Shown here in pieces: positions 1 through 64,000 of a stretch of DNA of 64,000 nt. Source of the stretch: Methanospirillum stamsii (GTDB lineage: Archaea; Halobacteriota; Methanomicrobia; Methanomicrobiales; Methanospirillaceae); NCBI RefSeq assembly GCF_003173335.1, contig NZ_QGMZ01000006.1, positions 62,001-126,000 on the forward strand, written 5' to 3'. The notes under the pieces are model-generated. The model had not been told where the DNA came from and did not search any database. It worked only from the letters and a program-made list of their open reading frames with translations. Position 1 is the stretch's first letter; every line of letters begins with the position of its first letter. The translations under genes were made by a program, and so were the position numbers.

Positions 1-323
1 ATTCCTCTCCTTCCCCAGGGAGTAATGAACCGATCATCCTTCTTTTCAATCGTATCATATTGAACCATTACGGTACTCGTTAGATCAAGGAAACTCTTTG
101 CATTCAGAGGAGGACATGTTTTTTCTGAGTACAAATCCAAAAAAACATCTTCATCAACTGTACCTTTCCTTTCAGGCGACTGTGTGATAGGTGTGGAAGA
201 GAATTCGGTTTTTAAAGGGGGGGGAATAATAAAGGGACGTGTACCTACTGAATCCGGAACTGCAAAAAACTCCCAGATAAGTCCATACTTAAGTGCAGCC
301 CTTGCATTCAGGTTTAGTGTCAT
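1..323 (-). CDS. Unrecognised protein, N-terminal part (runs off left edge)
   Basis: An open frame reads leftward from an ATG at 321-323 with no stop to the window edge, giving 107 residues. A GGAG ribosome binding site lies seven bases upstream of this ATG, which supports the start. The protein begins MTLNLNARAALKYG and continues with a hydrophobic, proline-rich stretch (IWEFFAVPD, then FIIPPPLK) and a more acidic segment. There is no signal peptide or membrane helix in the visible part. I do not recognise the family. Most of the gene may lie outside the window. The opposite-strand frame at 184-405 lacks a ribosome binding site and is taken as its shadow. Confidence 0.6.
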   Translation of the reverse strand, partial: MTLNLNARAALKYGLIWEFFAVPDSVGTRPFIIPPPLKTEFSSTPITQSPERKGTVDEDVFLDLYSEKTCPPLNAKSFLDLTSTVMVQYDTIEKKDDRFITPWGRRG

Positions 324-554
324 TATTATTCTCCGGATGAACATGGTAACCGAACATACCCATATTCACTACTATCCAATTACCAAAACAGCGTATAAAC
401 TCTGACGATGAAGTGCAAAAAGAAAAAAACGGTATAATTTTTTAGAAAATAATTGACAAATCATATTTTTGGTAGTGCAACCAATACCTTTATTACACTG
501 CTCCGGTATCCGGAATAGGAAAAAAATCCCATAGAGAGACTATCATCTCAAGCG

Positions 555-575
555 AAAAAAGAGAGAACCCGGGGT
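555..575 (-). terminator. Possible U-rich terminator behind mptG
   Basis: Just below the mptG stop at 585 the minus-strand transcript carries a short palindromic AACCCCGGGTT followed within ten bases by six U residues (555-560). This fits archaeal oligo-U termination, but the stem is weak. Confidence 0.35.
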
Positions 576-584
576 TTTTCCTAT

Positions 585-2120
585 TTATGATACTATCTTC
601 GCTCCCTGGTTTCTTCCCTTGGTAAGGATAGTTTTCCCGCCGGAATAATCATTCATGACCTCTTCTGCCGCAGAAATCACAGATGATGACCCGGTATCAC
701 AGACCCCGTATACCACCGGACCAAAAGAACTCATCCCTACACCAGATGCACCGGCATCTCTCATGCTTTCCATCAGAGTTCTGATAACCGGAGGCTGGAT
801 ATCAAGTTCGCACTTTTTAAACCCATATTCCTGGAATTCATTTATAGCAGTTCCGAACTGATCCAAATCATGCTCGATTATTCCGGGAATGAGTTTCATG
901 AGAAGAATATGAGACAATACCTGCACATCATGAACCGGAACCGGACAACACTTCTGGAAAATGTTTACTTCATCAGTCCCGTGAATTTCATGGAGTCCAT
1001 CAGGAACGGCAAGAACAAAATTCCATTCTTTTGGGATATCATACCTGCTTATCAGCGGTGCAAAACCTGCACCACCAGATACAGAAGAAGGAGCAAACGA
1101 ACTCTTGGATTTCCCCGGACCAAACCGGTGTCCGGCATCAACAATAAGTCCCCCCTGGAAAAAAGCCTTCGTTCCGATTCCGGAAGTCCCTCCCCTGCCA
1201 GTTAAACCAATGAGGTAACTATCAGAATAAGATTCACCCTGAAATCCGGAGATACCTGCAGCTAAACCCAGTGCAAGCTGGGTTCCACTACCAAGCCCGC
1301 AATGGAATGGAATTGCCTGATCAATGTGGATGTGAAGAGGTGGAATATCAAGCCCGTTGGCTCTTAACCGTTCTATGACCGACTCAGCATTCTGACTTAC
1401 TTTTGCATCTGATGAAGTAACAGAGAATGCATCTGCTTCAGAAATACGTATCTCAAATCCTGGGTTGTCTAGCGTAATCCCGGCCCCACCGTCAACTCGT
1501 CCGGACTCACCATTCATATCCAAAAGCCCGATATGAATCCGGGATGGTGTCTGAATCCGGATGGTTTTTCGTTCTGAAAACAGGTTTTCCGGAATTATCT
1601 CGTTAATCAGAAATATCGGCCGGTTGTTATGAATAATCCGGTATGACTTGCTTATTGAAGAAGAAACACGGGAAATCCCGGGTTTTCCCGCACCCGGCTG
1701 CTGCGATGGGAGTCGCTCCAGAGATATAATCTCCCTTCTGGATTCCATCATTTCATCCCGCATAATATACCCAATCGGTTCATCTTCGTTCATCAGACGG
1801 ACCAGTGCATTTTCCGGAAGATGTGAGATTGGTGCGTAAGAAATTGCATGAATCAGGGTATTCAGGTTATTTTTATTATAGAGATCCACTTCACGATAAT
1901 TTACCGGTTCATCCGGAGAAATATCCAACCTTGCAGCAATATCCGGAGAAGCCGGGATAATTTTCTGGCAGATTGTCCTCACCCCGACCGGAGCATTTGA
2001 GAACACCTCCAAAAGCCTGGTCACAGAACCATCGGTAATCAGGAGGGCCCGCTCGATATTTGACAGGGGTCCGGTCTCTTTTTCTATGATATTTATAAGA
2101 TCAAGGACAGTACTTTCCAT
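585..2120 (-). CDS. mptG: DUF98 (chorismate lyase-like) / beta-RFAP synthase fusion, methanopterin biosynthesis
   Basis: The 511-residue protein has two parts. Residues ~1-185 resemble the DUF98/chorismate pyruvate-lyase-like domain, ending in the typical YRII..RPIFLINE segment. Residues ~190-511 are a GHMP-fold beta-ribofuranosylaminobenzene (or hydroxybenzene) 5'-phosphate synthase, with TPSRIHIGLLDMNG near its start and the ATP-type loop PFHCGLGSGTQLALG. In methanogens DUF98 proteins are thought to make 4-hydroxybenzoate and the GHMP enzyme condenses it with PRPP, the first committed steps of methanopterin synthesis, so the fusion would join consecutive steps. I chose the ATG at 2118-2120 because GGGAG lies eight bases before it; a GTG five codons upstream also reads in frame. 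The gene appears to be monocistronic. It is cytoplasmic. Confidence 0.85.
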   Translation of the reverse strand: MESTVLDLINIIEKETGPLSNIERALLITDGSVTRLLEVFSNAPVGVRTICQKIIPASPDIAARLDISPDEPVNYREVDLYNKNNLNTLIHAISYAPISHLPENALVRLMNEDEPIGYIMRDEMMESRREIISLERLPSQQPGAGKPGISRVSSSISKSYRIIHNNRPIFLINEIIPENLFSERKTIRIQTPSRIHIGLLDMNGESGRVDGGAGITLDNPGFEIRISEADAFSVTSSDAKVSQNAESVIERLRANGLDIPPLHIHIDQAIPFHCGLGSGTQLALGLAAGISGFQGESYSDSYLIGLTGRGGTSGIGTKAFFQGGLIVDAGHRFGPGKSKSSFAPSSVSGGAGFAPLISRYDIPKEWNFVLAVPDGLHEIHGTDEVNIFQKCCPVPVHDVQVLSHILLMKLIPGIIEHDLDQFGTAINEFQEYGFKKCELDIQPPVIRTLMESMRDAGASGVGMSSFGPVVYGVCDTGSSSVISAAEEVMNDYSGGKTILTKGRNQGAKIVS

Positions 2121-2477
2121 GAAATGATCTCCCACATAATGAAACCGTTACTCATTCTGATATTCATATTTACTTATTGGATGTACAAAACCCCGGTTGC
2201 TACAATGTGACTTTATCCATGAAGTTATGTGAGACAAAAATTGTCATTCTCTCCTCATTTAAAGAGAAACATGCACAGATAATAAACAACGGGGAAACCG
2301 ACTGACAAAAAAATCTGGACAGCCCTGCAAACGATTTTAGAATAATCGAAATAAACCAAGATTATTCCTGGAAACTCCATGCACTTCAGGATATAAGCCT
2401 GTCTTTCTGGATTATTACAGAAAAACACAAAAAAATAAAAAAGGAGGATAACTAGTTGTTCGTAAGGCTATTCCGGG
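2121..2477. other. Intergenic region, mptG promoter side and terminator
   Basis: This gap of 357 bases has no credible gene. On the minus strand an A/T-rich box (AAGTAAATATGAAT, about 2160-2174) sits about 45 bases before the mptG ATG and could be its TATA box. An inverted repeat GAATAATC...GATTATTC with a 12-base spacer lies around 2341-2368. The right end holds the oligo-U tract of the gene starting at 3104. Confidence 0.4.
2419..2442 (-). terminator. Oligo-U terminator of the secreted paralogue gene
   Basis: About 35 bases past the stop codon at 2478 the minus-strand transcript enters a strongly U-rich tract (CCTTTTTTATTTTTTTG), as expected for archaeal transcription termination. Confidence 0.5.
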
Positions 2478-3104
2478 TTACTGGACTCTCTCACCGGTAA
2501 AGTCAAGAGTTCCGGTAACACCTGCTGCGGAGATTATTTTTGTGCCTTCGAATTGATCGCCGTTATATTGAGCGTTAACAGTCATGGAGATTGGATAGGT
2601 CTGGCCGGCATATTTAACTGAGGCATCGTTTGATCTCAGGGTAAGATCTCCATTCGGTGTGACCTGACCGGAGACGGTGCCTTTTACTTTTATTGTCCAT
2701 CCCTGCTCGATGAATTTATAGGCTACGGTTCCTGATACGGAGTTATCTGGTGATACGGTATAATCGATATCTGCACCTCCTTCAAATAATGACCCATCAA
2801 CACCGGTGGTCTTCTTCATGGTCTTATCCTGAAAAGTCCCTGCAATTTCTACCGGGGAGAAGGACTGCCCAAATTCGGTCACCGGAGAAGTCTCATGTTC
2901 ACTGACAAGGTTTACATGAAGATTTCCATCTGAACCTAACGTACCGACACCTTGTGGAATTTCAATCGGAAGTGAGGTCGGAAGTCCGGTGTTTGCAGTT
3001 CCTGCAGGAGTGTTAAAGGGTGTTTCGGCTGATACAGGTAACAGAACATATGTCAGCAGAAACATTCCAAACAGGAAAGCACCGATGTTGAATGTTGTGG
3101 TCAT
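2478..3104 (-). CDS. Secreted beta-rich protein, paralogue A
   Basis: The 208-residue product starts MTTTFNIGAFLFGMFLL and ends its signal peptide at VSA-ETPF, so it is probably exported. The mature part is rich in Gly, Thr, Ser and Asn, with no cysteine, and looks beta-stranded; no known domain was recognised. It is a close paralogue of the gene at 8664-9287: most residues are identical from IGAFLFG to the shared C-terminus LDFTGERVQ. I chose the ATG at 3102-3104 because AAGGAGGATAATC precedes it; an in-frame start 22 codons upstream would place the 5' leader hairpin inside the coding region. The strong ribosome binding site, clear TATA box and U-tract suggest high expression. A cell-envelope or sheath role is only a guess. 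Confidence 0.8.
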   Translation of the reverse strand: MTTTFNIGAFLFGMFLLTYVLLPVSAETPFNTPAGTANTGLPTSLPIEIPQGVGTLGSDGNLHVNLVSEHETSPVTEFGQSFSPVEIAGTFQDKTMKKTTGVDGSLFEGGADIDYTVSPDNSVSGTVAYKFIEQGWTIKVKGTVSGQVTPNGDLTLRSNDASVKYAGQTYPISMTVNAQYNGDQFEGTKIISAAGVTGTLDFTGERVQ

Positions 3105-3129
3105 GATTATCCTCCTTAAAGGTTGGAGG

Positions 3130-3150
3130 GCATGAGTTCCAGACTCATGC
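3130..3150 (-). promoter_or_regulatory. 5' leader hairpin of paralogue A
   Basis: A perfect 8-bp stem (GCATGAGT / ACTCATGC) with a 5-base loop lies between the presumed transcription start and the ribosome binding site of the gene starting at 3104. The same stem with a different loop occurs at 9315-9333 before the paralogue, so it is probably a functional leader element affecting mRNA stability or translation. Confidence 0.6.
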
Positions 3151-3171
3151 TCTCTACCCTCCAATTGCAAA

Positions 3172-3192
3172 AATACGAATATATATCAAACC
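3172..3192 (-). promoter_or_regulatory. TATA-box promoter of paralogue A
   Basis: The minus-strand sequence TTTGATATATATTCGTATTT contains an archaeal TATA-like box. A start about 25 bases downstream (near 3155) would give a leader of about 50 bases carrying the hairpin. The same arrangement (CACTATATATCCGTATTTT) precedes the paralogue at 9287. Confidence 0.55.
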
Positions 3193-3504
3193 AATGTGGT
3201 GCACGTTGAAAATTTTCAAAAATTTGTTTATAAATAAACGGGAAAGATAGCAGATGGTGCAATGCAACCGATGGTTTTTTATATCTTAAGAAATTTGAAC
3301 CAAGAATATCTCTTATTTTTTGAATATCACTAAAAAACAGAGAAATTGGAGTGACATGCTACCACATATCAAGGTTTATATGAGCTCGAAAAAAACGTCT
3401 AAAGACATTGAGAAATTGCAGACATCCGGTACTGGTCACTATATCGAATAACCGGATCAACAGATTGCAATTTCCTCTATTCCTGAAGCGGACGGTAGAT
3501 TGGA
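3193..3504. other. Intergenic region between divergent secreted-protein and permease genes
   Basis: This region is A/T-rich and holds no credible gene. GTTTATATGAG at about 3373 on the plus strand is a possible TATA box for the permease gene, roughly 130 bases before its start. No other structure was seen. Confidence 0.3.
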
Positions 3505-5073
3505 TTGGACACGAATGTACTTTTTATTCTCGCAATTATCCCCATATTGGTAATCTTTGTAGGCCTTGTTTTTCTGCGGCTGTCAGGAACACTCATGAGC
3601 ATCATCGGCTGGATTGTGACCGGAATCATCGCAATACTCTTCTTCAATACCACACCTGAAATCGTAGCCTATGCATCATTAAATGGCATACTTGCCTCTT
3701 TCGGGATATCCCTGATGGTACTCTTCACCATCCTCCAGGTGACCATGATGGACCTGACCGGAGCAATTCGTGCAATTTCCATCTATATCAAAGCTATTGC
3801 TGCAGAGCGATATGAACAGATTATGATCCTTAATGTGGGATTTGGATCATTTCTTGTCTCAATCGGGGCAACACCGGTGACGATGCTCCCTCCAATCATG
3901 CTGGCCTTAGGATTTTCACCCCTTGCAGCAGTTGCTCTTCCCTGCCTTGGGTACGATCCGCTCACCTCTTTTTCCCTGCTTGCAGTCCCGATTACGCTGC
4001 CGGCAACTGTATTCAACCTTGATGCAGGCCATCTTGGAAGCAACATCGCCATTTTTCTCCCGGTCATTTCTACCACCTTCGCTCTCAGTATGCTCTGGAT
4101 TGCCGACGGAATAGAAGGTGTCAGAAAAGGCCTTTTCCAGGCTGTTGTGGCAGGACTGACTCTTGGGATATCCTGTATCATTTTTGTTCATATCCTCCCC
4201 TCATCTGCAATCGGACTGGTAGGAGTCTTTTCAGGACTTGTTACCATCCTTGTGCTCTTCCTGCTAAGATTCATCAAAGGAAAACAAATTCTTGCTAAAC
4301 TGGATGAGAATGAGATAAAAAATGCGGGAATGCCACTCTGGAAGGCAGTCTTTCCGTGGTTACTTCTTGTTACCTTCTGTATTATCATCAGCATCCCGGC
4401 TATCCAGTCAGGCCTCTATGAATTCATCGGTCCCCTCCAGAAAATTACGATAGTAGCAGATAAATCAGTGGATCTGAAGATCTTAAACCAGGCATACTTC
4501 TGGGTGTTTATCAGTACCCTGCTTGCTGCTCCGGTCCTGATTCGGACGAAAGAAGAGGCAGATAAGATCGTAAAACTCTGGATGAGACGTGCCTGGGCCC
4601 CTACCGTTGCTGCAGCTGCTCTTTTTGCTGTTGCATATATCATGGACTGGTCCGGACAGAGTGTCATCAATAATAGTCTCAGCTTTGTTCCAGGCATGTC
4701 AGACCTGAACATGAATGCAGTGATTGGGCTTACCCTGGCCCTGGTATTTGGTGCTTCGTTCCCTCTCGTAAGTCCGATTATGGGTCTTTTCGGATCGTTT
4801 GTGTCCGGAAGTGAAACTTCATCGAATGTTATGTTTTATGGTATTGTGAAAAAATCAACCGACGTTTTGAACCTGGATTTCATGCAGGTATATGCAGCTC
4901 ATGCTGTTGCAGGAGGAATAGCTTCAGCGATTGCACCGGCGAAAATTATCAATGCTGCGGCAGTAATTGACAGCCTTGGGATTGAAGGAGAGGTTATTAA
5001 AAAATGTGCCCCGGTCGCTGTCATTCTGACCATAATCACCGGACTCATGCTGACCGCTTTTATCTATCTCTAG
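3505..5073 (+). CDS. lctP: LctP-family (L-lactate permease-like) transporter
   Basis: The 522-residue product is almost entirely hydrophobic, with about 13 membrane segments. Family landmarks are the loop around GATPVTMLPPIMLALGF, the PCLGYDPLTSF segment, and near the C-terminus FGSFVSGSETSSNVMF followed by AHAVAGGIASAIAPAKI, which match the conserved FGSFxxGSxTxxNxMF and QxxGxxxGxxxxPxxI blocks of lactate/glycolate permeases. The start is a TTG: an in-frame TAG ends at 3498, and the next methionine would lose the first helix. Methanogens are not known to grow on lactate, so the substrate may be another 2-hydroxy or short carboxylic acid. A shikimate-kinase-like gene follows about 100 bases downstream. 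Confidence 0.75.
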   Translation: MDTNVLFILAIIPILVIFVGLVFLRLSGTLMSIIGWIVTGIIAILFFNTTPEIVAYASLNGILASFGISLMVLFTILQVTMMDLTGAIRAISIYIKAIAAERYEQIMILNVGFGSFLVSIGATPVTMLPPIMLALGFSPLAAVALPCLGYDPLTSFSLLAVPITLPATVFNLDAGHLGSNIAIFLPVISTTFALSMLWIADGIEGVRKGLFQAVVAGLTLGISCIIFVHILPSSAIGLVGVFSGLVTILVLFLLRFIKGKQILAKLDENEIKNAGMPLWKAVFPWLLLVTFCIIISIPAIQSGLYEFIGPLQKITIVADKSVDLKILNQAYFWVFISTLLAAPVLIRTKEEADKIVKLWMRRAWAPTVAAAALFAVAYIMDWSGQSVINNSLSFVPGMSDLNMNAVIGLTLALVFGASFPLVSPIMGLFGSFVSGSETSSNVMFYGIVKKSTDVLNLDFMQVYAAHAVAGGIASAIAPAKIINAAAVIDSLGIEGEVIKKCAPVAVILTIITGLMLTAFIYL

Positions 5074-5179
5074 TCTTCCCCCAATACCTTTTTCCGGACT
5101 TTATGGTTTATCCACCAATACTGAAACAGGGAATAATCCTTTACCGTTCAGATTAATGGTACTAAGAACTAAGAGTCCC

Positions 5180-5695
5180 ATGAAGAATATTGTCCTTATT
5201 GGTCTTCCCGGTGCAGGCAAGAGTACCGTAGGAGTAATTCTTGCCAAAACCCTGGGAATGAAATTTATTGATACTGATATCGTCATACAGGAACATACCG
5301 GAAGACTTCTGCAGGAAATCATCGATACAGATGGACCGGAGTTTTTCCTGAAAAAAGAGGAAGAATCAATCCTTTCTCTTCATCCATTCAATAGCGTCAT
5401 TGCGACCGGAGGGAGTGCAGTGTATGGGAGAGAGGCAATGGAACACCTGAAGTCCCAGGGTATTGTCGTATTTTTAAACATCTCCTATGATGAGATGGTC
5501 AAAAGACTGAGCAACATCAAAACCAGGGGTATTGTCAGGATTCCGGGTCAGACTCTTCATGATCTATTTGACCAGAGAATTCCCCTGTATGAAAAGTATG
5601 CTGATATCCGGATTGACTGTTCAGATGAGATGTTTGAGCATGTGGTAGAAAAAGTCGTGGATATCATCCGGAAACAAGGTCTGGAGAATAGATGA
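5180..5695 (+). CDS. aroK: Shikimate kinase-like P-loop kinase (bacterial AroK type)
   Basis: The 171-residue protein has the shikimate kinase layout: Walker A GLPGAGKST near the N-terminus, FIDTDIVIQ (the substrate-binding DxD region), the ATGGS motif of the shikimate pocket, and an adenine/lid segment around RIPGQTLHDLFDQRIPLYEKYAD. The usual Arg of the TPLAxRP-type lid is less clear. The reaction would be phosphorylation of shikimate in chorismate synthesis. Most archaea use a GHMP-type shikimate kinase instead, so this bacterial-type enzyme may be acquired or may serve another small substrate. I placed the start at the second methionine (MKNIVLIGLPG); the ATG eight codons upstream has no ribosome binding site. 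It could be cotranscribed with the permease gene. Confidence 0.65.
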   Translation: MKNIVLIGLPGAGKSTVGVILAKTLGMKFIDTDIVIQEHTGRLLQEIIDTDGPEFFLKKEEESILSLHPFNSVIATGGSAVYGREAMEHLKSQGIVVFLNISYDEMVKRLSNIKTRGIVRIPGQTLHDLFDQRIPLYEKYADIRIDCSDEMFEHVVEKVVDIIRKQGLENR

Positions 5696-5798
5696 ATCCA
5701 ATTGTAATCCGGATTATTTAAATAGTAATTCCTTAAATGATAGATTAAAATCAGGTTTTTGTCCCGGAAAAACCTGACTTTATGCAATACAACAACAA

Positions 5799-8426
5799 TT
5801 ATCTTTTTAGCCTGGTTTCTGGTTCTTGACAGGTTTTGTCTCCGTCCTCAGTTTTCATCTTTTCCTGGCCGTCTGATGAAACACCAATCTTTCCATAGAT
5901 GGTAATTCCGAAGATAAGAGCAATGACCAGGATAAGGACAGGAATTCCCATTCCTGGAGCCATTTCTGATGGAACTGAAGATACTGGTATTTCTTCTGTC
6001 ACAGCCGCCTCGGTTACGACGGTTACAATATCTGATGTTAATTTTGGCGTTACAGGGGCAGCAGATTTCTCAGGTTCCGGTTCAGTTGTTCCTTTTTGAG
6101 CAGGACTGACAGTTGGTGTTAGTTTTGTCTCTTTCAGACTGACATTTAGTGTTCCGGTAGAAGAAGCCTGTGAGGAAATGGAATGTGCAATGACCCGGTA
6201 TGAACCAACAGATATTCGTCCTGCAGGAATTTCAAGTGAAAAGAAATTCATTCCATCTGTGTCAGTCTGCACTTTCACAACTCCTGAGAAACCTGCTGTT
6301 GTCGAGCGTTCAGTTTTTAAAGTCGGTCCAAACCAGTCATCAGTAACTTCAACCAGAATCCTGGATCCCTCTTCAATATTTGTGGTCCCAGAGACAATAA
6401 TCGGTTTATTAACCGTACCATCGAGTGATGCCGGATCAAAGGTTATTACCGGGTTTACTATGTTGATTGAATATTCAGCATATACGTCATCGATAAATGG
6501 ACTGTTCAGGGCCTCGATAAGTGCGGTTGCTGCTGCCGGACCCTGCAATGCTCCCGGTCCACCAATCCTGAACTGTGGAGCTCCCGTATATGGTTGTGAT
6601 CCAAGCACTAATTGCCGGTCATTATCAGGTCTCACACTAAATTCTCCATCTCCCATCGGGTGCTGGACAATCACTGTGTATTCTCCCGGATCCATAGATG
6701 CAGTAACCGGACCTGACAACTCGTGTATAAAGTCACCACTGTTTTCGGCTCTTGCAGTATCGTATCTGAAAAAATTTCTGCCAAATATCCAGACAGCAAC
6801 TCCGGTATCTATGTCTCCTCCAAGTGTTCCGGAAATAAACAGATCATCTCCTTTTGCAACAGTTTGTGCAGGTTTGGTCAAAGATATAGAAGATCGTCTG
6901 AATGATACCGGAATAGTATCATAGGATGTTCCATCAAGGTGATACCTGTCGGATGGTGAAGATACGGCATAGATAGTATAGGTTCCAAAGTCAATCCCCA
7001 GATTTCCGGTATTAAACCGGAGCTCCCAAGTCTCACAATCTCCCGTAGTTACCATGAAACTGGAAGGATTCCCATTTTCCACCGCCTGTCCGGGATTATC
7101 AAGTCTTCCACCTACAGACGGGAGGTTTGGACCTGTCATGAAGAGATATGTGTCACATGAAGCGGTGTTTTTTCCGGATAGGAATATATCTTCACCAAGT
7201 GCAAAGGTGCTCCGGTCAGTGATTACCGTAACGGTTCCCATGACTATCTCAACCTGCTTTCGCTCAGTCTTTGGTGAAGATACTCCTTTGGGACCTTCAA
7301 TCCGTATTGTATATATTCCGTCATCGGTTTCAGATGATGTGAAGAATTGAACCGTGCGTTTTCCATTCCGGTCAGGGGTCAGTTCTGCATAATATCTGAC
7401 TCCTCCATACGGTTCAGAAGCAACCAGATCTTTGATGCTGTATGTGCTTCCTGCCGGTTTATACGACCCGATATTGTATGGGCCAAATGGCTGGTCCTGT
7501 TTTACTCCTTCCTGAGCTAATACTATCATAGGTGGCTGGTCACCAGAATTACCAGTCCTTCCTCCTGCATCCACCCAGACCAGATAGGGAGAACCAGGTG
7601 TACCGGTGATAGTAACTGAGAAAGGATCACTCCTGATTACCTGGTCTGTGGATAAAGAAAGTCCTATTCTGTCTGCTCCAAGTGTTATCTCTGTTCCTTT
7701 GAGTTGGTACCCTTTGTTCATAGACCTGAGGTTTTCCCGGACACGGTTAAACGAGAAGTAAGGTTCTATGCGGTATAGACCTGCCTGGTACCCTTTACCT
7801 CCTGTGTCCCAGCCTCCGATATCCACAGGTGGTGCATAACACAGGTCACTGGATGGAATAAAGGCACTTAACGGGTACTCATCTCCGGAAGGCAGTGCAA
7901 CTGCAGAAAGAGTACCCCCACCGGGAGTGATAACTCGAAGATCAATTGGGCCATCTTTTCCAGTGAAACCAGGTCTGTGAGTTACTCCTGCCAGGTTGCT
8001 CTCGACCTCAATAACAATCTGCGTTCCCCGTGGAACCGTTCCAAAGGATCTGTCTGCAAGAGTTTCCTGATCTAATACTTTTAATGATATCCTGGGTTCC
8101 CTGACGATAAAGGCAACATTTCCCGGAGTTCCCTGTGCCTGATCCCATTGGTACCAGGCACCGGTCCGGTCAATATATAATGATGGAATAACACTGAACT
8201 GTAATGCATTAACCGATCTGATATCCAGTGGCTGATCCCTTCCGGGTGTTGCTCCCGGCGGATAATAAGCGATGTGAAAATATGGTGATGGAAGTGCAGC
8301 CCTTACATCAAGACCCTCCTCACCAAGAAACACTTCAGCTCCCTGGGATATCACATTCGATACTGCCAGTACAGGTGCAACCAGCATGCAAAATATCAGA
8401 ACGATAATCAAAACAATTTTGAGCAT
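5799..8426 (-). CDS. DUF3821-type S-layer/surface glycoprotein, C-terminal membrane anchor
   Basis: The 875-residue product has a signal peptide (MLKIVLIIVLIFCMLVAPVLA) followed by VSNVISQGAEVFLGEEGLDV, the typical opening of DUF3821 surface proteins of Methanomicrobiales. Several immunoglobulin-like beta modules follow, recognisable by repeated phrases such as IVVSGTTN, LFISGTLGGD and IFLSGKNTA. Near the C-terminus a Thr/Pro/Glu-rich stretch (about 780-820) leads into one membrane helix (IPVLILVIALIFGITIYG) and a short charged cytoplasmic tail. The protein therefore likely projects from the membrane as part of the envelope or S-layer. The gene stands alone, with a ~100-base gap to the convergent kinase gene. 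Its precise role is unknown. Confidence 0.8.
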   Translation of the reverse strand: MLKIVLIIVLIFCMLVAPVLAVSNVISQGAEVFLGEEGLDVRAALPSPYFHIAYYPPGATPGRDQPLDIRSVNALQFSVIPSLYIDRTGAWYQWDQAQGTPGNVAFIVREPRISLKVLDQETLADRSFGTVPRGTQIVIEVESNLAGVTHRPGFTGKDGPIDLRVITPGGGTLSAVALPSGDEYPLSAFIPSSDLCYAPPVDIGGWDTGGKGYQAGLYRIEPYFSFNRVRENLRSMNKGYQLKGTEITLGADRIGLSLSTDQVIRSDPFSVTITGTPGSPYLVWVDAGGRTGNSGDQPPMIVLAQEGVKQDQPFGPYNIGSYKPAGSTYSIKDLVASEPYGGVRYYAELTPDRNGKRTVQFFTSSETDDGIYTIRIEGPKGVSSPKTERKQVEIVMGTVTVITDRSTFALGEDIFLSGKNTASCDTYLFMTGPNLPSVGGRLDNPGQAVENGNPSSFMVTTGDCETWELRFNTGNLGIDFGTYTIYAVSSPSDRYHLDGTSYDTIPVSFRRSSISLTKPAQTVAKGDDLFISGTLGGDIDTGVAVWIFGRNFFRYDTARAENSGDFIHELSGPVTASMDPGEYTVIVQHPMGDGEFSVRPDNDRQLVLGSQPYTGAPQFRIGGPGALQGPAAATALIEALNSPFIDDVYAEYSINIVNPVITFDPASLDGTVNKPIIVSGTTNIEEGSRILVEVTDDWFGPTLKTERSTTAGFSGVVKVQTDTDGMNFFSLEIPAGRISVGSYRVIAHSISSQASSTGTLNVSLKETKLTPTVSPAQKGTTEPEPEKSAAPVTPKLTSDIVTVVTEAAVTEEIPVSSVPSEMAPGMGIPVLILVIALIFGITIYGKIGVSSDGQEKMKTEDGDKTCQEPETRLKR

Positions 8427-8596
8427 AAACTTTCCCTTTATCCTTCGGCTTCAATAAGGTTGTGATCATTTTTACAGAAGAATTAGAAAACAGACAATAT
8501 GCTCTTTATTTAAAAATTGGGAGATATTAAAAGACATTTTTATGTTTTTAATTATTAATATGTAAAATTTTCTTAAACCACTATATTACAATCTGG

Positions 8597-8618
8597 AAAA
8601 AACCGGGATTTTCCCCGG
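8597..8618 (-). terminator. Hairpin plus U-run terminator of paralogue B
   Basis: Downstream of the stop at 8664 the minus-strand transcript has CCGGG GAAAAT CCCGG (8603-8618) followed directly by six U residues (8597-8602), which resembles an intrinsic terminator. Confidence 0.5.
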
Positions 8619-8663
8619 AAAAAGAGGAGGATAATTATGTTATTCTACGGACTATACGAGGGT

Positions 8664-9287
8664 TTACTGGACTCTCTCACCGGTGAAATCAAGAGTTCCG
8701 GTAACGCCTGCTGCCGAGATTACTTTTGTTCCTTCGAATTCGTTTCCATTATATTGAGCGTTTACGGTCATGGAAATTGGATACGTTTGTCCGGCATATT
8801 TTACCGATGCATCGTTTGAGGACAGGGTTAGGCCCCCGTTATCATTGACCTGACCGGAGACGGTGCCTTTTACTTTTATTGTCCAACCCTGCTCTATGAA
8901 TTTGTAGGCTACTTTTCCGGATACTGAATTATCTGGTGCTACAGTATAATCGATATCTGCACCTCCTTCAAAGAGAGACCCATCAACACCGGTAGTCTTT
9001 TTCATGGTCTTGTCCTGATAGGCTCCTGCAATCTGGACCGGAGAGAATGACTGTCCCCCGGTCAACGCGGAAGTCTCATGTTCACTGACGAGGTTTACAT
9101 GGAGATTCCCATCCGAACCAACGGTGCCGATACCTTGTGGAATTTCAATCGGGAGTGTGGTTGGAAGTCCGGTGTTTGCATTTCCTACAGGGGTGCCGAA
9201 TGGAGTTCCGGCTGATACAGGCAATATAGCCAGTGTCAGCAGCAACAATCCAAACAGGAAAGCACCGATGTTGATGATTTTGGTCAT
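8664..9287 (-). CDS. Secreted beta-rich protein, paralogue B
   Basis: The 207-residue product begins MTKIINIGAFLFGLLLL with a signal peptide ending at VSA-GTPF. It is nearly collinear with the protein encoded at 2478-3104: blocks such as LPIEIPQG, VNLVSEHETS, TMKKTTGVDGSLFEGGAD and YAGQTYPISMTVNAQYNG are shared, with differences mainly near the propeptide and one-residue gaps. Start choice rests on the CAGGAGGATAATC ribosome binding site directly before the ATG at 9285-9287. The promoter, leader hairpin and ribosome binding site are conserved with the paralogue, while the 3' flank differs after the first bases. An envelope function is plausible but not shown by the sequence. Confidence 0.8.
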   Translation of the reverse strand: MTKIINIGAFLFGLLLLTLAILPVSAGTPFGTPVGNANTGLPTTLPIEIPQGIGTVGSDGNLHVNLVSEHETSALTGGQSFSPVQIAGAYQDKTMKKTTGVDGSLFEGGADIDYTVAPDNSVSGKVAYKFIEQGWTIKVKGTVSGQVNDNGGLTLSSNDASVKYAGQTYPISMTVNAQYNGNEFEGTKVISAAGVTGTLDFTGERVQ

Positions 9288-9314
9288 GATTATCCTCCTG
9301 GGGTTTCGGAGGGA

Positions 9315-9333
9315 CATGAGTATTAGACTCATG
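9315..9333 (-). promoter_or_regulatory. 5' leader hairpin of paralogue B
   Basis: A 7-bp stem (CATGAGT / ACTCATG) with loop ATTAG lies in the presumed 5' leader, matching the stem at 3130-3150 but with a different loop sequence. The flanking sequence GTAGAGAGCATGAGTCT is also identical between the two leaders. Confidence 0.6.
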
Positions 9334-9624
9334 CTCTCTACTTCCCAATTGCCAAAATACGGATATATAGTGAACCAACGCGGTGCAAATAGTCCGGTTA
9401 AAAATTTTTACTTATAAAGGGATCAGAGAATTCGGACCTTATGCAGTGCATAAGTAACCTTTAAATATATCTTTATTATCTGCCCATTGTCCGAAAAAAA
9501 TAATTGAGAATTTGACGGTTATTGTTCTAAATCACGAAAAATTTTTAGAGACATTCTTACACCAGCATGGTGTTATCACTGACGAAATTTCTTATAGTAA
9601 AGACCCGCATAATCACAATAATAG
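9334..9624. other. Intergenic region with two divergent promoters
   Basis: On the minus strand CACTATATATCC (about 9360-9371) is the likely TATA box of paralogue B. On the plus strand CTTTAAATATATC (about 9461-9473) is a possible TATA box for the binding-protein/sensor pair. No gene or repeat was seen here otherwise. Confidence 0.4.
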
Positions 9625-10881
9625 ATGATTGATTCAGTGCAGGGGTATCAAAAGGTAATTGTAGAACTCTGTATTTCTCTCGTAATTATCACCTGCATTA
9701 CCTTTTTTTCCGGATGTGTGGACCGGACTGATAATTCAGATGAACAGAATATTACCATCGGAATTATCCTGCCCCTGAGCGGAGATCTCTCAGACTTCGG
9801 ACAGAACTGTTTAAATGCAACACTCCTTGCAGTTGAAGAAATAAATCAAAAAGGAGGAATTGCATCTAAAGGGGGGAAAAAATTAGAGATCATAATAGCT
9901 GATTCAAAAGGAGTCCCGGATATCGGAGCCAATGAAACAAAACGATTAATAACCGAGGAGAAGGCTCTGGCATTAATCGGTGCATATCAGAGTAGTGTTA
10001 CAATCGCAGCAACACAGGTGGCCGAGACATATAATGTACCGTTCATTGTCAACGTCGGATTATCTGATGTAATTATTGACAGGGGATTTCAGTCCACATT
10101 TCGCATTTGTCCGGAGATTGAGATATACTCATCCTCAAAAGTTCAATTCCTTGATTATCTCAGACAATTATCAATAAAACCAATAAACCGGGTGGCCCTG
10201 TTATATGAAAATACGGCATATGGAACAGCATCTGCCTTTTCTGAACGGGATTTATTAAAAAAGGCCGGATATGAGGTAGTGAGTGATGTCAGTTATGCAG
10301 CAGACAAAGTGACATCACTTCATGATGAAGTGAATGGTACGCTTCAGGCAGAACCTGATGCAATTTTTATTACCACATATTTAAAAGATGCTGTTCTTAT
10401 TCAGAGAGAACTCAGTAATGCCGGATTTTCCGGCCCAGTCATTGATACAGCCGGGGGAACAATCTCGGAGGGCTTTATCCATGAACTTGGAGGAGCAGCC
10501 AACGGGGTTTTTTCAGTATCAGAATTTTCAAAACATACATCCTATGGCGTTGTATTAAATGAACGGTACCGCACACAATTCGGAACCGATATAACAGGAG
10601 ATGGAGCATATACCTATCAGGCAGTTATTGTTCTAAAAGACGCTCTTGAACGGGCAGAATCATTGGATACTGAGAGTATTAAAAAAGCAATCAACCAGAC
10701 AAATATCATTAGCAGGGAGATGATTTTTCTTCCTGATGATGTTATTGCCTTTGATTCAGATGGGCAGAACAGTTACGAAAAACTCAGCATGATGCAGATA
10801 CAAAATGGCACATGGATTACCGTCTGGCCTGCCCGGTATGCCGGAGGGGAAGTAATTCTCCCCAAGCTCATCCAGAACTAG
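9625..10881 (+). CDS. Solute-binding lipoprotein, LivK-like (Peripla_BP_6)
   Basis: The 418-residue protein has a hydrophobic leader ending in the lipobox FSGC (cysteine about residue 31), then the branched-chain amino-acid receptor fold: ITIGIILPLSGDLSDFGQN, the segment LALIGAYQSSVTIAATQVAE and the hinge-side segment VALLYENTAYGTASA. It should sit on the outer membrane face and bind a small ligand such as an amino acid, amide or related compound. No transporter permease or ATPase gene is nearby. Instead the stop codon is followed after one base by the start of a membrane sensor, so it probably presents its ligand to that sensor. The start lacks a clear ribosome binding site. Confidence 0.8.
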   Translation: MIDSVQGYQKVIVELCISLVIITCITFFSGCVDRTDNSDEQNITIGIILPLSGDLSDFGQNCLNATLLAVEEINQKGGIASKGGKKLEIIIADSKGVPDIGANETKRLITEEKALALIGAYQSSVTIAATQVAETYNVPFIVNVGLSDVIIDRGFQSTFRICPEIEIYSSSKVQFLDYLRQLSIKPINRVALLYENTAYGTASAFSERDLLKKAGYEVVSDVSYAADKVTSLHDEVNGTLQAEPDAIFITTYLKDAVLIQRELSNAGFSGPVIDTAGGTISEGFIHELGGAANGVFSVSEFSKHTSYGVVLNERYRTQFGTDITGDGAYTYQAVIVLKDALERAESLDTESIKKAINQTNIISREMIFLPDDVIAFDSDGQNSYEKLSMMQIQNGTWITVWPARYAGGEVILPKLIQN

Positions 10882-10882
10882 T

Positions 10883-13567
10883 ATGATAAGAAAACCTGAT
10901 AGTCCGGTTCCTGTAAAGAAAAGTATTGCAACAAGATTGATATTTGCAGTTACATTTCTTGTCCTTATTTTCATATTGGTGGTTGGCATCAGCCTTATCT
11001 GGATTGCTCATGAACAACAATATCAAAATGTTTATAAATACCAGGACAAGGTATCAGAAGAGATTGGATTTATAATATCCCAATATATTTCTGATACATC
11101 TGATCAACTTACCGTTTTTGTCACCAGTTCCAGATTATCACAGATGTCTGTCCGGGAGCAAAAAGACGCAATAATTGATTTTTTAAACATCAGAAAAGGA
11201 ATTTTCAGCGAATGCACCATACTAGCCCCTGATGGAGAAGAACTGCTCAAAGTTTCCAGATATTATACCTATCTTCCGGATGAATTGCAGAACAGATCCC
11301 AGGACAATTTGTTTACCCGGGCGTTACAGGGAGAGACCAGTACAAGTCCGATATACCTATCTCAAAATACCGGATTATTATCGATCGACCTCGTCATTCC
11401 AATCAAAGATACGAAAGGAAATGTCTCCCAGATTCTCATTGGAACAGCCAGTATCATTCACCTCTGGTTTGAGATAAATGCCATTGATATGGGTGAGACC
11501 GGATATTTCTATATTGTTGACAGGAATGGAACGATTATTGCTGACCAGGAGATATCACAGGTCTTAAACCGGTACGGGACAAATCCTGGTGCCATTCCCC
11601 CGGTTTTACTTTTTGCTTCAGGAGAAGAGGATGGATTATCTGAATCAGTGTATACCGGATCTCATGGCGAAGAGGTCATTGGGGCATTCTCTCCCATAAA
11701 AGGGACTGACTGGGCAGTTATTTCCGAAATTTCAACGAGAGAGGCTTTTTTAAGGACACATCAGATGATGGTCCTGACCGTCCTGTCCCTTCTCATCGGG
11801 TCAATCGCTGCAATAATCCTGGGATATCTTCTTTCCCGTCACCTTATCACACCGATAATATCTCTTACAGATAATGCCACAAAGATTGGGAAAGGGGATC
11901 TTCATAGCACGATTGTCGGAACTGACCGGGTGGATGAGGTCGGGGTGCTTGCCCGGAGTATGAATCAGATGCAGGATGATCTAAACCGGCTCTATGACAA
12001 CCTGGAGAAGAAGATTTCAGAACTCTCAGAAATAAAAGAAGAACTGCAGATATCCGAGGAGCAGTATCGGACTATTTTTGAACATTCTGAAAATCCCCTC
12101 TTCATTTTAACAAGTGATAATATCATCACTCATGTAAACAAAAAATTTGAGACATTATGGGGGTATTCAAGGGAAGAGATTATCGGAAAAAAGCAATGGA
12201 CAGAATTTGTTGCCAATCCTGATGATCTAGATATCATGACATCGTATTATGTCCGGCGTTTTGCAGGAGATACAGATGTTCCGGGGATATATGAATTTCA
12301 ATTCCTTGACCGCAATCAAAACATTCATGATATTATTGCCAGTATCACATTAATGCCCGGAAAAAAACAAATGTTTGCCACATTTGTTGATTACACTGAA
12401 AAGAAAGAGTTTGAACGAGAGATTTTAAACAAAAATCTTGAATTGGAGGAAGCGAATAGTAAACTTGCCCAAAATGAGGAAGTATTACGGAGTAATTATA
12501 AAAAACTGGCAGATATTGAGAAGGAACTCATCGAGAGTGAGCAGAAGTACCGGAGCATTGTTGAAGACCAGACATATCTCATCATCCGGTTTAAATCTGA
12601 TAATACGATAATATTTGTCAATAATGCATTTTGTAATTTCTTTAATCTTAAAAGGGAAGATATTCTTCATTCATCGTTTGAGATTCCGGCCCTGCATGAC
12701 TATCTGCATGGAATGAAGGGTTGTATGGAATCATTAAGACAGGGAGAACCGGTATGCTCAGTTGAGCACAGGGTAACCGTGTCCGAAGGTAAGGAGAAAT
12801 GGATCCATCAGAGGATACACGGATTTTTCAACGAAGATGGTTCTTTAAGAGAAATCCAGTCTGTATTGAGTGACGTTACAAACCGGAAGAATGCTGAACT
12901 GGCCCTTGAAAAAGCACGGAAAAAACTTGCACTCTTAAATTCCATCACTTTCATGGATATCAGGAATAATATTTTTACCCTTGCCGGTTATCTGCAGGTT
13001 CAGGATGAGTTATTTGATGATGAATCATTCAGGGATTTGACAAAAAAAGAGTATCATATTATCCAAAAGATTTCACAATCGCTGGATTTTGCAAAAGATT
13101 ACCAGGATATGGGAATTAATCCGGCCAGTTGGCAGAATGTTCGTCAGGCTTATCTTTTTGCAATTTCCCATCTGGATCTGACCCATCTTGAAAGAAAAGA
13201 AGATTTAGAGGGGCTCAATATCTTTGCAGATCCCCTGCTTGAGAAGGTGTTCTATAACCTTGCATTAAATATCGTAATGCATGGTAAAGATAAGACGTCG
13301 TATCTTCGGGTATATTATGAGAAGAGAGACAGCGATATCATTTTATTCTTCGAGGATGACGGTCCGGGTATACCAGAATCCATAAAAGAGAGTATCTTCT
13401 CACGGAGAAGTGAAAAGAAAAAGGGAATGGGTCTTTATTTTGTCCGTGAAGTTCTGGGGATTACCGGTATATCTATTTACGAGACCGGTATCGAGGGAGA
13501 AGGAGCCAGGTTTGAGATTTTCATTCCCAAAGGAAGATACCGGATTGATAAAAGTAAAAATTCATAG
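10883..13567 (+). CDS. dCache-HAMP-PAS-PAS sensor with His-less kinase core
   Basis: The 894-residue protein has a first membrane helix at ~20-42, an extracellular double-Cache region (~45-290), a second helix (~293-318), a HAMP domain (~320-372), a coiled linker, two PAS domains (~395-515 and ~550-665), and a kinase-like core. The ATP-binding domain keeps an N box (NLALNIVMHG) and a G1 box (DDGPGIP) plus a GMGLYFV G2 segment. In the dimerisation helix, where archaeal kinases read TRHDI, this protein reads TFMDIRNN: Met691 occupies the phospho-acceptor position. It therefore probably cannot autophosphorylate in the usual way and may signal by conformation or as a heterodimer partner. It is coupled to the upstream ligand-binding lipoprotein. 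The same C-terminal type occurs at 54643-55530. Confidence 0.85.
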   Translation: MIRKPDSPVPVKKSIATRLIFAVTFLVLIFILVVGISLIWIAHEQQYQNVYKYQDKVSEEIGFIISQYISDTSDQLTVFVTSSRLSQMSVREQKDAIIDFLNIRKGIFSECTILAPDGEELLKVSRYYTYLPDELQNRSQDNLFTRALQGETSTSPIYLSQNTGLLSIDLVIPIKDTKGNVSQILIGTASIIHLWFEINAIDMGETGYFYIVDRNGTIIADQEISQVLNRYGTNPGAIPPVLLFASGEEDGLSESVYTGSHGEEVIGAFSPIKGTDWAVISEISTREAFLRTHQMMVLTVLSLLIGSIAAIILGYLLSRHLITPIISLTDNATKIGKGDLHSTIVGTDRVDEVGVLARSMNQMQDDLNRLYDNLEKKISELSEIKEELQISEEQYRTIFEHSENPLFILTSDNIITHVNKKFETLWGYSREEIIGKKQWTEFVANPDDLDIMTSYYVRRFAGDTDVPGIYEFQFLDRNQNIHDIIASITLMPGKKQMFATFVDYTEKKEFEREILNKNLELEEANSKLAQNEEVLRSNYKKLADIEKELIESEQKYRSIVEDQTYLIIRFKSDNTIIFVNNAFCNFFNLKREDILHSSFEIPALHDYLHGMKGCMESLRQGEPVCSVEHRVTVSEGKEKWIHQRIHGFFNEDGSLREIQSVLSDVTNRKNAELALEKARKKLALLNSITFMDIRNNIFTLAGYLQVQDELFDDESFRDLTKKEYHIIQKISQSLDFAKDYQDMGINPASWQNVRQAYLFAISHLDLTHLERKEDLEGLNIFADPLLEKVFYNLALNIVMHGKDKTSYLRVYYEKRDSDIILFFEDDGPGIPESIKESIFSRRSEKKKGMGLYFVREVLGITGISIYETGIEGEGARFEIFIPKGRYRIDKSKNS

Positions 13568-13674
13568 ATAGCCAGGGTCTCCGGAAAGAGTCACGTAAAG
13601 AGGAAACGAAGTTCTTCAGACCGATTACTATTGTGTAAACGCAATTATTACATATAAGGAAGAAAAAAAATAGT

Positions 13675-13694
13675 CATTTACTCTTCAAAATAAT
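13675..13694. repeat. 20-bp direct repeat, left copy
   Basis: The sequence catttactcttcaaaataat is repeated without mismatch at 15345-15364. This copy covers the last codons of the PIN gene. Confidence 0.75.
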
Positions 13695-14161
13695 GTCTTT
13701 TCAATATCTGATATTTCTGATAAACGTATCAAAATAGAGAGAACACCTTTCTTCAATGCATGATGATGCATACCCTCATCATCGGTAAATAGTGGAATTT
13801 TCTCCCGGTATGCAAGTGCAATGAAATATGAGTCAAAGCCTGAACAACTTTGAGATTCAGCAATCTTCCACGATTCATGGAAGATTTCTTCTTCAGAGAC
13901 GAGTGTACTAGTTGAATAGAGGCGGGATGTTATCTTCTGGCTGGTTTGTTTGTCAGTAAACCGACGGGAAACTGCAGCAACTTCAACTATACTCACTTTT
14001 GGCAATATGACTTCAATAAATCGTTCTTCAATGATTTTAAAGAGGTACATGCATTTTTTGTGAGTAAGAATCTCACGATTATAAATTTCTAAAGGGAGAG
14101 AAGTTTTTGGTGGGAAAAAACCTTTAATTATTACTGAAGAATCTAGAACGCACTTATTCAT
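13685..14161 (-). CDS. PIN-domain ribonuclease toxin (VapC-like)
   Basis: The 158-residue protein begins MNKCVLDSSVIIKGF, with the first PIN-domain aspartate at residue 7, and has later acidic residues in SIVEVAAVSRR, GFDSYFIALAY and LFTDDEGM that match the metal-binding pocket of PIN nucleases. The expected function is a metal-dependent RNase toxin held in check by the product of the overlapping upstream gene. The start at 14161 overlaps the antitoxin stop by eight bases (ATGAATAA), a typical coupling; an in-frame start 13 codons earlier would extend further into the antitoxin gene. The last codons lie inside a 20-bp direct repeat shared with the end of the Mrr gene, so the C-terminus may have been altered by recombination. 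Confidence 0.8.
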   Translation of the reverse strand: MNKCVLDSSVIIKGFFPPKTSLPLEIYNREILTHKKCMYLFKIIEERFIEVILPKVSIVEVAAVSRRFTDKQTSQKITSRLYSTSTLVSEEEIFHESWKIAESQSCSGFDSYFIALAYREKIPLFTDDEGMHHHALKKGVLSILIRLSEISDIEKTLF

Positions 14162-14348
14162 AATATTTTTTATGGCGAATTTCATCCAGAACAGAATCAA
14201 TGTTTTCAGAAACCGGGATTTCCCCTAATTCCTGGGCTAGACTGTATAAACCAGGTTCAATTCGGATTGTAATTATATCACCGTCATGAAAGGGTATCGG
14301 TTCAAGTGGCTGAATCTGCTTCCCAATGACTTTTGCTCGAATTATCAT
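14154..14348 (-). CDS. Antitoxin partner of the PIN toxin (AF2212/DUF104-like)
   Basis: The 64-residue protein reads MIIRAKVIGKQIQPLEPIPF and continues with HDGDIITIRIEP, which matches the short beta-strand N-terminus of the AF2212-type (DUF104) antitoxins: a Y/K-x-x-G x(2)PL E segment followed by a polar xGDxxxIxI strand. A charged helical tail (ENIDSVLDEIRHKK) would wrap the toxin. It lies directly upstream of the PIN gene with an eight-base overlap, the standard order for type II modules. The protein probably neutralises the PIN RNase and may autoregulate the pair. Confidence 0.7.
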   Translation of the reverse strand: MIIRAKVIGKQIQPLEPIPFHDGDIITIRIEPGLYSLAQELGEIPVSENIDSVLDEIRHKKYYE

Positions 14349-14926
14349 ATCTTCAGTGTCCTCATTGAGATGTAAGGTTTAAAAACTCACAAAATCTCTT
14401 TAAGTTATCTTATTAGTCATTTCTCGTAATTATGTGTATGGGAACCAGTGGTTGAATACGTAAATTTTAGGAAAAATCTGGTGTTTCAGGAGTGTCAAAA
14501 AAAATCCGATTTCTCACAATACATTATTTGCACAATTGAACATAATTATCCTTTATCTTATCAACCTTGGATATCTCCCCTGCACCCTGGAGGCCCGCTC
14601 ATCCATAACGAGCACGGTGGGCTAACACCCAGCTCATGATACAATTGTTTTTGTGTTTCAAAAAATCGTTTGAAGAAAAGCCGATTAGTCATTCGTAAGT
14701 TATTCATTCATAAACTTAGGGATATAACCAGGAATACATGGTGAAATAACTAAAAGTTGTGAAAAGGTGGATTATTATACTCATAAAAAATCGCTTATAT
14801 ACTGCGAAATGAATTGTATAGATGGGTTAAGTGGAATGATGGAAAAAAACCAGTCTCATTCTGCATTATAAAGAGAATTTCAAAATTATCCGAAATCCCC
14901 TATTCGGAATACACATAGAAGGTATA
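14349..14926. other. Gene-poor stretch inside the accessory island
   Basis: These 578 bases are A/T-rich apart from a short G/C-richer patch at 14578-14635. A 63-codon frame at 14448-14639 has no ribosome binding site and no recognisable protein and is not called. No inverted repeats, tRNA or transposon ends were seen. Confidence 0.4.
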
Positions 14927-15363
14927 ATGGAAGGCGATGGAAAAAAACTCATCCGGAACAGCACTGCTGATTTTCTAATCTTCACTCTGGAATCAGGAGA
15001 AAGGAGCAATGAAGTCAGGTATGAGGATGAGACGATATGGCTGAGCCAGAAGATGATGGCCCTCCTCTTTGATGTTGCCCAACCAACCATCAGCGAACAT
15101 CTGAATAGTATCTTTGAGAGAGGAGAACTCAACCGGGAGACAACTTATCGGAAATTCCGATTAGTTCAACGGGAGGGAAACCGAGACGTATCCCGAAAAA
15201 TCGACTACTATAACCTTGACGCGGTCATTTCAGTCGGATACCGCTCAATTCTATCCATGCAACCCAGTTTAGACGGTGGACAACCCGGATATTCAGACAT
15301 TTTACAAACGTAATTACTGCGTATCAGAAAGGAAACAATATTGCCATTTACTCTTCAAAATAA
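14927..15363 (+). pseudogene. RhuM-family protein, frameshifted and truncated
   Basis: The first 105 codons encode a typical RhuM N-terminus: ADFLIFTLESG, VRYEDETIWLSQKMMALLF, a helix-turn-helix (VAQPTISEHLNSIF), then RKIDYYNLDAVISVGYR. After Tyr105 the reading frame loses one base near 15242-15244. Restoring it gives LNSIHATQFRRWTTRIF, which is the expected continuation, up to a stop at 15361-15363. Even corrected, the gene has only about 145 of the usual ~330 residues, because it runs into the 3' end of the oppositely oriented Mrr gene. RhuM proteins are often found in islands and prophages near restriction genes. The fragment is probably non-functional. Confidence 0.75.
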
Positions 15364-15364
15364 T
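15345..15364. repeat. 20-bp direct repeat, right copy
   Basis: Identical to 13675-13694. This copy spans the stop codon and last codons of the Mrr gene and the truncated end of the RhuM fragment. Confidence 0.75.
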
Positions 15365-16257
15365 CCATGTCAATTTTCTTTACAATATATCGTGATTCTT
15401 CTGACACCCCGACATTATGATCTATCATAAGCTCTGTCAGTGTTTCCCCGTCAATGAGCACAACTTTCTGTTCAATCCGCTGGACATATTCCAATGCCTC
15501 TTTTGAGAACCGGGAGGTTGTGATAAACACCCCTTTTCGTGCACGATTACCGGCAAGACTACCAACAAATGCCTGTATTTCGGGTCTTCCAACAGTATTC
15601 TGCCATCTTTTGGCCTGAATACAAACCGTATCCAGTCCTAACTTATCCTCTTTAATAATCCCATCAATTCCATCATCACCGGATCTTCCTACCCTTTCAC
15701 CTGCTTCACTCCTTGACCCCCCATAACCCATAGCAACCAGAAGATCAACGACCAACCTCTCAAAAAATTCCGGTGAACTACTGAATACCTGGGATAACAG
15801 TTCATGAGCTAATTTATTTCGTAAATCCTGATAACTATTTTCGAGTATTTCCTGAGGGGTCAGTTCATTTTCCAAAGAATCCGGGCGTTCCTCGAATGAT
15901 GACTGATTATCAGATTTAAAGCCTTGAAACTCTAGAAATTCAGGAAATTGCTTTAAAAATTGTTGATCTATGTGACCGGGATTCTGACTGAGGACTGATA
16001 ATCCCCGTTCAGTAATCCTCACCTTTCCTCGTGACGGAGTTGTAACCAGTCCTGCTTTTTATATATGTTTTAGCCCAGCCAACACGGTTATCAAAGGTTG
16101 ACTGAACTCCACTCGGTAGTTTTTGGTTTAATTCTTCTTCAGAAAGCTGAAATGAAGATGCAATTAGTTTATAGATATCCTGATTGGAGTGTTCATTACC
16201 ATCTTTTACTGCCAACAGGACCGGAAGCATGAATGCCTGATAATCAGGAATTGCCAT
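15348..16257 (-). pseudogene. mrr: Mrr-type restriction endonuclease, split by a +1 frameshift
   Basis: The N-terminal frame (from ATG 16257) encodes the Mrr_N winged-helix domain: MAIPDYQAFMLPVLLAVKDG then LPSGVQSTFDNRVGWAKTYIK. At an A5 run (minus strand, 16056-16060) the frame shifts; removing one A gives AGLVTTPSRGKVRITERG, joining smoothly to the second frame. That frame carries the catalytic Mrr domain with FERLVVDLLVAMGYGG, GDDGIDGIIKED and CIQAKRW (the D...QxK nuclease motif). The joined protein would be 302 residues, normal for the family, which cuts methylated DNA. The lesion is a single base in a homopolymer, so a phase-variable, slippage-corrected or sequencing-error explanation remains possible. 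The stop overlaps the 20-bp repeat. Confidence 0.8.
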
Positions 16258-16277
16258 AGTCTTAAGTGATATTTTTC

Positions 16278-16364
16278 TTAAAGCTCCATAAGTGATTCGA
16301 TATTAGTCTCCATAAACAAAGCAGCCTGCTTCTTTGGCCATGGTCGGATCATCTGACCGGATTT
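16278..16364 (-). repeat. Remnant 1 of the 102-residue gene 3' end
   Basis: Directly at the stop codon of the TOPRIM-like gene, a frame encodes SGQMIRPWPKKQAALFMET and continues eight residues to a stop. This corresponds to the C-terminal peptide MIRDWPKKKAALFIREER of the intact gene at 19236-19544. DNA identity is clear over gcagcctgcttctttggcca, then decays. It is a detached copy of a gene end, not a gene. Confidence 0.7.
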
Positions 16365-16824
16365 AAGCATTATCGATTATCCATTTTCTCAATGTCATCA
16401 ATTCATTGTCTTTTTGTGCCAGAGAATGAATGAATTTCTGAAACCCGGATTTATCTTCATAATGAGGGATTGAATGAAGAGTATTAGGATCCCGTGGAAG
16501 ACCAAATTCACCAGGATCTATCTTTTGGGCTTTTGCCCACTTATAAAACCAATCTTCAAGTCTTGGTGATATCTGAATGATAAATGAACCATTTTTCATC
16601 TCCATTAAAATCAAATCACCACATCTTTCAATAATATTTGCTGAAGATAAAATACCTGGTTGATTGCTATCGGGATCTTCATCGATCATACCAATGGTTC
16701 CGGAATTATTCACAACGAAATTAATGACCTTCCCTTTATTTCCCTGATGTTTACAATTTTTTCTCCGAGCACCAAAAACCTTGTGTACAAGATGGGTATC
16801 CGGATTACATTCCGTTGCAATCAC
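16363..16824 (-). CDS. Small TOPRIM-like protein, partner of AAA ATPase
   Basis: The 153-residue product shows the spacing of a minimal TOPRIM fold: an acidic residue after the first strand (MIATECNPDTHLV, Glu5), and a DxD after a later strand (TIGMIDEDPD, Asp48 and Asp50). The rest is helical, with SPRLEDWFYKWAKAQ and a C-terminal segment QKFIHSLAQKDNELMTLRKW. I infer a metal-dependent nuclease-type role from this; I do not recognise a named family. Its start overlaps the stop of the upstream ATPase gene in an ATGA (16821-16824), so the two are translationally coupled. In OLD-type nucleases ATPase and TOPRIM are fused; here they are split, as in several defence systems. It could also be a non-catalytic partner. 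Confidence 0.6.
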   Translation of the reverse strand: MIATECNPDTHLVHKVFGARRKNCKHQGNKGKVINFVVNNSGTIGMIDEDPDSNQPGILSSANIIERCGDLILMEMKNGSFIIQISPRLEDWFYKWAKAQKIDPGEFGLPRDPNTLHSIPHYEDKSGFQKFIHSLAQKDNELMTLRKWIIDNA

Positions 16825-17942
16825 TCATTACTCTCCAGAAAAGAATCCAGGTCAAAAAAGGGATCAGTACAAATCATTTCAGAGATCTGATCCGGACCAA
16901 GCTGCGTCACCTGAGTTTCTCCATCGTTTCTGGTGACAATATTTACTGCAATATCTTCCTTTCTGACTTTTTCAATTAATGTGGAAAGGAGATATTGGTT
17001 ATGAGTAACAATGAAAAACTGGTTACTCGTATCAAGCCAGATTTGCTCGGCAAGGTATTTCGTATAATAGGGAAATGTGTGAGATTCAGGCTCCTCAAAG
17101 ATAAGTGTGGCATTTTTCTGAGAAGCTATTGCTATCGTGTAAAAAGCAACATGTCGCAAAGTATCTGAAGAAATGCGGTACGGATAGGTATAGACAATAT
17201 TGTCCTCTTCCTGCTGGAATTCGAACTTATTTTCTCCGGGTTTCAGAACGAATTTAAATTCGTTGGATGAAAAGAGTTCCTTCATAATTTCCAAACATTT
17301 TTTGTCGTACATGACAACAGAAAAGAGGTTTTGTCCATATGGTGACTTGAGCGGAGCATTCGACGAATCAGGGAATTGAAACAGATCAACAAATTTGTAA
17401 AAGAATATTGAATTTAACTCCTGGACACGGTTTATTTCATTTTTCACCCTACCGGATGAACTAAATATTGATACTTCTCTTCCAATACCTGACTTCTCAA
17501 TCTCATCCTCATCACTGCCTTGACGATGAATAACTTTACATTCATCACCACTCATGGTGATCGTAACATTCTGAATGCGGGAATGGGCAATAGAGTTTGA
17601 AGAATCACGAAGAGATATTGAAACAGGATTATCTATCTGATATTTAAAGAAGAGATTTTGCATCTTCTCAAACCTGACATATGAGGATATTTCCTGTATT
17701 TGATGAACTTCAAATGTTTCTTGTTTTTCCGGAGGATATGAGGGAAAACCTGAAGGATCGTTTAATATGTGTGATTTATTTTTTTTATAGTCACTCTGAC
17801 CACAAAAGCTCAATATCCCTAAAGCTTCCAGTATATTTGATTTACCAGTATTTGGTTCTCCAAGAAAGATGTTTACCTTTCTGCATTTGAGATCCAGTTT
17901 CTTGATTGACTTAAAATTTTCAATTGATAAATCTGATATCAT
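16821..17942 (-). CDS. AAA family ATPase (ABC/SMC-like, AAA_15/21 type)
   Basis: The 373-residue protein opens ISDLSIENFKSIKKLDL with the Walker A motif FLGEPNTGKSNILEAL, as in RecF/OLD-like ATPases. The Walker B region is ATLIFEEPESHTFPYY, followed by a switch segment FFIVTHNQYLLSTLIEK. A long insertion replaces the coiled-coil. The chain ends soon after the ATPase core, so no nuclease domain is fused; the downstream coupled gene supplies a TOPRIM-like protein instead. A HicB-like gene ends five bases before its start. The three-gene cassette has the form of an ATPase-effector defence module, but its activity is inferred from architecture and context only. Confidence 0.8.
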   Translation of the reverse strand: MISDLSIENFKSIKKLDLKCRKVNIFLGEPNTGKSNILEALGILSFCGQSDYKKNKSHILNDPSGFPSYPPEKQETFEVHQIQEISSYVRFEKMQNLFFKYQIDNPVSISLRDSSNSIAHSRIQNVTITMSGDECKVIHRQGSDEDEIEKSGIGREVSIFSSSGRVKNEINRVQELNSIFFYKFVDLFQFPDSSNAPLKSPYGQNLFSVVMYDKKCLEIMKELFSSNEFKFVLKPGENKFEFQQEEDNIVYTYPYRISSDTLRHVAFYTIAIASQKNATLIFEEPESHTFPYYTKYLAEQIWLDTSNQFFIVTHNQYLLSTLIEKVRKEDIAVNIVTRNDGETQVTQLGPDQISEMICTDPFFDLDSFLESNE

Positions 17943-17946
17943 ATCT

Positions 17947-18141
17947 TTAGTATCTAATCATCGGGGAGTAATTATTATCATCAAAGTGGCAATTAACAGC
18001 ATCTTTGACCATTTCTCTGATTTCATCCACAGAATCTACCAGGGTATATGAATGACCAATGGATCTGGTACTATTACCCCCTTCTTCCGCTTCTTCTACT
18101 AAAAATAATATTTTAGTATTTTGTGGATGAACCACTATCAT
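17947..18141 (-). CDS. HicB-like solo antitoxin-type protein
   Basis: The 64-residue protein reads KILFLVEEAEEGGNSTRSIG, then HSYTLVDSVDEIREMVKDAV and NCHFDD. This matches the small HicB-like family (FLVEEAPEGGYxARAxGHS ... LEExRExVRDAVRCHFE), often misnamed oxoisovalerate dehydrogenase. Such proteins usually pair with a HicA-like RNase, but no HicA gene is seen; the next gene, four bases downstream, is the AAA ATPase. It may therefore act as the regulator or antitoxin of the ATPase/TOPRIM pair. The ATG at 18139-18141 has no ribosome binding site and abuts a 20-bp palindrome, suggesting a leaderless, autoregulated transcript. Confidence 0.7.
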   Translation of the reverse strand: MIVVHPQNTKILFLVEEAEEGGNSTRSIGHSYTLVDSVDEIREMVKDAVNCHFDDNNYSPMIRY

Positions 18142-18160
18142 ATCATGCTATAGTATGATA
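18141..18160 (-). promoter_or_regulatory. Palindromic operator at the start of the HicB-like operon
   Basis: TATCATGCTATAGTATGATA is an imperfect palindrome (two non-matching positions) ending on the first base of the start codon. On the minus strand an A/T-rich box (AAAAATACTTAT, about 18164-18175) lies about 29 bases before the ATG, so transcription would begin within the palindrome. A repressor bound here would block initiation; the HicB-like protein is the natural candidate. Confidence 0.5.
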
Positions 18161-18215
18161 AAAGATAAGTATTTTTCAGTATTATGCTGATTTCAGAATA
18201 TAAAACTGAATTTTT

Positions 18216-18362
18216 TTATCTCTCCTCCCGGACAAACAACGCAGCCTTCTTCTTTGGCCAGCCCCGGATCATCTGACCGGACTCAGGGGGTTTTAAGTTC
18301 AGGAGCGATAAATCCTTCAGGACCAGGAGAACATCACAAATAATAACTGACCGGATTACATG
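18216..18362 (-). repeat. Remnant 2 of the 102-residue gene 3' half
   Basis: Between the HicB-like promoter and the MNT gene a minus-strand frame without a start encodes VIRSVIICDVLLVLKDL, then ESGQMIRGWPKKKAALFVREER with its stop at 18216-18218. It aligns to the second half of the intact protein at 19236-19544, with about 19 residues missing between ESG and MIR. The last 43 bases differ at only two positions from the intact gene. It starts immediately after the MNT stop codon. Confidence 0.75.
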
Positions 18363-18370
18363 TATGGATA

Positions 18371-18739
18371 TTATGCTTCAGCCGGATCTGGATGTGAAAA
18401 ACAGATCGTGTCCGGATGCATGATAATACCACCCCGGATAAATTCCATCCGGATAGACTGTTCATTATTATATTCTTCCTTTGTCAGAGGAATAACATCA
18501 AAAGGAATATGATATTTCTGTACAGTTTTTACAATATGTTTACCAAGCATATGAAAGCGTTTTGAGAATTCACATCCCTGAAATTTATCAGATACAATGG
18601 CAATATCAATATCACTCTGATCTGTTGCTGTTCCGGTTGAATATGAACCAAATAAGATAACAGGATTTACCTGGAGGCCTGATTTTTCAAGTTCCTGTAT
18701 AAAAAACTGAATTATCTGAGTAATTCTGTCTTGATCCAT
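18371..18739 (-). CDS. mntA: MNT-type minimal nucleotidyltransferase, antitoxin of HEPN toxin
   Basis: The 122-residue protein has the pol-beta nucleotidyltransferase signature: VILFGSYSTGTATDQSDIDI, with the GS motif at residues 31-32 and metal-binding Asp43 and Asp45, and a third Asp in FDVIP (residue 81). In type VII toxin-antitoxin modules MntA adds AMP to the HEPN toxin HepT and inactivates it. The gene overlaps the upstream HEPN gene by 28 bases, consistent with coupled translation. All three catalytic acidic residues are present, so it should be active. The C-terminus (HPDTICFSHPDPAEA) is extended and unstructured. Confidence 0.8.
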   Translation of the reverse strand: MDQDRITQIIQFFIQELEKSGLQVNPVILFGSYSTGTATDQSDIDIAIVSDKFQGCEFSKRFHMLGKHIVKTVQKYHIPFDVIPLTKEEYNNEQSIRMEFIRGGIIMHPDTICFSHPDPAEA

Positions 18740-19098
18740 GTAAACACCAGTTTTGCTCTTTGAAGTGTTGAATAAACTCTCTCGGGAGGTAAATCTCGCA
18801 GCGTATTATCAAGGTCCGGTGGATACCTCGCTTCAACACCCATCCCTTCTAATTCTTCGAGTAACGAGAAATCAGGTTCTGATATATCTAATGACAGCTC
18901 ACCAGCGAAAAAAAGGAGACTATGTGTCTTTGGAGGGGTCTTCTTTTTTAATTTAACATAATATGCCTTCAAAATTTTTTCAAGGGCCAGATGAATAGTA
19001 AATGTAGCATGTGCTGGGAGATTACTTTCAAGCATCCGCTCTGCTGCACTAAGGTCATATTCTGCTTGCTTTAACCATTCCTCTGAATTAGTTTTCAT
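18712..19098 (-). CDS. hepT: HEPN-domain protein, toxin of HEPN/MNT pair
   Basis: The 128-residue all-helical protein fits the HEPN family PF05168: SEEWLKQAEYDLSAAERMLE, then HATFTIHLALEKILKAYYVK, PPKTHSLLFFAGEL and a C-terminal RAKLVFTWIK helix. HEPN proteins of this class are RNases or tRNA-targeting toxins inactivated by AMPylation from the MNT partner. A strict RX4-6H motif is not obvious; the histidine of KTHSLL is the best candidate. The promoter is A/T-rich (TTTATTAAATATTAG about 20-35 bases before the ATG) with no ribosome binding site, so the mRNA may be leaderless. It lies 137 bases downstream of the replication operon on the same strand. Confidence 0.8.
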   Translation of the reverse strand: MKTNSEEWLKQAEYDLSAAERMLESNLPAHATFTIHLALEKILKAYYVKLKKKTPPKTHSLLFFAGELSLDISEPDFSLLEELEGMGVEARYPPDLDNTLRDLPPERVYSTLQRAKLVFTWIKTELLR

Positions 19099-19235
19099 TA
19101 TATCTAATATTTAATAAATTTTGATGTAAACACAGATGAACGGGGATTCCAGATTTTTTATTCATATTCTGTTATTTGTAATATACATCTCCCTTTAACC
19201 CTTTATACTATATCATAAAAAAATTGGTGATTAAT

Positions 19236-19544
19236 TTATCTCTCCTCCCGGATAAACAAAGCAGCCTTCTTCTTTGGCCAGTCACGTATCATCACCCGGA
19301 CCTGTTTTACGAGTACCACATACCTCCCGGAGATAATAATCCGATTCCCGGACTCCGAGAGTTCCAAATCCGGAACCAAAAGACCATTCAGGACCAGGAG
19401 AAGATCACTTGCTTGAATATTCCGGATAACTCCATGACCATCCAGGATAACCTCACATGATCTATTTTCACCCGGACGAAGTCTTCCGACCTTTTCATAC
19501 CTGACCGGAGGTCTCGGATGTTCTGCAGTAACAACGAATTTCAT
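19236..19544 (-). CDS. Unrecognised 102-residue protein, last gene of replication operon
   Basis: The protein starts MKFVVTAEHPRPPVRYEKVG and ends MIRDWPKKKAALFIREER. The middle (CEVILDGHGVIRNIQASDLLLVLNGLLVPDL) looks like mixed alpha/beta; no known domain was recognised. The basic C-terminal peptide is duplicated as remnants at 16278-16364 and 18216-18362, so the 3' end of this gene appears to be a recombination hotspot. The start lies four bases after the stop of the primase-helicase gene with GAGAGGGTG upstream, so it belongs to that operon. A role in replication or as a small DNA-binding accessory is possible but unsupported. Confidence 0.7.
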   Translation of the reverse strand: MKFVVTAEHPRPPVRYEKVGRLRPGENRSCEVILDGHGVIRNIQASDLLLVLNGLLVPDLELSESGNRIIISGRYVVLVKQVRVMIRDWPKKKAALFIREER

Positions 19545-19548
19545 CAGG

Positions 19549-22500
19549 TTACACCCTCTCTCGTCCCTTTTCCCGGGAATAACAGAGATCACAGATGCCG
19601 GTTTTCGTATCAGGATCATACCAGGACACTCCTCCGAGACCACAGACTTTGCACCGGCCATAGTCCTTATCTGCCCGGACCATCCCTGAAACATTGACCG
19701 TTCCGGGAATAGTCACATATGACAGACTGATTCGTGCAACCGCCTTTGAATAACACCGCTCACAGATAACATGGGGATTTTGCTCTTCATCTTTCATCAG
19801 GGCAGACTTTTCGATATACATCACCCATTTCCCTCCACAGACAGTACAGGGGCCTTTCTTTACACCGGAGAGTTTAACGAATCCTTCCGGATCGATGGCA
19901 GAGATGGCAAGCATCGGATTACCGGAGGGCGGGAGATCTCCCCGGAGGCGGGAAGAAGTACATACCTCCCGCCCGTCGATTTTCTTCTCCGATTCAGAAA
20001 TCACGGATGATCCTTTTGTTGTACCCTCTTCTGAAGTGCTGAGGGCGGGAGCAAAATCCACAGGAGTATGAGAACTAGCCGGCAGGTTAGGGTAACATAC
20101 ACTCTCATTCTCCCGCCCTAAGGTATTATTAAAAAAATTATTTTTATTATAAGGAGTATTTATGGATTCTATTCCCGAATCATTCAGATCCGACAGGGCG
20201 GGAACTCCCGCCCTTAATTGATCCTCTCCCGCCTTCCCGCCCTCTCCTCCATCATGACCATCCGGAAAATTTCCCCGATCCCCGCCAGACGGAGAATTAT
20301 CAAGCCAGCAACCACTACCGGATATCCAGTTCTGGTACACCTCATCATCCCAGACAAAACACATACACCGTCTTCTTGTCCGGCCTTCATCCTCAACACT
20401 GGTCCTATCAAGATACGATATCGCCGGACATTTCTCAAGCAGCCCTGAATAACTCTTCCCATAACTATTGTACCCGCAGATGTGTTTCCTGATGGTCTGC
20501 TCAGCCGATCCGGTGACTTTAGAGAGTTCTGCAACGGTCCATTCCTGTCTGCCACTCCTTAAAACCTTGATAAGGGCCGACTCACTTCTGGTCAGTTTGG
20601 TAATCTGACTTCCGCATTCACCGTTGAGTGCGGTATACATCCTGCAGGCATACTCAAAATCATCCATATTTGCATAAATGACCGTAAATCCATCTCTTTC
20701 CATCCGCTCACGCTGAAACTGATGGAGGCATGCAATCGACTTTATCAGGTCAAGAAGCATTCCGGGATTTCTCCGGTTTGTTGAGGATGAAAACCGGATT
20801 TTTCTGGCATATGGAATGACCACGTACACCGGTGACAACAGATCCCAGATCTGATGGCATATCAGGACTTCATCCCGGGAAATGGATGCATCATCCGGAA
20901 GACACTCGGCACAGGCCAGTTCTCGTGCAAGCACTTTTTCATCCTGTTCATGACTGTCATCAATCCAGCAGGTAAGCATTCGGTTCCAGACCTGGTCATC
21001 ACCAGTCCCTTCCATCTTTGCAACCCACCAGACACACCGCTGCGGAATAATACAGACCTGCCCTTTTCTATCCTTATTCACCGTCCGGTACACAAACGGC
21101 TTTTTAAATGAGGTGGTAACCCCTTTCAATGTCTCCTGCATAGGTTCAGATAGAGAAACATCATCAAGGCAGATTGCAGTCCCACTTTTTAGATCTTCTA
21201 CATAAAAGAGGGCCTTATCACTCATCCGGCCATCAAGACGAGAATCCGGAGGGATATGCCGGATCATCGTGTCAAATGCATGACTCTTTCCTTTTCCGGA
21301 ATCTCCGGTAACAAGAACATGAAGACCGTTTGAATTCACCACCGACCGGGAAGCAAATGACATGATCAGGCATTGAGCAACGACCGTGTCTCCTTCATGA
21401 TCTTTCGCAAAAGAATCCAGGATATAATCTACCGGATTTCCGGATTTCAAGATACCAGATGCAGCCTCTGCATGTTCACCTGTTTTGATGGGAACATCAG
21501 TCTCAATATCAGTTGCCGTATCAGCATCAGTACCAGTATTAGTATCAGTAACAGTATCAGTACGGTCAGGGACTTTTGGAATATTCCCATAAAATTCCGC
21601 CTTTGCCTGTGCCCGGTCCCGTGCCATCTGTTTTAATCGTTGCTCTGGATCTCGCTTTTTTCCGGAAGATGGACCTTCAAACTTCTGGCGAAGTTCCTGC
21701 CACCTTTGCATTCCTCCACCGCATGAGTTATGATGACATCCGGCAAAAATTGCCCCGGATTCAAACTGGATGGCATATGCCCCGTCCTTATGGGCGGATG
21801 AGAACGGGCATTCATCAAGAATAAAGAGCCTTCCATCGGAAAATTCCTTTTCCCGAAAGGAGAGATCATATGTCCGGAGCCATGAACCAAGATCGTTGAC
21901 CTGGGTTCCTTTCTTCCGGACATCAGATGATCTCTCCTCTCCTAATGCCGGCGAAAGAAGGGAAGAAAGAGAGAAAAGAAGCTCCTTTGACACTACCCTG
22001 ACCTCATCCGGAAGCGAGATGATTTCAGATCTCCGGTGTGGACGCTCCGTTGTTGAATCACCTTTTCGGGAGACCGTTCCATAGAGTTTCCATATCCGGG
22101 CAGCATTCGAGACAGATGTGTCAATATCCGAATCATCATCGGAAAAGAAGGTTTTGAGAACCAAAAGACAGTTTTTGACAAGGGTCAGACTTTCTGCATC
22201 GCTAGGAAGGGAGACCCGGTACAGGAGATGGGCACCGTTTCCTGAATCGGCTAAAACCGGTTCAGGCCAGCCAAGTTCAGAGAGAAATCCCCTGATCTTT
22301 TCTGCCTTTATCGCCGCCAGAGAATGTTCATTGTCGGTTGAGGAGATCCCGGAGATCCGTTTTGGATCGATGTCAATAGGAAACCACCGTCTGTTAATGA
22401 TATCATCATCGGAGGTTGTCTTATCAGACTTCCCAAGTCTCATCTCTATCCGGTTTGACCGTCGTGCAAGCAGGTCCGGATTTATCTCGTTGAGGGTTAC

Positions 22501-22677
22501 GTAAATACCGCTGTATTCAGGATCGCTATCGAGGATCTGCACTTTTTCAGCAAGTTTTGCATAATCAGTAAAGTATCCGGATGAAACAGCGTTCTTTCGA
22601 AATGCCCTGACTTCAACGACCTGTCCGGGTGCAAACAGGATTTCACAGTTCTTTCTGATTGTATCAGCATGAGACAT
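19549..22677 (-). CDS. PrimPol-AAA+ helicase replication protein of an integrated element
   Basis: The 1042-residue protein has an N-terminal AEP/PrimPol-like domain (residues ~1-250): motif I PIDIDP with Asp102 and Asp104, and motif II DSGNGAHLLYR with His150. A CHC2-like zinc ribbon follows (Cys290, His296, Cys314, Cys319). A Thr/Asp-repeat linker (~374-395) leads to a helicase-type ATPase with Walker A GDSGKGKS (458-465) and Walker B AICLDDV. A winged-helix-like segment (TVAELSKVTGSAEQTIRKHI) and two C-terminal CxxC zinc ribbons complete it. This layout is typical of replication proteins of plasmids, viruses and integrated elements. It would make primers and unwind DNA. Start: ATG at 22675-22677 with GGGAG seven bases upstream. 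No integrase or capsid gene was found nearby. Confidence 0.8.
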   Translation of the reverse strand: MSHADTIRKNCEILFAPGQVVEVRAFRKNAVSSGYFTDYAKLAEKVQILDSDPEYSGIYVTLNEINPDLLARRSNRIEMRLGKSDKTTSDDDIINRRWFPIDIDPKRISGISSTDNEHSLAAIKAEKIRGFLSELGWPEPVLADSGNGAHLLYRVSLPSDAESLTLVKNCLLVLKTFFSDDDSDIDTSVSNAARIWKLYGTVSRKGDSTTERPHRRSEIISLPDEVRVVSKELLFSLSSLLSPALGEERSSDVRKKGTQVNDLGSWLRTYDLSFREKEFSDGRLFILDECPFSSAHKDGAYAIQFESGAIFAGCHHNSCGGGMQRWQELRQKFEGPSSGKKRDPEQRLKQMARDRAQAKAEFYGNIPKVPDRTDTVTDTNTGTDADTATDIETDVPIKTGEHAEAASGILKSGNPVDYILDSFAKDHEGDTVVAQCLIMSFASRSVVNSNGLHVLVTGDSGKGKSHAFDTMIRHIPPDSRLDGRMSDKALFYVEDLKSGTAICLDDVSLSEPMQETLKGVTTSFKKPFVYRTVNKDRKGQVCIIPQRCVWWVAKMEGTGDDQVWNRMLTCWIDDSHEQDEKVLARELACAECLPDDASISRDEVLICHQIWDLLSPVYVVIPYARKIRFSSSTNRRNPGMLLDLIKSIACLHQFQRERMERDGFTVIYANMDDFEYACRMYTALNGECGSQITKLTRSESALIKVLRSGRQEWTVAELSKVTGSAEQTIRKHICGYNSYGKSYSGLLEKCPAISYLDRTSVEDEGRTRRRCMCFVWDDEVYQNWISGSGCWLDNSPSGGDRGNFPDGHDGGEGGKAGEDQLRAGVPALSDLNDSGIESINTPYNKNNFFNNTLGRENESVCYPNLPASSHTPVDFAPALSTSEEGTTKGSSVISESEKKIDGREVCTSSRLRGDLPPSGNPMLAISAIDPEGFVKLSGVKKGPCTVCGGKWVMYIEKSALMKDEEQNPHVICERCYSKAVARISLSYVTIPGTVNVSGMVRADKDYGRCKVCGLGGVSWYDPDTKTGICDLCYSREKGRERV

Positions 22678-22957
22678 GCTCAATCTCCCGGAAAACAGCC
22701 GGATACTCAAACCGGATGGTCCATGCTGTGATGAGACATGGATTTTTTAAACTGCTGCCCCAGGCTGAAAAATGACAATTCATTACCGAGCCAATGACTC
22801 TTCGCCTGGATAGCGATGTTGCAGAGGAGAGATAGGGATACAGATAGGGCCTTTTCTGGATTTCATCCTCTATCATCCGGCGAGAAATCACTGAATGAGG
22901 CTGAATGGTCAGCGAACAGGCGGCAAACAGCACCTCGTCTGATAATTCTGTCTTCAT
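22664..22957 (-). CDS. Unrecognised 97-residue protein in the replication operon
   Basis: The product begins MKTELSDEVLFAACSLTIQP. It is rich in Ser, Arg and aromatic residues, with a basic stretch SLSRRRVIGSVMNCH; no family was recognised. Coupling fixes its position: its ATG overlaps the stop of the nuclease-like gene as ATGA (22954-22957), and its 3' end overlaps the primase-helicase start by 14 bases. The tight packing argues that it is translated and functionally connected to replication or recombination of the element. A small winged-helix or DNA-binding accessory protein is one possibility. Confidence 0.6.
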   Translation of the reverse strand: MKTELSDEVLFAACSLTIQPHSVISRRMIEDEIQKRPYLYPYLSSATSLSRRRVIGSVMNCHFSAWGSSLKNPCLITAWTIRFEYPAVFREIEHVSC

Positions 22958-23286
22958 TCTTCGCTCCACGAAATTACGGATGCTCCTCCGGCATGAATCC
23001 TGTACCTGATCCATCCGGGTCTTCGATAAATCCAGAACTGGATCTCACCCGGAACCGAACCGGTTCTGATAAGTTCTGACAGACTGGCCAGTTCATGAGG
23101 AAAATGGGTGATTGTCAACCGTTTATTCGAGCGGATCACGAGGAAGAGAGCTTTGTTCTCCTTCCACCCGATAAGATCAAATCTTCGTTTCCTGCCGGTT
23201 ATCTTCTCAGCCCTATATCCGGCCTTTTCAAGAGAAGTCATTGCGGCATACTCCGCTGTTCTTCCGGATTGCCAGGTAGTACTCAT
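22954..23286 (-). CDS. Hjc-like PD-(D/E)XK protein, possibly inactive
   Basis: The 110-residue protein aligns in outline with archaeal Holliday-junction resolvase-like PD-(D/E)XK proteins: SGRTAEYAAMTSLEKAGYRA (Glu12), KRRFDLIGW (Asp37), KALFLVIRSNKR, and the C-terminal RRPGWIRYRIHAG. In active enzymes the third motif reads E/Q-x-K; here it is Val50-Ile-Arg52, so two catalytic residues are replaced. It may bind DNA junctions without cutting, or use other residues. A very good ribosome binding site (GGAGGGG) precedes the ATG at 23284-23286, and it is the first gene of the four-gene operon. Confidence 0.65.
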   Translation of the reverse strand: MSTTWQSGRTAEYAAMTSLEKAGYRAEKITGRKRRFDLIGWKENKALFLVIRSNKRLTITHFPHELASLSELIRTGSVPGEIQFWIYRRPGWIRYRIHAGGASVISWSEE

Positions 23287-23751
23287 AGAAGTCCCCTCCT
23301 TCCGGAGTGGAATAGAGGATAAAGTCCTTTACTCTTGAGAACACATGTTACGATTACCCCTGCTTGATTTCTTATGCGGCCAAGCTTTGAAAATTGGCGG
23401 GGGTACCCAGGTTTATCTTCGCATTGATTATTCACGTAAATCACCAGAGATTGCGTTTTTATCCTGTTTCTTTATTATTTCTGAATACAGGATTTTTTTA
23501 TCAACCTCTCATATGCCCCTCTAACTGACAAGGGTCTTACACAAATAACTAATTTATAAATAAAAAGATACCTAATTGGGCGGGCGATTAATCAGCTTAT
23601 GAGATGAAAATTTACCTTAAGAGGAATAATTCTGATTGTGAGGCTATATATAGCGCGAAAAATCGGAGATACTTTTTAGAGATCTGAAATTTATCTCATA
23701 AATAATATATATAAAAATTTATACCTCATTAAAACCAGGATACTATCAGGG
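23287..23751. other. Divergent promoter region between replication operon and beta-helix gene
   Basis: These 465 bases contain no credible gene. A hairpin ATCCTGT...ACAGGAT (23461-23467 with 23487-23493) followed by seven T residues looks like a plus-strand terminator with no gene in front of it, perhaps left over from a lost gene. Plus-strand TATA-like boxes occur at about 23643-23652 (CTATATATAG) and 23700-23722, the second directly before the beta-helix gene. Confidence 0.4.
23461..23499 (+). terminator. Orphan terminator-like hairpin
   Basis: A 7-bp stem with a 19-base loop followed by a T7 run. No plus-strand gene lies directly upstream, so it may be a relic or terminate an unannotated transcript. 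Confidence 0.35.
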
Positions 23752-26397
23752 ATGCCGGGGCTTATGGGGATGAACAATCTTTTCTCGTATCTGTGGATAT
23801 CAGTTTTCATTATGCTCATATTCTGCACAATAGCAGCAGGATCAGACACGCCGGAGATAGAACACAATACTCTGTTCCAGAACATGAGTGATAATCTACT
23901 ATCGTCGGATGATAGCAGAATTTTGCTTTCAGCCGTTCTGGATAGAAATTCAGAGTTACAAACTGCAATCATTGCTGCAGATAGTAAAACCGGACCACCA
24001 GTGAGGACTGAAGGGACCGGATGGCATGATGTTACCATGCCGGCTGTCATATCTGAACCAGGGCAATACCGGGTTGTCAATGATTATACTGGTGTAGGTG
24101 AACAGATCGGTCTTTTGATCAACTGTTCGGATGTCTATGTTGATGGAAACGGCCATACCTTCTCCGGTTCGTATGAAAATTATTGCTATGGCGTTGTTGC
24201 AGCGAATGATTACGAGATATCAAACATTACCGTAACGAATTTTAATAGCCGGAGATGTACCATCGGAGTTGCTTATTTAGGTGTTTTAGCCGGTGAAATA
24301 ATAAACACGACCCATTATACGAATACCGGGGGAATATCGGTTGGAAACGGGGGTTCCATCCATATCACTCATAATACTATCTCCGGATATGATTCAGAAA
24401 ATCCCTCCACTGAGATCTTTGGTATCGCAGGGACTGATGTCTCTGACCTGATTATTGAAGAAAACCAGATCTCAGATTTCGGCTCATCTGTTTACGCACT
24501 CAATTCAATTGGAATGATGTTTTCCAATGCACATAATTCCACTGTCCGGAATAATACCATGTCAGGACCGCTTGCAGTCGGACTTAATATTGAAAATACT
24601 GATGTAGAGGACAGTTTATATTCAAATATTTATAATAACCGGATATCAGGAGCTGATTCTCTTGGACTCAGTATTAGTAATGGATTATTTAGGGTAGCGA
24701 ATAACACGGTTTTTTCCGGGAAAAATGGGATATTGGTAACTGCAGACGACTCATTTATCACACAAAATATCATCCGTGATAATGCTGGAAATGGTCTTTC
24801 AATACATGGGAGAAATCTGACTATCCGGGAGAATATCCTGACAAATAATACATATAATTTTTATATTGACGGATTAGAAACCGAAGATTTTCTCCATACT
24901 ATTGACCGGACAAATCTTTGCAACGGAAGGCCTCTTATCTATATCCGGGAATCTGAAGGCGACCTTATCGGTAAGACAGATAATCCGGCGATGGTGCTTG
25001 CGGTAAACTCCCGAAACCTCACCGTCCGGGATGTTTCAACCGGATCAAACGTGGCCGGAATATTCCTTGTGAATTCAACGGGATCACATGTTTCTCATGC
25101 AACAGATTCAGGTTCTATTACCGGATCTGTAGCATTGAGATCGAATAACTGCAGCATTTCAGATCTCATCGTATCCGCTAACAAGGGTTATGGAGTTACC
25201 CTTTTTGAGACAAGTAACATCACATTTAACCGGTTAGATGTATCCGGATCTTCAAACACTGGTATCTTGGTACAGGTCTCCAGAGATACCCGGATAAACA
25301 ACAGTTCTGTTGGCAATTTTAATCCAGAAACCCACGAGGATGATGCATCTGGTATTGAGATAAGTGAAAGTCATGGCATCGTAATAAATGATTCTGAATT
25401 CTCAAATGGTCCTTATTATGGTGTTTTTGTGGCAAATTGTAAGAATGTGTCAGTTCAAAACACAAAAATCATGGGTAACAAGGAGTCTGGTGTTTACTTC
25501 ATACAGGATTCTTTTGTGTCAGTTGATAATTCTGACATTCTGGATAATGAAGACTGCGGAATTTCAATGGACTTTATCAGTAACTTTACCCTTAACCGGA
25601 ATTTTGTCACCGGGAATAAAAAGTCCGGAGTAATGTTTCTTGACGTAAAGGATGGGATAATAGCCGACAATCTTTTTAATAACTCGGAAAATGTGATATT
25701 TGTTTATGAAAAGACTCCGCTTGTGTGGAATACTACTCTCACACAGGGTGAAAATATTGCAGGCGGGCCGTATCTTGGTGGTAATTTCTGGGCGAATCTG
25801 AATGGTTCAGGATTTTCACAGACTCATGCTGACCGGGGAGATGGGATATGCAATGCATCCTACCGTATTGCTACAGAAAATATGGATTATCTTCCGCTGG
25901 CCGTTCCATCAGACGATATTATTCCTGATTTTATCGCAGGTCCAATCTCCGGAACACCCCCTCTTTCGGTGAAATTCACTGATAATTCGACCGGATATCC
26001 AAAAGCATGGAACTGGACATTCGGGGATGGCACATTCTCAAGCGAACAAAACCCTATTCACATCTATTCCGGGATAGGTAGGTATTCAGTGATCCTGGAA
26101 GTCACCGGTAGAGACGGAAAACAGGGAATCACTCAAAAACAAGGATTTATTGATGTAAATGCCGGAAGGTATATCGGTCCGAACGGGATGCTTTTTGTGA
26201 ATTCTACTCCGCAAAATGCATCAATATACCTTGATAATCTGTTTATTGGTCTTTCTCCACTAAAAGCGATTGGAATTTCTGCTGGACAGCATACGATAAT
26301 GATTTCACATGAGGGGTATCAGAATAGGACTGATTCAATATGGGTAAAATGTAATGAGATGACCTATGTTCCGGCTATACCCCTGCGAAAAAAATGA
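23752..26397 (+). CDS. Secreted NosD-like beta-helix protein with PKD and PEGA domains
   Basis: The 881-residue protein has a signal peptide (YLWISVFIMLIFCTIAAG-SD). After a short linker, residues ~85-700 are a right-handed parallel beta-helix of the NosD/CASH type, seen in repeated phrases such as NTISGYD, NNRISGADSLGLSISN, ENILTNNTYNFYIDG and NILTGNKKSGVMFLD-like turns. A PKD domain follows (~720-805, with WNWTFGDGTFSSEQNPIHIY), then a PEGA domain (~810-880, VNSTPQNASIYLDNLFIG). Such proteins sit on the cell surface and bind sugars or mediate attachment. Three in-frame ATGs occur within 19 bases; the third (MNNLFSYLW) has GGGG at suitable spacing and may be the real start. Confidence 0.8.
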   Translation: MPGLMGMNNLFSYLWISVFIMLIFCTIAAGSDTPEIEHNTLFQNMSDNLLSSDDSRILLSAVLDRNSELQTAIIAADSKTGPPVRTEGTGWHDVTMPAVISEPGQYRVVNDYTGVGEQIGLLINCSDVYVDGNGHTFSGSYENYCYGVVAANDYEISNITVTNFNSRRCTIGVAYLGVLAGEIINTTHYTNTGGISVGNGGSIHITHNTISGYDSENPSTEIFGIAGTDVSDLIIEENQISDFGSSVYALNSIGMMFSNAHNSTVRNNTMSGPLAVGLNIENTDVEDSLYSNIYNNRISGADSLGLSISNGLFRVANNTVFSGKNGILVTADDSFITQNIIRDNAGNGLSIHGRNLTIRENILTNNTYNFYIDGLETEDFLHTIDRTNLCNGRPLIYIRESEGDLIGKTDNPAMVLAVNSRNLTVRDVSTGSNVAGIFLVNSTGSHVSHATDSGSITGSVALRSNNCSISDLIVSANKGYGVTLFETSNITFNRLDVSGSSNTGILVQVSRDTRINNSSVGNFNPETHEDDASGIEISESHGIVINDSEFSNGPYYGVFVANCKNVSVQNTKIMGNKESGVYFIQDSFVSVDNSDILDNEDCGISMDFISNFTLNRNFVTGNKKSGVMFLDVKDGIIADNLFNNSENVIFVYEKTPLVWNTTLTQGENIAGGPYLGGNFWANLNGSGFSQTHADRGDGICNASYRIATENMDYLPLAVPSDDIIPDFIAGPISGTPPLSVKFTDNSTGYPKAWNWTFGDGTFSSEQNPIHIYSGIGRYSVILEVTGRDGKQGITQKQGFIDVNAGRYIGPNGMLFVNSTPQNASIYLDNLFIGLSPLKAIGISAGQHTIMISHEGYQNRTDSIWVKCNEMTYVPAIPLRKK

Positions 26398-26691
26398 GTG
26401 TAGAGATTAAAATTTTCGAAAAAAAATCAGGAAATATCAGATCTTAACAAAGGGATTAATTATCTCCAGATTTTTAATACATTGGAGATCCTGAGTAGTC
26501 CGGGTAACTAATAGATTATTATTGATAATGATATAACCTTCAATTTGCATTTATTCTCAGTGTTATTGTTTTTTTTAAACCCTGCATTAATTCAACGAAA
26601 TTTTCAGCCTTAGTACTGGTATGGATTTTACCAACGTGTTTAACACAAAAACCAAACTTTCATGATATCGTGAGAGATAAGTAATATACTT
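26398..26691. other. A/T-rich intergenic stretch
   Basis: No gene, RNA or repeat was recognised in these 294 bases. GTAATATACTTATG at the right end could be the promoter of the ATPase pseudogene. Confidence 0.3.
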
Positions 26692-28105
26692 ATGTCTCAC
26701 ATTAAATTTATCAATCGGATCTATGAGCTCGCATTTCTTGAAGAAAGGTATCGCTCAAAAAACTCTGAATTGCTCATACTCTATGGAAGGAGGCGGGCTT
26801 TGAAAGACTGAACTTCTCATCCACTTTTTAGAGAATAAACAAGGAATATACATCCTGGCAACAACGGAATCGGAAAAGGTCAACATCGGACTCTTTGCTA
26901 AAGAAATTGGAGATTTCCTTGATGATCCAAATTTTGCATTCGTATCGTATCCATCATTTGAATCACTCTGGACTAGTTTTCTATCACATCAACAGTTTAA
27001 GAAAATAGCCTTGGAACAGAGGAAAATTCCTATAATAATTGACGAATTTCCATATCTCATCGAGAGAAACCGAACAATTCCATCTCAATTCCAGCGAATC
27101 TGGGATCTGCATATGCGAGATAGTCCGGTGATGCTTATCCTCTCCGGTTCCAGCATCGGTATTATGGAACAGGAGGTTCTTGGATATAAGAGCCCCCTGT
27201 ATGGGAGAAGAACCGGACAATGGCAGGTTGAACCATTGTCTTTTGAGCATCTCAAGGAATTTCTTCCATGGTCCGGTGTATTCCTTGCCCAGGTATGGTT
27301 TATTACAGGAGGAATTCCTGCATACCTTGAATTGTTTGATCCAACCACCGACTTCTGGTCAAATGTTTCAAGACTCTTTCTTACCAAAGGTGCATACCTC
27401 ACGATGGAGGCAGAATTACTCCTTCAATATGAATTCAGGGAACCTGCAAATTATCAGACTATTCTTAAAGCAATAGCAGAGCGTCATACCTCACTAGGCG
27501 AGATAATTCAACAATCTGGTCTTGACCGGAGTATGGTCTCTAAATACCTTTCAGTTTTAATAAAACTTCACATTGTTCGTGAAGAATTACCAGTTACCGC
27601 TACTCCGGGGTCCAGGAAACGGAGATACCGGATTTCAGATCCATATCTCTCTTTCTGGTTCAGATTTGTTTATCCGGAAATGACCGCTATAGAAGCAAGG
27701 CAGACATCACAAGTTCTTGAACGAATTAAGGATAACTTTCCCAGATTTTCAGGAACACTCTTTGAACTTCTTACAGAACATCTCATCAGAGAAAAAATTT
27801 TCTTTCCGGATACCCCCATAAACCAGCTTGGAAGGTGGTGGCACAATGAGACGGAGATTGATCTGGTAGGCATTTCAGAAAGTGAAGATTCTATGATATG
27901 TGTTGAATGCAAATGGACAGATCTTTCCCAAAATGAAGCAAGGGTAATCCTCAAAAAACTCGAGGAGAAAAGCCAGATGATCAGATGGAGGAATGACAAA
28001 AGAAAGACGATTTATGCCCTGGTTGGAAGAAAAATAGCAGGGAAGAGTGAGATCCGCAAATCCGGATATGAAGTGTATGATCTTTCGGATATTAACCGGA
28101 TATAG
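26692..28105 (+). pseudogene. Archaeal ATPase with DUF234 C-terminus, P-loop destroyed
   Basis: The gene starts ATG (26692) and encodes HIKFINRIYELAFLEERY and LLILYGRRR, the lead-in to the Walker A of archaeal ATPases (PF01637). Exactly there the frame breaks: an extra base and a TGA at the glycine codon replace the expected (V/A)GK, and the alternative frame resumes KTELLIHFLENKQGIYILA. From there the frame is open for more than 430 codons: Walker B PIIIDEFPYLI, sensor LILSGSSIGIM, a winged helix (TSLGEIIQQSGLDRSMVSKY) and the DUF234 nuclease-like domain (TEIDLVGISE..ICVECKW). A product starting internally at 27011 would lack the ATP site. I call it a pseudogene; a read error is less likely because two changes are needed. 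Confidence 0.75.
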
Positions 28106-28137
28106 GACACCACAGAAAAAATATGGTAATTTATCTT

Positions 28138-28323
28138 TCAGAACCGTCCGGATACTCCGATAATGTACAGATCTCCCTCATCACTGAGGTCATCATCTTT
28201 CCAGATGGTCCGGACAATCCCTTTGGCCGGTTCCAGGAACTTAATCCAGAGCATAACGGACGAAATACCGGATGCAAGGGACATCCCTACCGAAAGGAAA
28301 CTGATAAGTAATTCAAGTGTCAT
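28138..28323 (-). CDS. Small single-pass membrane protein
   Basis: The 61-residue protein starts MTLELLISFLSVGMSLASGI, one likely membrane helix, and ends in a charged tail (TIWKDDDLSDEGDLYIIG). No family was recognised. The ATG at 28321-28323 is preceded by GGAGAAACAG and overlaps the 3' end of the upstream secreted-protein gene by 11 bases, so the two are likely cotranscribed and coupled. It is the last of three genes in a small operon with 28313-28873 and 28898-29401. Confidence 0.6.
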   Translation of the reverse strand: MTLELLISFLSVGMSLASGISSVMLWIKFLEPAKGIVRTIWKDDDLSDEGDLYIIGVSGRF

Positions 28324-28873
28324 CTGTTTCTCCAAATTGCATATGTTCTGAAATATTCAACATTCCGGCCACATCAGAGGCATAGTTAAGTGACTGGTTG
28401 GCATCTGAAAATGCCCGTGTAAGGAGTATCCCGGAACCATTGGCCTGTATGAGATATCGTGAAATATCCTCCGGTCCCGGAAGTTTTGCAGAAGAATACA
28501 CTCCATGTTGCATAAGACCTGATACAGAGGTTTCATGATGCCTTTTTGTCTGATTGTTTTCTGGTTCAAAGATACATAACGGAGGATTCTCATCGTCATT
28601 TATCCGGACCGATGAGTATTCATCAATTCCCATAGGGCCTTCTGACGTTGCCATGGTTTTTGCCTGTATTCTCTCTCCGGTCAGTAATTCACGGAGTATC
28701 ATTGCCGGATCGGTGGTAAAGAGATCCTGCGTAAGTGTTGTGCCCGGACCAAGGACTGAAGAAGAGACCCATGATGCACCTGAACAGACAATGGAAGAAG
28801 AGACAGAATCAGCACAGACAAACCCGAAGACAAGGAGAAGAAGAAAGAAGGATAAAACCGCATATCGGTTCAT
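28313..28873 (-). CDS. Secreted protein of unknown function
   Basis: The 186-residue protein has a clear signal peptide (MNRYAVLSFFLLLLVFGFVCA). The mature part has two cysteines (IVCSGAS and PLCIFEPE), segments such as TTLTQDLFTTDPAMILRELL, and potential N-glycosylation sites (NQT, NGS, NQS, NIS). No domain was recognised. Its ribosome binding site (TTTGGAGAAATA) is strong. It lies in the middle of a three-gene minus-strand operon between a cytoplasmic protein and a small membrane protein. Confidence 0.65.
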   Translation of the reverse strand: MNRYAVLSFFLLLLVFGFVCADSVSSSIVCSGASWVSSSVLGPGTTLTQDLFTTDPAMILRELLTGERIQAKTMATSEGPMGIDEYSSVRINDDENPPLCIFEPENNQTKRHHETSVSGLMQHGVYSSAKLPGPEDISRYLIQANGSGILLTRAFSDANQSLNYASDVAGMLNISEHMQFGETDDT

Positions 28874-28897
28874 TATTTCTCCAAAAAAAGGCCGGGA

Positions 28898-29401
28898 TCA
28901 GGCCAGTTCAGGAACTGTGTCTGCCCAGGTCTCGATGGTGTTCTTGATACTGTCCGATTCAAAACTGCTAATGGAGACCTTATCACGTTTAAAATTCACA
29001 TTAAATAGTTCTCCTTCTGAAGAATGACATTTCAGGGTTACATTGAATGCATCTTCAGAGCTGTCATGAGAAGCGTTACCTCCCATGGCTGATGCGATGG
29101 CCGTATTTGCAAGGATTGTTGCAATGTTTGTGTCAAATCCTCCGGATGTCTTTGCCCGGACAGAAATTTTTCCAACCTGTTTTCCTTCCGTGTTCTCGTA
29201 GATGATTGCTCCGGAATAATACTCTGAGCTCTTTAATACCGGCGGAAGAGTAGATCCTCCGGAAATATAGGTTGTGCATCCCCAGGGGTTATCAGTGATG
29301 ATTGCACTGATGATGGTGTTCATGGCTTCCTTACTTGCGAACGGTGTGGTAAGTTTTCGTTCTACATTCTTTACTACTGATTTTGAGGTAAAATCGGCCA
29401 T
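28898..29401 (-). CDS. Unrecognised cytoplasmic protein, first gene of small operon
   Basis: The 167-residue product starts MADFTSKSVVKNVERKLTTP, has no signal peptide, and contains a glycine/serine-rich strand region (CTTYISGGSTLPPV, GAIIYENTEGKQVGKISVRA) followed by FNVNFKRDKVSISSFESDSI. It looks alpha/beta, but no family was recognised. The start at 29401 is chosen for AGGA six bases upstream. Twenty-four bases separate it from the secreted protein gene, which suggests cotranscription. Confidence 0.6.
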   Translation of the reverse strand: MADFTSKSVVKNVERKLTTPFASKEAMNTIISAIITDNPWGCTTYISGGSTLPPVLKSSEYYSGAIIYENTEGKQVGKISVRAKTSGGFDTNIATILANTAIASAMGGNASHDSSEDAFNVTLKCHSSEGELFNVNFKRDKVSISSFESDSIKNTIETWADTVPELA

Positions 29402-29654
29402 AGTTTTTCCTGTCACGTCATGTGACAGAACAGAATCAGAATCTATGGATATACCTTTTTATCCGGGAAGAAAACCGGCAGAGACATTGTGAGATATTCC
29501 GGATCCGGAAGTGTTTTCGCATCCGTTATGAGTGAAATGATAGAGAGCAGTCATTTTTTCACCATCATGATGAATTATACTTGAAAGGACGAAATTTTTT
29601 ACTGCTTTTGGAGTAATTCAAGATACTTCGGTCAAATATATGCGAACGGGGAGT

Positions 29655-30971
29655 TCATAGAGATAACAGAAATTTTACGACAGGTTTGCAGTATATGGTA
29701 ATATCATTGCTTTCAATAACGTCTTCATAATCGTTTGTGAGCAGAATAGATTTTGCGTTTTCATGCCCCTCTAAAGGTATTTTCAGACCAGTCAATTCAC
29801 GCGATGGAATATCCTGCACCGACATATCATCATACCAGACCTGTATCCGATGGCTGATATTCAGCCCTTCCTTAACAATAAAATCTATCTCGGTTCCATT
29901 TTTCGAGAAAAATACCTCTTCATACTGTTGTTTCAGAAAACAGGCAACAACATTTTCCACCTGCCATCCGGAATCTTCGGAAAATGAAAATGCAACACGA
30001 TTACGAAGCCCGTTATCAATTGCATATGGTTTGAACCCTGAGCGAATAGACTGTTTCAGTGAATACGAAAATCCTGTAATCTGAAACAGCAGGTAACATT
30101 CCAGAATTGCAGATATATAATGTTCTGTTTTATCCTGTGAAATTGAGAAATTTTTTTTCAGTTTAGATATACTGGTAGGTCTTGCCACCTGTGTAAGCAG
30201 AGAAACGGCGAGATTTCGAAGAGTTGCCACATCCCTGATCTCATACCGGGAAACAATATCCCGATAGAGTATATCATCAAAATAACTTTTCAGAAGAATC
30301 TTCTTCTCATTTTCTGTTTTTTTTAGTGTTACTTCAGGAAAACCACCATAAATGAGAAATTCTCCGAATAATTTTCTGATTATTGTTTTTTTACTAATAT
30401 AATCCAGTTCAGAATCAACACTAATCCCGTGGAACCGAAGGTATTCTACAAAAGAGAGAGGAAAAACCTCGAATGCAACATTTCTACCGGTTAGTTTTGT
30501 TCCAATCTCACGAGAAAGTATGGATGCGGATGAACCAGTCACAAAAAATTTGATATCCTCTGTATCCTGTCGACCTCTTACCCATGATTCCCATCCTGCC
30601 ACCTGTTGAATCTCATCTAGAAAAATCCAGCACTTTCCTTCCGGATATACTCGTTCCCGATACGTGCGATAGATATCTTCAAGAAGTGAGAGAGAATACT
30701 CTGATGCAAACAGGGGTTCTTCCATGTTTATCCGCAGGATTGCAACAGATGGAATCCCCATTTTTAGCAATTCCAGAATAACCTGATTGAGGAGTGTGGA
30801 TTTTCCTGATCGCCGTATTCCTTTCAGAACCAGTACCTCTTTGGAATAGACTTGTTCAAGACAAGCCGAGAGCAGAGAACGAGGAATGCCAGCATCAATA
30901 GTCCCGGATATCCAAAAAGGATTATAGGCTGACAGTATTTCAAGTATTTTTGAGGTGTTCACAATTATCAC
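29655..30971 (-). CDS. AAA_14 ATPase with DUF4143 domain
   Basis: The 438-residue protein belongs to the widespread ATPases with an N-terminal AAA_14 core and a C-terminal DUF4143 region. Walker A is LKGIRRSGKSTLLNQV, Walker B CWIFLDEIQQVAGWESW, and FFVTGSSASILSREI is the sensor-1 segment. FEVFPLSFVEYLRF and YGGFPEVTL are hallmark linkers of this family. A winged-helix part and a PD-(D/E)XK-like end (VENVVACFLKQ..NGTEIDFIVKEG) follow. The cellular role of these proteins is unknown; they are frequent in archaea and often near mobile DNA. The start is uncertain: two in-frame GTG codons (30971, 30962), neither with a ribosome binding site. All motifs are intact, unlike the related pseudogene at 26692. 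Confidence 0.8.
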   Translation of the reverse strand: MIIVNTSKILEILSAYNPFWISGTIDAGIPRSLLSACLEQVYSKEVLVLKGIRRSGKSTLLNQVILELLKMGIPSVAILRINMEEPLFASEYSLSLLEDIYRTYRERVYPEGKCWIFLDEIQQVAGWESWVRGRQDTEDIKFFVTGSSASILSREIGTKLTGRNVAFEVFPLSFVEYLRFHGISVDSELDYISKKTIIRKLFGEFLIYGGFPEVTLKKTENEKKILLKSYFDDILYRDIVSRYEIRDVATLRNLAVSLLTQVARPTSISKLKKNFSISQDKTEHYISAILECYLLFQITGFSYSLKQSIRSGFKPYAIDNGLRNRVAFSFSEDSGWQVENVVACFLKQQYEEVFFSKNGTEIDFIVKEGLNISHRIQVWYDDMSVQDIPSRELTGLKIPLEGHENAKSILLTNDYEDVIESNDITIYCKPVVKFLLSL

Positions 30972-31221
30972 CGATGTAACCTATAATAATGACAATATTT
31001 TGACCGACATATCGGTTAAATGTTTCGTGAGTGGAAAAAAAGTTCGTCAATTACGTCATTGTACCTTCAAAAATTGTGAGAATAATGAGGAGGGAACATG
31101 CCTATCCGGCCTATAGTGTTCTGATTACAGATTCTCCAAACATTTTTTCAAGATATATTTTTAGTCAGGAAGGGTCAAATGGCTGACCTTTTCACCGAAG
31201 TCCCTCAAAAATTTTTAATTT

Positions 31222-32427
31222 TCAAATTAAACTACATTGGATTTTTTTCCGATTTATGGTCATCATCATAAAGTACACCGTGATAGCGATTGCAAGGAGA
31301 AGACCGGACAAAAACCCCATACCATACCCGGATGCAGTAATTATCACCCCGGTCACAAACGGACCGGATGAGTGCCCGATATCCATAATTGAAGACAATG
31401 CACCCATAGAGGCGCCCATCTCTTCTTTACGAGCAATATCTGCGATATATTTCGTCGTTGCAACGGTTGAAAGTGACATTCCGATTCCGGATGTGAGGGT
31501 GAGAATTAAAAGGAGAATTATCGCCCTACAAAATGGTATCAGAAAGACCGAGAGACCCAAAAGCATGAGACCTGCCATAATCTGGTACCGGGGATCCTGT
31601 TTGTCTGCCATTTTTCCGAAAAACGGTTTTGTAAGAGCAATTGAAAGAACCTGCACGGCAAAGAAGATACCAATGAGATATACCTCAAACCCCTGACTTA
31701 CTAAATAGACCGGAAAAAAGGTCTCAAATGCTCCGAAAATAAAATACGTCCCCATGTCAACATAAGCCGTGGCCCGGAGCCGGGAGTCGGCCCAAAAAAC
31801 CTGAAGACTTTTCACAAACACGTCAAAGGTCAGGGTTACATCAAGTCCTTTCTTATCTCCGGGAATCCGGAATATGAGCAAACAGACAATAAGACCTGCA
31901 ATAAAAGCGGCGAGATACACACTCTGGTACCGGAAAAGACCGGGAGTTATCGCAAAAAATGATATGAGCAAACCGCCCACGAGCGGAGCTACGGTCCGGC
32001 CATAGAGTGTGGCAGATGAATACTGACCGATTCGTTCACCTTTTGTACTGGAAAACCGTTCGGCTATGATTGCAGATACCACCGGTCCCAGAATCGCCGT
32101 TGCCATCCCATGAAAGAACCGGACCGGGATGAGCATAAAGGGATCTGTGATGAAAAGATAGAGAAGTGGAGCGACAAGGAAGACTCCTCCGGCGAAAAGG
32201 AGCATACGTCTCCTCCCCAGACGATCAGATATGACTCCGACCGGAAAACTGAGGAGAATTCCGGCAAGGGGCGATATTGCGGATATCAAACCGATGAGGG
32301 CATCATTTGCCCCAAGAGAAGATGCATACAGAGGAAGGACAGGGTTTTTTGATATTGTGGTAGAGAATATTGCGAGAAAACCAATAATTGAGAGCTGGAC
32401 AATGTATGCCCTATCGGTAAGACTCAT
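31222..32427 (-). CDS. Major facilitator superfamily transporter
   Basis: The 401-residue protein has twelve predicted membrane segments and the MFS loop 2-3 signature GVISDRLGRRRMLLF, with the second-half equivalent GKMADKQDPRY. The pattern GIGMSLSTVATTKYIADIA and the family GSTMGALSSIMDIGHSSGP-like segment resemble drug-efflux MFS members. It likely exports a small molecule by proton exchange; the substrate cannot be read from the sequence. It lies 53 bases behind an ABC exporter operon on the same strand and may be cotranscribed. A TATA-like tract (TTTATTCTATATTA) directly precedes the ATG. Confidence 0.8.
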   Translation of the reverse strand: MSLTDRAYIVQLSIIGFLAIFSTTISKNPVLPLYASSLGANDALIGLISAISPLAGILLSFPVGVISDRLGRRRMLLFAGGVFLVAPLLYLFITDPFMLIPVRFFHGMATAILGPVVSAIIAERFSSTKGERIGQYSSATLYGRTVAPLVGGLLISFFAITPGLFRYQSVYLAAFIAGLIVCLLIFRIPGDKKGLDVTLTFDVFVKSLQVFWADSRLRATAYVDMGTYFIFGAFETFFPVYLVSQGFEVYLIGIFFAVQVLSIALTKPFFGKMADKQDPRYQIMAGLMLLGLSVFLIPFCRAIILLLILTLTSGIGMSLSTVATTKYIADIARKEEMGASMGALSSIMDIGHSSGPFVTGVIITASGYGMGFLSGLLLAIAITVYFMMMTINRKKIQCSLI

Positions 32428-32480
32428 AGCATAATATAGAATAAATATTCATATAAACCCCTATCGAAACCAAAATTTGA

Positions 32481-33209
32481 TTATAATTTTACTCTCCTAA
32501 ACATCTTCACATTGATAGACACCACAATTATCGTCAAAATAACGAGGATGAGGATGCTCTGTCCGGGAATGAGCCCGGCGGTTACATCCCGGATTGAATC
32601 AATGGCAATACTGAGAGGATTCACATGAGCAGGAATCCGTAACCATTCCGGCATGGAAGAATACGGCATCATTGCACTTGATGTGAAAAAAAGAGGCATC
32701 GTAATCATTGCGGTGACTGCTGCATAATTATCATGTTCACCGACGGAAATTGCAAGTGTTGTGGTTATTGATGAGAGCAGGCATCCAAAGAGTATCAGGA
32801 TAAGATATACTCCGATAATCTGTGCAGGGGAATACACCGGAACACCGAGGAAAAAGGCCAGTACGAGAATGATTGTTGACTGGATAATGCCCCGGATAGT
32901 AGTAACAAGGATTTTTCCAAAGAGAATGGATTCACGTGCCGGTGGGAGAGCCATAAACTTATTGTAAAATCCGAGAATTTTATCCATGATAATCAGTGCT
33001 CCTCCCTGCATCGATGCCGATAATGTGGTCATTACTAATATTCCAGGAGTGACAAACGCCAGGTAATTATCCGTGAACGTTACCGGGAGAGCCAGCCCGA
33101 CAAAGATAAGCCATGCTGCCGGAGCCACCAGGGCAGAAATAAACCCCCATTTTCCCCGGAACCAGCGGATGAGATCACGAACGCAATAAATTATGATTGC
33201 ATTCATCAT
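32481..33209 (-). CDS. ABC-2 type exporter permease (DrrB-like)
   Basis: The 242-residue protein has six hydrophobic segments and the ABC-2 pattern: an N-terminal DLIRWFRGKWGFISALVAPA, the coupling-helix region NKFMALPPARESILFGKIL, and the late SAMMPYSSMPEWLRIPAHVN loop before the last helices. It forms an efflux pump with the ATPase encoded directly upstream; their genes overlap by four bases (ATGA type). Cargo is unknown; homologues move drugs, lipids or polysaccharide precursors. Confidence 0.8.
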   Translation of the reverse strand: MMNAIIIYCVRDLIRWFRGKWGFISALVAPAAWLIFVGLALPVTFTDNYLAFVTPGILVMTTLSASMQGGALIIMDKILGFYNKFMALPPARESILFGKILVTTIRGIIQSTIILVLAFFLGVPVYSPAQIIGVYLILILFGCLLSSITTTLAISVGEHDNYAAVTAMITMPLFFTSSAMMPYSSMPEWLRIPAHVNPLSIAIDSIRDVTAGLIPGQSILILVILTIIVVSINVKMFRRVKL

Positions 33210-34162
33210 CTCTTCCCCATCATGTTCCGGAATCTGCTCATGTTTATCGGTCGGGTATCTTCATAATCATCGACAAGATGAAGAAATACGTCGTCCAGAG
33301 TTGGTTTTCTTGCATAAAGAGAATGGAGTGTTAACCCCTGGGATAAAACCTCCCGGCGAATCAGTTCGGATGCCATCTGACCATCATGAGCGAGAAATGT
33401 AATTTCATCTTCCTGCTGCCCGATGAACCGGATATCCGGGATATTGCTAAAGGAAAAGTTCCCATTTATGGTAGCGACGATGATGTCTCCGTTTATAATG
33501 GTCTTAAGTGAAGCAGGAGTGTCACATTTCCGTACCCTTCCCTTATCAATAAAGGCGATCCGGTCACAATTCCGGTCAGCCTCATCCATGTAATGAGTAG
33601 TAACAAAAACGGTCATTCCTTTTTTTCTGAGTGAACGGATATGGTCCCAGATCTTTCTCCGGGCAGCAACGTCCAGACCCACGGTTGGTTCATCAAGAAA
33701 GAGAACCTCCGGGTCATGAACCAGAGCCTGGGCCAGTTCAAGACGCCTCCTCATCCCTCCGGAGTATGTTTTGACATAATCATCCGCTCTCTCGGCTAAA
33801 TCCAAAACTCCTATCACCTCATCAGTCATCTCCTTTGGACGGCTGACCCCGTATAATTCAGCAAAAAACCGGACATTTTCACGTCCGGTCAGGCGAACAT
33901 CAAGTGCCATATCCTGGGGAACATAACTGATCTGTTCCCGGACTTTTTTTGGGTATTTGACAACATCTATTCCACAAACAGATGCTGTCCCTTTTGTCGG
34001 TTCAAGAAGCGTGGTAAACATGAGAACAGTCGTGGTCTTTCCGGACCCGTTCGGTCCAAGGAGACCAAAGATCTCATTTCCCACATCAATATTCATTGAA
34101 TCAACTGCACAGAGATTTCCGTAATAGCAGGTGAGATCCTCTGCAACAAGTTTTGAGTTCAT
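33206..34162 (-). CDS. ABC transporter ATP-binding protein (DrrA-like)
   Basis: The 318-residue protein has Walker A LLGPNGSGKTTT, signature YSGGMRRRLELAQAL, and Walker B VLFLDEPTVGLD with the H-loop VTTHYMDEA. The C-terminal ~90 residues form the regulatory extension typical of daunorubicin-resistance-type ATPases (LIRREVLSQGLTLHSLYARK..TLDDVFLHLV). It powers the permease encoded by the overlapping downstream gene. A role in export of a toxic or surface compound is likely, but the substrate is unknown. Confidence 0.85.
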   Translation of the reverse strand: MNSKLVAEDLTCYYGNLCAVDSMNIDVGNEIFGLLGPNGSGKTTTVLMFTTLLEPTKGTASVCGIDVVKYPKKVREQISYVPQDMALDVRLTGRENVRFFAELYGVSRPKEMTDEVIGVLDLAERADDYVKTYSGGMRRRLELAQALVHDPEVLFLDEPTVGLDVAARRKIWDHIRSLRKKGMTVFVTTHYMDEADRNCDRIAFIDKGRVRKCDTPASLKTIINGDIIVATINGNFSFSNIPDIRFIGQQEDEITFLAHDGQMASELIRREVLSQGLTLHSLYARKPTLDDVFLHLVDDYEDTRPINMSRFRNMMGKR

Positions 34163-34552
34163 ATCTTTCAGTTTTTATTTCATTTTGGATATTGTCACCA
34201 AATCAGTTACATTTTCGGTATTGCCTTATTTACCCTCAAACCCGGTGAAAAGGGGATCTGATGGAATACAGGGTAAAAGAAATTTAAATTCCGTACTATA
34301 ACGAAAATATAATTGAATAATGCCGATTTTCTGTTTGAACCATGTAAAAAATATGAGGTTCAGGCTAATATGAGTATTCAAAAAATTTTGTGTACTTAAT
34401 TACATAAAATTTACACATTTTCTTAAAAATTTTGTAAATTTTGTTCCACGAAAATCTAAATCACATGCCAGAATATAATTGATCGAAATACTCAATACTA
34501 TCAAGCGTCCTGGTTGAATAGTGGATTCCAAAAGTACATCAGGAGAATTAAA
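34163..34552. other. A/T-rich promoter region of the CooT-type gene
   Basis: This 390-base gap holds no gene. Between about 34376 and 34445 the motif aaaattttgt and close variants recur (aaaaattttgtgtac, aaaatttacac, aaaaattttgtaaattttgt), an A/T-rich repeat cluster that could be a binding site for a regulator of the downstream nickel-binding protein gene. Confidence 0.35.
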
Positions 34553-34759
34553 ATGTGTGAATTTAACGTATATCGTGTGGGTGAAAACCCGGAAGACAAA
34601 GAACTGGTTGCAAAAGATATTGTTATTGTAAAGTCCCAGGATAACCGTATTGTTCTATTAAATGTCCTTGGTGTGCCGGTATATGTTGAGTCTGTGATAA
34701 TCCGGGAAGTAAATACCATGACACAGGAGTTAATCCTTCAGAAAACCGATTCTTCTTAA
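34553..34759 (+). CDS. cooT: CooT-family nickel-binding protein
   Basis: The 68-residue protein begins MCEFNVYRVGENPEDKELVA and continues DIVIVKSQDNRIVLLNVLG, the layout of the CooT/DUF2097-type family, where Cys2 takes part in nickel binding by the dimer. Members are small beta-barrels linked to nickel enzymes such as CO dehydrogenase. Methanogens need nickel for coenzyme F430, hydrogenases and CODH. The ATG at 34553 follows AGGAG with suitable spacing; an earlier in-frame ATG would bury the conserved Cys2. The gene is monocistronic. Confidence 0.75.
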   Translation: MCEFNVYRVGENPEDKELVAKDIVIVKSQDNRIVLLNVLGVPVYVESVIIREVNTMTQELILQKTDSS

Positions 34760-35091
34760 ATGGGGGGGTTAAGTGCTTGTATCCGGTTTTACAGAGCCTG
34801 CTCACGAAAGATCATCCGGATACGGGAGAATATACATCATTGTGTGTTCGATGTGACGTTTCCCCCTTGTTCTGGTTAAATTAGATAAAGAGCCATTGAA
34901 GAACCGATTAAATCTCGGAAAGTATCCTCTGCTCCAAATTTATGGAAGTTATTTTGTGTGATTCTGTTCTTTGTGATGGGCAAGTTCACCAAAATTCCAC
35001 GGTTTGTTTTATCATCAGGAAGAAAATAATGAACCTTTATGATAAATTTCCATGAAGGTGATAAAAAACATTACATGGTTTTCTTACAACA
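34760..35091. other. Intergenic region between convergent genes
   Basis: No gene, RNA or repeat was recognised in this 332-base gap; both flanking genes end in it. Confidence 0.35.
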
Positions 35092-35937
35092 TCAGATGTT
35101 TAATCCAGATTCATAGGTTAATTTCTTCTGGAACCTTTCAATGCCACCGGTTACTGATATTGAATCTTTCCAGGTATTCGTCGCAGAGACATTGTTGGAT
35201 CGTTCCCTGGCTTCCATAATTGAGCCACCAAAGTCAGTTTTTATCGTCCCCATTGCTGGGCTGTTCATATCAGAATCTGGTCTCACTGCAATGAGATAAT
35301 TAAGTGCTGATGGATATTGTGTGTAATAAGTTACCGCTCGTGCCACTCCTCTGGTTGAGAGTTGTCCGGTGTTGAAATTCAGTAATTTACTGTCTGCTTT
35401 GATAATATTGCAAAATGCTGGAAAATAATCGGGATCATTTTCTGCAAATACGCACCTGACATATTGACGTTTAAAATCCCAGTTTCCTGCAACATCCAGA
35501 GACCATGATTCTCCTCCTGAAAGATGGGATCCTTCTTTTGTCCGATATGTAAGAACTTTTTCAGTTTGTAGGTTATACCTTGACGTTGCCTTATTTTTTG
35601 AATTATACGCAACTTTTTTGCCTATTGCGATGCTTCCTCCTGAACTCCGGAGTGAATCATCCCATTGAAGTATCGCAATGCTCTCAGTTCTGTTCAATAT
35701 TCCATCGTGAATATGTCCATAATCATATGTTCCATTGACATACAAACGCTGATAATCAATAGTCCAGTCAACAGAACTTTCTTCACTCATTATCCCGACT
35801 GCTTTTATTTCAGTATCTATGGTAAATATCTGATTTTCTGCAACTTCACTCGGAAGTCTGTCCGCAATAACGAGAGCACAGAGATTTGTGCAGACAATGA
35901 AAATCAGAACCATTAAAAATTTTCTAAAAATGTTCAT
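35092..35937 (-). CDS. Secreted protein of unknown function
   Basis: The 281-residue protein has a signal peptide (MVLIFIVCTNLCALVIA) and a mature part rich in Ser, Thr and Asn with short beta strands, for example VDWTIDYQRLYVNGTYDYGH and SGGESWSLDVAGNWDFKRQY. A cysteine pair (CVFAEND, FPAFCNII) could form a disulfide. There are several N-glycosylation-like sites. No domain was recognised. It precedes another unknown secreted protein gene (36069-36947) on the same strand, 131 bases apart. Both lie next to the large repeat protein gene. Confidence 0.65.
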   Translation of the reverse strand: MNIFRKFLMVLIFIVCTNLCALVIADRLPSEVAENQIFTIDTEIKAVGIMSEESSVDWTIDYQRLYVNGTYDYGHIHDGILNRTESIAILQWDDSLRSSGGSIAIGKKVAYNSKNKATSRYNLQTEKVLTYRTKEGSHLSGGESWSLDVAGNWDFKRQYVRCVFAENDPDYFPAFCNIIKADSKLLNFNTGQLSTRGVARAVTYYTQYPSALNYLIAVRPDSDMNSPAMGTIKTDFGGSIMEARERSNNVSATNTWKDSISVTGGIERFQKKLTYESGLNI

Positions 35938-36068
35938 TTTGTGTCTATTGATGTGAATTCCTTTTTATTAGAGACTAATTGAAAAATAATAATCAGATTT
36001 TCAATCAATCCTCTCAGGTTTTTTCTGTAATCAATTAAAAATTTGATTTTCTAAAAAAACCCACTTTA

Positions 36069-36947
36069 CTAGTTACCCTGGTCCATTGAGAGCATTGTCA
36101 CCAGATGACGGAATATCATGGTTCCTTCAGGCATGGTTTGTTTTCCGGTTATCGAAGAATTTCTCTCAAATGGTTCGGTTGCCGTATGAGAGAGCATTCT
36201 TGAGGTTACACCTATACCATCTATCAGGATTAATTCTTCAACTGATTCAACTGGAACATTTGCGATGATATGAGGGCCAACAATTTTTACTTTATATCCG
36301 TCATATGTTTTGCCTGCAAAAGTCACAGGCTCTTCAGTTATAGTATAGATCCTTTTTCTTAATTTGGATCCTTCCTTATCCGGATTGTAAGGTCCCCAGT
36401 ACTCAACCCAGCTCTGACCTTCAGCAAGATGACCACTAATCCATGTACGTGGATACAATGTTCCGTCAACAACATACCAACCGATATTATTTTGTTCATC
36501 ATTTTCAAGAGGGGTTAAATCAGGATTATATTTTCCTTTCGGGGTTGATGCTACCTGTGCCAGCATGTCATCACCAGTTACCGGGTTTTTCATCTCAATA
36601 AGCCATGGCATCGTTTCAAGCCCTTCATGATAAATTGCATATGCTGTCTTATTTGGGAAAAGAGGGGGGTTTTCATATGCAATTATTCGAATTACATGTT
36701 CTTTTCCAACACCATACATATCCCAGTCTTTTTCAGTGAACGGACTAAATGCGTGATCTACAAGGGGATATCCAGCTTCAAGGGACAAATTACCAACCCA
36801 GGTAATTTTTGGATCCATAGGGTAAGTAGGGAAATAACCCTCTTTCCATTCAGGAGGATTGTCCAAGGTACTTACTTCAGCACTCCCAATACCTACAAAA
36901 CTTAAGCAGATGGATAAAAAAAAAGTAAAAAGGAATATCGATTTCAT
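36069..36947 (-). CDS. Secreted protein of unknown function
   Basis: The 292-residue protein has a signal peptide ending near GIGSA-EVSTL. The mature part is rich in Pro, Trp and Tyr (WKEGYFPTYPMDPKITWVGN, GLETMPWLIEMKNPVTGDDM) and lacks cysteine. The phrases AEGQSWVEYWGPYNPD and FAGKTYDGYKVKIVG suggest a beta-sandwich. No family was recognised. The gene is divergent from the repeat-protein gene starting at 37280. Confidence 0.65.
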   Translation of the reverse strand: MKSIFLFTFFLSICLSFVGIGSAEVSTLDNPPEWKEGYFPTYPMDPKITWVGNLSLEAGYPLVDHAFSPFTEKDWDMYGVGKEHVIRIIAYENPPLFPNKTAYAIYHEGLETMPWLIEMKNPVTGDDMLAQVASTPKGKYNPDLTPLENDEQNNIGWYVVDGTLYPRTWISGHLAEGQSWVEYWGPYNPDKEGSKLRKRIYTITEEPVTFAGKTYDGYKVKIVGPHIIANVPVESVEELILIDGIGVTSRMLSHTATEPFERNSSITGKQTMPEGTMIFRHLVTMLSMDQGN

Positions 36948-37279
36948 ACGCTATAATTGGAATATCTTTTATAAATTTATATCGCTGAATCTTATTTGAG
37001 TTATATACCTTTTATTTAATATTAATTTGTTTATAATAATTTTACAATTTTATTTGCTGGATTCTACTATCAATACATCTAAATATTATTATGACCTATT
37101 ATCGATTATCACATAAAGACTGAGATTTCAGAATCGTCTTTTTCCATATATGGCCTTCAATAATTGATGAAATCTCTGAAATAGTCGGGCCATTAGAAAT
37201 ATAAAAAAATCTATTTTTATTGAATCAGAAATTCATCGAAATTATGGTGCGAGAGAAAATAAAACCAGGGGTGGAAAAA
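36948..37279. other. Divergent promoter region
   Basis: A strongly A/T-rich 332-base stretch between two divergent secreted-protein genes. AGAAATATAAAAAAATC at about 37195-37211 is a plausible TATA box for the repeat protein. TTG and ATG codons at 37220 and 37244 are in frame with it but lack a ribosome binding site. Confidence 0.35.
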
Positions 37280-40200
37280 ATGATATCACGATCATGGAAA
37301 TTATCAATTACAATAATAACTCTGATAATTTTTTTATTGGTAAGTCCTTCTTGTGCTGATAATAATACTGCGGTTCCTACGCCTGAACCCATAGAATCTG
37401 ATGACCCTTTTGATTGGAATAATTTGTTGAATGAGGAATATGAGGAACCGGTCAACTGGGAGGAGATGGATATATCAGAATCTCTTGATTGGGAAAAGTC
37501 TGTTTCTTCAGAACCAGATCCAAACCAGATTCCTACTCCACCAGATCCTACCCTGGTTGAAAACCATGAATATCAAATTTCAATCGCAAATGGAGCAATA
37601 TTTGGGGAAGGTCTCAATTCTGATGAAGGTATGTTGGAATTCGAGTCGATATCTTCGATTGAGTCACCAGAAGAAGACATATTTGGTTCATGGGCAGATT
37701 TTGATATTGATTTTGAGCTTTCAGTAGCGAATGGAGCAATATTCGGAGAGGGGTTAGTGTCTGAAGAAGGTTCTCCGATAATTGAAACATTTTCCACAAT
37801 TGAACCGGTTACAATAATACCAATTACAGATGAAGAAACAGAACAAACGAATTTTGAGTTTTCAATAGCAAACGGAGCAATATTCGGGGAGTCTCTCTCC
37901 AATTTGGAAGAAGAATTTATGAGTTCCCTTTCTTCAGTGGTATTGCAAGATGAAGAAACCATTGATAAGAAAGATAAGGGGGGTGCCCAGGTTACCACTC
38001 CCTCTGGATCCCAGGAGATAACTGATGAAGGAGAGACTCTTGCAACACCTGGTTATGATGGAACGACTGGGACAAAGCCAGGGGCTCAGGTTTTGCTCCC
38101 CGATTCAGCGAAGAAAGATAAGGATGAAACCCTTGCCGAATCAAAGGGTGAACCTAAAGGAACTCTCAGTCCAGAGCTGACTACAACTGTTGATTCAACA
38201 AAAGACCAGAAAGACGAGAAAGATAAGGGGGGTGCTCAGGTTACCACTCCCTCTGGATCACAGGAGATTACCGATGAAGGCGAGACCCTTGCAACCCCCG
38301 GTTATGATGGAACGACAGGGACAAAGCCAGGGGCTCAGGTTTTGCTCCCCGATTCAGCGAAGAAAGATAAGGATGAAACCCGTGCCGAATCAAAGGGTGA
38401 ACCTAAAGGAACCGTAAGTCCAGAGCCGACTCCAACGGTTGTTTCAACAAAAGACCAGAAAGACGAGAAAGATAAGGGGGGTGCTCAGGTTACCACTCCC
38501 TCTGGATCACAGGAGATTACCGATGAAGGCGAGACCCTTGCAACCCCCGGTTATGATGGAACATCCGGGACCAAGCCCGGGGCTCAGGTTTTGCTCCCCG
38601 ATTCAGCGAAGAAAGATAAGGATGAAACCCTTGCCGAATCAAAGGTTGAACCAAAAGGAACCGTAAGTCCAGAGCCGACACTGACAGGAGAACCTACCGA
38701 ACAAGTAACTCCAGAACCAACAGTCACAGGAGAACCCACGGATACAGTTAATCCGGAACCGACAGTGACCATAGAACCCACAGACACAGTTAATCCGGAA
38801 CCTACAAGGACAAAAGAACCTACCGAACAAGTCACTCCGGAGCCAACAGTGACAATAGAACCCACGGATACAGTTACTCCGGAACCAACAGTAACAGGTC
38901 AACCCACTGATACAATTACTCCAGAACCTACAAGGACAATAGAACCTACCGAACAAGTTACTCCAGAACCAACAGTGACAATAGAATCCACTGATACAGT
39001 TACCCCGGAGCCGACAGTGACAGGAGAAACAACTGATACAGTTACTCCGGAACCGACACTAACAGGAGAACCTACTGAAATTGTTACTCCGGAACCTACA
39101 AGGACAATAGAACCTACCGATGTAGTTACTCCAGAGCCGACAGTGACAGGAGAACCCACTGATACAGTTAATCCGGAACCAACAGTCACAGTGGAACCCA
39201 CAGATACTGTTAATCCGGAACCCGCAGTGACCGGAGAACCCACGGATACAGTTAATCCGGAACCAACAGTAACAGGAGAACCTACTGAAATTGTTACTCC
39301 GGAGCCGACAGTGACCAGGGAACCTACCGAACAAGTCACTCAGGAGCCAACAGTCACGGGAGAACCTACTGAAATTGTTACTCCGGAACCCGCAGTGACC
39401 ATAGAACCCACTGATACAATTACTCCGGAACCTACAAGGACAATAGAACCTACCGAACAAGTCACTCAGGAACCGACAGTGACCATAGAACCCACTGATA
39501 CAGTTACTCCAGAACCAAAAGTGACAGGAGAACCTACCGATGTAGTTACTCCAGAGCCGACAGTCACGGGAGAACCTACTGAAATTGTTACTCCGGAACC
39601 TACAAGGACAATAGAACCTACCGATGTAGTTACTCCAGAGCCGACAGTGACAGGAGAACCCACCGGTGAGGTCAATCCGGAACCCGCAGTGACCGGAGAA
39701 CCTACTGATACAATTACTCCGGAACCTACAAGGACAATAGAACCTACCGAACAAGTAACTCCGGAGCCGACAGTGACCATAGAACCCACTGATACAGTTA
39801 ATCCGGAACCCACACTGACCGGGGAACCTACTGAAATTGTTACTCCGGAGCCGACAGTCATAGGAGAACCCACTGATACAGTTAATCCGGAACCTACACT
39901 GACAGTGGAACCTACCGACACAGTTACTCCAGAACCAACAGTGACCGGAGAACCCACAGATACAGTTAATCCGGAACCTACTCCTGAAATCCAACCAATA
40001 ATGACTCCTAAGCCGAATGAAGGATTAATCAGTAGGATAGAAGAAGAGTCTCTTCAAATTGAGCCAACAGAAACGGTATTTGGATCAATTAACCTCATGG
40101 AACAACCCGATAATATCAAGATATATATTAATGGAGAACCACAGGGAGAAACCCCATTACTCATTACGGATGTTCATCCTGGAGAATATTTGATAACCTT

Positions 40201-40684
40201 TGAACATGATGATGGATATGAGGACCAGATTGTTGAGGTTCCTGAAAGTGGTGGTGAGATAAAACCTGAAAAAACTGAGTCCGTTTACAAAATATCAGTT
40301 CTTGCAGGTGAAAAAGAATCCTGTAAAGATTGCTGCACAATACAGGAAGTACATGCAAGAACATCCACCCGGGATTATTCAGAGGTCTTTAAGATTAGCA
40401 CCATTGCAATGAAAACTGATGAGTCTGACAGGATACCCTATACGCTCTATTGGAATGGAAAACCCTGGTATAAAGGAGCCTTGAAACCTGATGTGGATGA
40501 AAAATCCGAAGGGTGTGAGCATTGTATGGTGATGGAAGACTATATCAGAGAAGTTACACCACCTGGAACGTTCGAACTTGTATTGGATGATGGACGGTTA
40601 TGCACCTCTTCGGATAATCAGGGAAGACTTACCTTCTTTGGAATTGAAGGTATTCCCATCACTTCTCCTTTGGACACAGGATAA
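37280..40684 (+). CDS. Large secreted repeat protein (47-aa x3, 83-aa x3, ~14-aa PT repeats, PEGA)
   Basis: The 1134-residue product has a signal peptide (LSITIITLIIFLLVSPSCA). Three 47-residue repeats follow, each with the core SIANGAIFGEGL (DNA period 141 bp), then three 83-residue repeats (GGAQVTTPSGSQEITDEGET, period 249 bp). About thirty ~14-residue repeats of the form EPTDTVTPEPTVTG come next (about 38680-39990), forming a long Pro/Thr/Glu stalk. A PEGA-like domain (INLMEQPDNIKIYINGEPQG) and a C-terminal domain with CKDCC and CEHC cysteines end the chain. The stalk is probably glycosylated and holds the C-terminal domain away from the cell. I chose the ATG at 37280 because GGGGTGG lies just upstream. 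Confidence 0.85.
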   Translation: MISRSWKLSITIITLIIFLLVSPSCADNNTAVPTPEPIESDDPFDWNNLLNEEYEEPVNWEEMDISESLDWEKSVSSEPDPNQIPTPPDPTLVENHEYQISIANGAIFGEGLNSDEGMLEFESISSIESPEEDIFGSWADFDIDFELSVANGAIFGEGLVSEEGSPIIETFSTIEPVTIIPITDEETEQTNFEFSIANGAIFGESLSNLEEEFMSSLSSVVLQDEETIDKKDKGGAQVTTPSGSQEITDEGETLATPGYDGTTGTKPGAQVLLPDSAKKDKDETLAESKGEPKGTLSPELTTTVDSTKDQKDEKDKGGAQVTTPSGSQEITDEGETLATPGYDGTTGTKPGAQVLLPDSAKKDKDETRAESKGEPKGTVSPEPTPTVVSTKDQKDEKDKGGAQVTTPSGSQEITDEGETLATPGYDGTSGTKPGAQVLLPDSAKKDKDETLAESKVEPKGTVSPEPTLTGEPTEQVTPEPTVTGEPTDTVNPEPTVTIEPTDTVNPEPTRTKEPTEQVTPEPTVTIEPTDTVTPEPTVTGQPTDTITPEPTRTIEPTEQVTPEPTVTIESTDTVTPEPTVTGETTDTVTPEPTLTGEPTEIVTPEPTRTIEPTDVVTPEPTVTGEPTDTVNPEPTVTVEPTDTVNPEPAVTGEPTDTVNPEPTVTGEPTEIVTPEPTVTREPTEQVTQEPTVTGEPTEIVTPEPAVTIEPTDTITPEPTRTIEPTEQVTQEPTVTIEPTDTVTPEPKVTGEPTDVVTPEPTVTGEPTEIVTPEPTRTIEPTDVVTPEPTVTGEPTGEVNPEPAVTGEPTDTITPEPTRTIEPTEQVTPEPTVTIEPTDTVNPEPTLTGEPTEIVTPEPTVIGEPTDTVNPEPTLTVEPTDTVTPEPTVTGEPTDTVNPEPTPEIQPIMTPKPNEGLISRIEEESLQIEPTETVFGSINLMEQPDNIKIYINGEPQGETPLLITDVHPGEYLITFEHDDGYEDQIVEVPESGGEIKPEKTESVYKISVLAGEKESCKDCCTIQEVHARTSTRDYSEVFKISTIAMKTDESDRIPYTLYWNGKPWYKGALKPDVDEKSEGCEHCMVMEDYIREVTPPGTFELVLDDGRLCTSSDNQGRLTFFGIEGIPITSPLDTG
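37570..37950 (+). repeat. Three 141-bp coding repeats (47 residues)
   Basis: The segment encoding ANGAIFGE recurs at 37580, 37721 and 37862, exactly 141 bp apart. The flanks have diverged, so this is an older duplication. Confidence 0.8.
37976..38690 (+). repeat. Three 249-bp coding repeats (83 residues)
   Basis: Near-identical units begin at about 37982, 38231 and 38480, exactly 249 bp apart, including their silent positions. This indicates recent duplication or ongoing homogenisation. Confidence 0.85.
38680..39990 (+). repeat. ~42-bp PT-rich tandem repeats
   Basis: About 31 units of roughly 42 bp encode EPTxxVxPEPTVTG variants. Units occur in higher-order blocks (for example the EPTRTIEPTEQVTPEPT block recurs), suggesting unequal crossing-over. 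Confidence 0.85.
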
Positions 40685-40685
40685 A

Positions 40686-40695
40686 TCTCTTTTTT
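40686..40695 (+). terminator. Oligo-T terminator of the repeat protein gene
   Basis: A T6 run (40690-40695) lies five bases after the stop codon; another T-rich tract follows at 40819-40856. Confidence 0.4.
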
Positions 40696-40989
40696 GTAAT
40701 GACGAGATTTCCAGAGAGTAGAGAGATAATAAGCTCAATATAACTTAAGAGCAATAGCCGTACTGTCATTTTTTCATTCAAACTACATCATACCCATTAA
40801 CTAACGAAAAACTGAAAATTTTTATAGTTTTTTAGGCTCCGGATATTTTTTTTGCCATCAAAACCCAGAGATGAATATTTATCCTTCCAGAGGAATTGTT
40901 GCAAATTTCACCGTCTCAACACCCTTTTGTACTATTAATTGTTCTGAAAATTTCATAGAAAAAAGCGAAGATATGATGAATACTCATTT
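40696..40989. other. Gap between convergent genes
   Basis: A/T-rich with T-runs in plus direction (40819-40856) and an A6 run (about 40960), which would terminate both convergent transcripts. No gene was seen. Confidence 0.35.
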
Positions 40990-42087
40990 TCACGATATTT
41001 TTTTCTTTGCAATCCATGCAATGATTTTTTCCAGATGACTGTCTATTGGCTCATCACTCCGGAGGAGGAATAAAAACTCCTGGTCCGGCATCAATCCACA
41101 GATCTCCGGCATAACCCGTAAAATCTTTCGTGCTGCTATTTTTCCTGCCTCTTCAGGTACCAGATTCTGTCTTATCTCATCCATGATGTGAATAACAGCC
41201 GTTACTGCAGCAAGAAGGGAAGGTTGTTTTGCAATGTCATGCAATGTAGAAAAAAAGGCCCCCTTATCACCCGGACCCTGCATGGAAAGTGATTTTTCAA
41301 AGATATCCTCTTCCGTTATGGAAAAACGCCTGAGCCTGTCAAGGATATTCTGCTCAACGGTATTTCGATCCGGATAAATCCTCTCAAGAATAATTCGAGT
41401 GGCCTCGTTTACGGTACTTTTTATCAGATCTTCAATATCTGCATACTCTTTCAGATTTTTCAGAGTATTTTCCAGGTTTTTTTGCGCAATAATTACGATA
41501 CCATCAGTGCTATATGCTGAAGATTTCCGGCTATCAAGCCGGTGTTGTTTCATTAATTCCATGAAAACGTTTGTTTTCGCTTCAGCAGCAAGTGTTACCG
41601 CCCGAACCATATCATGATCGGGTATTTCGGCGCCAATAATAAGGACAATATTTACCGCATCGGAAAAAAATTCCATTGGTTCATCATCAGATTTCACCCG
41701 GTGGTCATCATATTTTCCAAATCCTGAGGTGGCAACTGCTGTTATTTCTATTCCATTCATTGAATGGGTAACTATTGCAGCATCTTTTACCGGGGCTCCG
41801 GTAAGAAGTCCGGAAGTAATGGAAGGATCTAATTGAAATTTTTTTGAGATTGTTGTAAGGTATGACTCTACGGTCACTCTTTTCAGGTCCGGTTGTGTAA
41901 AAGTCTGTGATGGAGGATGGCTGATAATGACTGCACTCACGTCTTCCCGGTATCCCCCGTTAATCCATGAGGTTGATAAGACTGATCGGATTGAGGGAAA
42001 ACGGATGATAATCGTGTCATCTGCAGATACAATTTCTTCTCCATGAGTTGTCCTGGAATATAGATGAAAATCCGGTTTTTCTGCCAT
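40990..42087 (-). CDS. cbiZ: Adenosylcobinamide amidohydrolase CbiZ with C-terminal extension
   Basis: Residues ~1-220 match CbiZ (PF01955): IRSVLSTSWINGGYREDVSA at the N-terminus, SGLLTGAPVKDAAIV, TAVATSGFGKYDDHR, and the later VNIVLIIGAEIPDHDMVRAV and STDGIVIIAQ blocks. CbiZ removes the aminopropanol tail of adenosylcobinamide to give adenosylcobyric acid, which lets archaea salvage corrinoids. A ~140-residue helical C-terminal extension (DIEDLIKSTVNEATRIILER onward) is not part of the basic enzyme. The start at 42087 is preceded by GGAAG; a methionine seven codons upstream is weaker. The corrinoid/iron-type ABC transporter genes at 45535-48717 fit the same salvage pathway. Confidence 0.8.
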   Translation of the reverse strand: MAEKPDFHLYSRTTHGEEIVSADDTIIIRFPSIRSVLSTSWINGGYREDVSAVIISHPPSQTFTQPDLKRVTVESYLTTISKKFQLDPSITSGLLTGAPVKDAAIVTHSMNGIEITAVATSGFGKYDDHRVKSDDEPMEFFSDAVNIVLIIGAEIPDHDMVRAVTLAAEAKTNVFMELMKQHRLDSRKSSAYSTDGIVIIAQKNLENTLKNLKEYADIEDLIKSTVNEATRIILERIYPDRNTVEQNILDRLRRFSITEEDIFEKSLSMQGPGDKGAFFSTLHDIAKQPSLLAAVTAVIHIMDEIRQNLVPEEAGKIAARKILRVMPEICGLMPDQEFLFLLRSDEPIDSHLEKIIAWIAKKKIS

Positions 42088-42243
42088 AACTAATTCTTCC
42101 ACACACATCTAACAGAATAAAATCCTGAACAATGAACCTATCCTAAGATTCTTTTATAGATACAATCAGAAAGAATAAAATTATTACCTGATTGAAAATT
42201 GATAAACTTTTATCAATTAAATAAAAAAGAATGAATAAAAAAA

Positions 42244-43374
42244 TTATTTGCTTACCACAACATCCCAGGATTTTTCGTCCAGGATAGTAGTGTAATTATC
42301 TTTATCCCTCAATTGGACCGCCACGGTGTATGTCCCCGGATCATAATAATTATACGTAAACGTCGGTTCTTCGGTCCAGGCTACCGGTTGTCCATCAAAG
42401 AAAGCTTCACCCATATCCCAGGAATAAGATGGATTTGCCGGAGGATTGTTTGTATTCAGGGTAAAGGTAATATCCTGTCCGGCGGTAGGTGCTGATGGAA
42501 GATACGACAATCCGGCCAGAATACCCCCTCCGCCGGAAGGTGCAGATATCGTAAACGGATGGGAATACAGAAACTTTCCATCTATGTAGATGTTGGATGT
42601 CCAGGTACCAGGATTGTTGGCCGGTTCCCATCCGGCTATACTAATGTATGAATAGAGCGTATATGTCTCCCAATATTCAAAATTCTGTTCTGCCGGATCA
42701 GAAACGGTCATTTTTGAAGTGTAATGCTCATTTCCATTTGGATCTTTCCAGATTATGTTGACGGCCTCTCCCCCATATACTGGCCCTAATTTGACCCATG
42801 TATATACCGTTTGATCAGTTGTTGAGAAGGCTGACTTCCTATCCGTGTTGAGATAATTATCATCAACTAAGGATGTAGTGGTATAATCAAGGATTGGGAT
42901 TGGAAATGCTGCCGACGGAGTATATACCTGTCCGGTCGGGCCAAAGTCATAGGTCCAGCCTGAAGGAAGTGGTGCTGCTCCGGTTCGAAGGAGCTGAACC
43001 GTGCTTCCATCATACGAGATGGTAAATGTTCCCTGCTGGGGATACCCGTCTGCAATGGTAAGCTGAGTACCACATACAGAATCGCCCCCGGTCCAGGTTC
43101 CGGTGATTGTTCCGGACCCTTCCCATGATCCACCGGCCAAAACTCCGTTAAGTGTAAGGGTTGTACTGGTAAGCCGGATATTGCTCTCACAAATGCCTGG
43201 TTTTGACAGGGTACCGGTTACCGCAGTTCCGGTAATTGCGAGGTTCATTGTAGCCGGCTGATCATCATACGTGGCAACTCCGGAGTAGGCAAAATTGGCA
43301 TCTGCTGCATTAACGGCATTGGCCGATAAAATACCCATTATGCTGCAAATCAGGATGAATAACCATCTGTTCAT
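42244..43374 (-). CDS. Secreted protein with C-terminal PKD domain
   Basis: The 376-residue protein (about 40 kDa before processing) has a signal peptide (WLFILICSIMGILSANAVNA). The N-terminal ~100 residues form a Gly/Thr-rich beta region (GTAVTGTLSKPGICESN, GSWEGSGTITGTWTGGDS) with one cysteine pair. A middle domain (YTWVKLGPVYGGEAVNIIWK, LYSYISIAGWEPANNPGTW) resembles extracellular Ig-like folds, and a PKD domain ends the protein (SYSWDMGEAFF, YDPGTYTVAVQLRD). It should be surface-exposed. Its size matches that reported for Methanospirillum sheath amyloid proteins, but I cannot establish homology from the sequence alone. GAGGTGA precedes the chosen ATG. Confidence 0.75.
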   Translation of the reverse strand: MNRWLFILICSIMGILSANAVNAADANFAYSGVATYDDQPATMNLAITGTAVTGTLSKPGICESNIRLTSTTLTLNGVLAGGSWEGSGTITGTWTGGDSVCGTQLTIADGYPQQGTFTISYDGSTVQLLRTGAAPLPSGWTYDFGPTGQVYTPSAAFPIPILDYTTTSLVDDNYLNTDRKSAFSTTDQTVYTWVKLGPVYGGEAVNIIWKDPNGNEHYTSKMTVSDPAEQNFEYWETYTLYSYISIAGWEPANNPGTWTSNIYIDGKFLYSHPFTISAPSGGGGILAGLSYLPSAPTAGQDITFTLNTNNPPANPSYSWDMGEAFFDGQPVAWTEEPTFTYNYYDPGTYTVAVQLRDKDNYTTILDEKSWDVVVSK

Positions 43375-43604
43375 TCCTCTCACCTCATATTTATACCTGA
43401 AGATGAAGTTATAAACATATATAGTTAGTGCTCAAAAAAATCGCGATTATTAGAGATATCCGGAGTTTTTTTTAGGATGCAATCTTGTACAACTGCAACA
43501 TAAGAAAACGAACAATTCAAGTTATTAGAGCCTGTTTTCATCTAACATGGAATGCCCGGAATCAGAAAAAAACCATTCCCTTCACCAATACCAATTAACC
43601 GGAA

Positions 43605-44654
43605 TTATATCCATTTTTTCCATTTGAATAGTATTACCATGAAACTTGCGATGAAGGTCATCATGGACATAATCAGAATATGCCCGTCAGGATCATTTAT
43701 TCCAGGCAAAAAGGTAAAATTCATACCATAGATACCGGTAATAAACGTCAGGGGAATAAAAATAACCGTAATCACGGTAAGTGTCCGGACAATATCATTA
43801 GTCCGGTTGGAAATTGATGAAAGATAGATTTCCATTATTCCTTCGGCCATTTCCCGGTGCATGTCAAGGTCTTCAGTGATTTTTATGACGTGATCATAAA
43901 CATCCCTCATGAAAACCCGGGTCGTATCTTTCAGAAAAACAGATTCAGAGCGTTCAAGGTGCATAACCACTTCACGTAATGACCAGACCTGTCGCCTGAA
44001 AGTAATAAGATCATGCCTGAATGATTGTATTTCCCGGACTATTTCCGGATTTGGATTTTTTAAAACCTTATCTTCCAAGGTTTCTGCTGATTCTTCAATC
44101 CTTTCAAGAGCATAAAAAAAGGAATCTACGATTAAATCAACCAGGGAATACATCAGATAATCAATTCCATTTGATCTGAACTTCCCATTTGGGTGCGTAA
44201 TTCGTTCTCTTATAGTAGAGAAGGGATCTCCGGATTCTGAAACAGAGATTAAAATCCCATTTTTTACGATGATATTAATTTTTTGTGAATACCATTCCTC
44301 TTCAGGAGAATTAACCATTTCAAGGACAATAAAAAGAGAATCATTAAAATCCTCTATTTTCGCCCGACCCTTTGTATTAAAAATATCTTCAATAATGAGA
44401 GGATGTAAAGCAAGTTTTGAAAAAAATCTGTTCAGCTGATCAATATCACGGAGTCCTGATACATGTATCCAGGTGATCTGTTTTTTATCAGGGTGTAATT
44501 CAATGGTATCAGGATCCAGATGAGATAAAACCTGAACATTTTTGTCATCATACCAAATAATCGAAAAAGTTGTGTTATTCGCTTCCTGTTTTCCGATATA
44601 AATGGGTACACCCGGAGGATAACCGGATTTTACGGAAATATATTTTTCATGCAC
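43605..44654 (-). CDS. corA: CorA-type magnesium/cobalt channel
   Basis: The 349-residue protein has the CorA plan: a soluble alpha/beta funnel domain (ITWIHVSGLRDIDQLNRFFS, HPLIIEDIFNTKGRAKIEDF), a long helix region (RREMAEGIMEIYLSSISNRT), and two C-terminal membrane helices separated by the signature YGMNFTFLPG. It would carry Mg2+ or Co2+ inward. In this genome segment, between CbiZ and an ABC transporter of the corrinoid/iron type, cobalt supply is an attractive role, but magnesium is the default for the family. The start (MHEKYISVKSG) has no obvious alternative. Confidence 0.85.
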   Translation of the reverse strand: MHEKYISVKSGYPPGVPIYIGKQEANNTTFSIIWYDDKNVQVLSHLDPDTIELHPDKKQITWIHVSGLRDIDQLNRFFSKLALHPLIIEDIFNTKGRAKIEDFNDSLFIVLEMVNSPEEEWYSQKINIIVKNGILISVSESGDPFSTIRERITHPNGKFRSNGIDYLMYSLVDLIVDSFFYALERIEESAETLEDKVLKNPNPEIVREIQSFRHDLITFRRQVWSLREVVMHLERSESVFLKDTTRVFMRDVYDHVIKITEDLDMHREMAEGIMEIYLSSISNRTNDIVRTLTVITVIFIPLTFITGIYGMNFTFLPGINDPDGHILIMSMMTFIASFMVILFKWKKWI

Positions 44655-45534
44655 CTGAAAGACACCCTGAAAATGAATGTATCTGAATTTTTGGTTTATG
44701 AGGTTTTATGTTTATCTGGAATAATCTCTCACCTTTTTTTTCTGGAAGGAAAGAACAATCTCTTCCCTAACACTAAAAACTGAATTTTTTGAATTTATGT
44801 GCAGACCGAGGTTTATTATATTTATGGACACAATACAAGAAAATTCATAACAAGTTAGAGCATAATTAATAATAGTACTACATTAATGAGACTCTCTAAG
44901 AGGTGGATGTACAACCAGAGAGAAGAAAAATTCCGATTTATGCAGTTATTCATTCAATATCCGGGCAGTATTGATTTGGTCTCATACTGTTACACCTCTT
45001 GCGCACTTCCATACACTCCGCATTGCTGTCCGGACATATAGAAATAGGATTTTATTATTTTCCCGTTGAATCCTCTGTTTAACGATTTTTTGAAGATCTG
45101 ACCCGCAGATTTATACACATATCAAATGAATTGTGTTTCGGATATCATTTCACAAAATTATTATTCTATCTGAACAAATTTGAAAGTTATACTACTGTAA
45201 GGGTCGCCTGAAGAAGTGATAGTATATGCACTGGATATTAAAACAGAATAGGAATTCCAAATGGTTTATCGTGATAGGGGTAATCCTGTCAGATACCAAA
45301 TTCTTATGAACCCTTTACAAAAACATCTCTTTCATTAAATTCATAAAAACCCTCCCGCATCTTTAAAATGTTACTGAAAAACTCATAATTTCATCGGTAA
45401 TACAATGTTGCAAAAACAAATTTCAGGTGTCGTTTGTGTGCTGAAGAGTGATTTGAACTTTAAAACCAATATTAGCTCCTTCTTTGGCAGATAGATTGTT
45501 AAATATTAGATGAACTCCTGGTAGAAATATACGA
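44655..45534. other. Long gene-free region between corA and btuC
   Basis: 880 bases, A/T-rich, with stops in all frames and no recognisable coding, tRNA or riboswitch structure. One inverted repeat, CTCTCT...AGAGAG, spans 44892-44922. A/T-rich boxes before 45535 may be the btuC promoter. A short relic of a mobile element is possible in 44890-45060, but I could not support it. Confidence 0.4.
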
Positions 45535-46620
45535 ATGAAAAATCCTGAAAATTCAACCATTACCTTATATCTTTGCGGAAAAAAGCATAAACTCATAATC
45601 CTCTTCTCTCTTCTTGTACTCCTTTTCATGACCTCCATTTATGCTCTTAATTCCGGATCATACCATCTTTCTTTTGATAGGATATGTACAATCCTTTACC
45701 AGGCTATGGTAAATCCCGGACTCCTTGAAGGAACACTCTCTGAAAAGATTGTTATTATTGATTTTAGATTGCCTCGGGCTCTTTTAGCAATCTTCACAGG
45801 AATAAGTCTTGCAATTGCCGGTTGTGTGATGCAGGCATTACTCAGAAATCCCCTGGTTAGTCCCTTTACCCTCGGACTCTCTTCTGCTGCATCATTTGGA
45901 GCAGCAATCGCAATAGTTTTCGGAGGAATGTTCATGACCTTCATTCCGGAAGAATTCCAAAACGGAGTGATTATACTCTGTGCATTTCTCCTTGGATGGC
46001 TATCAGTTCTTATTATTTATGCAATTTCAAAGATGAAAGGATCATCCAGTGCAACGCTCATTCTTGCCGGAGTTGTAATCGGATATATCTTCACCGCTGG
46101 GGTTATGATCCTAAAATACCAGACCAATGATGAGAAGCTCCGGGAGATTACCCTCTGGCTTATGGGAGGGATGTGGGGAGCAAACTGGGGTGCAATTATA
46201 ATTATCGCTCCAATAACTCTGTTATGTCTCCTATATCTCGAATCTCTGGCCTGGGATTTAAACAGCCTTTCTGCAGGGGATGATATTGCAAAAAACCTGG
46301 GAGTAAATGTAAACAGGCTCCGGATAAAGGGGCTATTTATCTCTACCCTTGCAGCATCGGCATGTCTTGCATTTACCGGAATAATTGGGTTTATTGGCCT
46401 TATGGGCCCTCATATTGGTAGAATGCTGATAGGTAATGATAACCGGTACCTGATACCCTGTTCAGCACTTCTTGGAGCACTTATTCTCCTGATTTCAGAT
46501 ACTGCAGCACGGACAATTATGGATCCAGTTGAAATTCCGGTTGGTGTCATCATGTATGTTATTGGGGGTATCTTTTTCCTATTTCTCATATTGAGAGGCA
46601 AACACCGAATGATAACATAA
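45535..46620 (+). CDS. btuC: ABC permease, FecCD/BtuC family
   Basis: The 361-residue protein has about ten membrane segments and BtuC/FecCD landmarks: DFRLPRALLAIFTGISLAIAG, CVMQALLRNPLVSPFTLG, GANWGAIIIIAP and FTGIIGFIGLMGPHIGRMLI. It forms the channel for import of a corrinoid or iron chelate together with the ATPase encoded 17 bases downstream. CbiZ upstream favours corrinoid as substrate. The gene opens the three-gene transporter cluster on the plus strand. Confidence 0.85.
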   Translation: MKNPENSTITLYLCGKKHKLIILFSLLVLLFMTSIYALNSGSYHLSFDRICTILYQAMVNPGLLEGTLSEKIVIIDFRLPRALLAIFTGISLAIAGCVMQALLRNPLVSPFTLGLSSAASFGAAIAIVFGGMFMTFIPEEFQNGVIILCAFLLGWLSVLIIYAISKMKGSSSATLILAGVVIGYIFTAGVMILKYQTNDEKLREITLWLMGGMWGANWGAIIIIAPITLLCLLYLESLAWDLNSLSAGDDIAKNLGVNVNRLRIKGLFISTLAASACLAFTGIIGFIGLMGPHIGRMLIGNDNRYLIPCSALLGALILLISDTAARTIMDPVEIPVGVIMYVIGGIFFLFLILRGKHRMIT

Positions 46621-46637
46621 CAGGAGAGAAAACAGAC

Positions 46638-47426
46638 ATGACACTGAGGATAGAAGATATTTCAGTACGATATGGAAAAGTTCAGGTTCTCTCCGGAATC
46701 AATTTTTCACTTGCAAAAGGTGAGATTGTCTGTATCATCGGTCCGAATGGATCCGGAAAGAGTACCCTTATCAAAACCATTGCCGGAATCCTGGAATCAT
46801 ATTCGGGAAATCTCTTCATGAAAGATAAAAATTTCCTGGAGTTTTCACGCAATGAAATCGCCAAAAAAATCGGGTACGTTCCTCAGGAATTTCATTACCT
46901 GACCTCTGCATCAGTTCTTGAAGCAGTAATACTAGGAAGACGTCCGCACGTGCAATGGTCACTAAGTCCTGCAGATCTTAATAAGGTTCATGAAGCAATG
47001 CAGATGCTCAGTATCGATTTAATGTCAGAAAAAATGTTAACCGAACTATCCGGAGGTGAAAGACAACGGGTCTTTATTGCCCGGGCATTAGCACAGGAGC
47101 CGGAATTTTTCCTGTTTGATGAACCAACCAGTGCTCTTGATATCAGGCATCAGATAGAGGTATTCGAGATAATGAAAACTATCACCAGAAAGGGAGCAGG
47201 AACAGTCCTTGTTGCAGTGCATGATCTCAATTTTGCCTATCATTATGCTGACCGGGTGATACTACTCGATAAAGGAAAAATTGTTCAAATGGGCACAGCT
47301 CCGGAGGTCATGACTGAAGAGAATATCACATCTGTGTACGGAGTTCCCATGAAATTTATTACAACAGGTAAAGGCCGTTATGTATTACCAGACTGGCCTC
47401 TGGCAGGAGAAAAAAAGGAGAGTTAA
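46638..47426 (+). CDS. btuD: ABC ATP-binding protein, BtuD/FecE family
   Basis: The 262-residue protein shows Walker A IGPNGSGKSTLIKT, Q-loop PQEFHYLTSASVLEAVILGR, signature LSGGERQRVFIARAL, Walker B FFLFDEPTSALD, and the H-loop VAVHDLNFAYHYAD. It energises the permease encoded directly upstream; AGGAGAG precedes its ATG. The pair looks complete and functional. Specificity for corrinoid over siderophore cannot be read from the ATPase. Confidence 0.85.
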   Translation: MTLRIEDISVRYGKVQVLSGINFSLAKGEIVCIIGPNGSGKSTLIKTIAGILESYSGNLFMKDKNFLEFSRNEIAKKIGYVPQEFHYLTSASVLEAVILGRRPHVQWSLSPADLNKVHEAMQMLSIDLMSEKMLTELSGGERQRVFIARALAQEPEFFLFDEPTSALDIRHQIEVFEIMKTITRKGAGTVLVAVHDLNFAYHYADRVILLDKGKIVQMGTAPEVMTEENITSVYGVPMKFITTGKGRYVLPDWPLAGEKKES

Positions 47427-47706
47427 GTAAAAGTGGAATAAATGAAATCTGGCCAGAATACTTAATCAGATACCCGATTGAAACCTATCATCTCAAAGAA
47501 ATACGAAAGCCCTTGTGCTGAAAACATTGGAAAAACCGAACCTGAATTCAGTCAGGGTTTATAGATTTACATATAAAATGAACCCGAAAATTAGAATGGG
47601 ATGAATAACCCTTCTTGTAGTGCATACATTCAGGTTCATAAATACAATTAAAAAGATCACTTTTTGTATTTTCGTAACAACTAATAATTATTCATAGGTA
47701 AGTGGT

Positions 47707-48717
47707 ATGATGAATAATGTATATCGTTTTCTTTTTATCCTGGGATTTCTATCATTTGGGGCAGTAATTATTGTAGGTTCTGCAGAGGTGACCTTTACTG
47801 ATAGTGTGGGAGAAACAATCACCCTCCCTCATAGTGTAGAACGGGTAATTGGTCTGAATAGTGATGCAGCAGAAGCAATGGTTGTCCTAGGTTCCGGAGA
47901 CAAAGTCATCGGAATTACAGAAAGCACCCTGTCAGATTCAGCATTGATGAGTCATCTTCCAAATGCAGTGAGTGTCGGGAACTGGCAGACACCTTCTGTT
48001 GAACGGATACTTGAATTAAAACCGGATGCCGTCATCTCATATTCCAGTTCCAAACCAAAGAATGCAGACCAGTTAGAGGCTGCCGGAATTAATCTCATCT
48101 ATCTTGACTTTTATAAATTCAACACATTAGAACATGATATCAGTGCTATCGGGACCATGATTGGTGCAGAAGAGAAAGCGGATGAGTATATTTCCTTTAT
48201 GAAAAAATGGGAGGATGAAGTAACTTCACGTATAGGAAATATTTCAGGAGAAGAGATGCCTACTGCATATATCGAAGGATATTCCGAGTATTCAGCTCAG
48301 GGAAAAGACAGCGGTATTGACATTCTTATGAATCTCGCCGGAGGTAAAAACCTCGCTGCTTCGCTTGGAGAACAGTGGCCAAAAGTTACTCCGGAATGGG
48401 TTATCACTGAGAATCCATCAGTAATTATCAAGACCGCTTCCGTGAAACCGGATAAAACACTTGAGCAGGTACGGGAAGATGTACTCACCAGACCCGGATT
48501 TGAATCCCTTAATGCAATAAAAGAGAAAAATGTCTATGTTCTAAACGGAGAACTTATTTATGGTCCCCGTAGTCCTGCAGGTTTAATGTACCTAGCAAAA
48601 GCTCTTCATCCGGAAGAATTCAGTGATGTAAATCCGGATGATGTACTAAAACAGTATGCAGATAATTTTGTATCCGGGATGGAAGAAGGAGACTATTTTG
48701 CACCGTTAGCCTTCTGA
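47707..48717 (+). CDS. btuF: Corrinoid/iron-chelate binding protein, BtuF family
   Basis: The 336-residue protein has a signal peptide (FLFILGFLSFGAVIIVGSA) and the type III periplasmic-binding fold: VTFTDSVGETITLPHSVERV, SVERILELKPDAVISYSS and a long bridging helix, ending with KNVYVLNGELIYGPRSPAGL. There is no lipobox cysteine. It delivers the ligand to the BtuCD-type importer. It lies 280 bases downstream of the ATPase gene, so it may have its own promoter. Its 3' end overlaps the convergent TPR gene by 25 bases. Confidence 0.8.
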   Translation: MMNNVYRFLFILGFLSFGAVIIVGSAEVTFTDSVGETITLPHSVERVIGLNSDAAEAMVVLGSGDKVIGITESTLSDSALMSHLPNAVSVGNWQTPSVERILELKPDAVISYSSSKPKNADQLEAAGINLIYLDFYKFNTLEHDISAIGTMIGAEEKADEYISFMKKWEDEVTSRIGNISGEEMPTAYIEGYSEYSAQGKDSGIDILMNLAGGKNLAASLGEQWPKVTPEWVITENPSVIIKTASVKPDKTLEQVREDVLTRPGFESLNAIKEKNVYVLNGELIYGPRSPAGLMYLAKALHPEEFSDVNPDDVLKQYADNFVSGMEEGDYFAPLAF

Positions 48718-50093
48718 TACTCTTCTATTTTTTCCATCGCTTTTTTGATATTTTCTATTGCAGAGACAAGGTGAGCATTTTCAACCTCTTTTTCTCCAAG
48801 GTCAGAGGCCTCAATCGCTTTTTCAGAATAATCCACAACTTTCTCAATTAAACCGGTTATCTCATGAATAGTCCGGGCTGATTCAGTTGCCTCCGGAGAG
48901 AGTGAATATGAGGTATATTTTATCGTATAATCGTATATCAGATCCAGAACGGTCTCAACTTCGTCTGATACCAGGGCATACTTGTGATCCTGAAGAGCAG
49001 ATCGTAAGACTTTCAGTTCATTATCTGCCCTTGACAGCATGGTAGTGGTAACAGCGAAAAATTCTGCATCATCGTAATTTTCAGGCAGATTTTTTGTATC
49101 TAATATCTCTTCAGGAGTTAAAATTTCCACCGGCTCCGGGGGAATGGTGGACGTATTTTCTATGACCGGACTGAGGCTCCCATCACTCGTTGGTATTACC
49201 GTTACAGGAGTGGAAATTGGTTCAGAAATTTGGTCATACATCGGTTCAGGGCTATAATACTCCGGGCTCTCCATGAAAAACCCGGCATTCCAGAGAAAAA
49301 TCCCCGCTATCAAAAGAATAACCAATGCTGCCAGTGAAAATATCAATGGTTTTATCGGAATAGAACTACCTGGGGGACTGTTTTCTTCTTTTCCTTCTTT
49401 CTCTCTCGTTTTTTCCTTTTCTTCTTCCTTTTCTTCTATTAATGAAAACGTATCTGCATACGGATTTTCTAAAAACCCTAACGAATCAGGCTCTTTTTTA
49501 TTGTCTTCTAAACCTAATTGTCCATCATCAGGGGATCCACCTGGCAAAACACCCAGGTCATCAATATCCGGAGTGGATGTTTCATCCCGGAGTGATACTT
49601 TTTCTGATTGAAGAAATCCAGGTTCTTCTTTAATTATACTGCCAGGAGCAACTGACGATTCATCAGAAGAAAAAACTTCAGAACCCTGTGAGATCTCCCA
49701 TTGGTCATCAAGGACATACTCCTCATCTTCTTCAACCTGAATAAGATCATCAGGTTTTGTATGCAATTTTAGAAATTTGTCAATTACAACTTGCCGGGTG
49801 CCTTCTTTTGAATGGATATACGTGGATTCATCAATTTCAAAGGTATTGGATAATTGAGTAAGGATTTTCTCTCGGTTCTTTTTACACACCGGATTGTCAG
49901 GATCCAGCCGTACAGCGGCATCAATGGCAGTTAATGCCCGGGTATTATCTCCCGATTTCGAGAGTGCTACTGCAAGAGCGTTCCATACCTTCAGGTTATC
50001 CGGCTGCTCCGTACTGGCAATTGAGAGCAGGTCTCCTGCTTTTTTATATTCTCCTTTCCGGAATAACAAAAGACCCTTTTCAAATGAACCCAT
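48693..50093 (-). CDS. TPR protein with single membrane anchor
   Basis: The 466-residue protein starts with two TPR units (residues ~2-70, GSFEKGLLLFRKGEYKKAGD and NLKVWNALAVALSKSGDNTR). A long acidic, Ser/Pro-rich linker follows, then one membrane helix (~240-262, LIFSLAALVILLIAGIFLW), a Pro/Thr-rich spacer, and a C-terminal helical domain (~345-460). Topology suggests a cytoplasmic TPR and an extracellular helical domain. Partners are unknown. The start has a weak ribosome binding site. The gene converges on btuF with 25-base overlap. Confidence 0.75.
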   Translation of the reverse strand: MGSFEKGLLLFRKGEYKKAGDLLSIASTEQPDNLKVWNALAVALSKSGDNTRALTAIDAAVRLDPDNPVCKKNREKILTQLSNTFEIDESTYIHSKEGTRQVVIDKFLKLHTKPDDLIQVEEDEEYVLDDQWEISQGSEVFSSDESSVAPGSIIKEEPGFLQSEKVSLRDETSTPDIDDLGVLPGGSPDDGQLGLEDNKKEPDSLGFLENPYADTFSLIEEKEEEKEKTREKEGKEENSPPGSSIPIKPLIFSLAALVILLIAGIFLWNAGFFMESPEYYSPEPMYDQISEPISTPVTVIPTSDGSLSPVIENTSTIPPEPVEILTPEEILDTKNLPENYDDAEFFAVTTTMLSRADNELKVLRSALQDHKYALVSDEVETVLDLIYDYTIKYTSYSLSPEATESARTIHEITGLIEKVVDYSEKAIEASDLGEKEVENAHLVSAIENIKKAMEKIEEYQKANGAK

Positions 50094-50167
50094 GTTTGTA
50101 GTGAATGGTATGTTGTGACAAACTTAATAGATAACCAAACCGGACCCCGGAAAAAATATCAGGGAAA

Positions 50168-51655
50168 TTATCCCAGGAATTTTCTTATAACTGCTGCCCG
50201 GATGATCAGATCATGGACGGTATCAATCCGGCATGATGTTACTGCCTTTTCTATCTGACCGGAAAGGGCCATATGCTCCGGATGAGGTTCATAATCAACC
50301 CAGTCAGGAAGAGCCTTTTTGAGATCTTCCGGAAGATACGTAGAGTCGGGATTTAAGTATCTGCAGGCATCTTTCAGATCATCAGAGATATACCGGTAAT
50401 TTTCAAGGATGAAATCTCTGTCATTGTCTGTCAGGACATTGAGTCCGAGAATTTCCGGCGGAATACCAATCGAATACAACGCAGCAGTAACTGTAATGGC
50501 ACGGGGAAGAGATACTCCTCCCATGTTTCGCGAGTACCCGAATAAACCAACATGCAGTTTTCTTTTTCTCCGGCTGGGTATATACGCAGCAACCCGGTTG
50601 ATAAGAGGAGCCAGACTCTGGATCTGTTTCTGGTATCCTTCGGCATACCGGTCAATAAGGGGAACAGCATACGTCTCATCAATCTCCCTGGCCGGAGGTA
50701 CCTCACGTTCTTCAAGGAACCTGATTGCATTTACTGCATCATCCAGATTGGTATCATATTTAAATGCAGACTGGATGGTAAACGTATGAGCACCTGCATA
50801 CTCATCGGTAACCCGTTTTACCGTATCCGGACGTAAATTTCCCCTGAACGGTGCAGACCCTGCCCCAATAATCGGAAATATGGGAATCTCCGTCTCTTCT
50901 GAAAGGAGACGAAGACGCCACAGACCTATCTTATTCAGAAGGACTGCACCAATGAGTCCATAATTCACTGCCGGATCTGACCGGGCGAAAAATACCCGCT
51001 GATAGTCAAGTTCCTTGTCCTGGAAGTAACGTTTGAGAATGGAATCTGCGGATAGAATTCCATCCCGGTCCTCAAAAAGCGGGATGACCCGGATTTTATC
51101 CGGATGAAAAGGCCCAATCCAGTCGGCAATGGTCATATCACGACCACCTAGTCTCTTATGCTGCTGGCCGATGACAAAATCACAATAATACTGGTAAATA
51201 TTGTCGATTGATGTAAACGAAGTAGTCATCGGGAGAATGACTTCAAAAATTGGTGCCAGTTCATCTCCATAAAAGTGATGGGCAACATCATATGAACGGG
51301 GAATAGACCCCAGTGTTTCAAGGAGGATTTTTGCTTCGGTCCGTTCAATCTCCGGGTTTGGGACACGAAGGGTAAGGAAAAGATCCCGGCCCAGGTGATG
51401 CTCCTTGAAATATTCCCGGTACCTGGAAAGAAGTTTTTTCACGACGTAATTATCCACTTCCTTTCCTTCACAGTCCCACATCTGTTCAGTGCATCCCAGG
51501 TGTGAGTATACATAATAGGCTTCTTTTACTTCATCTTCGCCGTTAAGTTCGATGTTTTCAGTAAAAAATGGAGTATGGACATTATCCGGGTGCTGGGTGC
51601 TCATCGTCTTTGGTATTTTTGGTATCTTCGGTAAATTACCATACTTATCTTTCAT
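50168..51655 (-). CDS. ppcA: PEP carboxylase, archaeal type
   Basis: The 495-residue protein is the short archaeal PEPC (TIGR02751 type): PKTMSTQHPDNVHTPFF, HHFYGDELAPIFEVILPMTT, IIGAGSAPFRGNLRPDTV, QSAFKYDTNLDDAVNAI and the arginine-rich RRKRKLHVGLFGYSRNMGGV. It carboxylates PEP to oxaloacetate, feeding the partial reductive TCA branch to 2-oxoglutarate in methanogens. Length and motifs are normal. The N-terminal MKDKYGNLPKIPKIPK extension is slightly longer than usual and the first methionine lacks a good ribosome binding site; MSTQHPDN begins 18 residues later as an alternative. Confidence 0.9.
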   Translation of the reverse strand: MKDKYGNLPKIPKIPKTMSTQHPDNVHTPFFTENIELNGEDEVKEAYYVYSHLGCTEQMWDCEGKEVDNYVVKKLLSRYREYFKEHHLGRDLFLTLRVPNPEIERTEAKILLETLGSIPRSYDVAHHFYGDELAPIFEVILPMTTSFTSIDNIYQYYCDFVIGQQHKRLGGRDMTIADWIGPFHPDKIRVIPLFEDRDGILSADSILKRYFQDKELDYQRVFFARSDPAVNYGLIGAVLLNKIGLWRLRLLSEETEIPIFPIIGAGSAPFRGNLRPDTVKRVTDEYAGAHTFTIQSAFKYDTNLDDAVNAIRFLEEREVPPAREIDETYAVPLIDRYAEGYQKQIQSLAPLINRVAAYIPSRRKRKLHVGLFGYSRNMGGVSLPRAITVTAALYSIGIPPEILGLNVLTDNDRDFILENYRYISDDLKDACRYLNPDSTYLPEDLKKALPDWVDYEPHPEHMALSGQIEKAVTSCRIDTVHDLIIRAAVIRKFLG

Positions 51656-51801
51656 ATGTTTTCAGAATAGGTTAGCACTATTCATGCATCATTCTTCTGT
51701 TTTATTAATTACAGATGCCCAATGCTTTATCTGATTCTTTTTTAATAAAAATTAAAAAAACGTGTTTTTAATACGGAAAAAAGGCAGGATATTAAACCGA
51801 T

Positions 51802-53145
51802 TTACTGAGCAGGAAAAAATCCAATCGTAAGTATTGTTGAGTCATCACTCATGGGATTGTCACCGGTCCATTGTTTTACTTCGTCATTGAGAAGAGTAAC
51901 CACTTCTTCCGGTCTTAAAAAGGGGTGCTGACCTAATTTTTCAACCACCTGCGAAACACCATAGAGATCCTCGAAGCGCTCAGCTTCTGTAACTCCGTCA
52001 CTGACAATGGTGAGCAGATCACCTGGGTTTAAGGTAATCTTTTGGGAAACATAGGATTCATCTTCTATAATTCCTGCAGGAAGATTCCCGTCTGATTCAA
52101 GAACCCGGGCACCTGACGGAGTAATAATAAACGGAGGAGGATGTCCTGCATTACAAAAAATTACTTCTCCGGTGTCTGAATTGATATGGCCCACAATCAG
52201 GGTGATAAACTGTTTGCTATCACCATCTTCAAGGAAGGAGCGGTTTATCTCACTGACCAGGGCACAGGGATCACGGGTCTCACGAAGTTTTGACCTGAGA
52301 ACCATCCTCGTTGATGACATGAGAAGCGCTGCAGGGACTCCTTTTCCGGATACATCACCCAGGGCAAAGTAAAGACCTCCATCATCAAGTTCAAGATAAT
52401 CGTACAGATCTCCACCGATATATGATGCAGGAATGAGTGATGCAGCAAGTTTCAGGTTCTTCCATTCAAAGGTTTTTCCAGGGAGAGAGCCCAGTTGAAT
52501 CTGCCGTGCAGCCTGCATCTCTCCTTCCATCCGGTAAGATTTATGGGTGTTTTCAGCTTCTATTCTCAGATTATTAATGATAAACACGAAGATAATCAGA
52601 CCAGCTATCGTTGGGAGAAAGACATCCAGTATTCCTTCCAGTACCTCACCAGGCATGAGGACTTCAGGCCGGATTCCTTTTTCTCCGATACTGAACTGAA
52701 TAATTCCTATCAGGATGCCAAGAAGAAATACATGAGGTATCCGGATTAATTCATTCTTATTCCATTGCCTGAACAATCCGCCGATTATACCGGAAAGCAG
52801 AGTTATCAGGCATCCGGAGGGTTCTAACGGATGACCTGTCACAACCTGAAGCAGCATTCCAAAGATACCGGCTAAAAAACCGCTCATAACCCCTGCAATC
52901 AATCCGGCAATAACCGGGCCGAGAACCTGAATACTAAAAAAATAGGGGCCTATCTCAACTCCGGTCATAATCCCGTATACATAGAAAAGACCCCCGATAA
53001 GCCCCATGAAAAGGACTGAAAACCGGGAAAACTTTCTCGTTACGAAAACACTGGCGTACCGTGTTCGGGTTAGGAAATATGCAATAAGAGAGATAACCGC
53101 TACGCCATCACAGAGCTGTACAAGACGTTCCAGTTCAAAAACCAT
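51802..53145 (-). CDS. RsbU-type PP2C phosphatase with membrane domain
   Basis: The 447-residue protein has an N-terminal ~200-residue membrane domain of the LytS/5TM-like type (AYFLTRTRYASVFVTRK, GLIAGVMSGFLAGIFGMLLQ). A linker helix (EGEMQAARQIQLGSLPGKTF) leads to the SpoIIE/PP2C catalytic domain with GGDLYDYLELDDGGLYFALG, DVSGKGVPAALLMSS, CNAGHPPPFII and VSDGVTEAERFEDLYG, so the metal-binding acidic residues are present. It would dephosphorylate a serine/threonine-phosphorylated regulator in response to a membrane signal. No anti-sigma-like partner is adjacent. GAGGGATCA precedes the ATG. Confidence 0.85.
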   Translation of the reverse strand: MVFELERLVQLCDGVAVISLIAYFLTRTRYASVFVTRKFSRFSVLFMGLIGGLFYVYGIMTGVEIGPYFFSIQVLGPVIAGLIAGVMSGFLAGIFGMLLQVVTGHPLEPSGCLITLLSGIIGGLFRQWNKNELIRIPHVFLLGILIGIIQFSIGEKGIRPEVLMPGEVLEGILDVFLPTIAGLIIFVFIINNLRIEAENTHKSYRMEGEMQAARQIQLGSLPGKTFEWKNLKLAASLIPASYIGGDLYDYLELDDGGLYFALGDVSGKGVPAALLMSSTRMVLRSKLRETRDPCALVSEINRSFLEDGDSKQFITLIVGHINSDTGEVIFCNAGHPPPFIITPSGARVLESDGNLPAGIIEDESYVSQKITLNPGDLLTIVSDGVTEAERFEDLYGVSQVVEKLGQHPFLRPEEVVTLLNDEVKQWTGDNPMSDDSTILTIGFFPAQ

Positions 53146-53495
53146 TGATCCCTCTTTTTAAAAATCCGCCGTCAAGAATCCAATCAGAAGAGAGATTCAT
53201 GAGATACACGATACCAATCAACTCACTCAGCCCTGCCCTGGGACCTGACCTGATATGAAAGTTAAGAGATGTAAGGATATATAAGAATGGTGATAATTCA
53301 CTTCCGGTTTTGCTTTTCTTTTCTATGGGTGGATCTTTATTGGGATTTTTCAGAATTTTGTTAAGGGAAAAAGCGTTCAAATATCTTTTTTTAGGTGAGG
53401 AGAATCTGGCACAGGGGATTTTAAATGAATAACCTGTACAATTAAATATCTGCATGTGGATTACTGCTACGAGGATATCCGAGGGAGAATAGATA
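53146..53495. other. Divergent promoter region
   Basis: A 350-base gap between divergent genes, A/T-rich. GGATATATAAGAATGG (about 53275-53290) contains a TATA-like box. A minus-strand frame of 137 codons here overlaps the dehydrogenase start and has no ribosome binding site or recognisable product. Confidence 0.35.
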
Positions 53496-54659
53496 ATGGT
53501 TGATGTATCATTTGAACTTCGAAAATTCGTATCTCCCGAATTTATCATCGGAGTAGATGCACGAAAACTTGCCGGGAGATATGCAAAAAACCTTGGTGCA
53601 AGTCATGTGTTCCTCGTGACCGGGAACAATCTTATTCGTGCCGGATGGGTCCGTGATGTCATTGAAAGTCTTGATTCCGAAGGAATTCGCCATACCCTGT
53701 TTGCTGACATAACACCAAACCCCCGCGATTTTGAGGTTATGAACGGGGCAAAACTCTATAAAGAGGCTGGTTGTGATGCAGTTGTTGCACTTGGAGGCGG
53801 AAGCCCGCTAGACTGTGCAAAAGGTATCGGGATTGTTGCATCAAATGACCAGCATATCCTGGAATTTGAAGGGGTGGATAATGTCATCATTCCGGCTCCT
53901 CCGCTTATATGTATTCCGACGACTGCCGGATCAGCAGCTGATGTATCACAATTTGCCATTATTACCGATACCGCAAGAAAGGTTAAGATTGCAATTATCA
54001 GTAAGAAGATTGTTCCGGACATCTCCCTTATTGACCCGGTTCCACTAACTTCACTAACAGCAGAACTTACCGCACATACCGGTATGGACGCCCTGGTTCA
54101 CAGTATTGAAGCATATGTCTCAAATGCTTCTTCTCCGGTTACTGACATCCAGGCACTTGAATCAATCCGTTTAATTAGCGCATATCTTCCCCTTGCATAC
54201 CATAATCCGGACAATATCGGTTATCGGTATAAAACAATGCTCGGAAGCCTTCTTGCAGGTCTTGCTTTTTCAAATGCAAGTCTTGGGGCAGTGCATGCAA
54301 TGGCTCACAGTCTTGGCGGGCTATCAGATCTTCCGCATGGAGAGTGTAATGCACTTCTTCTTGAGTCCGTGATAGATTTTAATTTTGAGGTTTGTCCACA
54401 GAGATATGAAACAATTGCCGGTGCAATGAACATTGATTGCCAGTCTCATCAGGAGTCACAGATAAAACAAATGTTATTACATGCTCTTCAAAAACTAAGA
54501 GTAGAACTGGGCATTACTGAACGACTCGGCGACCTTGGCGTTACCAGGGAAAACCTATCAGATCTTGCAAAATCAGCAATGAAAGATCCCTGTCTGGCAA
54601 CTAATCCACGTAAACCAACATTATCAGATCTGGAAAAAATATATGAAAAAGCACTCTGA
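53496..54659 (+). CDS. Iron-containing alcohol dehydrogenase
   Basis: The 387-residue protein belongs to the type III (Fe-ADH) family. The N-terminal Rossmann-like part has VVALGGGSPLDCAKGIGIV (nucleotide binding) and CIPTTAGSAADVSQFAII; the C-terminal helical half holds metal ligands in LTAHTGMDALVHSIEAYVSN and GAVHAMAHSLGGLSDLPHGECN. It would interconvert an aldehyde or ketone and an alcohol with NAD(P). Some Methanomicrobiales can oxidise secondary alcohols, but usually with other enzyme types, so the substrate is open. GGGAGAATAGATA precedes the start. Its 3' end overlaps the next gene by 17 bases. Confidence 0.85.
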   Translation: MVDVSFELRKFVSPEFIIGVDARKLAGRYAKNLGASHVFLVTGNNLIRAGWVRDVIESLDSEGIRHTLFADITPNPRDFEVMNGAKLYKEAGCDAVVALGGGSPLDCAKGIGIVASNDQHILEFEGVDNVIIPAPPLICIPTTAGSAADVSQFAIITDTARKVKIAIISKKIVPDISLIDPVPLTSLTAELTAHTGMDALVHSIEAYVSNASSPVTDIQALESIRLISAYLPLAYHNPDNIGYRYKTMLGSLLAGLAFSNASLGAVHAMAHSLGGLSDLPHGECNALLLESVIDFNFEVCPQRYETIAGAMNIDCQSHQESQIKQMLLHALQKLRVELGITERLGDLGVTRENLSDLAKSAMKDPCLATNPRKPTLSDLEKIYEKAL

Positions 54660-55530
54660 AGATGCTCCCGACTGGGAAGATCAACGGATGAAGATAATCG
54701 GCCTTGGAGAGTCTTCTATCCGGAAAAGTTACTACCCTGAACTTCAGCAGCGGCTCAATGAACTGGAAAAAACAAACAGTGACCTCCTTGATGCAATTGA
54801 AGAGATCCAGGAGAAAGAGTTTGAAATCCGGCAGAATTATGAAGAACTGAGAAGTATCCAGGCTGCTCTTAATATGGCAAGGAAGAAACTGAATACGCTT
54901 AATACCTTCACCTTCCAGGACATTCAGAGTGCTTTGTTTTCCCTGAACGGTTTTTTAACCCTTACCCAGGAGCTTGTAACAGGTGATGACGAAAAAAATT
55001 ATCTGGATAAGTCCCTGGAGCAGATGCAGAAGATGGAACGAGTTCTCCATTTAGCCAGGCAGTATCAGAATATGGGGCTTCATCCCCCAAAATGGCAAAA
55101 TGTCATGGAAGTATACGTATACGCGGCATCCCACCTGGATATTTCATATTATGATCGGGATATCCGTCTTGAAGGTCTGGAATTATTTGCCGATCCCCTT
55201 CTTGAAGACGCCATTTTTTACCTTCTTGAAAATATTATTTACCACAGTGGTCATGCAACAAAATACCGTTTCTGGTATGAAACAACAGATTCCGGACTGA
55301 CTCTTATTTTAGAGGATAATGGGACGGGTATTCCGGATGACAGAAAAGAGAACATATTTAACCGGGGAACCGGACTTGTCGGAGGGTCCGGACTCTTTTT
55401 GGTCCGGGAGATCCTTTCAATAACCGACATACAGATATCGGAAAAGGGAGAGTATTCAAAAGGAGCACGTTTTGAAATATCTGCTCCTCCATCAGGATTC
55501 CGGATCCTGGAAAAGAATGAGAATTTATGA
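54643..55530 (+). CDS. Soluble His-less kinase-like protein with HATPase domain
   Basis: The 295-residue protein has an N-terminal coiled coil (YYPELQQRLNELEKTNSDLL, EIQEKEFEIRQNYEELRSIQ), a dimerisation helix reading TFTFQDIQSALFSL, and a HATPase_c domain with an N-box-like FYLLENIIYHS and G1 box EDNGTGIP, and GGSGLFLVREIL. In place of the usual TRHDI histidine it has Gln92, so autophosphorylation is unlikely. The sequence GLELFADPLLEDAIFYLL is closely paralleled in the sensor at 10883 (GLNIFADPLLEKVFYNLA), showing common ancestry. It overlaps the iron-ADH gene and may report that enzyme's metabolic state or regulate it. The 3' end overlaps mntP by six bases. Confidence 0.8.
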   Translation: MKKHSEDAPDWEDQRMKIIGLGESSIRKSYYPELQQRLNELEKTNSDLLDAIEEIQEKEFEIRQNYEELRSIQAALNMARKKLNTLNTFTFQDIQSALFSLNGFLTLTQELVTGDDEKNYLDKSLEQMQKMERVLHLARQYQNMGLHPPKWQNVMEVYVYAASHLDISYYDRDIRLEGLELFADPLLEDAIFYLLENIIYHSGHATKYRFWYETTDSGLTLILEDNGTGIPDDRKENIFNRGTGLVGGSGLFLVREILSITDIQISEKGEYSKGARFEISAPPSGFRILEKNENL

Positions 55531-56079
55531 ATGCTCTAATAGTATTTTGATTCCGATAAGAATAAGAATTAATCCGCCAAGGATATCTACTCTTTTTCCA
55601 AGGATATGCCCTAGTTTTCCTCCGGTGTAAATCCCAAATACTGACATCACACCTGAAACAATACCGATGATTACTGCAGGGATAACCGGAATGATCTCCA
55701 GAAAGGCAAATCCGATGCCTACTGCCAGAGCATCAATACTGGTCGCAATGGAGAGGGTGATTATTGCGAGGATATGAAAGACATCCGGAGATTCTTCTTC
55801 TCCATCCTTTATCCCTTCAATTACCATCTTTCCTCCAATTATAAAAAGAAGACCAGATGCAACCCAATTGTCATAGGCATTGATAATTTCAGCAAAGCCA
55901 CTTCCAAGGAACCACCCAAGTAAAGTCATGCCACACTGAAAACCTCCAAAAAAGAGGGCCAGTATTGCTGCAGCACGTAACCGGGATGTCTTCTGATGTG
56001 CCCCTGCCGCAAAAGAGACTGCAAGGCAATCCATTGCAAGTCCGATTCCAATGAGGAATGACGTGATAAAAAGTTCCAT
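55525..56079 (-). CDS. mntP: Manganese efflux pump MntP
   Basis: The 184-residue protein has six membrane segments in two similar halves (DUF204): LIGIGLAMDCLAVSFAAG and TLSIATSIDALAVGIGFAF carry the paired conserved aspartates. MntP exports manganese and protects from metal stress. There is no clear riboswitch in front. The ATG follows an A/T-rich tract (AATATTAATCC) and may be leaderless. Confidence 0.85.
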   Translation of the reverse strand: MELFITSFLIGIGLAMDCLAVSFAAGAHQKTSRLRAAAILALFFGGFQCGMTLLGWFLGSGFAEIINAYDNWVASGLLFIIGGKMVIEGIKDGEEESPDVFHILAIITLSIATSIDALAVGIGFAFLEIIPVIPAVIIGIVSGVMSVFGIYTGGKLGHILGKRVDILGGLILILIGIKILLEHS

Positions 56080-56175
56080 GCTGTGGATTAATATTATAGC
56101 CAGTGAGGTTAGAATATTTTGATATTGGGTTTTTGAAAACCCCTTTTAATTCAGGCTTTGATAGGAAACATCTCA

Positions 56176-56865
56176 TCAAAAACTTGTAATATTATATTTT
56201 ATGGAGGTCATTCTCACAAGGACGGTCAAAGCCATACAGGCAATAAAACCGCTTGGATATGGGAGATTAAGCACCCAGGAGATGACATAGGCACATGCTC
56301 CGGCAAATGATGCTAATGCATAAAACTGGCTTGGACGAAATACCTCGGGAATTTGTGCAAACAGAATGTCCCTGAGGACTCCCCCGAAAGAGGCGGTAAT
56401 AATGCCCATAATTGGAGCGATTACCGGAGGAATCCCCGATGTTAACGCATACAGGGTTCCCAGATATGCCCACATGCCAAGAGCAAATGAATCGATCAAC
56501 GCAAATGATCCGGACGTGCCAAACATCAGTCTGATAACCGGCTGGATGATACCGGATGAGTGGGATGAATCTGATTGATTACTTTTTGTGGAGATTGGTA
56601 TCAGGAGAATCCCGATAATTCCAACGATAAAAATACTTGTTAGATAAATGGGATCCTGAAGCCAGAAGAGAGGATATCTGCCAAGAAGCAGATCCCTGAT
56701 GGTTCCACCTCCGACTGCTACAATGGCGGCTATTACCAGGGCACCAAAATAGTCAAGCCCGTGTCTTCGTGCATCATAGACACCTGTGGATGCAGATAGA
56801 ATTATTGCAATCCATTGTATAACGGCCTGGAAAAGAAGCAATAAGTCATCAAATTCAGGTTCCAT
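56176..56865 (-). CDS. TRIC-type (UPF0126) cation channel family protein
   Basis: The 229-residue protein has about seven membrane segments and the duplicated UPF0126 pattern: SASTGVYDARRHGLDYFGAL, AVGGGTIRDLLLGRYPLFW, then MGIITASFGGVLRDILFAQI in the second half. Prokaryotic TRIC homologues form potassium-permeable trimers. The function in methanogens is not known. Its start codon lies 38 bases before the 3' end of a secreted Cache protein gene on the same strand. Confidence 0.8.
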   Translation of the reverse strand: MEPEFDDLLLLFQAVIQWIAIILSASTGVYDARRHGLDYFGALVIAAIVAVGGGTIRDLLLGRYPLFWLQDPIYLTSIFIVGIIGILLIPISTKSNQSDSSHSSGIIQPVIRLMFGTSGSFALIDSFALGMWAYLGTLYALTSGIPPVIAPIMGIITASFGGVLRDILFAQIPEVFRPSQFYALASFAGACAYVISWVLNLPYPSGFIACMALTVLVRMTSIKYNITSF

Positions 56866-56902
56866 TCATCCGTTTTTGTGGTCCAAAAAAATGTTCACTG
56901 GT

Positions 56903-57463
56903 TTAAAAAGTCAGGTTAGGAAGAGTTACATTCTCCCCATAAATTCCGGATCCAAGCCACCAGGCATCATCAACTTTTTCAACATACCCCAGTTTCTTTT
57001 CAATGGTGTTATTGTGAGCAGGGTTTACATAATAAAAAACTACAAAACCGGTGTTATTAACTGCAGTATCCCGGAGATTTTTAATGAATAATCCACCTGC
57101 AGCATCTTCTTCCATGAGCCGGCTTTTTCCGATAAGTTCTGTTTGTAATGGATGTGCAATCGTCACTCCATCAAAATCATATGCATAGATATACAGGTTT
57201 CCTCTGAAAAATGAACCATTTCTGTCACTAAATTCTGCTAATGCTTCCTCCCGGGGAGTTGCCTTTGAATATGCGACGGCCTCTTTTACAAATGAGACCA
57301 TTTCAGAGACCGGATCAGGTGAAAGAGAGACATTTTGTGAATCGTTCATAAGAGGTAATTCTGTATGAGCAGGAAGAACAGAATCTGTTCCATTCACATC
57401 TGCTGATGCTGTCAGAATGAGAAAACTAGAAAAAATAAAGAAGATGAGGATTGCTTTTATCAT
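56903..57463 (-). CDS. Secreted single-Cache domain protein
   Basis: The 186-residue protein has a signal peptide (LIFFIFSSFLILTASA) and a single Cache-type domain (~50-180): VSFVKEAVAYSKATPREEAL, NLYIYAYDFDGVTIAHPLQT, LGYVEKVDDAWWLGSGIYGE. Standalone Cache proteins bind small ligands such as short acids or amines outside the cell. There is no membrane helix after the leader and no signalling domain, so it must act as a free ligand binder or through a partner. The sensors in this window also use Cache or CHASE inputs. Confidence 0.8.
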   Translation of the reverse strand: MIKAILIFFIFSSFLILTASADVNGTDSVLPAHTELPLMNDSQNVSLSPDPVSEMVSFVKEAVAYSKATPREEALAEFSDRNGSFFRGNLYIYAYDFDGVTIAHPLQTELIGKSRLMEEDAAGGLFIKNLRDTAVNNTGFVVFYYVNPAHNNTIEKKLGYVEKVDDAWWLGSGIYGENVTLPNLTF

Positions 57464-57562
57464 GCACTAGTATTATAGCTCACATTACTTTTGTATATCG
57501 GTAATACAGAATTTTTTTATCCGGACTCACAGCCTTAATCGTTTTCGGCGAACAAATGATAC

Positions 57563-58210
57563 ATGATGACGGATATCAAACAGGGGGAACCGGATCAGGA
57601 TACGGGAAAGGAAAAGGAAAAGAAACTTACAAAGCCGCCTTTTTACCTTCCGGAGTTCGAAGCAGCATACCGGTATATTGTTGATGATTATGATGTCAAG
57701 CCCCGTGATATTGCAATTTTCATCCCCTGTGCGGTCAGAAAACCCTATAGTACAAGTCCCAGTCACCGGATAATGAGAAAGATTATCGAAGAAGTGCTTC
57801 AGCCTGATACCTACCATATTGTGATATTTGGAACCTGTGGAATTGTTCCTTCAGAACTGGAGACGATGTATCCTTTTGCACATTACCAGTATATGCTGGG
57901 AAAGGTTAAAGATAAAAAGATCCAGGATGATTTTCTTCGTATCGAAACCGACCGGGTTGCCGGATATTTAACGAAAACAAAAAACACCTATAAGAGACGG
58001 ATTGCATATTGCATCGGCCCGTTTCGTGAATCACTCATCAGGGGGTCTCAAAAATCAGGAGTAATAATCGACAGTATTCTTCCAGGCCAGGATGTTATTG
58101 ACAAAGTCATGGAACTTGACTGTCCTTTTCAGGAAGGAAGTCTGAATATGGATGAATACCTTCTCGAATTTTACCAGGGACTTATCAGGATGAGAGATTC
58201 ACTGAATTGA
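57563..58210 (+). CDS. DUF5591 protein (archaeosine synthase-related)
   Basis: The 215-residue protein contains the DUF5591 signature IFIPCAVRKPYSTSPSHRIM with Cys and His, then HIVIFGTCGIVPSELETMYP and GYLTKTKNTYKRRIAYCIGP. DUF5591 is the catalytic-type domain found in archaeosine synthase ArcS, which converts preQ0-tRNA to archaeosine or its precursor. Here it stands alone without PUA or TGT-like domains. Start is the first of two adjacent ATGs; no ribosome binding site is seen. It may be a tRNA-modification enzyme or a divergent relative. Confidence 0.7.
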   Translation: MMTDIKQGEPDQDTGKEKEKKLTKPPFYLPEFEAAYRYIVDDYDVKPRDIAIFIPCAVRKPYSTSPSHRIMRKIIEEVLQPDTYHIVIFGTCGIVPSELETMYPFAHYQYMLGKVKDKKIQDDFLRIETDRVAGYLTKTKNTYKRRIAYCIGPFRESLIRGSQKSGVIIDSILPGQDVIDKVMELDCPFQEGSLNMDEYLLEFYQGLIRMRDSLN

Positions 58211-58257
58211 CCAGGATAGTCACATTAGAATCACGAAACCGAAAAAAAGGTTTTTTA

Positions 58258-60147
58258 TTATTCTTCAAGGGTGGAGATATCTCCCGGATCCACACCCATC
58301 TCCTTTGCTTTGAGAACTCTCCTCATAATCTTCCCGCTCCGGGTTTTGGGAAGTTTGTCCATGAATTCTATTCCTGAAGGCATGGCAATCGGACCGATGG
58401 TCATCCTGACATGATAGATGAGTTCTGATATCAGTTTCTGGCTGGGTTCATAACCCTGACAGAGGACAACGAAGGCTTTTACTGCCTGTCCTTTCATGTC
58501 ATCCGGAACACCGATGACTGCTGCTTCTGCAATGGCTTCATGTGCCACAAGTGCTGATTCCACCTCTGCAGTCCCGAGATTATGTCCGGCCACAATGATG
58601 ATGTCATCAGATCTTCCAAGGACCATGATATACCCATCTTCATCACGGACAGCGAGATCTCCCACGGTATACCAGTGATTGATCTGGTTCCAGTACTGTA
58701 AGTACCGCTCTTTATTTTTGTGAACGGTTCTCATCATGGAGGGCCAGGGTTCCTTTATGACTAAAAGGCCACCCTGTCCGGCAGGAACCGGTTTGCCCTC
58801 TTTATCAACAACATCCGCCACGACTCCAGGGATTGGAACCCCGGCAAACCCGGGCTTCATGGGCTGGCCGAGAGGGGTTGTTATCATGTGTATTCCGGTC
58901 TCAGTCTGCCACCAGGTATCAAGTATCGGGCATTGATTCTTACCGATGACCCGGTAGTACCACTCAAATGCCTCCGGATTTAAGGGTTCACCGACTGAAC
59001 CGATGATCCGGAGTGAACTCAGGTTGTACTTATTTGGCCATTCTTCTCCGACCCTCATGAACATCCTGATGGCGGTAGGTGCAGTGTAGAATATGGTAAC
59101 ACCAAATTCTTCGATTATCTTCCACCAGACTCCGGGATCAGGATAGTCAAGGGTTGTCTCGGTTATTACCACCGTTGCACCCACAGACAGAGGACCATAC
59201 ACAATGTAACTATGTCCGGTGATCCATCCGGTGTCTGCCGTACACCAGTGGACGTCATTCTCCTTTAAATCAAAGATATATTTACTGGTGTAATGTGTTC
59301 CGACAAGATACCCTCCGGTAGTATGCACAATTCCTTTTGGCTGACCGGTTGTCCCGCTGGTATAGAGGATAAACAGGGGATCTTCACTGTCCATCTCTTC
59401 CGGAGGACATTCTTCACTTACTCCTTCCTGAATTGCGTAAAAATCCACTTCCATTTCAGAGTAGAGTTCAACCGGACAGCGTTCCCTGCTCAGCACCACA
59501 ATTTTTTCTACACTTGGGGCATTCTTTACCGCTTCATCAACAATGCTCCGGAGTGGTATGAACTTTCCACGTCTTATGCCAACATCTGCGGTGATTACCA
59601 CCTTTGCATCCGCATCACGAATTCTGGTATGGAGAGCTTCTGCTCCAAATCCGGCAAAGACGATTGAGTGTACTGCACCAATCCGGGTACAGGCAAGCAT
59701 TGCTATGACGTGCTCCGGAACTAAGGGCATGTACAGACACACACAATCTCCCTTTTTGACACCAAGGTTTTTCAAAGCATTGGCAAACCGCATTACTGCA
59801 CGGTATAACTGTCGGTATGTGTAGATCTCTTCTTTTCCCCGTTCACCTTTCCAGATGAGTGCAAGCTTATTTCGTCTTCCGTTCTTTACATGCCGGTCCA
59901 GACAATTTGCAGAGACATTGAGTTTTCCCCCACAAAACCAGCGGGCTTGTGGCCATTCCCAATCCCGGATCTTATCCCAGGGTTTTATCCAGTCCAATTC
60001 CCTGGCTTTTTTTGCCCAAAATCCATCCGGGTCGGATAAAAATTCTGCATAAGCCTTTTTGTAATCGCCGAGTGCAGAATTCGCCTGATATGAGGGATCC
60101 GGAATGTATGTTTTTTTGTCCAGTTTGACATCGAAGTTTTCAGCCAT
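58258..60147 (-). CDS. acs: Acetyl-CoA synthetase, AMP-forming
   Basis: The 629-residue protein matches Acs: FILYTSGTTGQPKGIVHTTG (P-loop), DTWWQTETGIHMITTP, YTVGDLAVRDEDGYIMVLGR, SDDIIIVAGHNLGTAEVES, and the C-terminal KTRSGKIMRRVLK with the catalytic, acetylation-prone lysine. It activates acetate to acetyl-CoA at the cost of two phosphates, providing carbon for growth in methanogens that need acetate. Start at 60147 (MAENFDVKLDKK) is favoured by GGTG upstream and family N-termini; an ATG eight codons earlier is possible. The promoter carries a three-copy TGATCA motif. Confidence 0.9.
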   Translation of the reverse strand: MAENFDVKLDKKTYIPDPSYQANSALGDYKKAYAEFLSDPDGFWAKKARELDWIKPWDKIRDWEWPQARWFCGGKLNVSANCLDRHVKNGRRNKLALIWKGERGKEEIYTYRQLYRAVMRFANALKNLGVKKGDCVCLYMPLVPEHVIAMLACTRIGAVHSIVFAGFGAEALHTRIRDADAKVVITADVGIRRGKFIPLRSIVDEAVKNAPSVEKIVVLSRERCPVELYSEMEVDFYAIQEGVSEECPPEEMDSEDPLFILYTSGTTGQPKGIVHTTGGYLVGTHYTSKYIFDLKENDVHWCTADTGWITGHSYIVYGPLSVGATVVITETTLDYPDPGVWWKIIEEFGVTIFYTAPTAIRMFMRVGEEWPNKYNLSSLRIIGSVGEPLNPEAFEWYYRVIGKNQCPILDTWWQTETGIHMITTPLGQPMKPGFAGVPIPGVVADVVDKEGKPVPAGQGGLLVIKEPWPSMMRTVHKNKERYLQYWNQINHWYTVGDLAVRDEDGYIMVLGRSDDIIIVAGHNLGTAEVESALVAHEAIAEAAVIGVPDDMKGQAVKAFVVLCQGYEPSQKLISELIYHVRMTIGPIAMPSGIEFMDKLPKTRSGKIMRRVLKAKEMGVDPGDISTLEE

Positions 60148-60226
60148 TGTAGCACCATTGTGGGTTTTCATACAGATTGCTATCCGGACATGGATACCAA
60201 TCCCTTCCAGATTCCTGGAGAGGTCA

Positions 60227-60252
60227 TGATCAGACTGCTGATCACATGATCA
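60227..60252 (-). promoter_or_regulatory. Three TGATCA sites in the acs promoter
   Basis: The palindrome TGATCA occurs at 60227, 60239 and 60247. A TATA-like box (TAATATTTAAAA, minus strand, about 60269-60280) lies just upstream, so the expected transcription start falls within or next to the repeats. This suggests a repressor or activator operator controlling acs. Confidence 0.5.
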
Positions 60253-60691
60253 ATCGTGTAGAATTTAATTTTAAATATTATTGCATATGTAGTACAAATA
60301 TGTTGATCATAAAGAGGGCTGATTAACTCATTGTTTCAGAGTAAAAAGAACAAAATTATTCGTTGAAAAATTTACTGCTGAAAAATATTCTCTCATCATG
60401 ATATTTTCTCTTTACATCCCGATTCATCTTCGCGCAATGTACAACATTACCGATGCACCAAATTAACCATCCTTAATGAGAAAGAATTTTTTATTTCCGG
60501 ACAATAATGGAGATATTTTTTCATATCCGATCGTTCCGGGGGTAATCTTTCGAAGCTGGAGGTTCTCCCGCCTATGACCGAAACTCATATATTCTCTTAA
60601 TAGGATTTACTCACACAGACAATACTTCTTATTCCCTTATCCTCATGAATCATGTAATACGATAAAACAGGCTACCCCGGAGTTGTCATGC
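60253..60691. other. Remaining acs/sensor divergent intergenic region
   Basis: A/T-rich with no gene. A plus-strand TATA-like box (CATATATTC, about 60587) may drive the CHASE4 sensor gene. Confidence 0.35.
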
Positions 60692-61621
60692 ATGAGCCCC
60701 CTAAAGAGCCAAAAAACAGCTTCCGTAAATGCACAAAGCCCGTCCAGGGTAACTACCTCAAGGGAGCCATACCTGAAAAAATTTTATTATACCTTACTAG
60801 TCCTGATTTTACTCTGCATTATCTTTTTTTCTCTGATTTCAGTCATCGTATCAGTATTTATTCTGGATACCTTCCAGTCAATTGAAGAAAAAGATATGGA
60901 ATCCAGGATGAATCGTTTTTCAGAAAATCTTAATAATTCTATCGCATATGTGGGAAAAACAGTGGCAGATTATGCAGTATGGGACGATATGGCACGGTTT
61001 ACCGAAGGGTCCTATCCTGCTTTTTCAAATGAGGGGATGAGTCAGGATTCATTCAAAGCAATAGGAATAGATATTGTAGCGATTTTGAATGATTCAGGAG
61101 ATATCATCTATGAAGATGACTACACCAATCCGGTCGGGGATAAGTTTCCTTTGCAACCGGTATTGTCAGGTTACATACAAAGTCAAAGCCCCCTTGTCCA
61201 AAATGACGAAAACATTACCGGTTTAACATCCCTTGTTTTCCATACCAAGAATACATCAGGGATTTTAGTGTCTCACCCGGTCCAATATCACACAACGGGT
61301 ACCGACGGGGAGGGATATGTTATCATGGGAAGATATTTCCATCCGGCGTATCTTCAGGAGTTATCCATAATTCTGGATGAACCGGCATTCCTGGCGGATA
61401 AATGCAAAGTGGAACAATTATTCCCTATCCAGGATGAACACCCCGGACAAAGAAGTATTTCAACCCAGGTAATAAACGAGAGTGCCATCGCTTCATACCT
61501 GAAAATTCCTGATCCGTTAAGTAAAGAGACCACGTATTTCGGGGTAATATATCCAAGAAAACTGTATCAGGAAGGCCTGTCCACCCTTACTTCTTACCTG
61601 CTGGTCATCCTGGCAGTATGA
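60692..61621 (+). CDS. CHASE4-domain membrane fragment, N-terminal half of split sensor
   Basis: The 309-residue product has one membrane helix (~27-56, YYTLLVLILLCIIFFSLISVIV) and an extracellular CHASE4 domain (~60-290, SIAYVGKTVADYAVWDDMARF is typical). It stops at LTSYLLVILAV, in the middle of what should be the second membrane helix. The remaining half-helix MIAFSILFLFGLRFYL begins the next gene, which overlaps by ATGA. A one-base restoration would fuse the two into a normal CHASE4-PAS sensor. The start is the ATG at 60692 with CGGAG nine bases upstream. Confidence 0.7.
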   Translation: MSPLKSQKTASVNAQSPSRVTTSREPYLKKFYYTLLVLILLCIIFFSLISVIVSVFILDTFQSIEEKDMESRMNRFSENLNNSIAYVGKTVADYAVWDDMARFTEGSYPAFSNEGMSQDSFKAIGIDIVAILNDSGDIIYEDDYTNPVGDKFPLQPVLSGYIQSQSPLVQNDENITGLTSLVFHTKNTSGILVSHPVQYHTTGTDGEGYVIMGRYFHPAYLQELSIILDEPAFLADKCKVEQLFPIQDEHPGQRSISTQVINESAIASYLKIPDPLSKETTYFGVIYPRKLYQEGLSTLTSYLLVILAV

Positions 61622-63873
61622 TTGCCTTTTCAATTCTTTTTTTGTTCGGGCTCCGGTTTTACCTCGGATATGCAGATAGATCTGCAAAAATTGCCCACGA
61701 AAAAGATACATCATATCAGATGATCATTTCTGAAATCGAAGACGGATATTTCCGTGCAAACCCGGAGGGAGTTTTAGAGGCTATTAGTCCAAGTACAGTT
61801 AAAATGCTCGGACATAGTAATGTGGATGATATCATTGGAAGGCCATTATCTGATTTTTACCAAAACCCCGATGATCGGATTGTTATGAGAAACAGGTTAT
61901 TCTCTGAAAAAACCTTAAAAAACCATCCGCTTGTGTTGAAACGGAGTGATGGTTCCCTGGTGTACATCACAGCAAATGTTCATCTCATATATGCAGAAGA
62001 TGGTAAAATAACCGGTATTGAGGGTATTGCTCACGACAACACCGATGCCCTGCTGGCTGAAAAAACTCTGCATGAGGGTGAATCATTTTACCGACTGATT
62101 TTTGAAAGTGCAAATATCGGTCTTTTTCAATGCACAGCAGATGGTGTCGTGCTCTTGGTCAATCCGGTTTTTGCATTTACGTTAGGATATTCCGGACCAG
62201 ACCAGATGGTTCGGGAAAAGGTAAACCTCATCGAAACATTAGGACTTGATTCGGAGGGGTACGACCGGTTAAGAGAAGAACTGAGTTATCAGGGAGCGGT
62301 CAGAAATCTGGAAATTTCGCTGAAAAAACGGGATGAAACCCAGATATGGCTCAATATCAACGTTGTAGTCATTAAGGACTTCTCCGATCAGGCAGCGGTT
62401 TATTTTGGAACAGCCATTGATATTACTGAAAAGAAAAAGATGGAAGCCTGGCTTATTGAAAACCAGCAAAAATTCCAGAGCCTGTTTTATTTCTCACCGG
62501 TTGCCATTTTTGTATACAATACTAACGGAACTCTTATCGATTCAAATTCAGCCGCAATATCCCTTTTTGGTGCTTCGGAAAAAAGTTTGCCTGAATCTGA
62601 AAACCTCTTTTTCCGGGCATACCTCGATGATGATGAAAAAGAAGCACTGTCATCAGGAAAAGTCGTTAAAAGGGAGATACTTATGGACTTTGATACACTC
62701 AGGGAAAAATACCATATTCCTTCCTCTCATCCGGGGATACGATATCTTGACCTGATGGTAACTCCCATTCCAGGACCAGATAATCTGCCGAAATGGTTCC
62801 TGGTTCAGATAAGTGATATTACCGAACGCAAAGAAGCAGAAATTGCCAGAATTGTTGCGAATGAGCGGCTGAAAGAAGCAGAGGTTATCGCCAGACTGGG
62901 GCATTGGGAATTGGACCTCAAAAAGGACAAGCTATTCTGGTCTGATGAATTATACTCGATTTTTGAAAAGATACCCAGGCAATTCATCCCGACCTATGAT
63001 ACATTTCTCCGTATGATCCACCCTGAAGACCGGGGAATGGTGGATGAGGCATTCCAGCACCATATCAGGAATAAAATTCCCTATGATATCGTTTACCGGA
63101 TAAAACTTGCAGATAACCGGATAAAATATGTCCGTGGTATCAGTAAGACCGAATGGGATGAAGAAGGATTGGCAGTCCGTTCGGTGGGAATTATTCATGA
63201 TATCACAAACACCAGGCTGAATGAACTTGCCTTACGGGAGAGTGAACTAAAATACCGGCAAATGTTCTCCAATGTCTCTTTAGGTCTGATACTCTTTGAG
63301 TTTACTGACGAGGGAGAACCCGGTCGCATCATGGACTTAAATCCGAAAGCCCAGGAGATGTTACAAAAAACGTTATTGGAAATATTAATCGGACACAATC
63401 AGATCCAGTCCTATCTTCCCATTAGCGGATCCTCTTTTGTGAAGGATTTATCATATATTGATGCAGACATCTGTTCTTTTAAATCAGGAATTATCCGGAA
63501 TGATAATGATATTCTTCCGGTTCAGGTGACTCTGGACATATTCAGACTTGAAAAAACCGTAGTGGGACTTGCGATTCTGGAAGATATAACAATCAAAAAC
63601 CAGTATGAAGAGGAACGAATAGGACTGATTAAACAGATAGAAAAAAACCTCGCTGAATTATCTATATTAAATGATGGGGTCAGAAACCCGCTTACCGTCA
63701 TCATGCTCCTTGTAGATGAACTGGAAAAAGAGATTTCGGACCCGGTTCTTGCACAAATTAAAAACATAGATGAACTTATCAGTCAGCTGGATCAGCGATG
63801 GATTGAATCTGATAAAATATTACAGTACCTTCAAAAACATCATCATATCACATACAAAAAAGAGAAAAAATAG
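61618..63873 (+). CDS. Multi-PAS signalling protein, C-terminal half of split sensor
   Basis: The 751-residue product begins with the rest of a membrane helix, then five PAS domains in tandem (approximately 27-145, 146-275, 276-410, 411-540, 541-665; for example YQMIISEIEDGYFRANPEGV, YRLIFESANIGLFQCTADGV, FQSLFYFSPVAIFVYNTNGT, IARLGHWELDLKKDKLFWSD). A short helical C-terminal module follows with LNDGVRNPLTVIMLLVDELE, where Asp686 stands in the place of the kinase histidine. No HATPase domain follows, so it has no kinase activity of its own. It may work by protein contact. Its stop codon directly abuts the stop of the convergent peptidase gene. Confidence 0.75.
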   Translation: MIAFSILFLFGLRFYLGYADRSAKIAHEKDTSYQMIISEIEDGYFRANPEGVLEAISPSTVKMLGHSNVDDIIGRPLSDFYQNPDDRIVMRNRLFSEKTLKNHPLVLKRSDGSLVYITANVHLIYAEDGKITGIEGIAHDNTDALLAEKTLHEGESFYRLIFESANIGLFQCTADGVVLLVNPVFAFTLGYSGPDQMVREKVNLIETLGLDSEGYDRLREELSYQGAVRNLEISLKKRDETQIWLNINVVVIKDFSDQAAVYFGTAIDITEKKKMEAWLIENQQKFQSLFYFSPVAIFVYNTNGTLIDSNSAAISLFGASEKSLPESENLFFRAYLDDDEKEALSSGKVVKREILMDFDTLREKYHIPSSHPGIRYLDLMVTPIPGPDNLPKWFLVQISDITERKEAEIARIVANERLKEAEVIARLGHWELDLKKDKLFWSDELYSIFEKIPRQFIPTYDTFLRMIHPEDRGMVDEAFQHHIRNKIPYDIVYRIKLADNRIKYVRGISKTEWDEEGLAVRSVGIIHDITNTRLNELALRESELKYRQMFSNVSLGLILFEFTDEGEPGRIMDLNPKAQEMLQKTLLEILIGHNQIQSYLPISGSSFVKDLSYIDADICSFKSGIIRNDNDILPVQVTLDIFRLEKTVVGLAILEDITIKNQYEEERIGLIKQIEKNLAELSILNDGVRNPLTVIMLLVDELEKEISDPVLAQIKNIDELISQLDQRWIESDKILQYLQKHHHITYKKEKK

Positions 63874-64000
63874 TTAATATACCGGAATAAGTCCGGGATT
63901 TTCTCCGGTTATACAGGTTCCACCCTTTGGTGTAACAATAAAGGTATTCTCTATTCCAACCATCCCGACACCCGGTATTCCTTTCTTTGGTTCAAGTGCA
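63874..64000 (-). CDS. M24-family (Xaa-Pro) peptidase, C-terminal end
   Basis: The frame read leftward from the window edge encodes [19 protein letters not shown] and then [21 protein letters not shown] with the stop at 63874-63876. This is the typical C-terminal end of M24 metallopeptidases (EP...[14 protein letters not shown]), such as Xaa-Pro dipeptidases. Only 42 residues are visible. The stop touches the stop of the forward PAS gene with no base between. Confidence 0.7.

Follow-up and report, generated by a model that had tools for sequence, protein, structure and literature searches.

An integrase-less primase–helicase operon in Methanospirillum stamsii, probably the replication module of an arCOG07809-type integrative element

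Results

Within the window, by which we mean the whole 64-kb stretch of Methanospirillum stamsii DNA analysed, four open reading frames on the minus strand occupy positions 19236–23286, and in the ORF list their ends overlap or nearly touch. The operon begins with a gene for an Hjc-like protein of 110 aa (22954–23286), which resembles arCOG09441 by description, and continues with the p97 gene (22664–23014), encoding a small basic protein of 116 aa from the first ATG or 97 aa from the ATG at 22957. The primase–helicase gene follows (19549–22710; 1,053 aa with a TTG start, 1,042 aa if the ATG at 22677 is used), and the p102 gene (19236–19544; 102 aa) is the last. The original prediction had drawn the same four overlapping or nearly touching genes, and both the ORFs and the homologous loci agree with it. 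Chance can be ruled out for this arrangement because the same gene order, with invariant motifs, is repeated in dozens of loci. The prediction that no integrase, capsid, or partition gene lies nearby was also borne out. When the window was translated in six frames and searched with profiles, no fragment of the integrase family was found, and there is no tRNA gene within the 64 kb. Among the scanned proteins neighbouring the operon, there was no capsid or partition family and no other virion family (portal, terminase, or similar). We located neither an empty site nor the ends of this copy.

The primase–helicase combines a primase–polymerase-like domain, a zinc site, an MCM-like AAA+ helicase domain, and a C-terminal cysteine (zinc) domain. 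Family alignments contain the Cys/His zinc site, Walker A and B, the C-terminal cysteines, and AEP-type motifs that are invariant or near-invariant. For example, D113, D115, SGNGxH (156–161), D197, and R205 were invariant or nearly so in 30 sequences, viral contigs included, and the catalytic motifs expected of an AEP or PrimPol (DxD-type, sxH-type, and a further Asp/Arg region) are present. The primase domain of the window protein had no direct match to any Pfam, NCBIfam, or PDB family. LigD_Prim-Pol was matched weakly by 3 of the 30 relatives (best E 6e-4) and was not found in the protein's own genome; phrog_2478 (polymerase/primase) was matched weakly by one of the 30. The AF2 model was good in its folded parts and has helices after the AAA+ part, and MCM helicases made up the top 50 PDB matches listed (best E 3e-8). 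Assignment of the window protein to AEP is less secure; its grounds are the order of the motifs and the placing of the arCOG07809 family in AEP by Makarova et al. (2014; PMC4158269).

The Hjc-like protein matched phrog_6591, a Holliday junction resolvase family (E 0.0024), and we suspect a PD-(D/E)xK-type fold. Canonical Hjc proteins use D and ExK as catalytic residues. In the alignment, the Hjc-like protein retains the Asp motif (FDLI), while VIR stands at the ExK position, which is variable across the family. Since the protein keeps the Asp motif without ExK, resolvase activity appears doubtful. Homologues of p97 were found at the same place in 16 loci, and for this protein we infer, only tentatively, a role in DNA binding.

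Matches to the primase–helicase were found in 44 of 61 relatives, with more than 10 loci in some genomes. The genome of M. stamsii itself holds several near-complete copies and fragments that are ~50–56% identical to the window copy. In a scan of public genomes, 80 loci were recovered, nearly all titled Methanomicrobiales or its genera and a few titled only Euryarchaeota; across the phylum, full-length matches were confined to Methanomicrobiales, and elsewhere only single domains matched. Many Methanomicrobiales genomes have no primase–helicase, and its position differs from genome to genome. The family is accessory and order-specific, and the concern raised with the original prediction, that the operon might be core and syntenic in all relatives, does not apply.

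Related loci gave a fuller picture of the element. A tyrosine integrase of ~411 residues was found near the operon in 22 of them, including one in the M. stamsii genome, almost always upstream and on the same strand, and in at least 13 loci it directly follows a tRNA gene. Both element ends could be found in four cases, as 14–19-bp repeats of the tRNA 3′ end enclosing 24–42 kb. These were at tRNA-Thr in genome G022 (19-bp repeat, 30.1 kb), at tRNA-Leu in G274 (19 bp, 41.8 kb), and twice in G275, at tRNA-Thr (16 bp, 27.0 kb) and at a tRNA judged by eye to contain an intron (14 bp, 23.9 kb), the last being the weakest case. The integrase, the primase–helicase, and a p102 homologue occur in all four, and the conserved protein C2 described below in three. 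Restriction- and SIR2-like genes are among their other cargo, as are transporters, judged by eye from the starts of the ORFs. The missing integrase is a local loss at the window copy, which has neither an integrase of its own nor the attachment sites of an autonomous element. The operon had also been proposed as a minimal replicon; it appears instead as the replication module of integrative elements of 24–42 kb, whose complete relatives have a tyrosine integrase at a tRNA gene. In one locus of G022 (L071, 5982–7990), the place of the single hjc-like gene before the primase–helicase is taken by several small genes of the U15 family, related to one another and arranged as an array.

Two further genes, overlooked in the original prediction, travel with the operon. 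C2 (28898–29416, minus strand) encodes a conserved element protein of 172 aa found in 38 loci, and C3 (28313–28873, minus strand), which encodes 186 aa with an N-terminus that by eye resembles a signal peptide, lies beside C2 in 26 loci. Most C2 copies in the M. stamsii genome lie within ~25 kb of a primase–helicase copy or fragment. In the window, C2 and C3 are parted from the operon by a block (23580–28116) with a gene for a NosD/PKD/PEGA protein and an ATPase_2/DUF234 gene, which is absent at the same position in the nearest relative, G001. A 1.47-kb segment with the ATPase_2/DUF234 gene (26650–28117) has counterparts of 82–88% identity at unrelated positions in G001, G003, G006, and G009, and in G001 it lies on the opposite side of C2/C3. 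This segment looks mobile in its own right.

Downstream of the operon, two defence-type cassettes are stacked on the minus strand, each bounded by a repeat of the p102 3′ end. The HEPN/MNT cassette (18371–19098) consists of a HEPN gene (18712–19098; Pfam E 5e-21) and an MNT gene (18371–18739; NTP_transf_2 E 6e-12), and lies between p102 and the first repeat (18210–18337, minus), which is 89% identical over 64 nt. The AAA/p153 cassette (16363–17942), with an AAA_21 ATPase (16821–17942; Pfam) and p153 (16363–16824), lies between this repeat and the second (16290–16362, minus). Both repeats have a profile match to p102 where zero chance matches were expected, lie in the same orientation, and have one internal deletion junction in common. 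The HEPN/MNT cassette is not at this place in the G001 counterpart (locus L047). Beside the p102 remnant of that locus, a 160-bp direct repeat derived from the AAA/p153 junction, 98% identical, is found at 4731–4890 and 5449–5608.

Such 3′-end repeats were found across the family for 19 of 64 p102 genes. The corresponding counts were 2 of 78 for hjc (p 5e-6), 9 of 119 for the primase–helicase (p 2e-4), and 3 of 28 for C2 (p 0.06), p values that are optimistic since the loci are not fully independent. We also considered p102-type sites as free genomic repeats and rejected this, as 12 genomes gave only 13 matches and those with a comparable place are at primase–helicase loci. The PADLOC families matched numbered 133 for 80 genes downstream of the operon, 95 for 80 upstream, and 54 for 79 chosen at random; these counts are inflated by redundant models and have at most four members per family. 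Enrichment of defence genes beside the operon is modest across loci and only suggestive. The original prediction had regarded the operon as a platform for inserted defence cassettes. This idea holds at the window, where p102 3′-end repeats bound the cassettes, and is weak as a general defence-island property, for which the PADLOC counts reveal no overwhelming enrichment.

In a phylogenetic tree, the window copy pairs with the integrase-less locus L047 of G001, in a group that includes the integrase-bearing loci L039 and L077; the tree was built with FastTree and does not settle in which order the integrases were lost. The 22 loci retrieved from G001, G003, and G008 all lack an integrase nearby, and there is no good match to the integrase anywhere in G001. 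When the window copy was compared with L047, dN/dS was 0.15 for hjc, 0.25 for p97, 0.19 for the primase–helicase, 0.22 for p102, 0.23 for C2, and 0.27 for C3. The genes are intact and the operon is under purifying selection (0.15–0.25), which argues against the earlier suggestion of a relic. A truly decayed copy is found elsewhere in the same genome (L042, G000:C78, 8696–14300), where tRNA-Leu is followed by an integrase fragment, primase–helicase fragments, and then C2/C3.

The synonymous divergence of the operon and C2/C3 between the window and L047 was 0.57–1.0, compared with a median of about 1.6 for core genes of the same two genomes, a median that is near saturation, comes from a single region for each pair of genomes, and includes a few low values possibly due to wrong-frame ORFs. 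Two further integrase-less pairs, between G001 and G003, had primase–helicase dS of 0.46 and 0.85, where the core median, subject to the same cautions, was 1.46. Because operon dS lies below core dS, exchange of integrase-less copies between Methanospirillum species after the species split is supported, though not proven. Vertical inheritance of the G001 counterpart was considered, as its nucleotide identity (77–81%) is near that of a core region (69–77%), but was rejected on the lower operon dS. Between the window and G001, dS was 0.54 for the nearby MFS and ATPase_2 genes and 0.29–0.36 for the AAA/p153 cassette, with 90% nucleotide identity for the latter. The simplest reading is that AAA/p153 arrived most recently.

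Discussion

The original prediction holds in part: there is a primase–helicase replication operon with no integrase at this copy and with cassettes stacked directly downstream, but the readings as a relic or a free-standing minimal replicon do not stand. Taken as a whole, the most probable explanation, which we hold with fair confidence, is that the operon serves an arCOG07809-type integrative element as its replication module, maintained as an integrase-less copy that has been exchanged between species and has gained cassettes behind it. Complete relatives sit at a tRNA 3′ end and have their own tyrosine integrase, as direct repeats show in four cases. On the excised circle, the primase–helicase would unwind and prime the DNA, presumably assisted by p97 and the Hjc-fold protein. 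The window copy would descend from such a tRNA-inserted element; it has no integrase or tRNA site near it and persists in the chromosome with its genes under purifying selection. Integrase-less copies like it would have passed between Methanospirillum species after these split, as synonymous divergence suggests. HEPN/MNT and AAA/p153 would have been added behind the operon; the bounding repeats are observed, and a mechanism of insertion is what they suggest.

The element family itself is already described. Makarova and colleagues noted it in 2014 as the putative integrative elements of arCOG07809 and arCOG09441 (PMC4158269), the only paper among those searched that names it. In their account, the Mpal_2033-type elements combine a primase, a helicase, an HTH, and a Zn-finger protein with an associated PD-(D/E)xK protein of the HJR family (arCOG09441). 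Some have integrases and recognised integration sites, none has capsid genes, and they occur in methanogens including Methanosphaerula (PMC4158269). The window protein has the same primase, helicase, HTH, and Zn-finger combination, judged by its motifs, cysteines, MCM-like fold, and post-AAA+ helices. It is homologous to three loci of G014, and the Hjc-like gene directly upstream corresponds to the HJR-type partner. Integrases and integration sites are likewise seen in some members, with a tyrosine integrase in 22 related loci and both ends in four, but not in the window copy, which differs from the described elements in having neither an integrase nor a tRNA site. A second difference is size, since PMC4158269 calls the elements small and those with defined ends here span 24–42 kb. 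Our analysis adds the C2/C3 partners, the p102 repeats, the multi-copy spread, and the four end-defined elements.

Other replication proteins also bear comparison. The PrimPol-PV1 supergroup, as described by Kazlauskas and colleagues (2018; PMC5862659), is similar in that an AEP on mobile elements is fused to a helicase-like ATPase, and in that tyrosine recombinases often insert the elements at tRNA genes. The Methanomicrobiales family does not appear in the main-text passages found, and the likeness is one of description. ORF904 of the Sulfolobus plasmid pRN1 is also a primase–polymerase and helicase replication protein with small DNA-binding partners, but a relation to the pRN1 primase gave no signal in profile comparison, and the ORF904 helicase belongs to superfamily 3 (PMC4158269), whereas that of the window protein is MCM-like by predicted fold. 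MCM helicases share the predicted AAA+ fold (E 3e-8), yet identity is 11–15%, and the window domain belongs to a mobile element and is joined to a primase-like domain.

For the cassettes, two accounts of the repeats have to be weighed, and both site-like insertion and decayed tandem copies fit. There is about an even chance that the p102 repeats are leftovers of deleted tandem copies of the element rather than an insertion site. A full or near-full second p102 is present in L049, L055, L108, and L136, and where p102 is missing, as in L070, L137, and L156, the 3′ end of the primase–helicase gene can be repeated instead. Whole tandem copies, though, should also leave hjc repeats, which are nearly absent, and the two window repeats have a single deletion junction in common. 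The alternative that the p102 3′ end is a reusable capture site, where cassettes insert and regenerate the site and so build a defence array behind a replication module able to spread with no integrase of its own, we consider improbable in this full form, while the repeats do suggest a place where cargo is added. In L070, which is in G014 and has no p102, the 3′ end of the primase–helicase gene is repeated three times downstream (8258–15470).

Turning to the operon, it could have been domesticated for a host function, such as repair or phage defence, and no longer move. Purifying selection in a copy without integrase and the many copies without an adjacent integrase in complete genomes are consistent with this, and a Thermus primase–polymerase on a mobile element has been reported to act in defence against environmental DNA (PMC7693054). 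Against domestication, positions vary between genomes, many relatives have no operon, and the three integrase-less pairs with dS below that of core genes point to continued transfer, so that we regard it as rather unlikely. An origin as a provirus or satellite virus, with C2 and C3 as virion genes, is unlikely too. A satellite virus was proposed for the family in PMC4158269, C2 is conserved in the element, and proteins on IMG/VR contigs are 32–46% identical to the primase-like domain. These matches, however, are limited to the N-terminal primase region, and no capsid family was recognised beside the window operon. C2 as a known virion protein is supported by neither fold nor sequence: its model, predicted with confidence (AF2 pLDDT 91), matched nothing in PDB or BFVD at E 1e-3, and its sequence had no match in viral contigs or phages. 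That the operon is a dead integrated element decaying after integrase loss, as the absent integrase and tRNA site, the lost ExK residues, and decayed copies such as L042 might suggest, is very unlikely and already disfavoured by the intact operon and C2/C3 genes (dN/dS 0.15–0.27 against an integrase-less relative) and the invariant catalytic-type motifs.

Under the preferred reading, an integrative element that lost its integrase locally, the way in which the integrase-less copies move is a question that can be tested. Among the mobile units of Methanomicrobiales, these elements rank with the more abundantly copied ones, and the family, while described, has been neglected. The N-terminal primase-like domain also occurs, at 47% identity, in a protein annotated as a HEAT-repeat protein on plasmid pMETHO01 of Methanomethylovorans hollandica (L269, 5959–8478).
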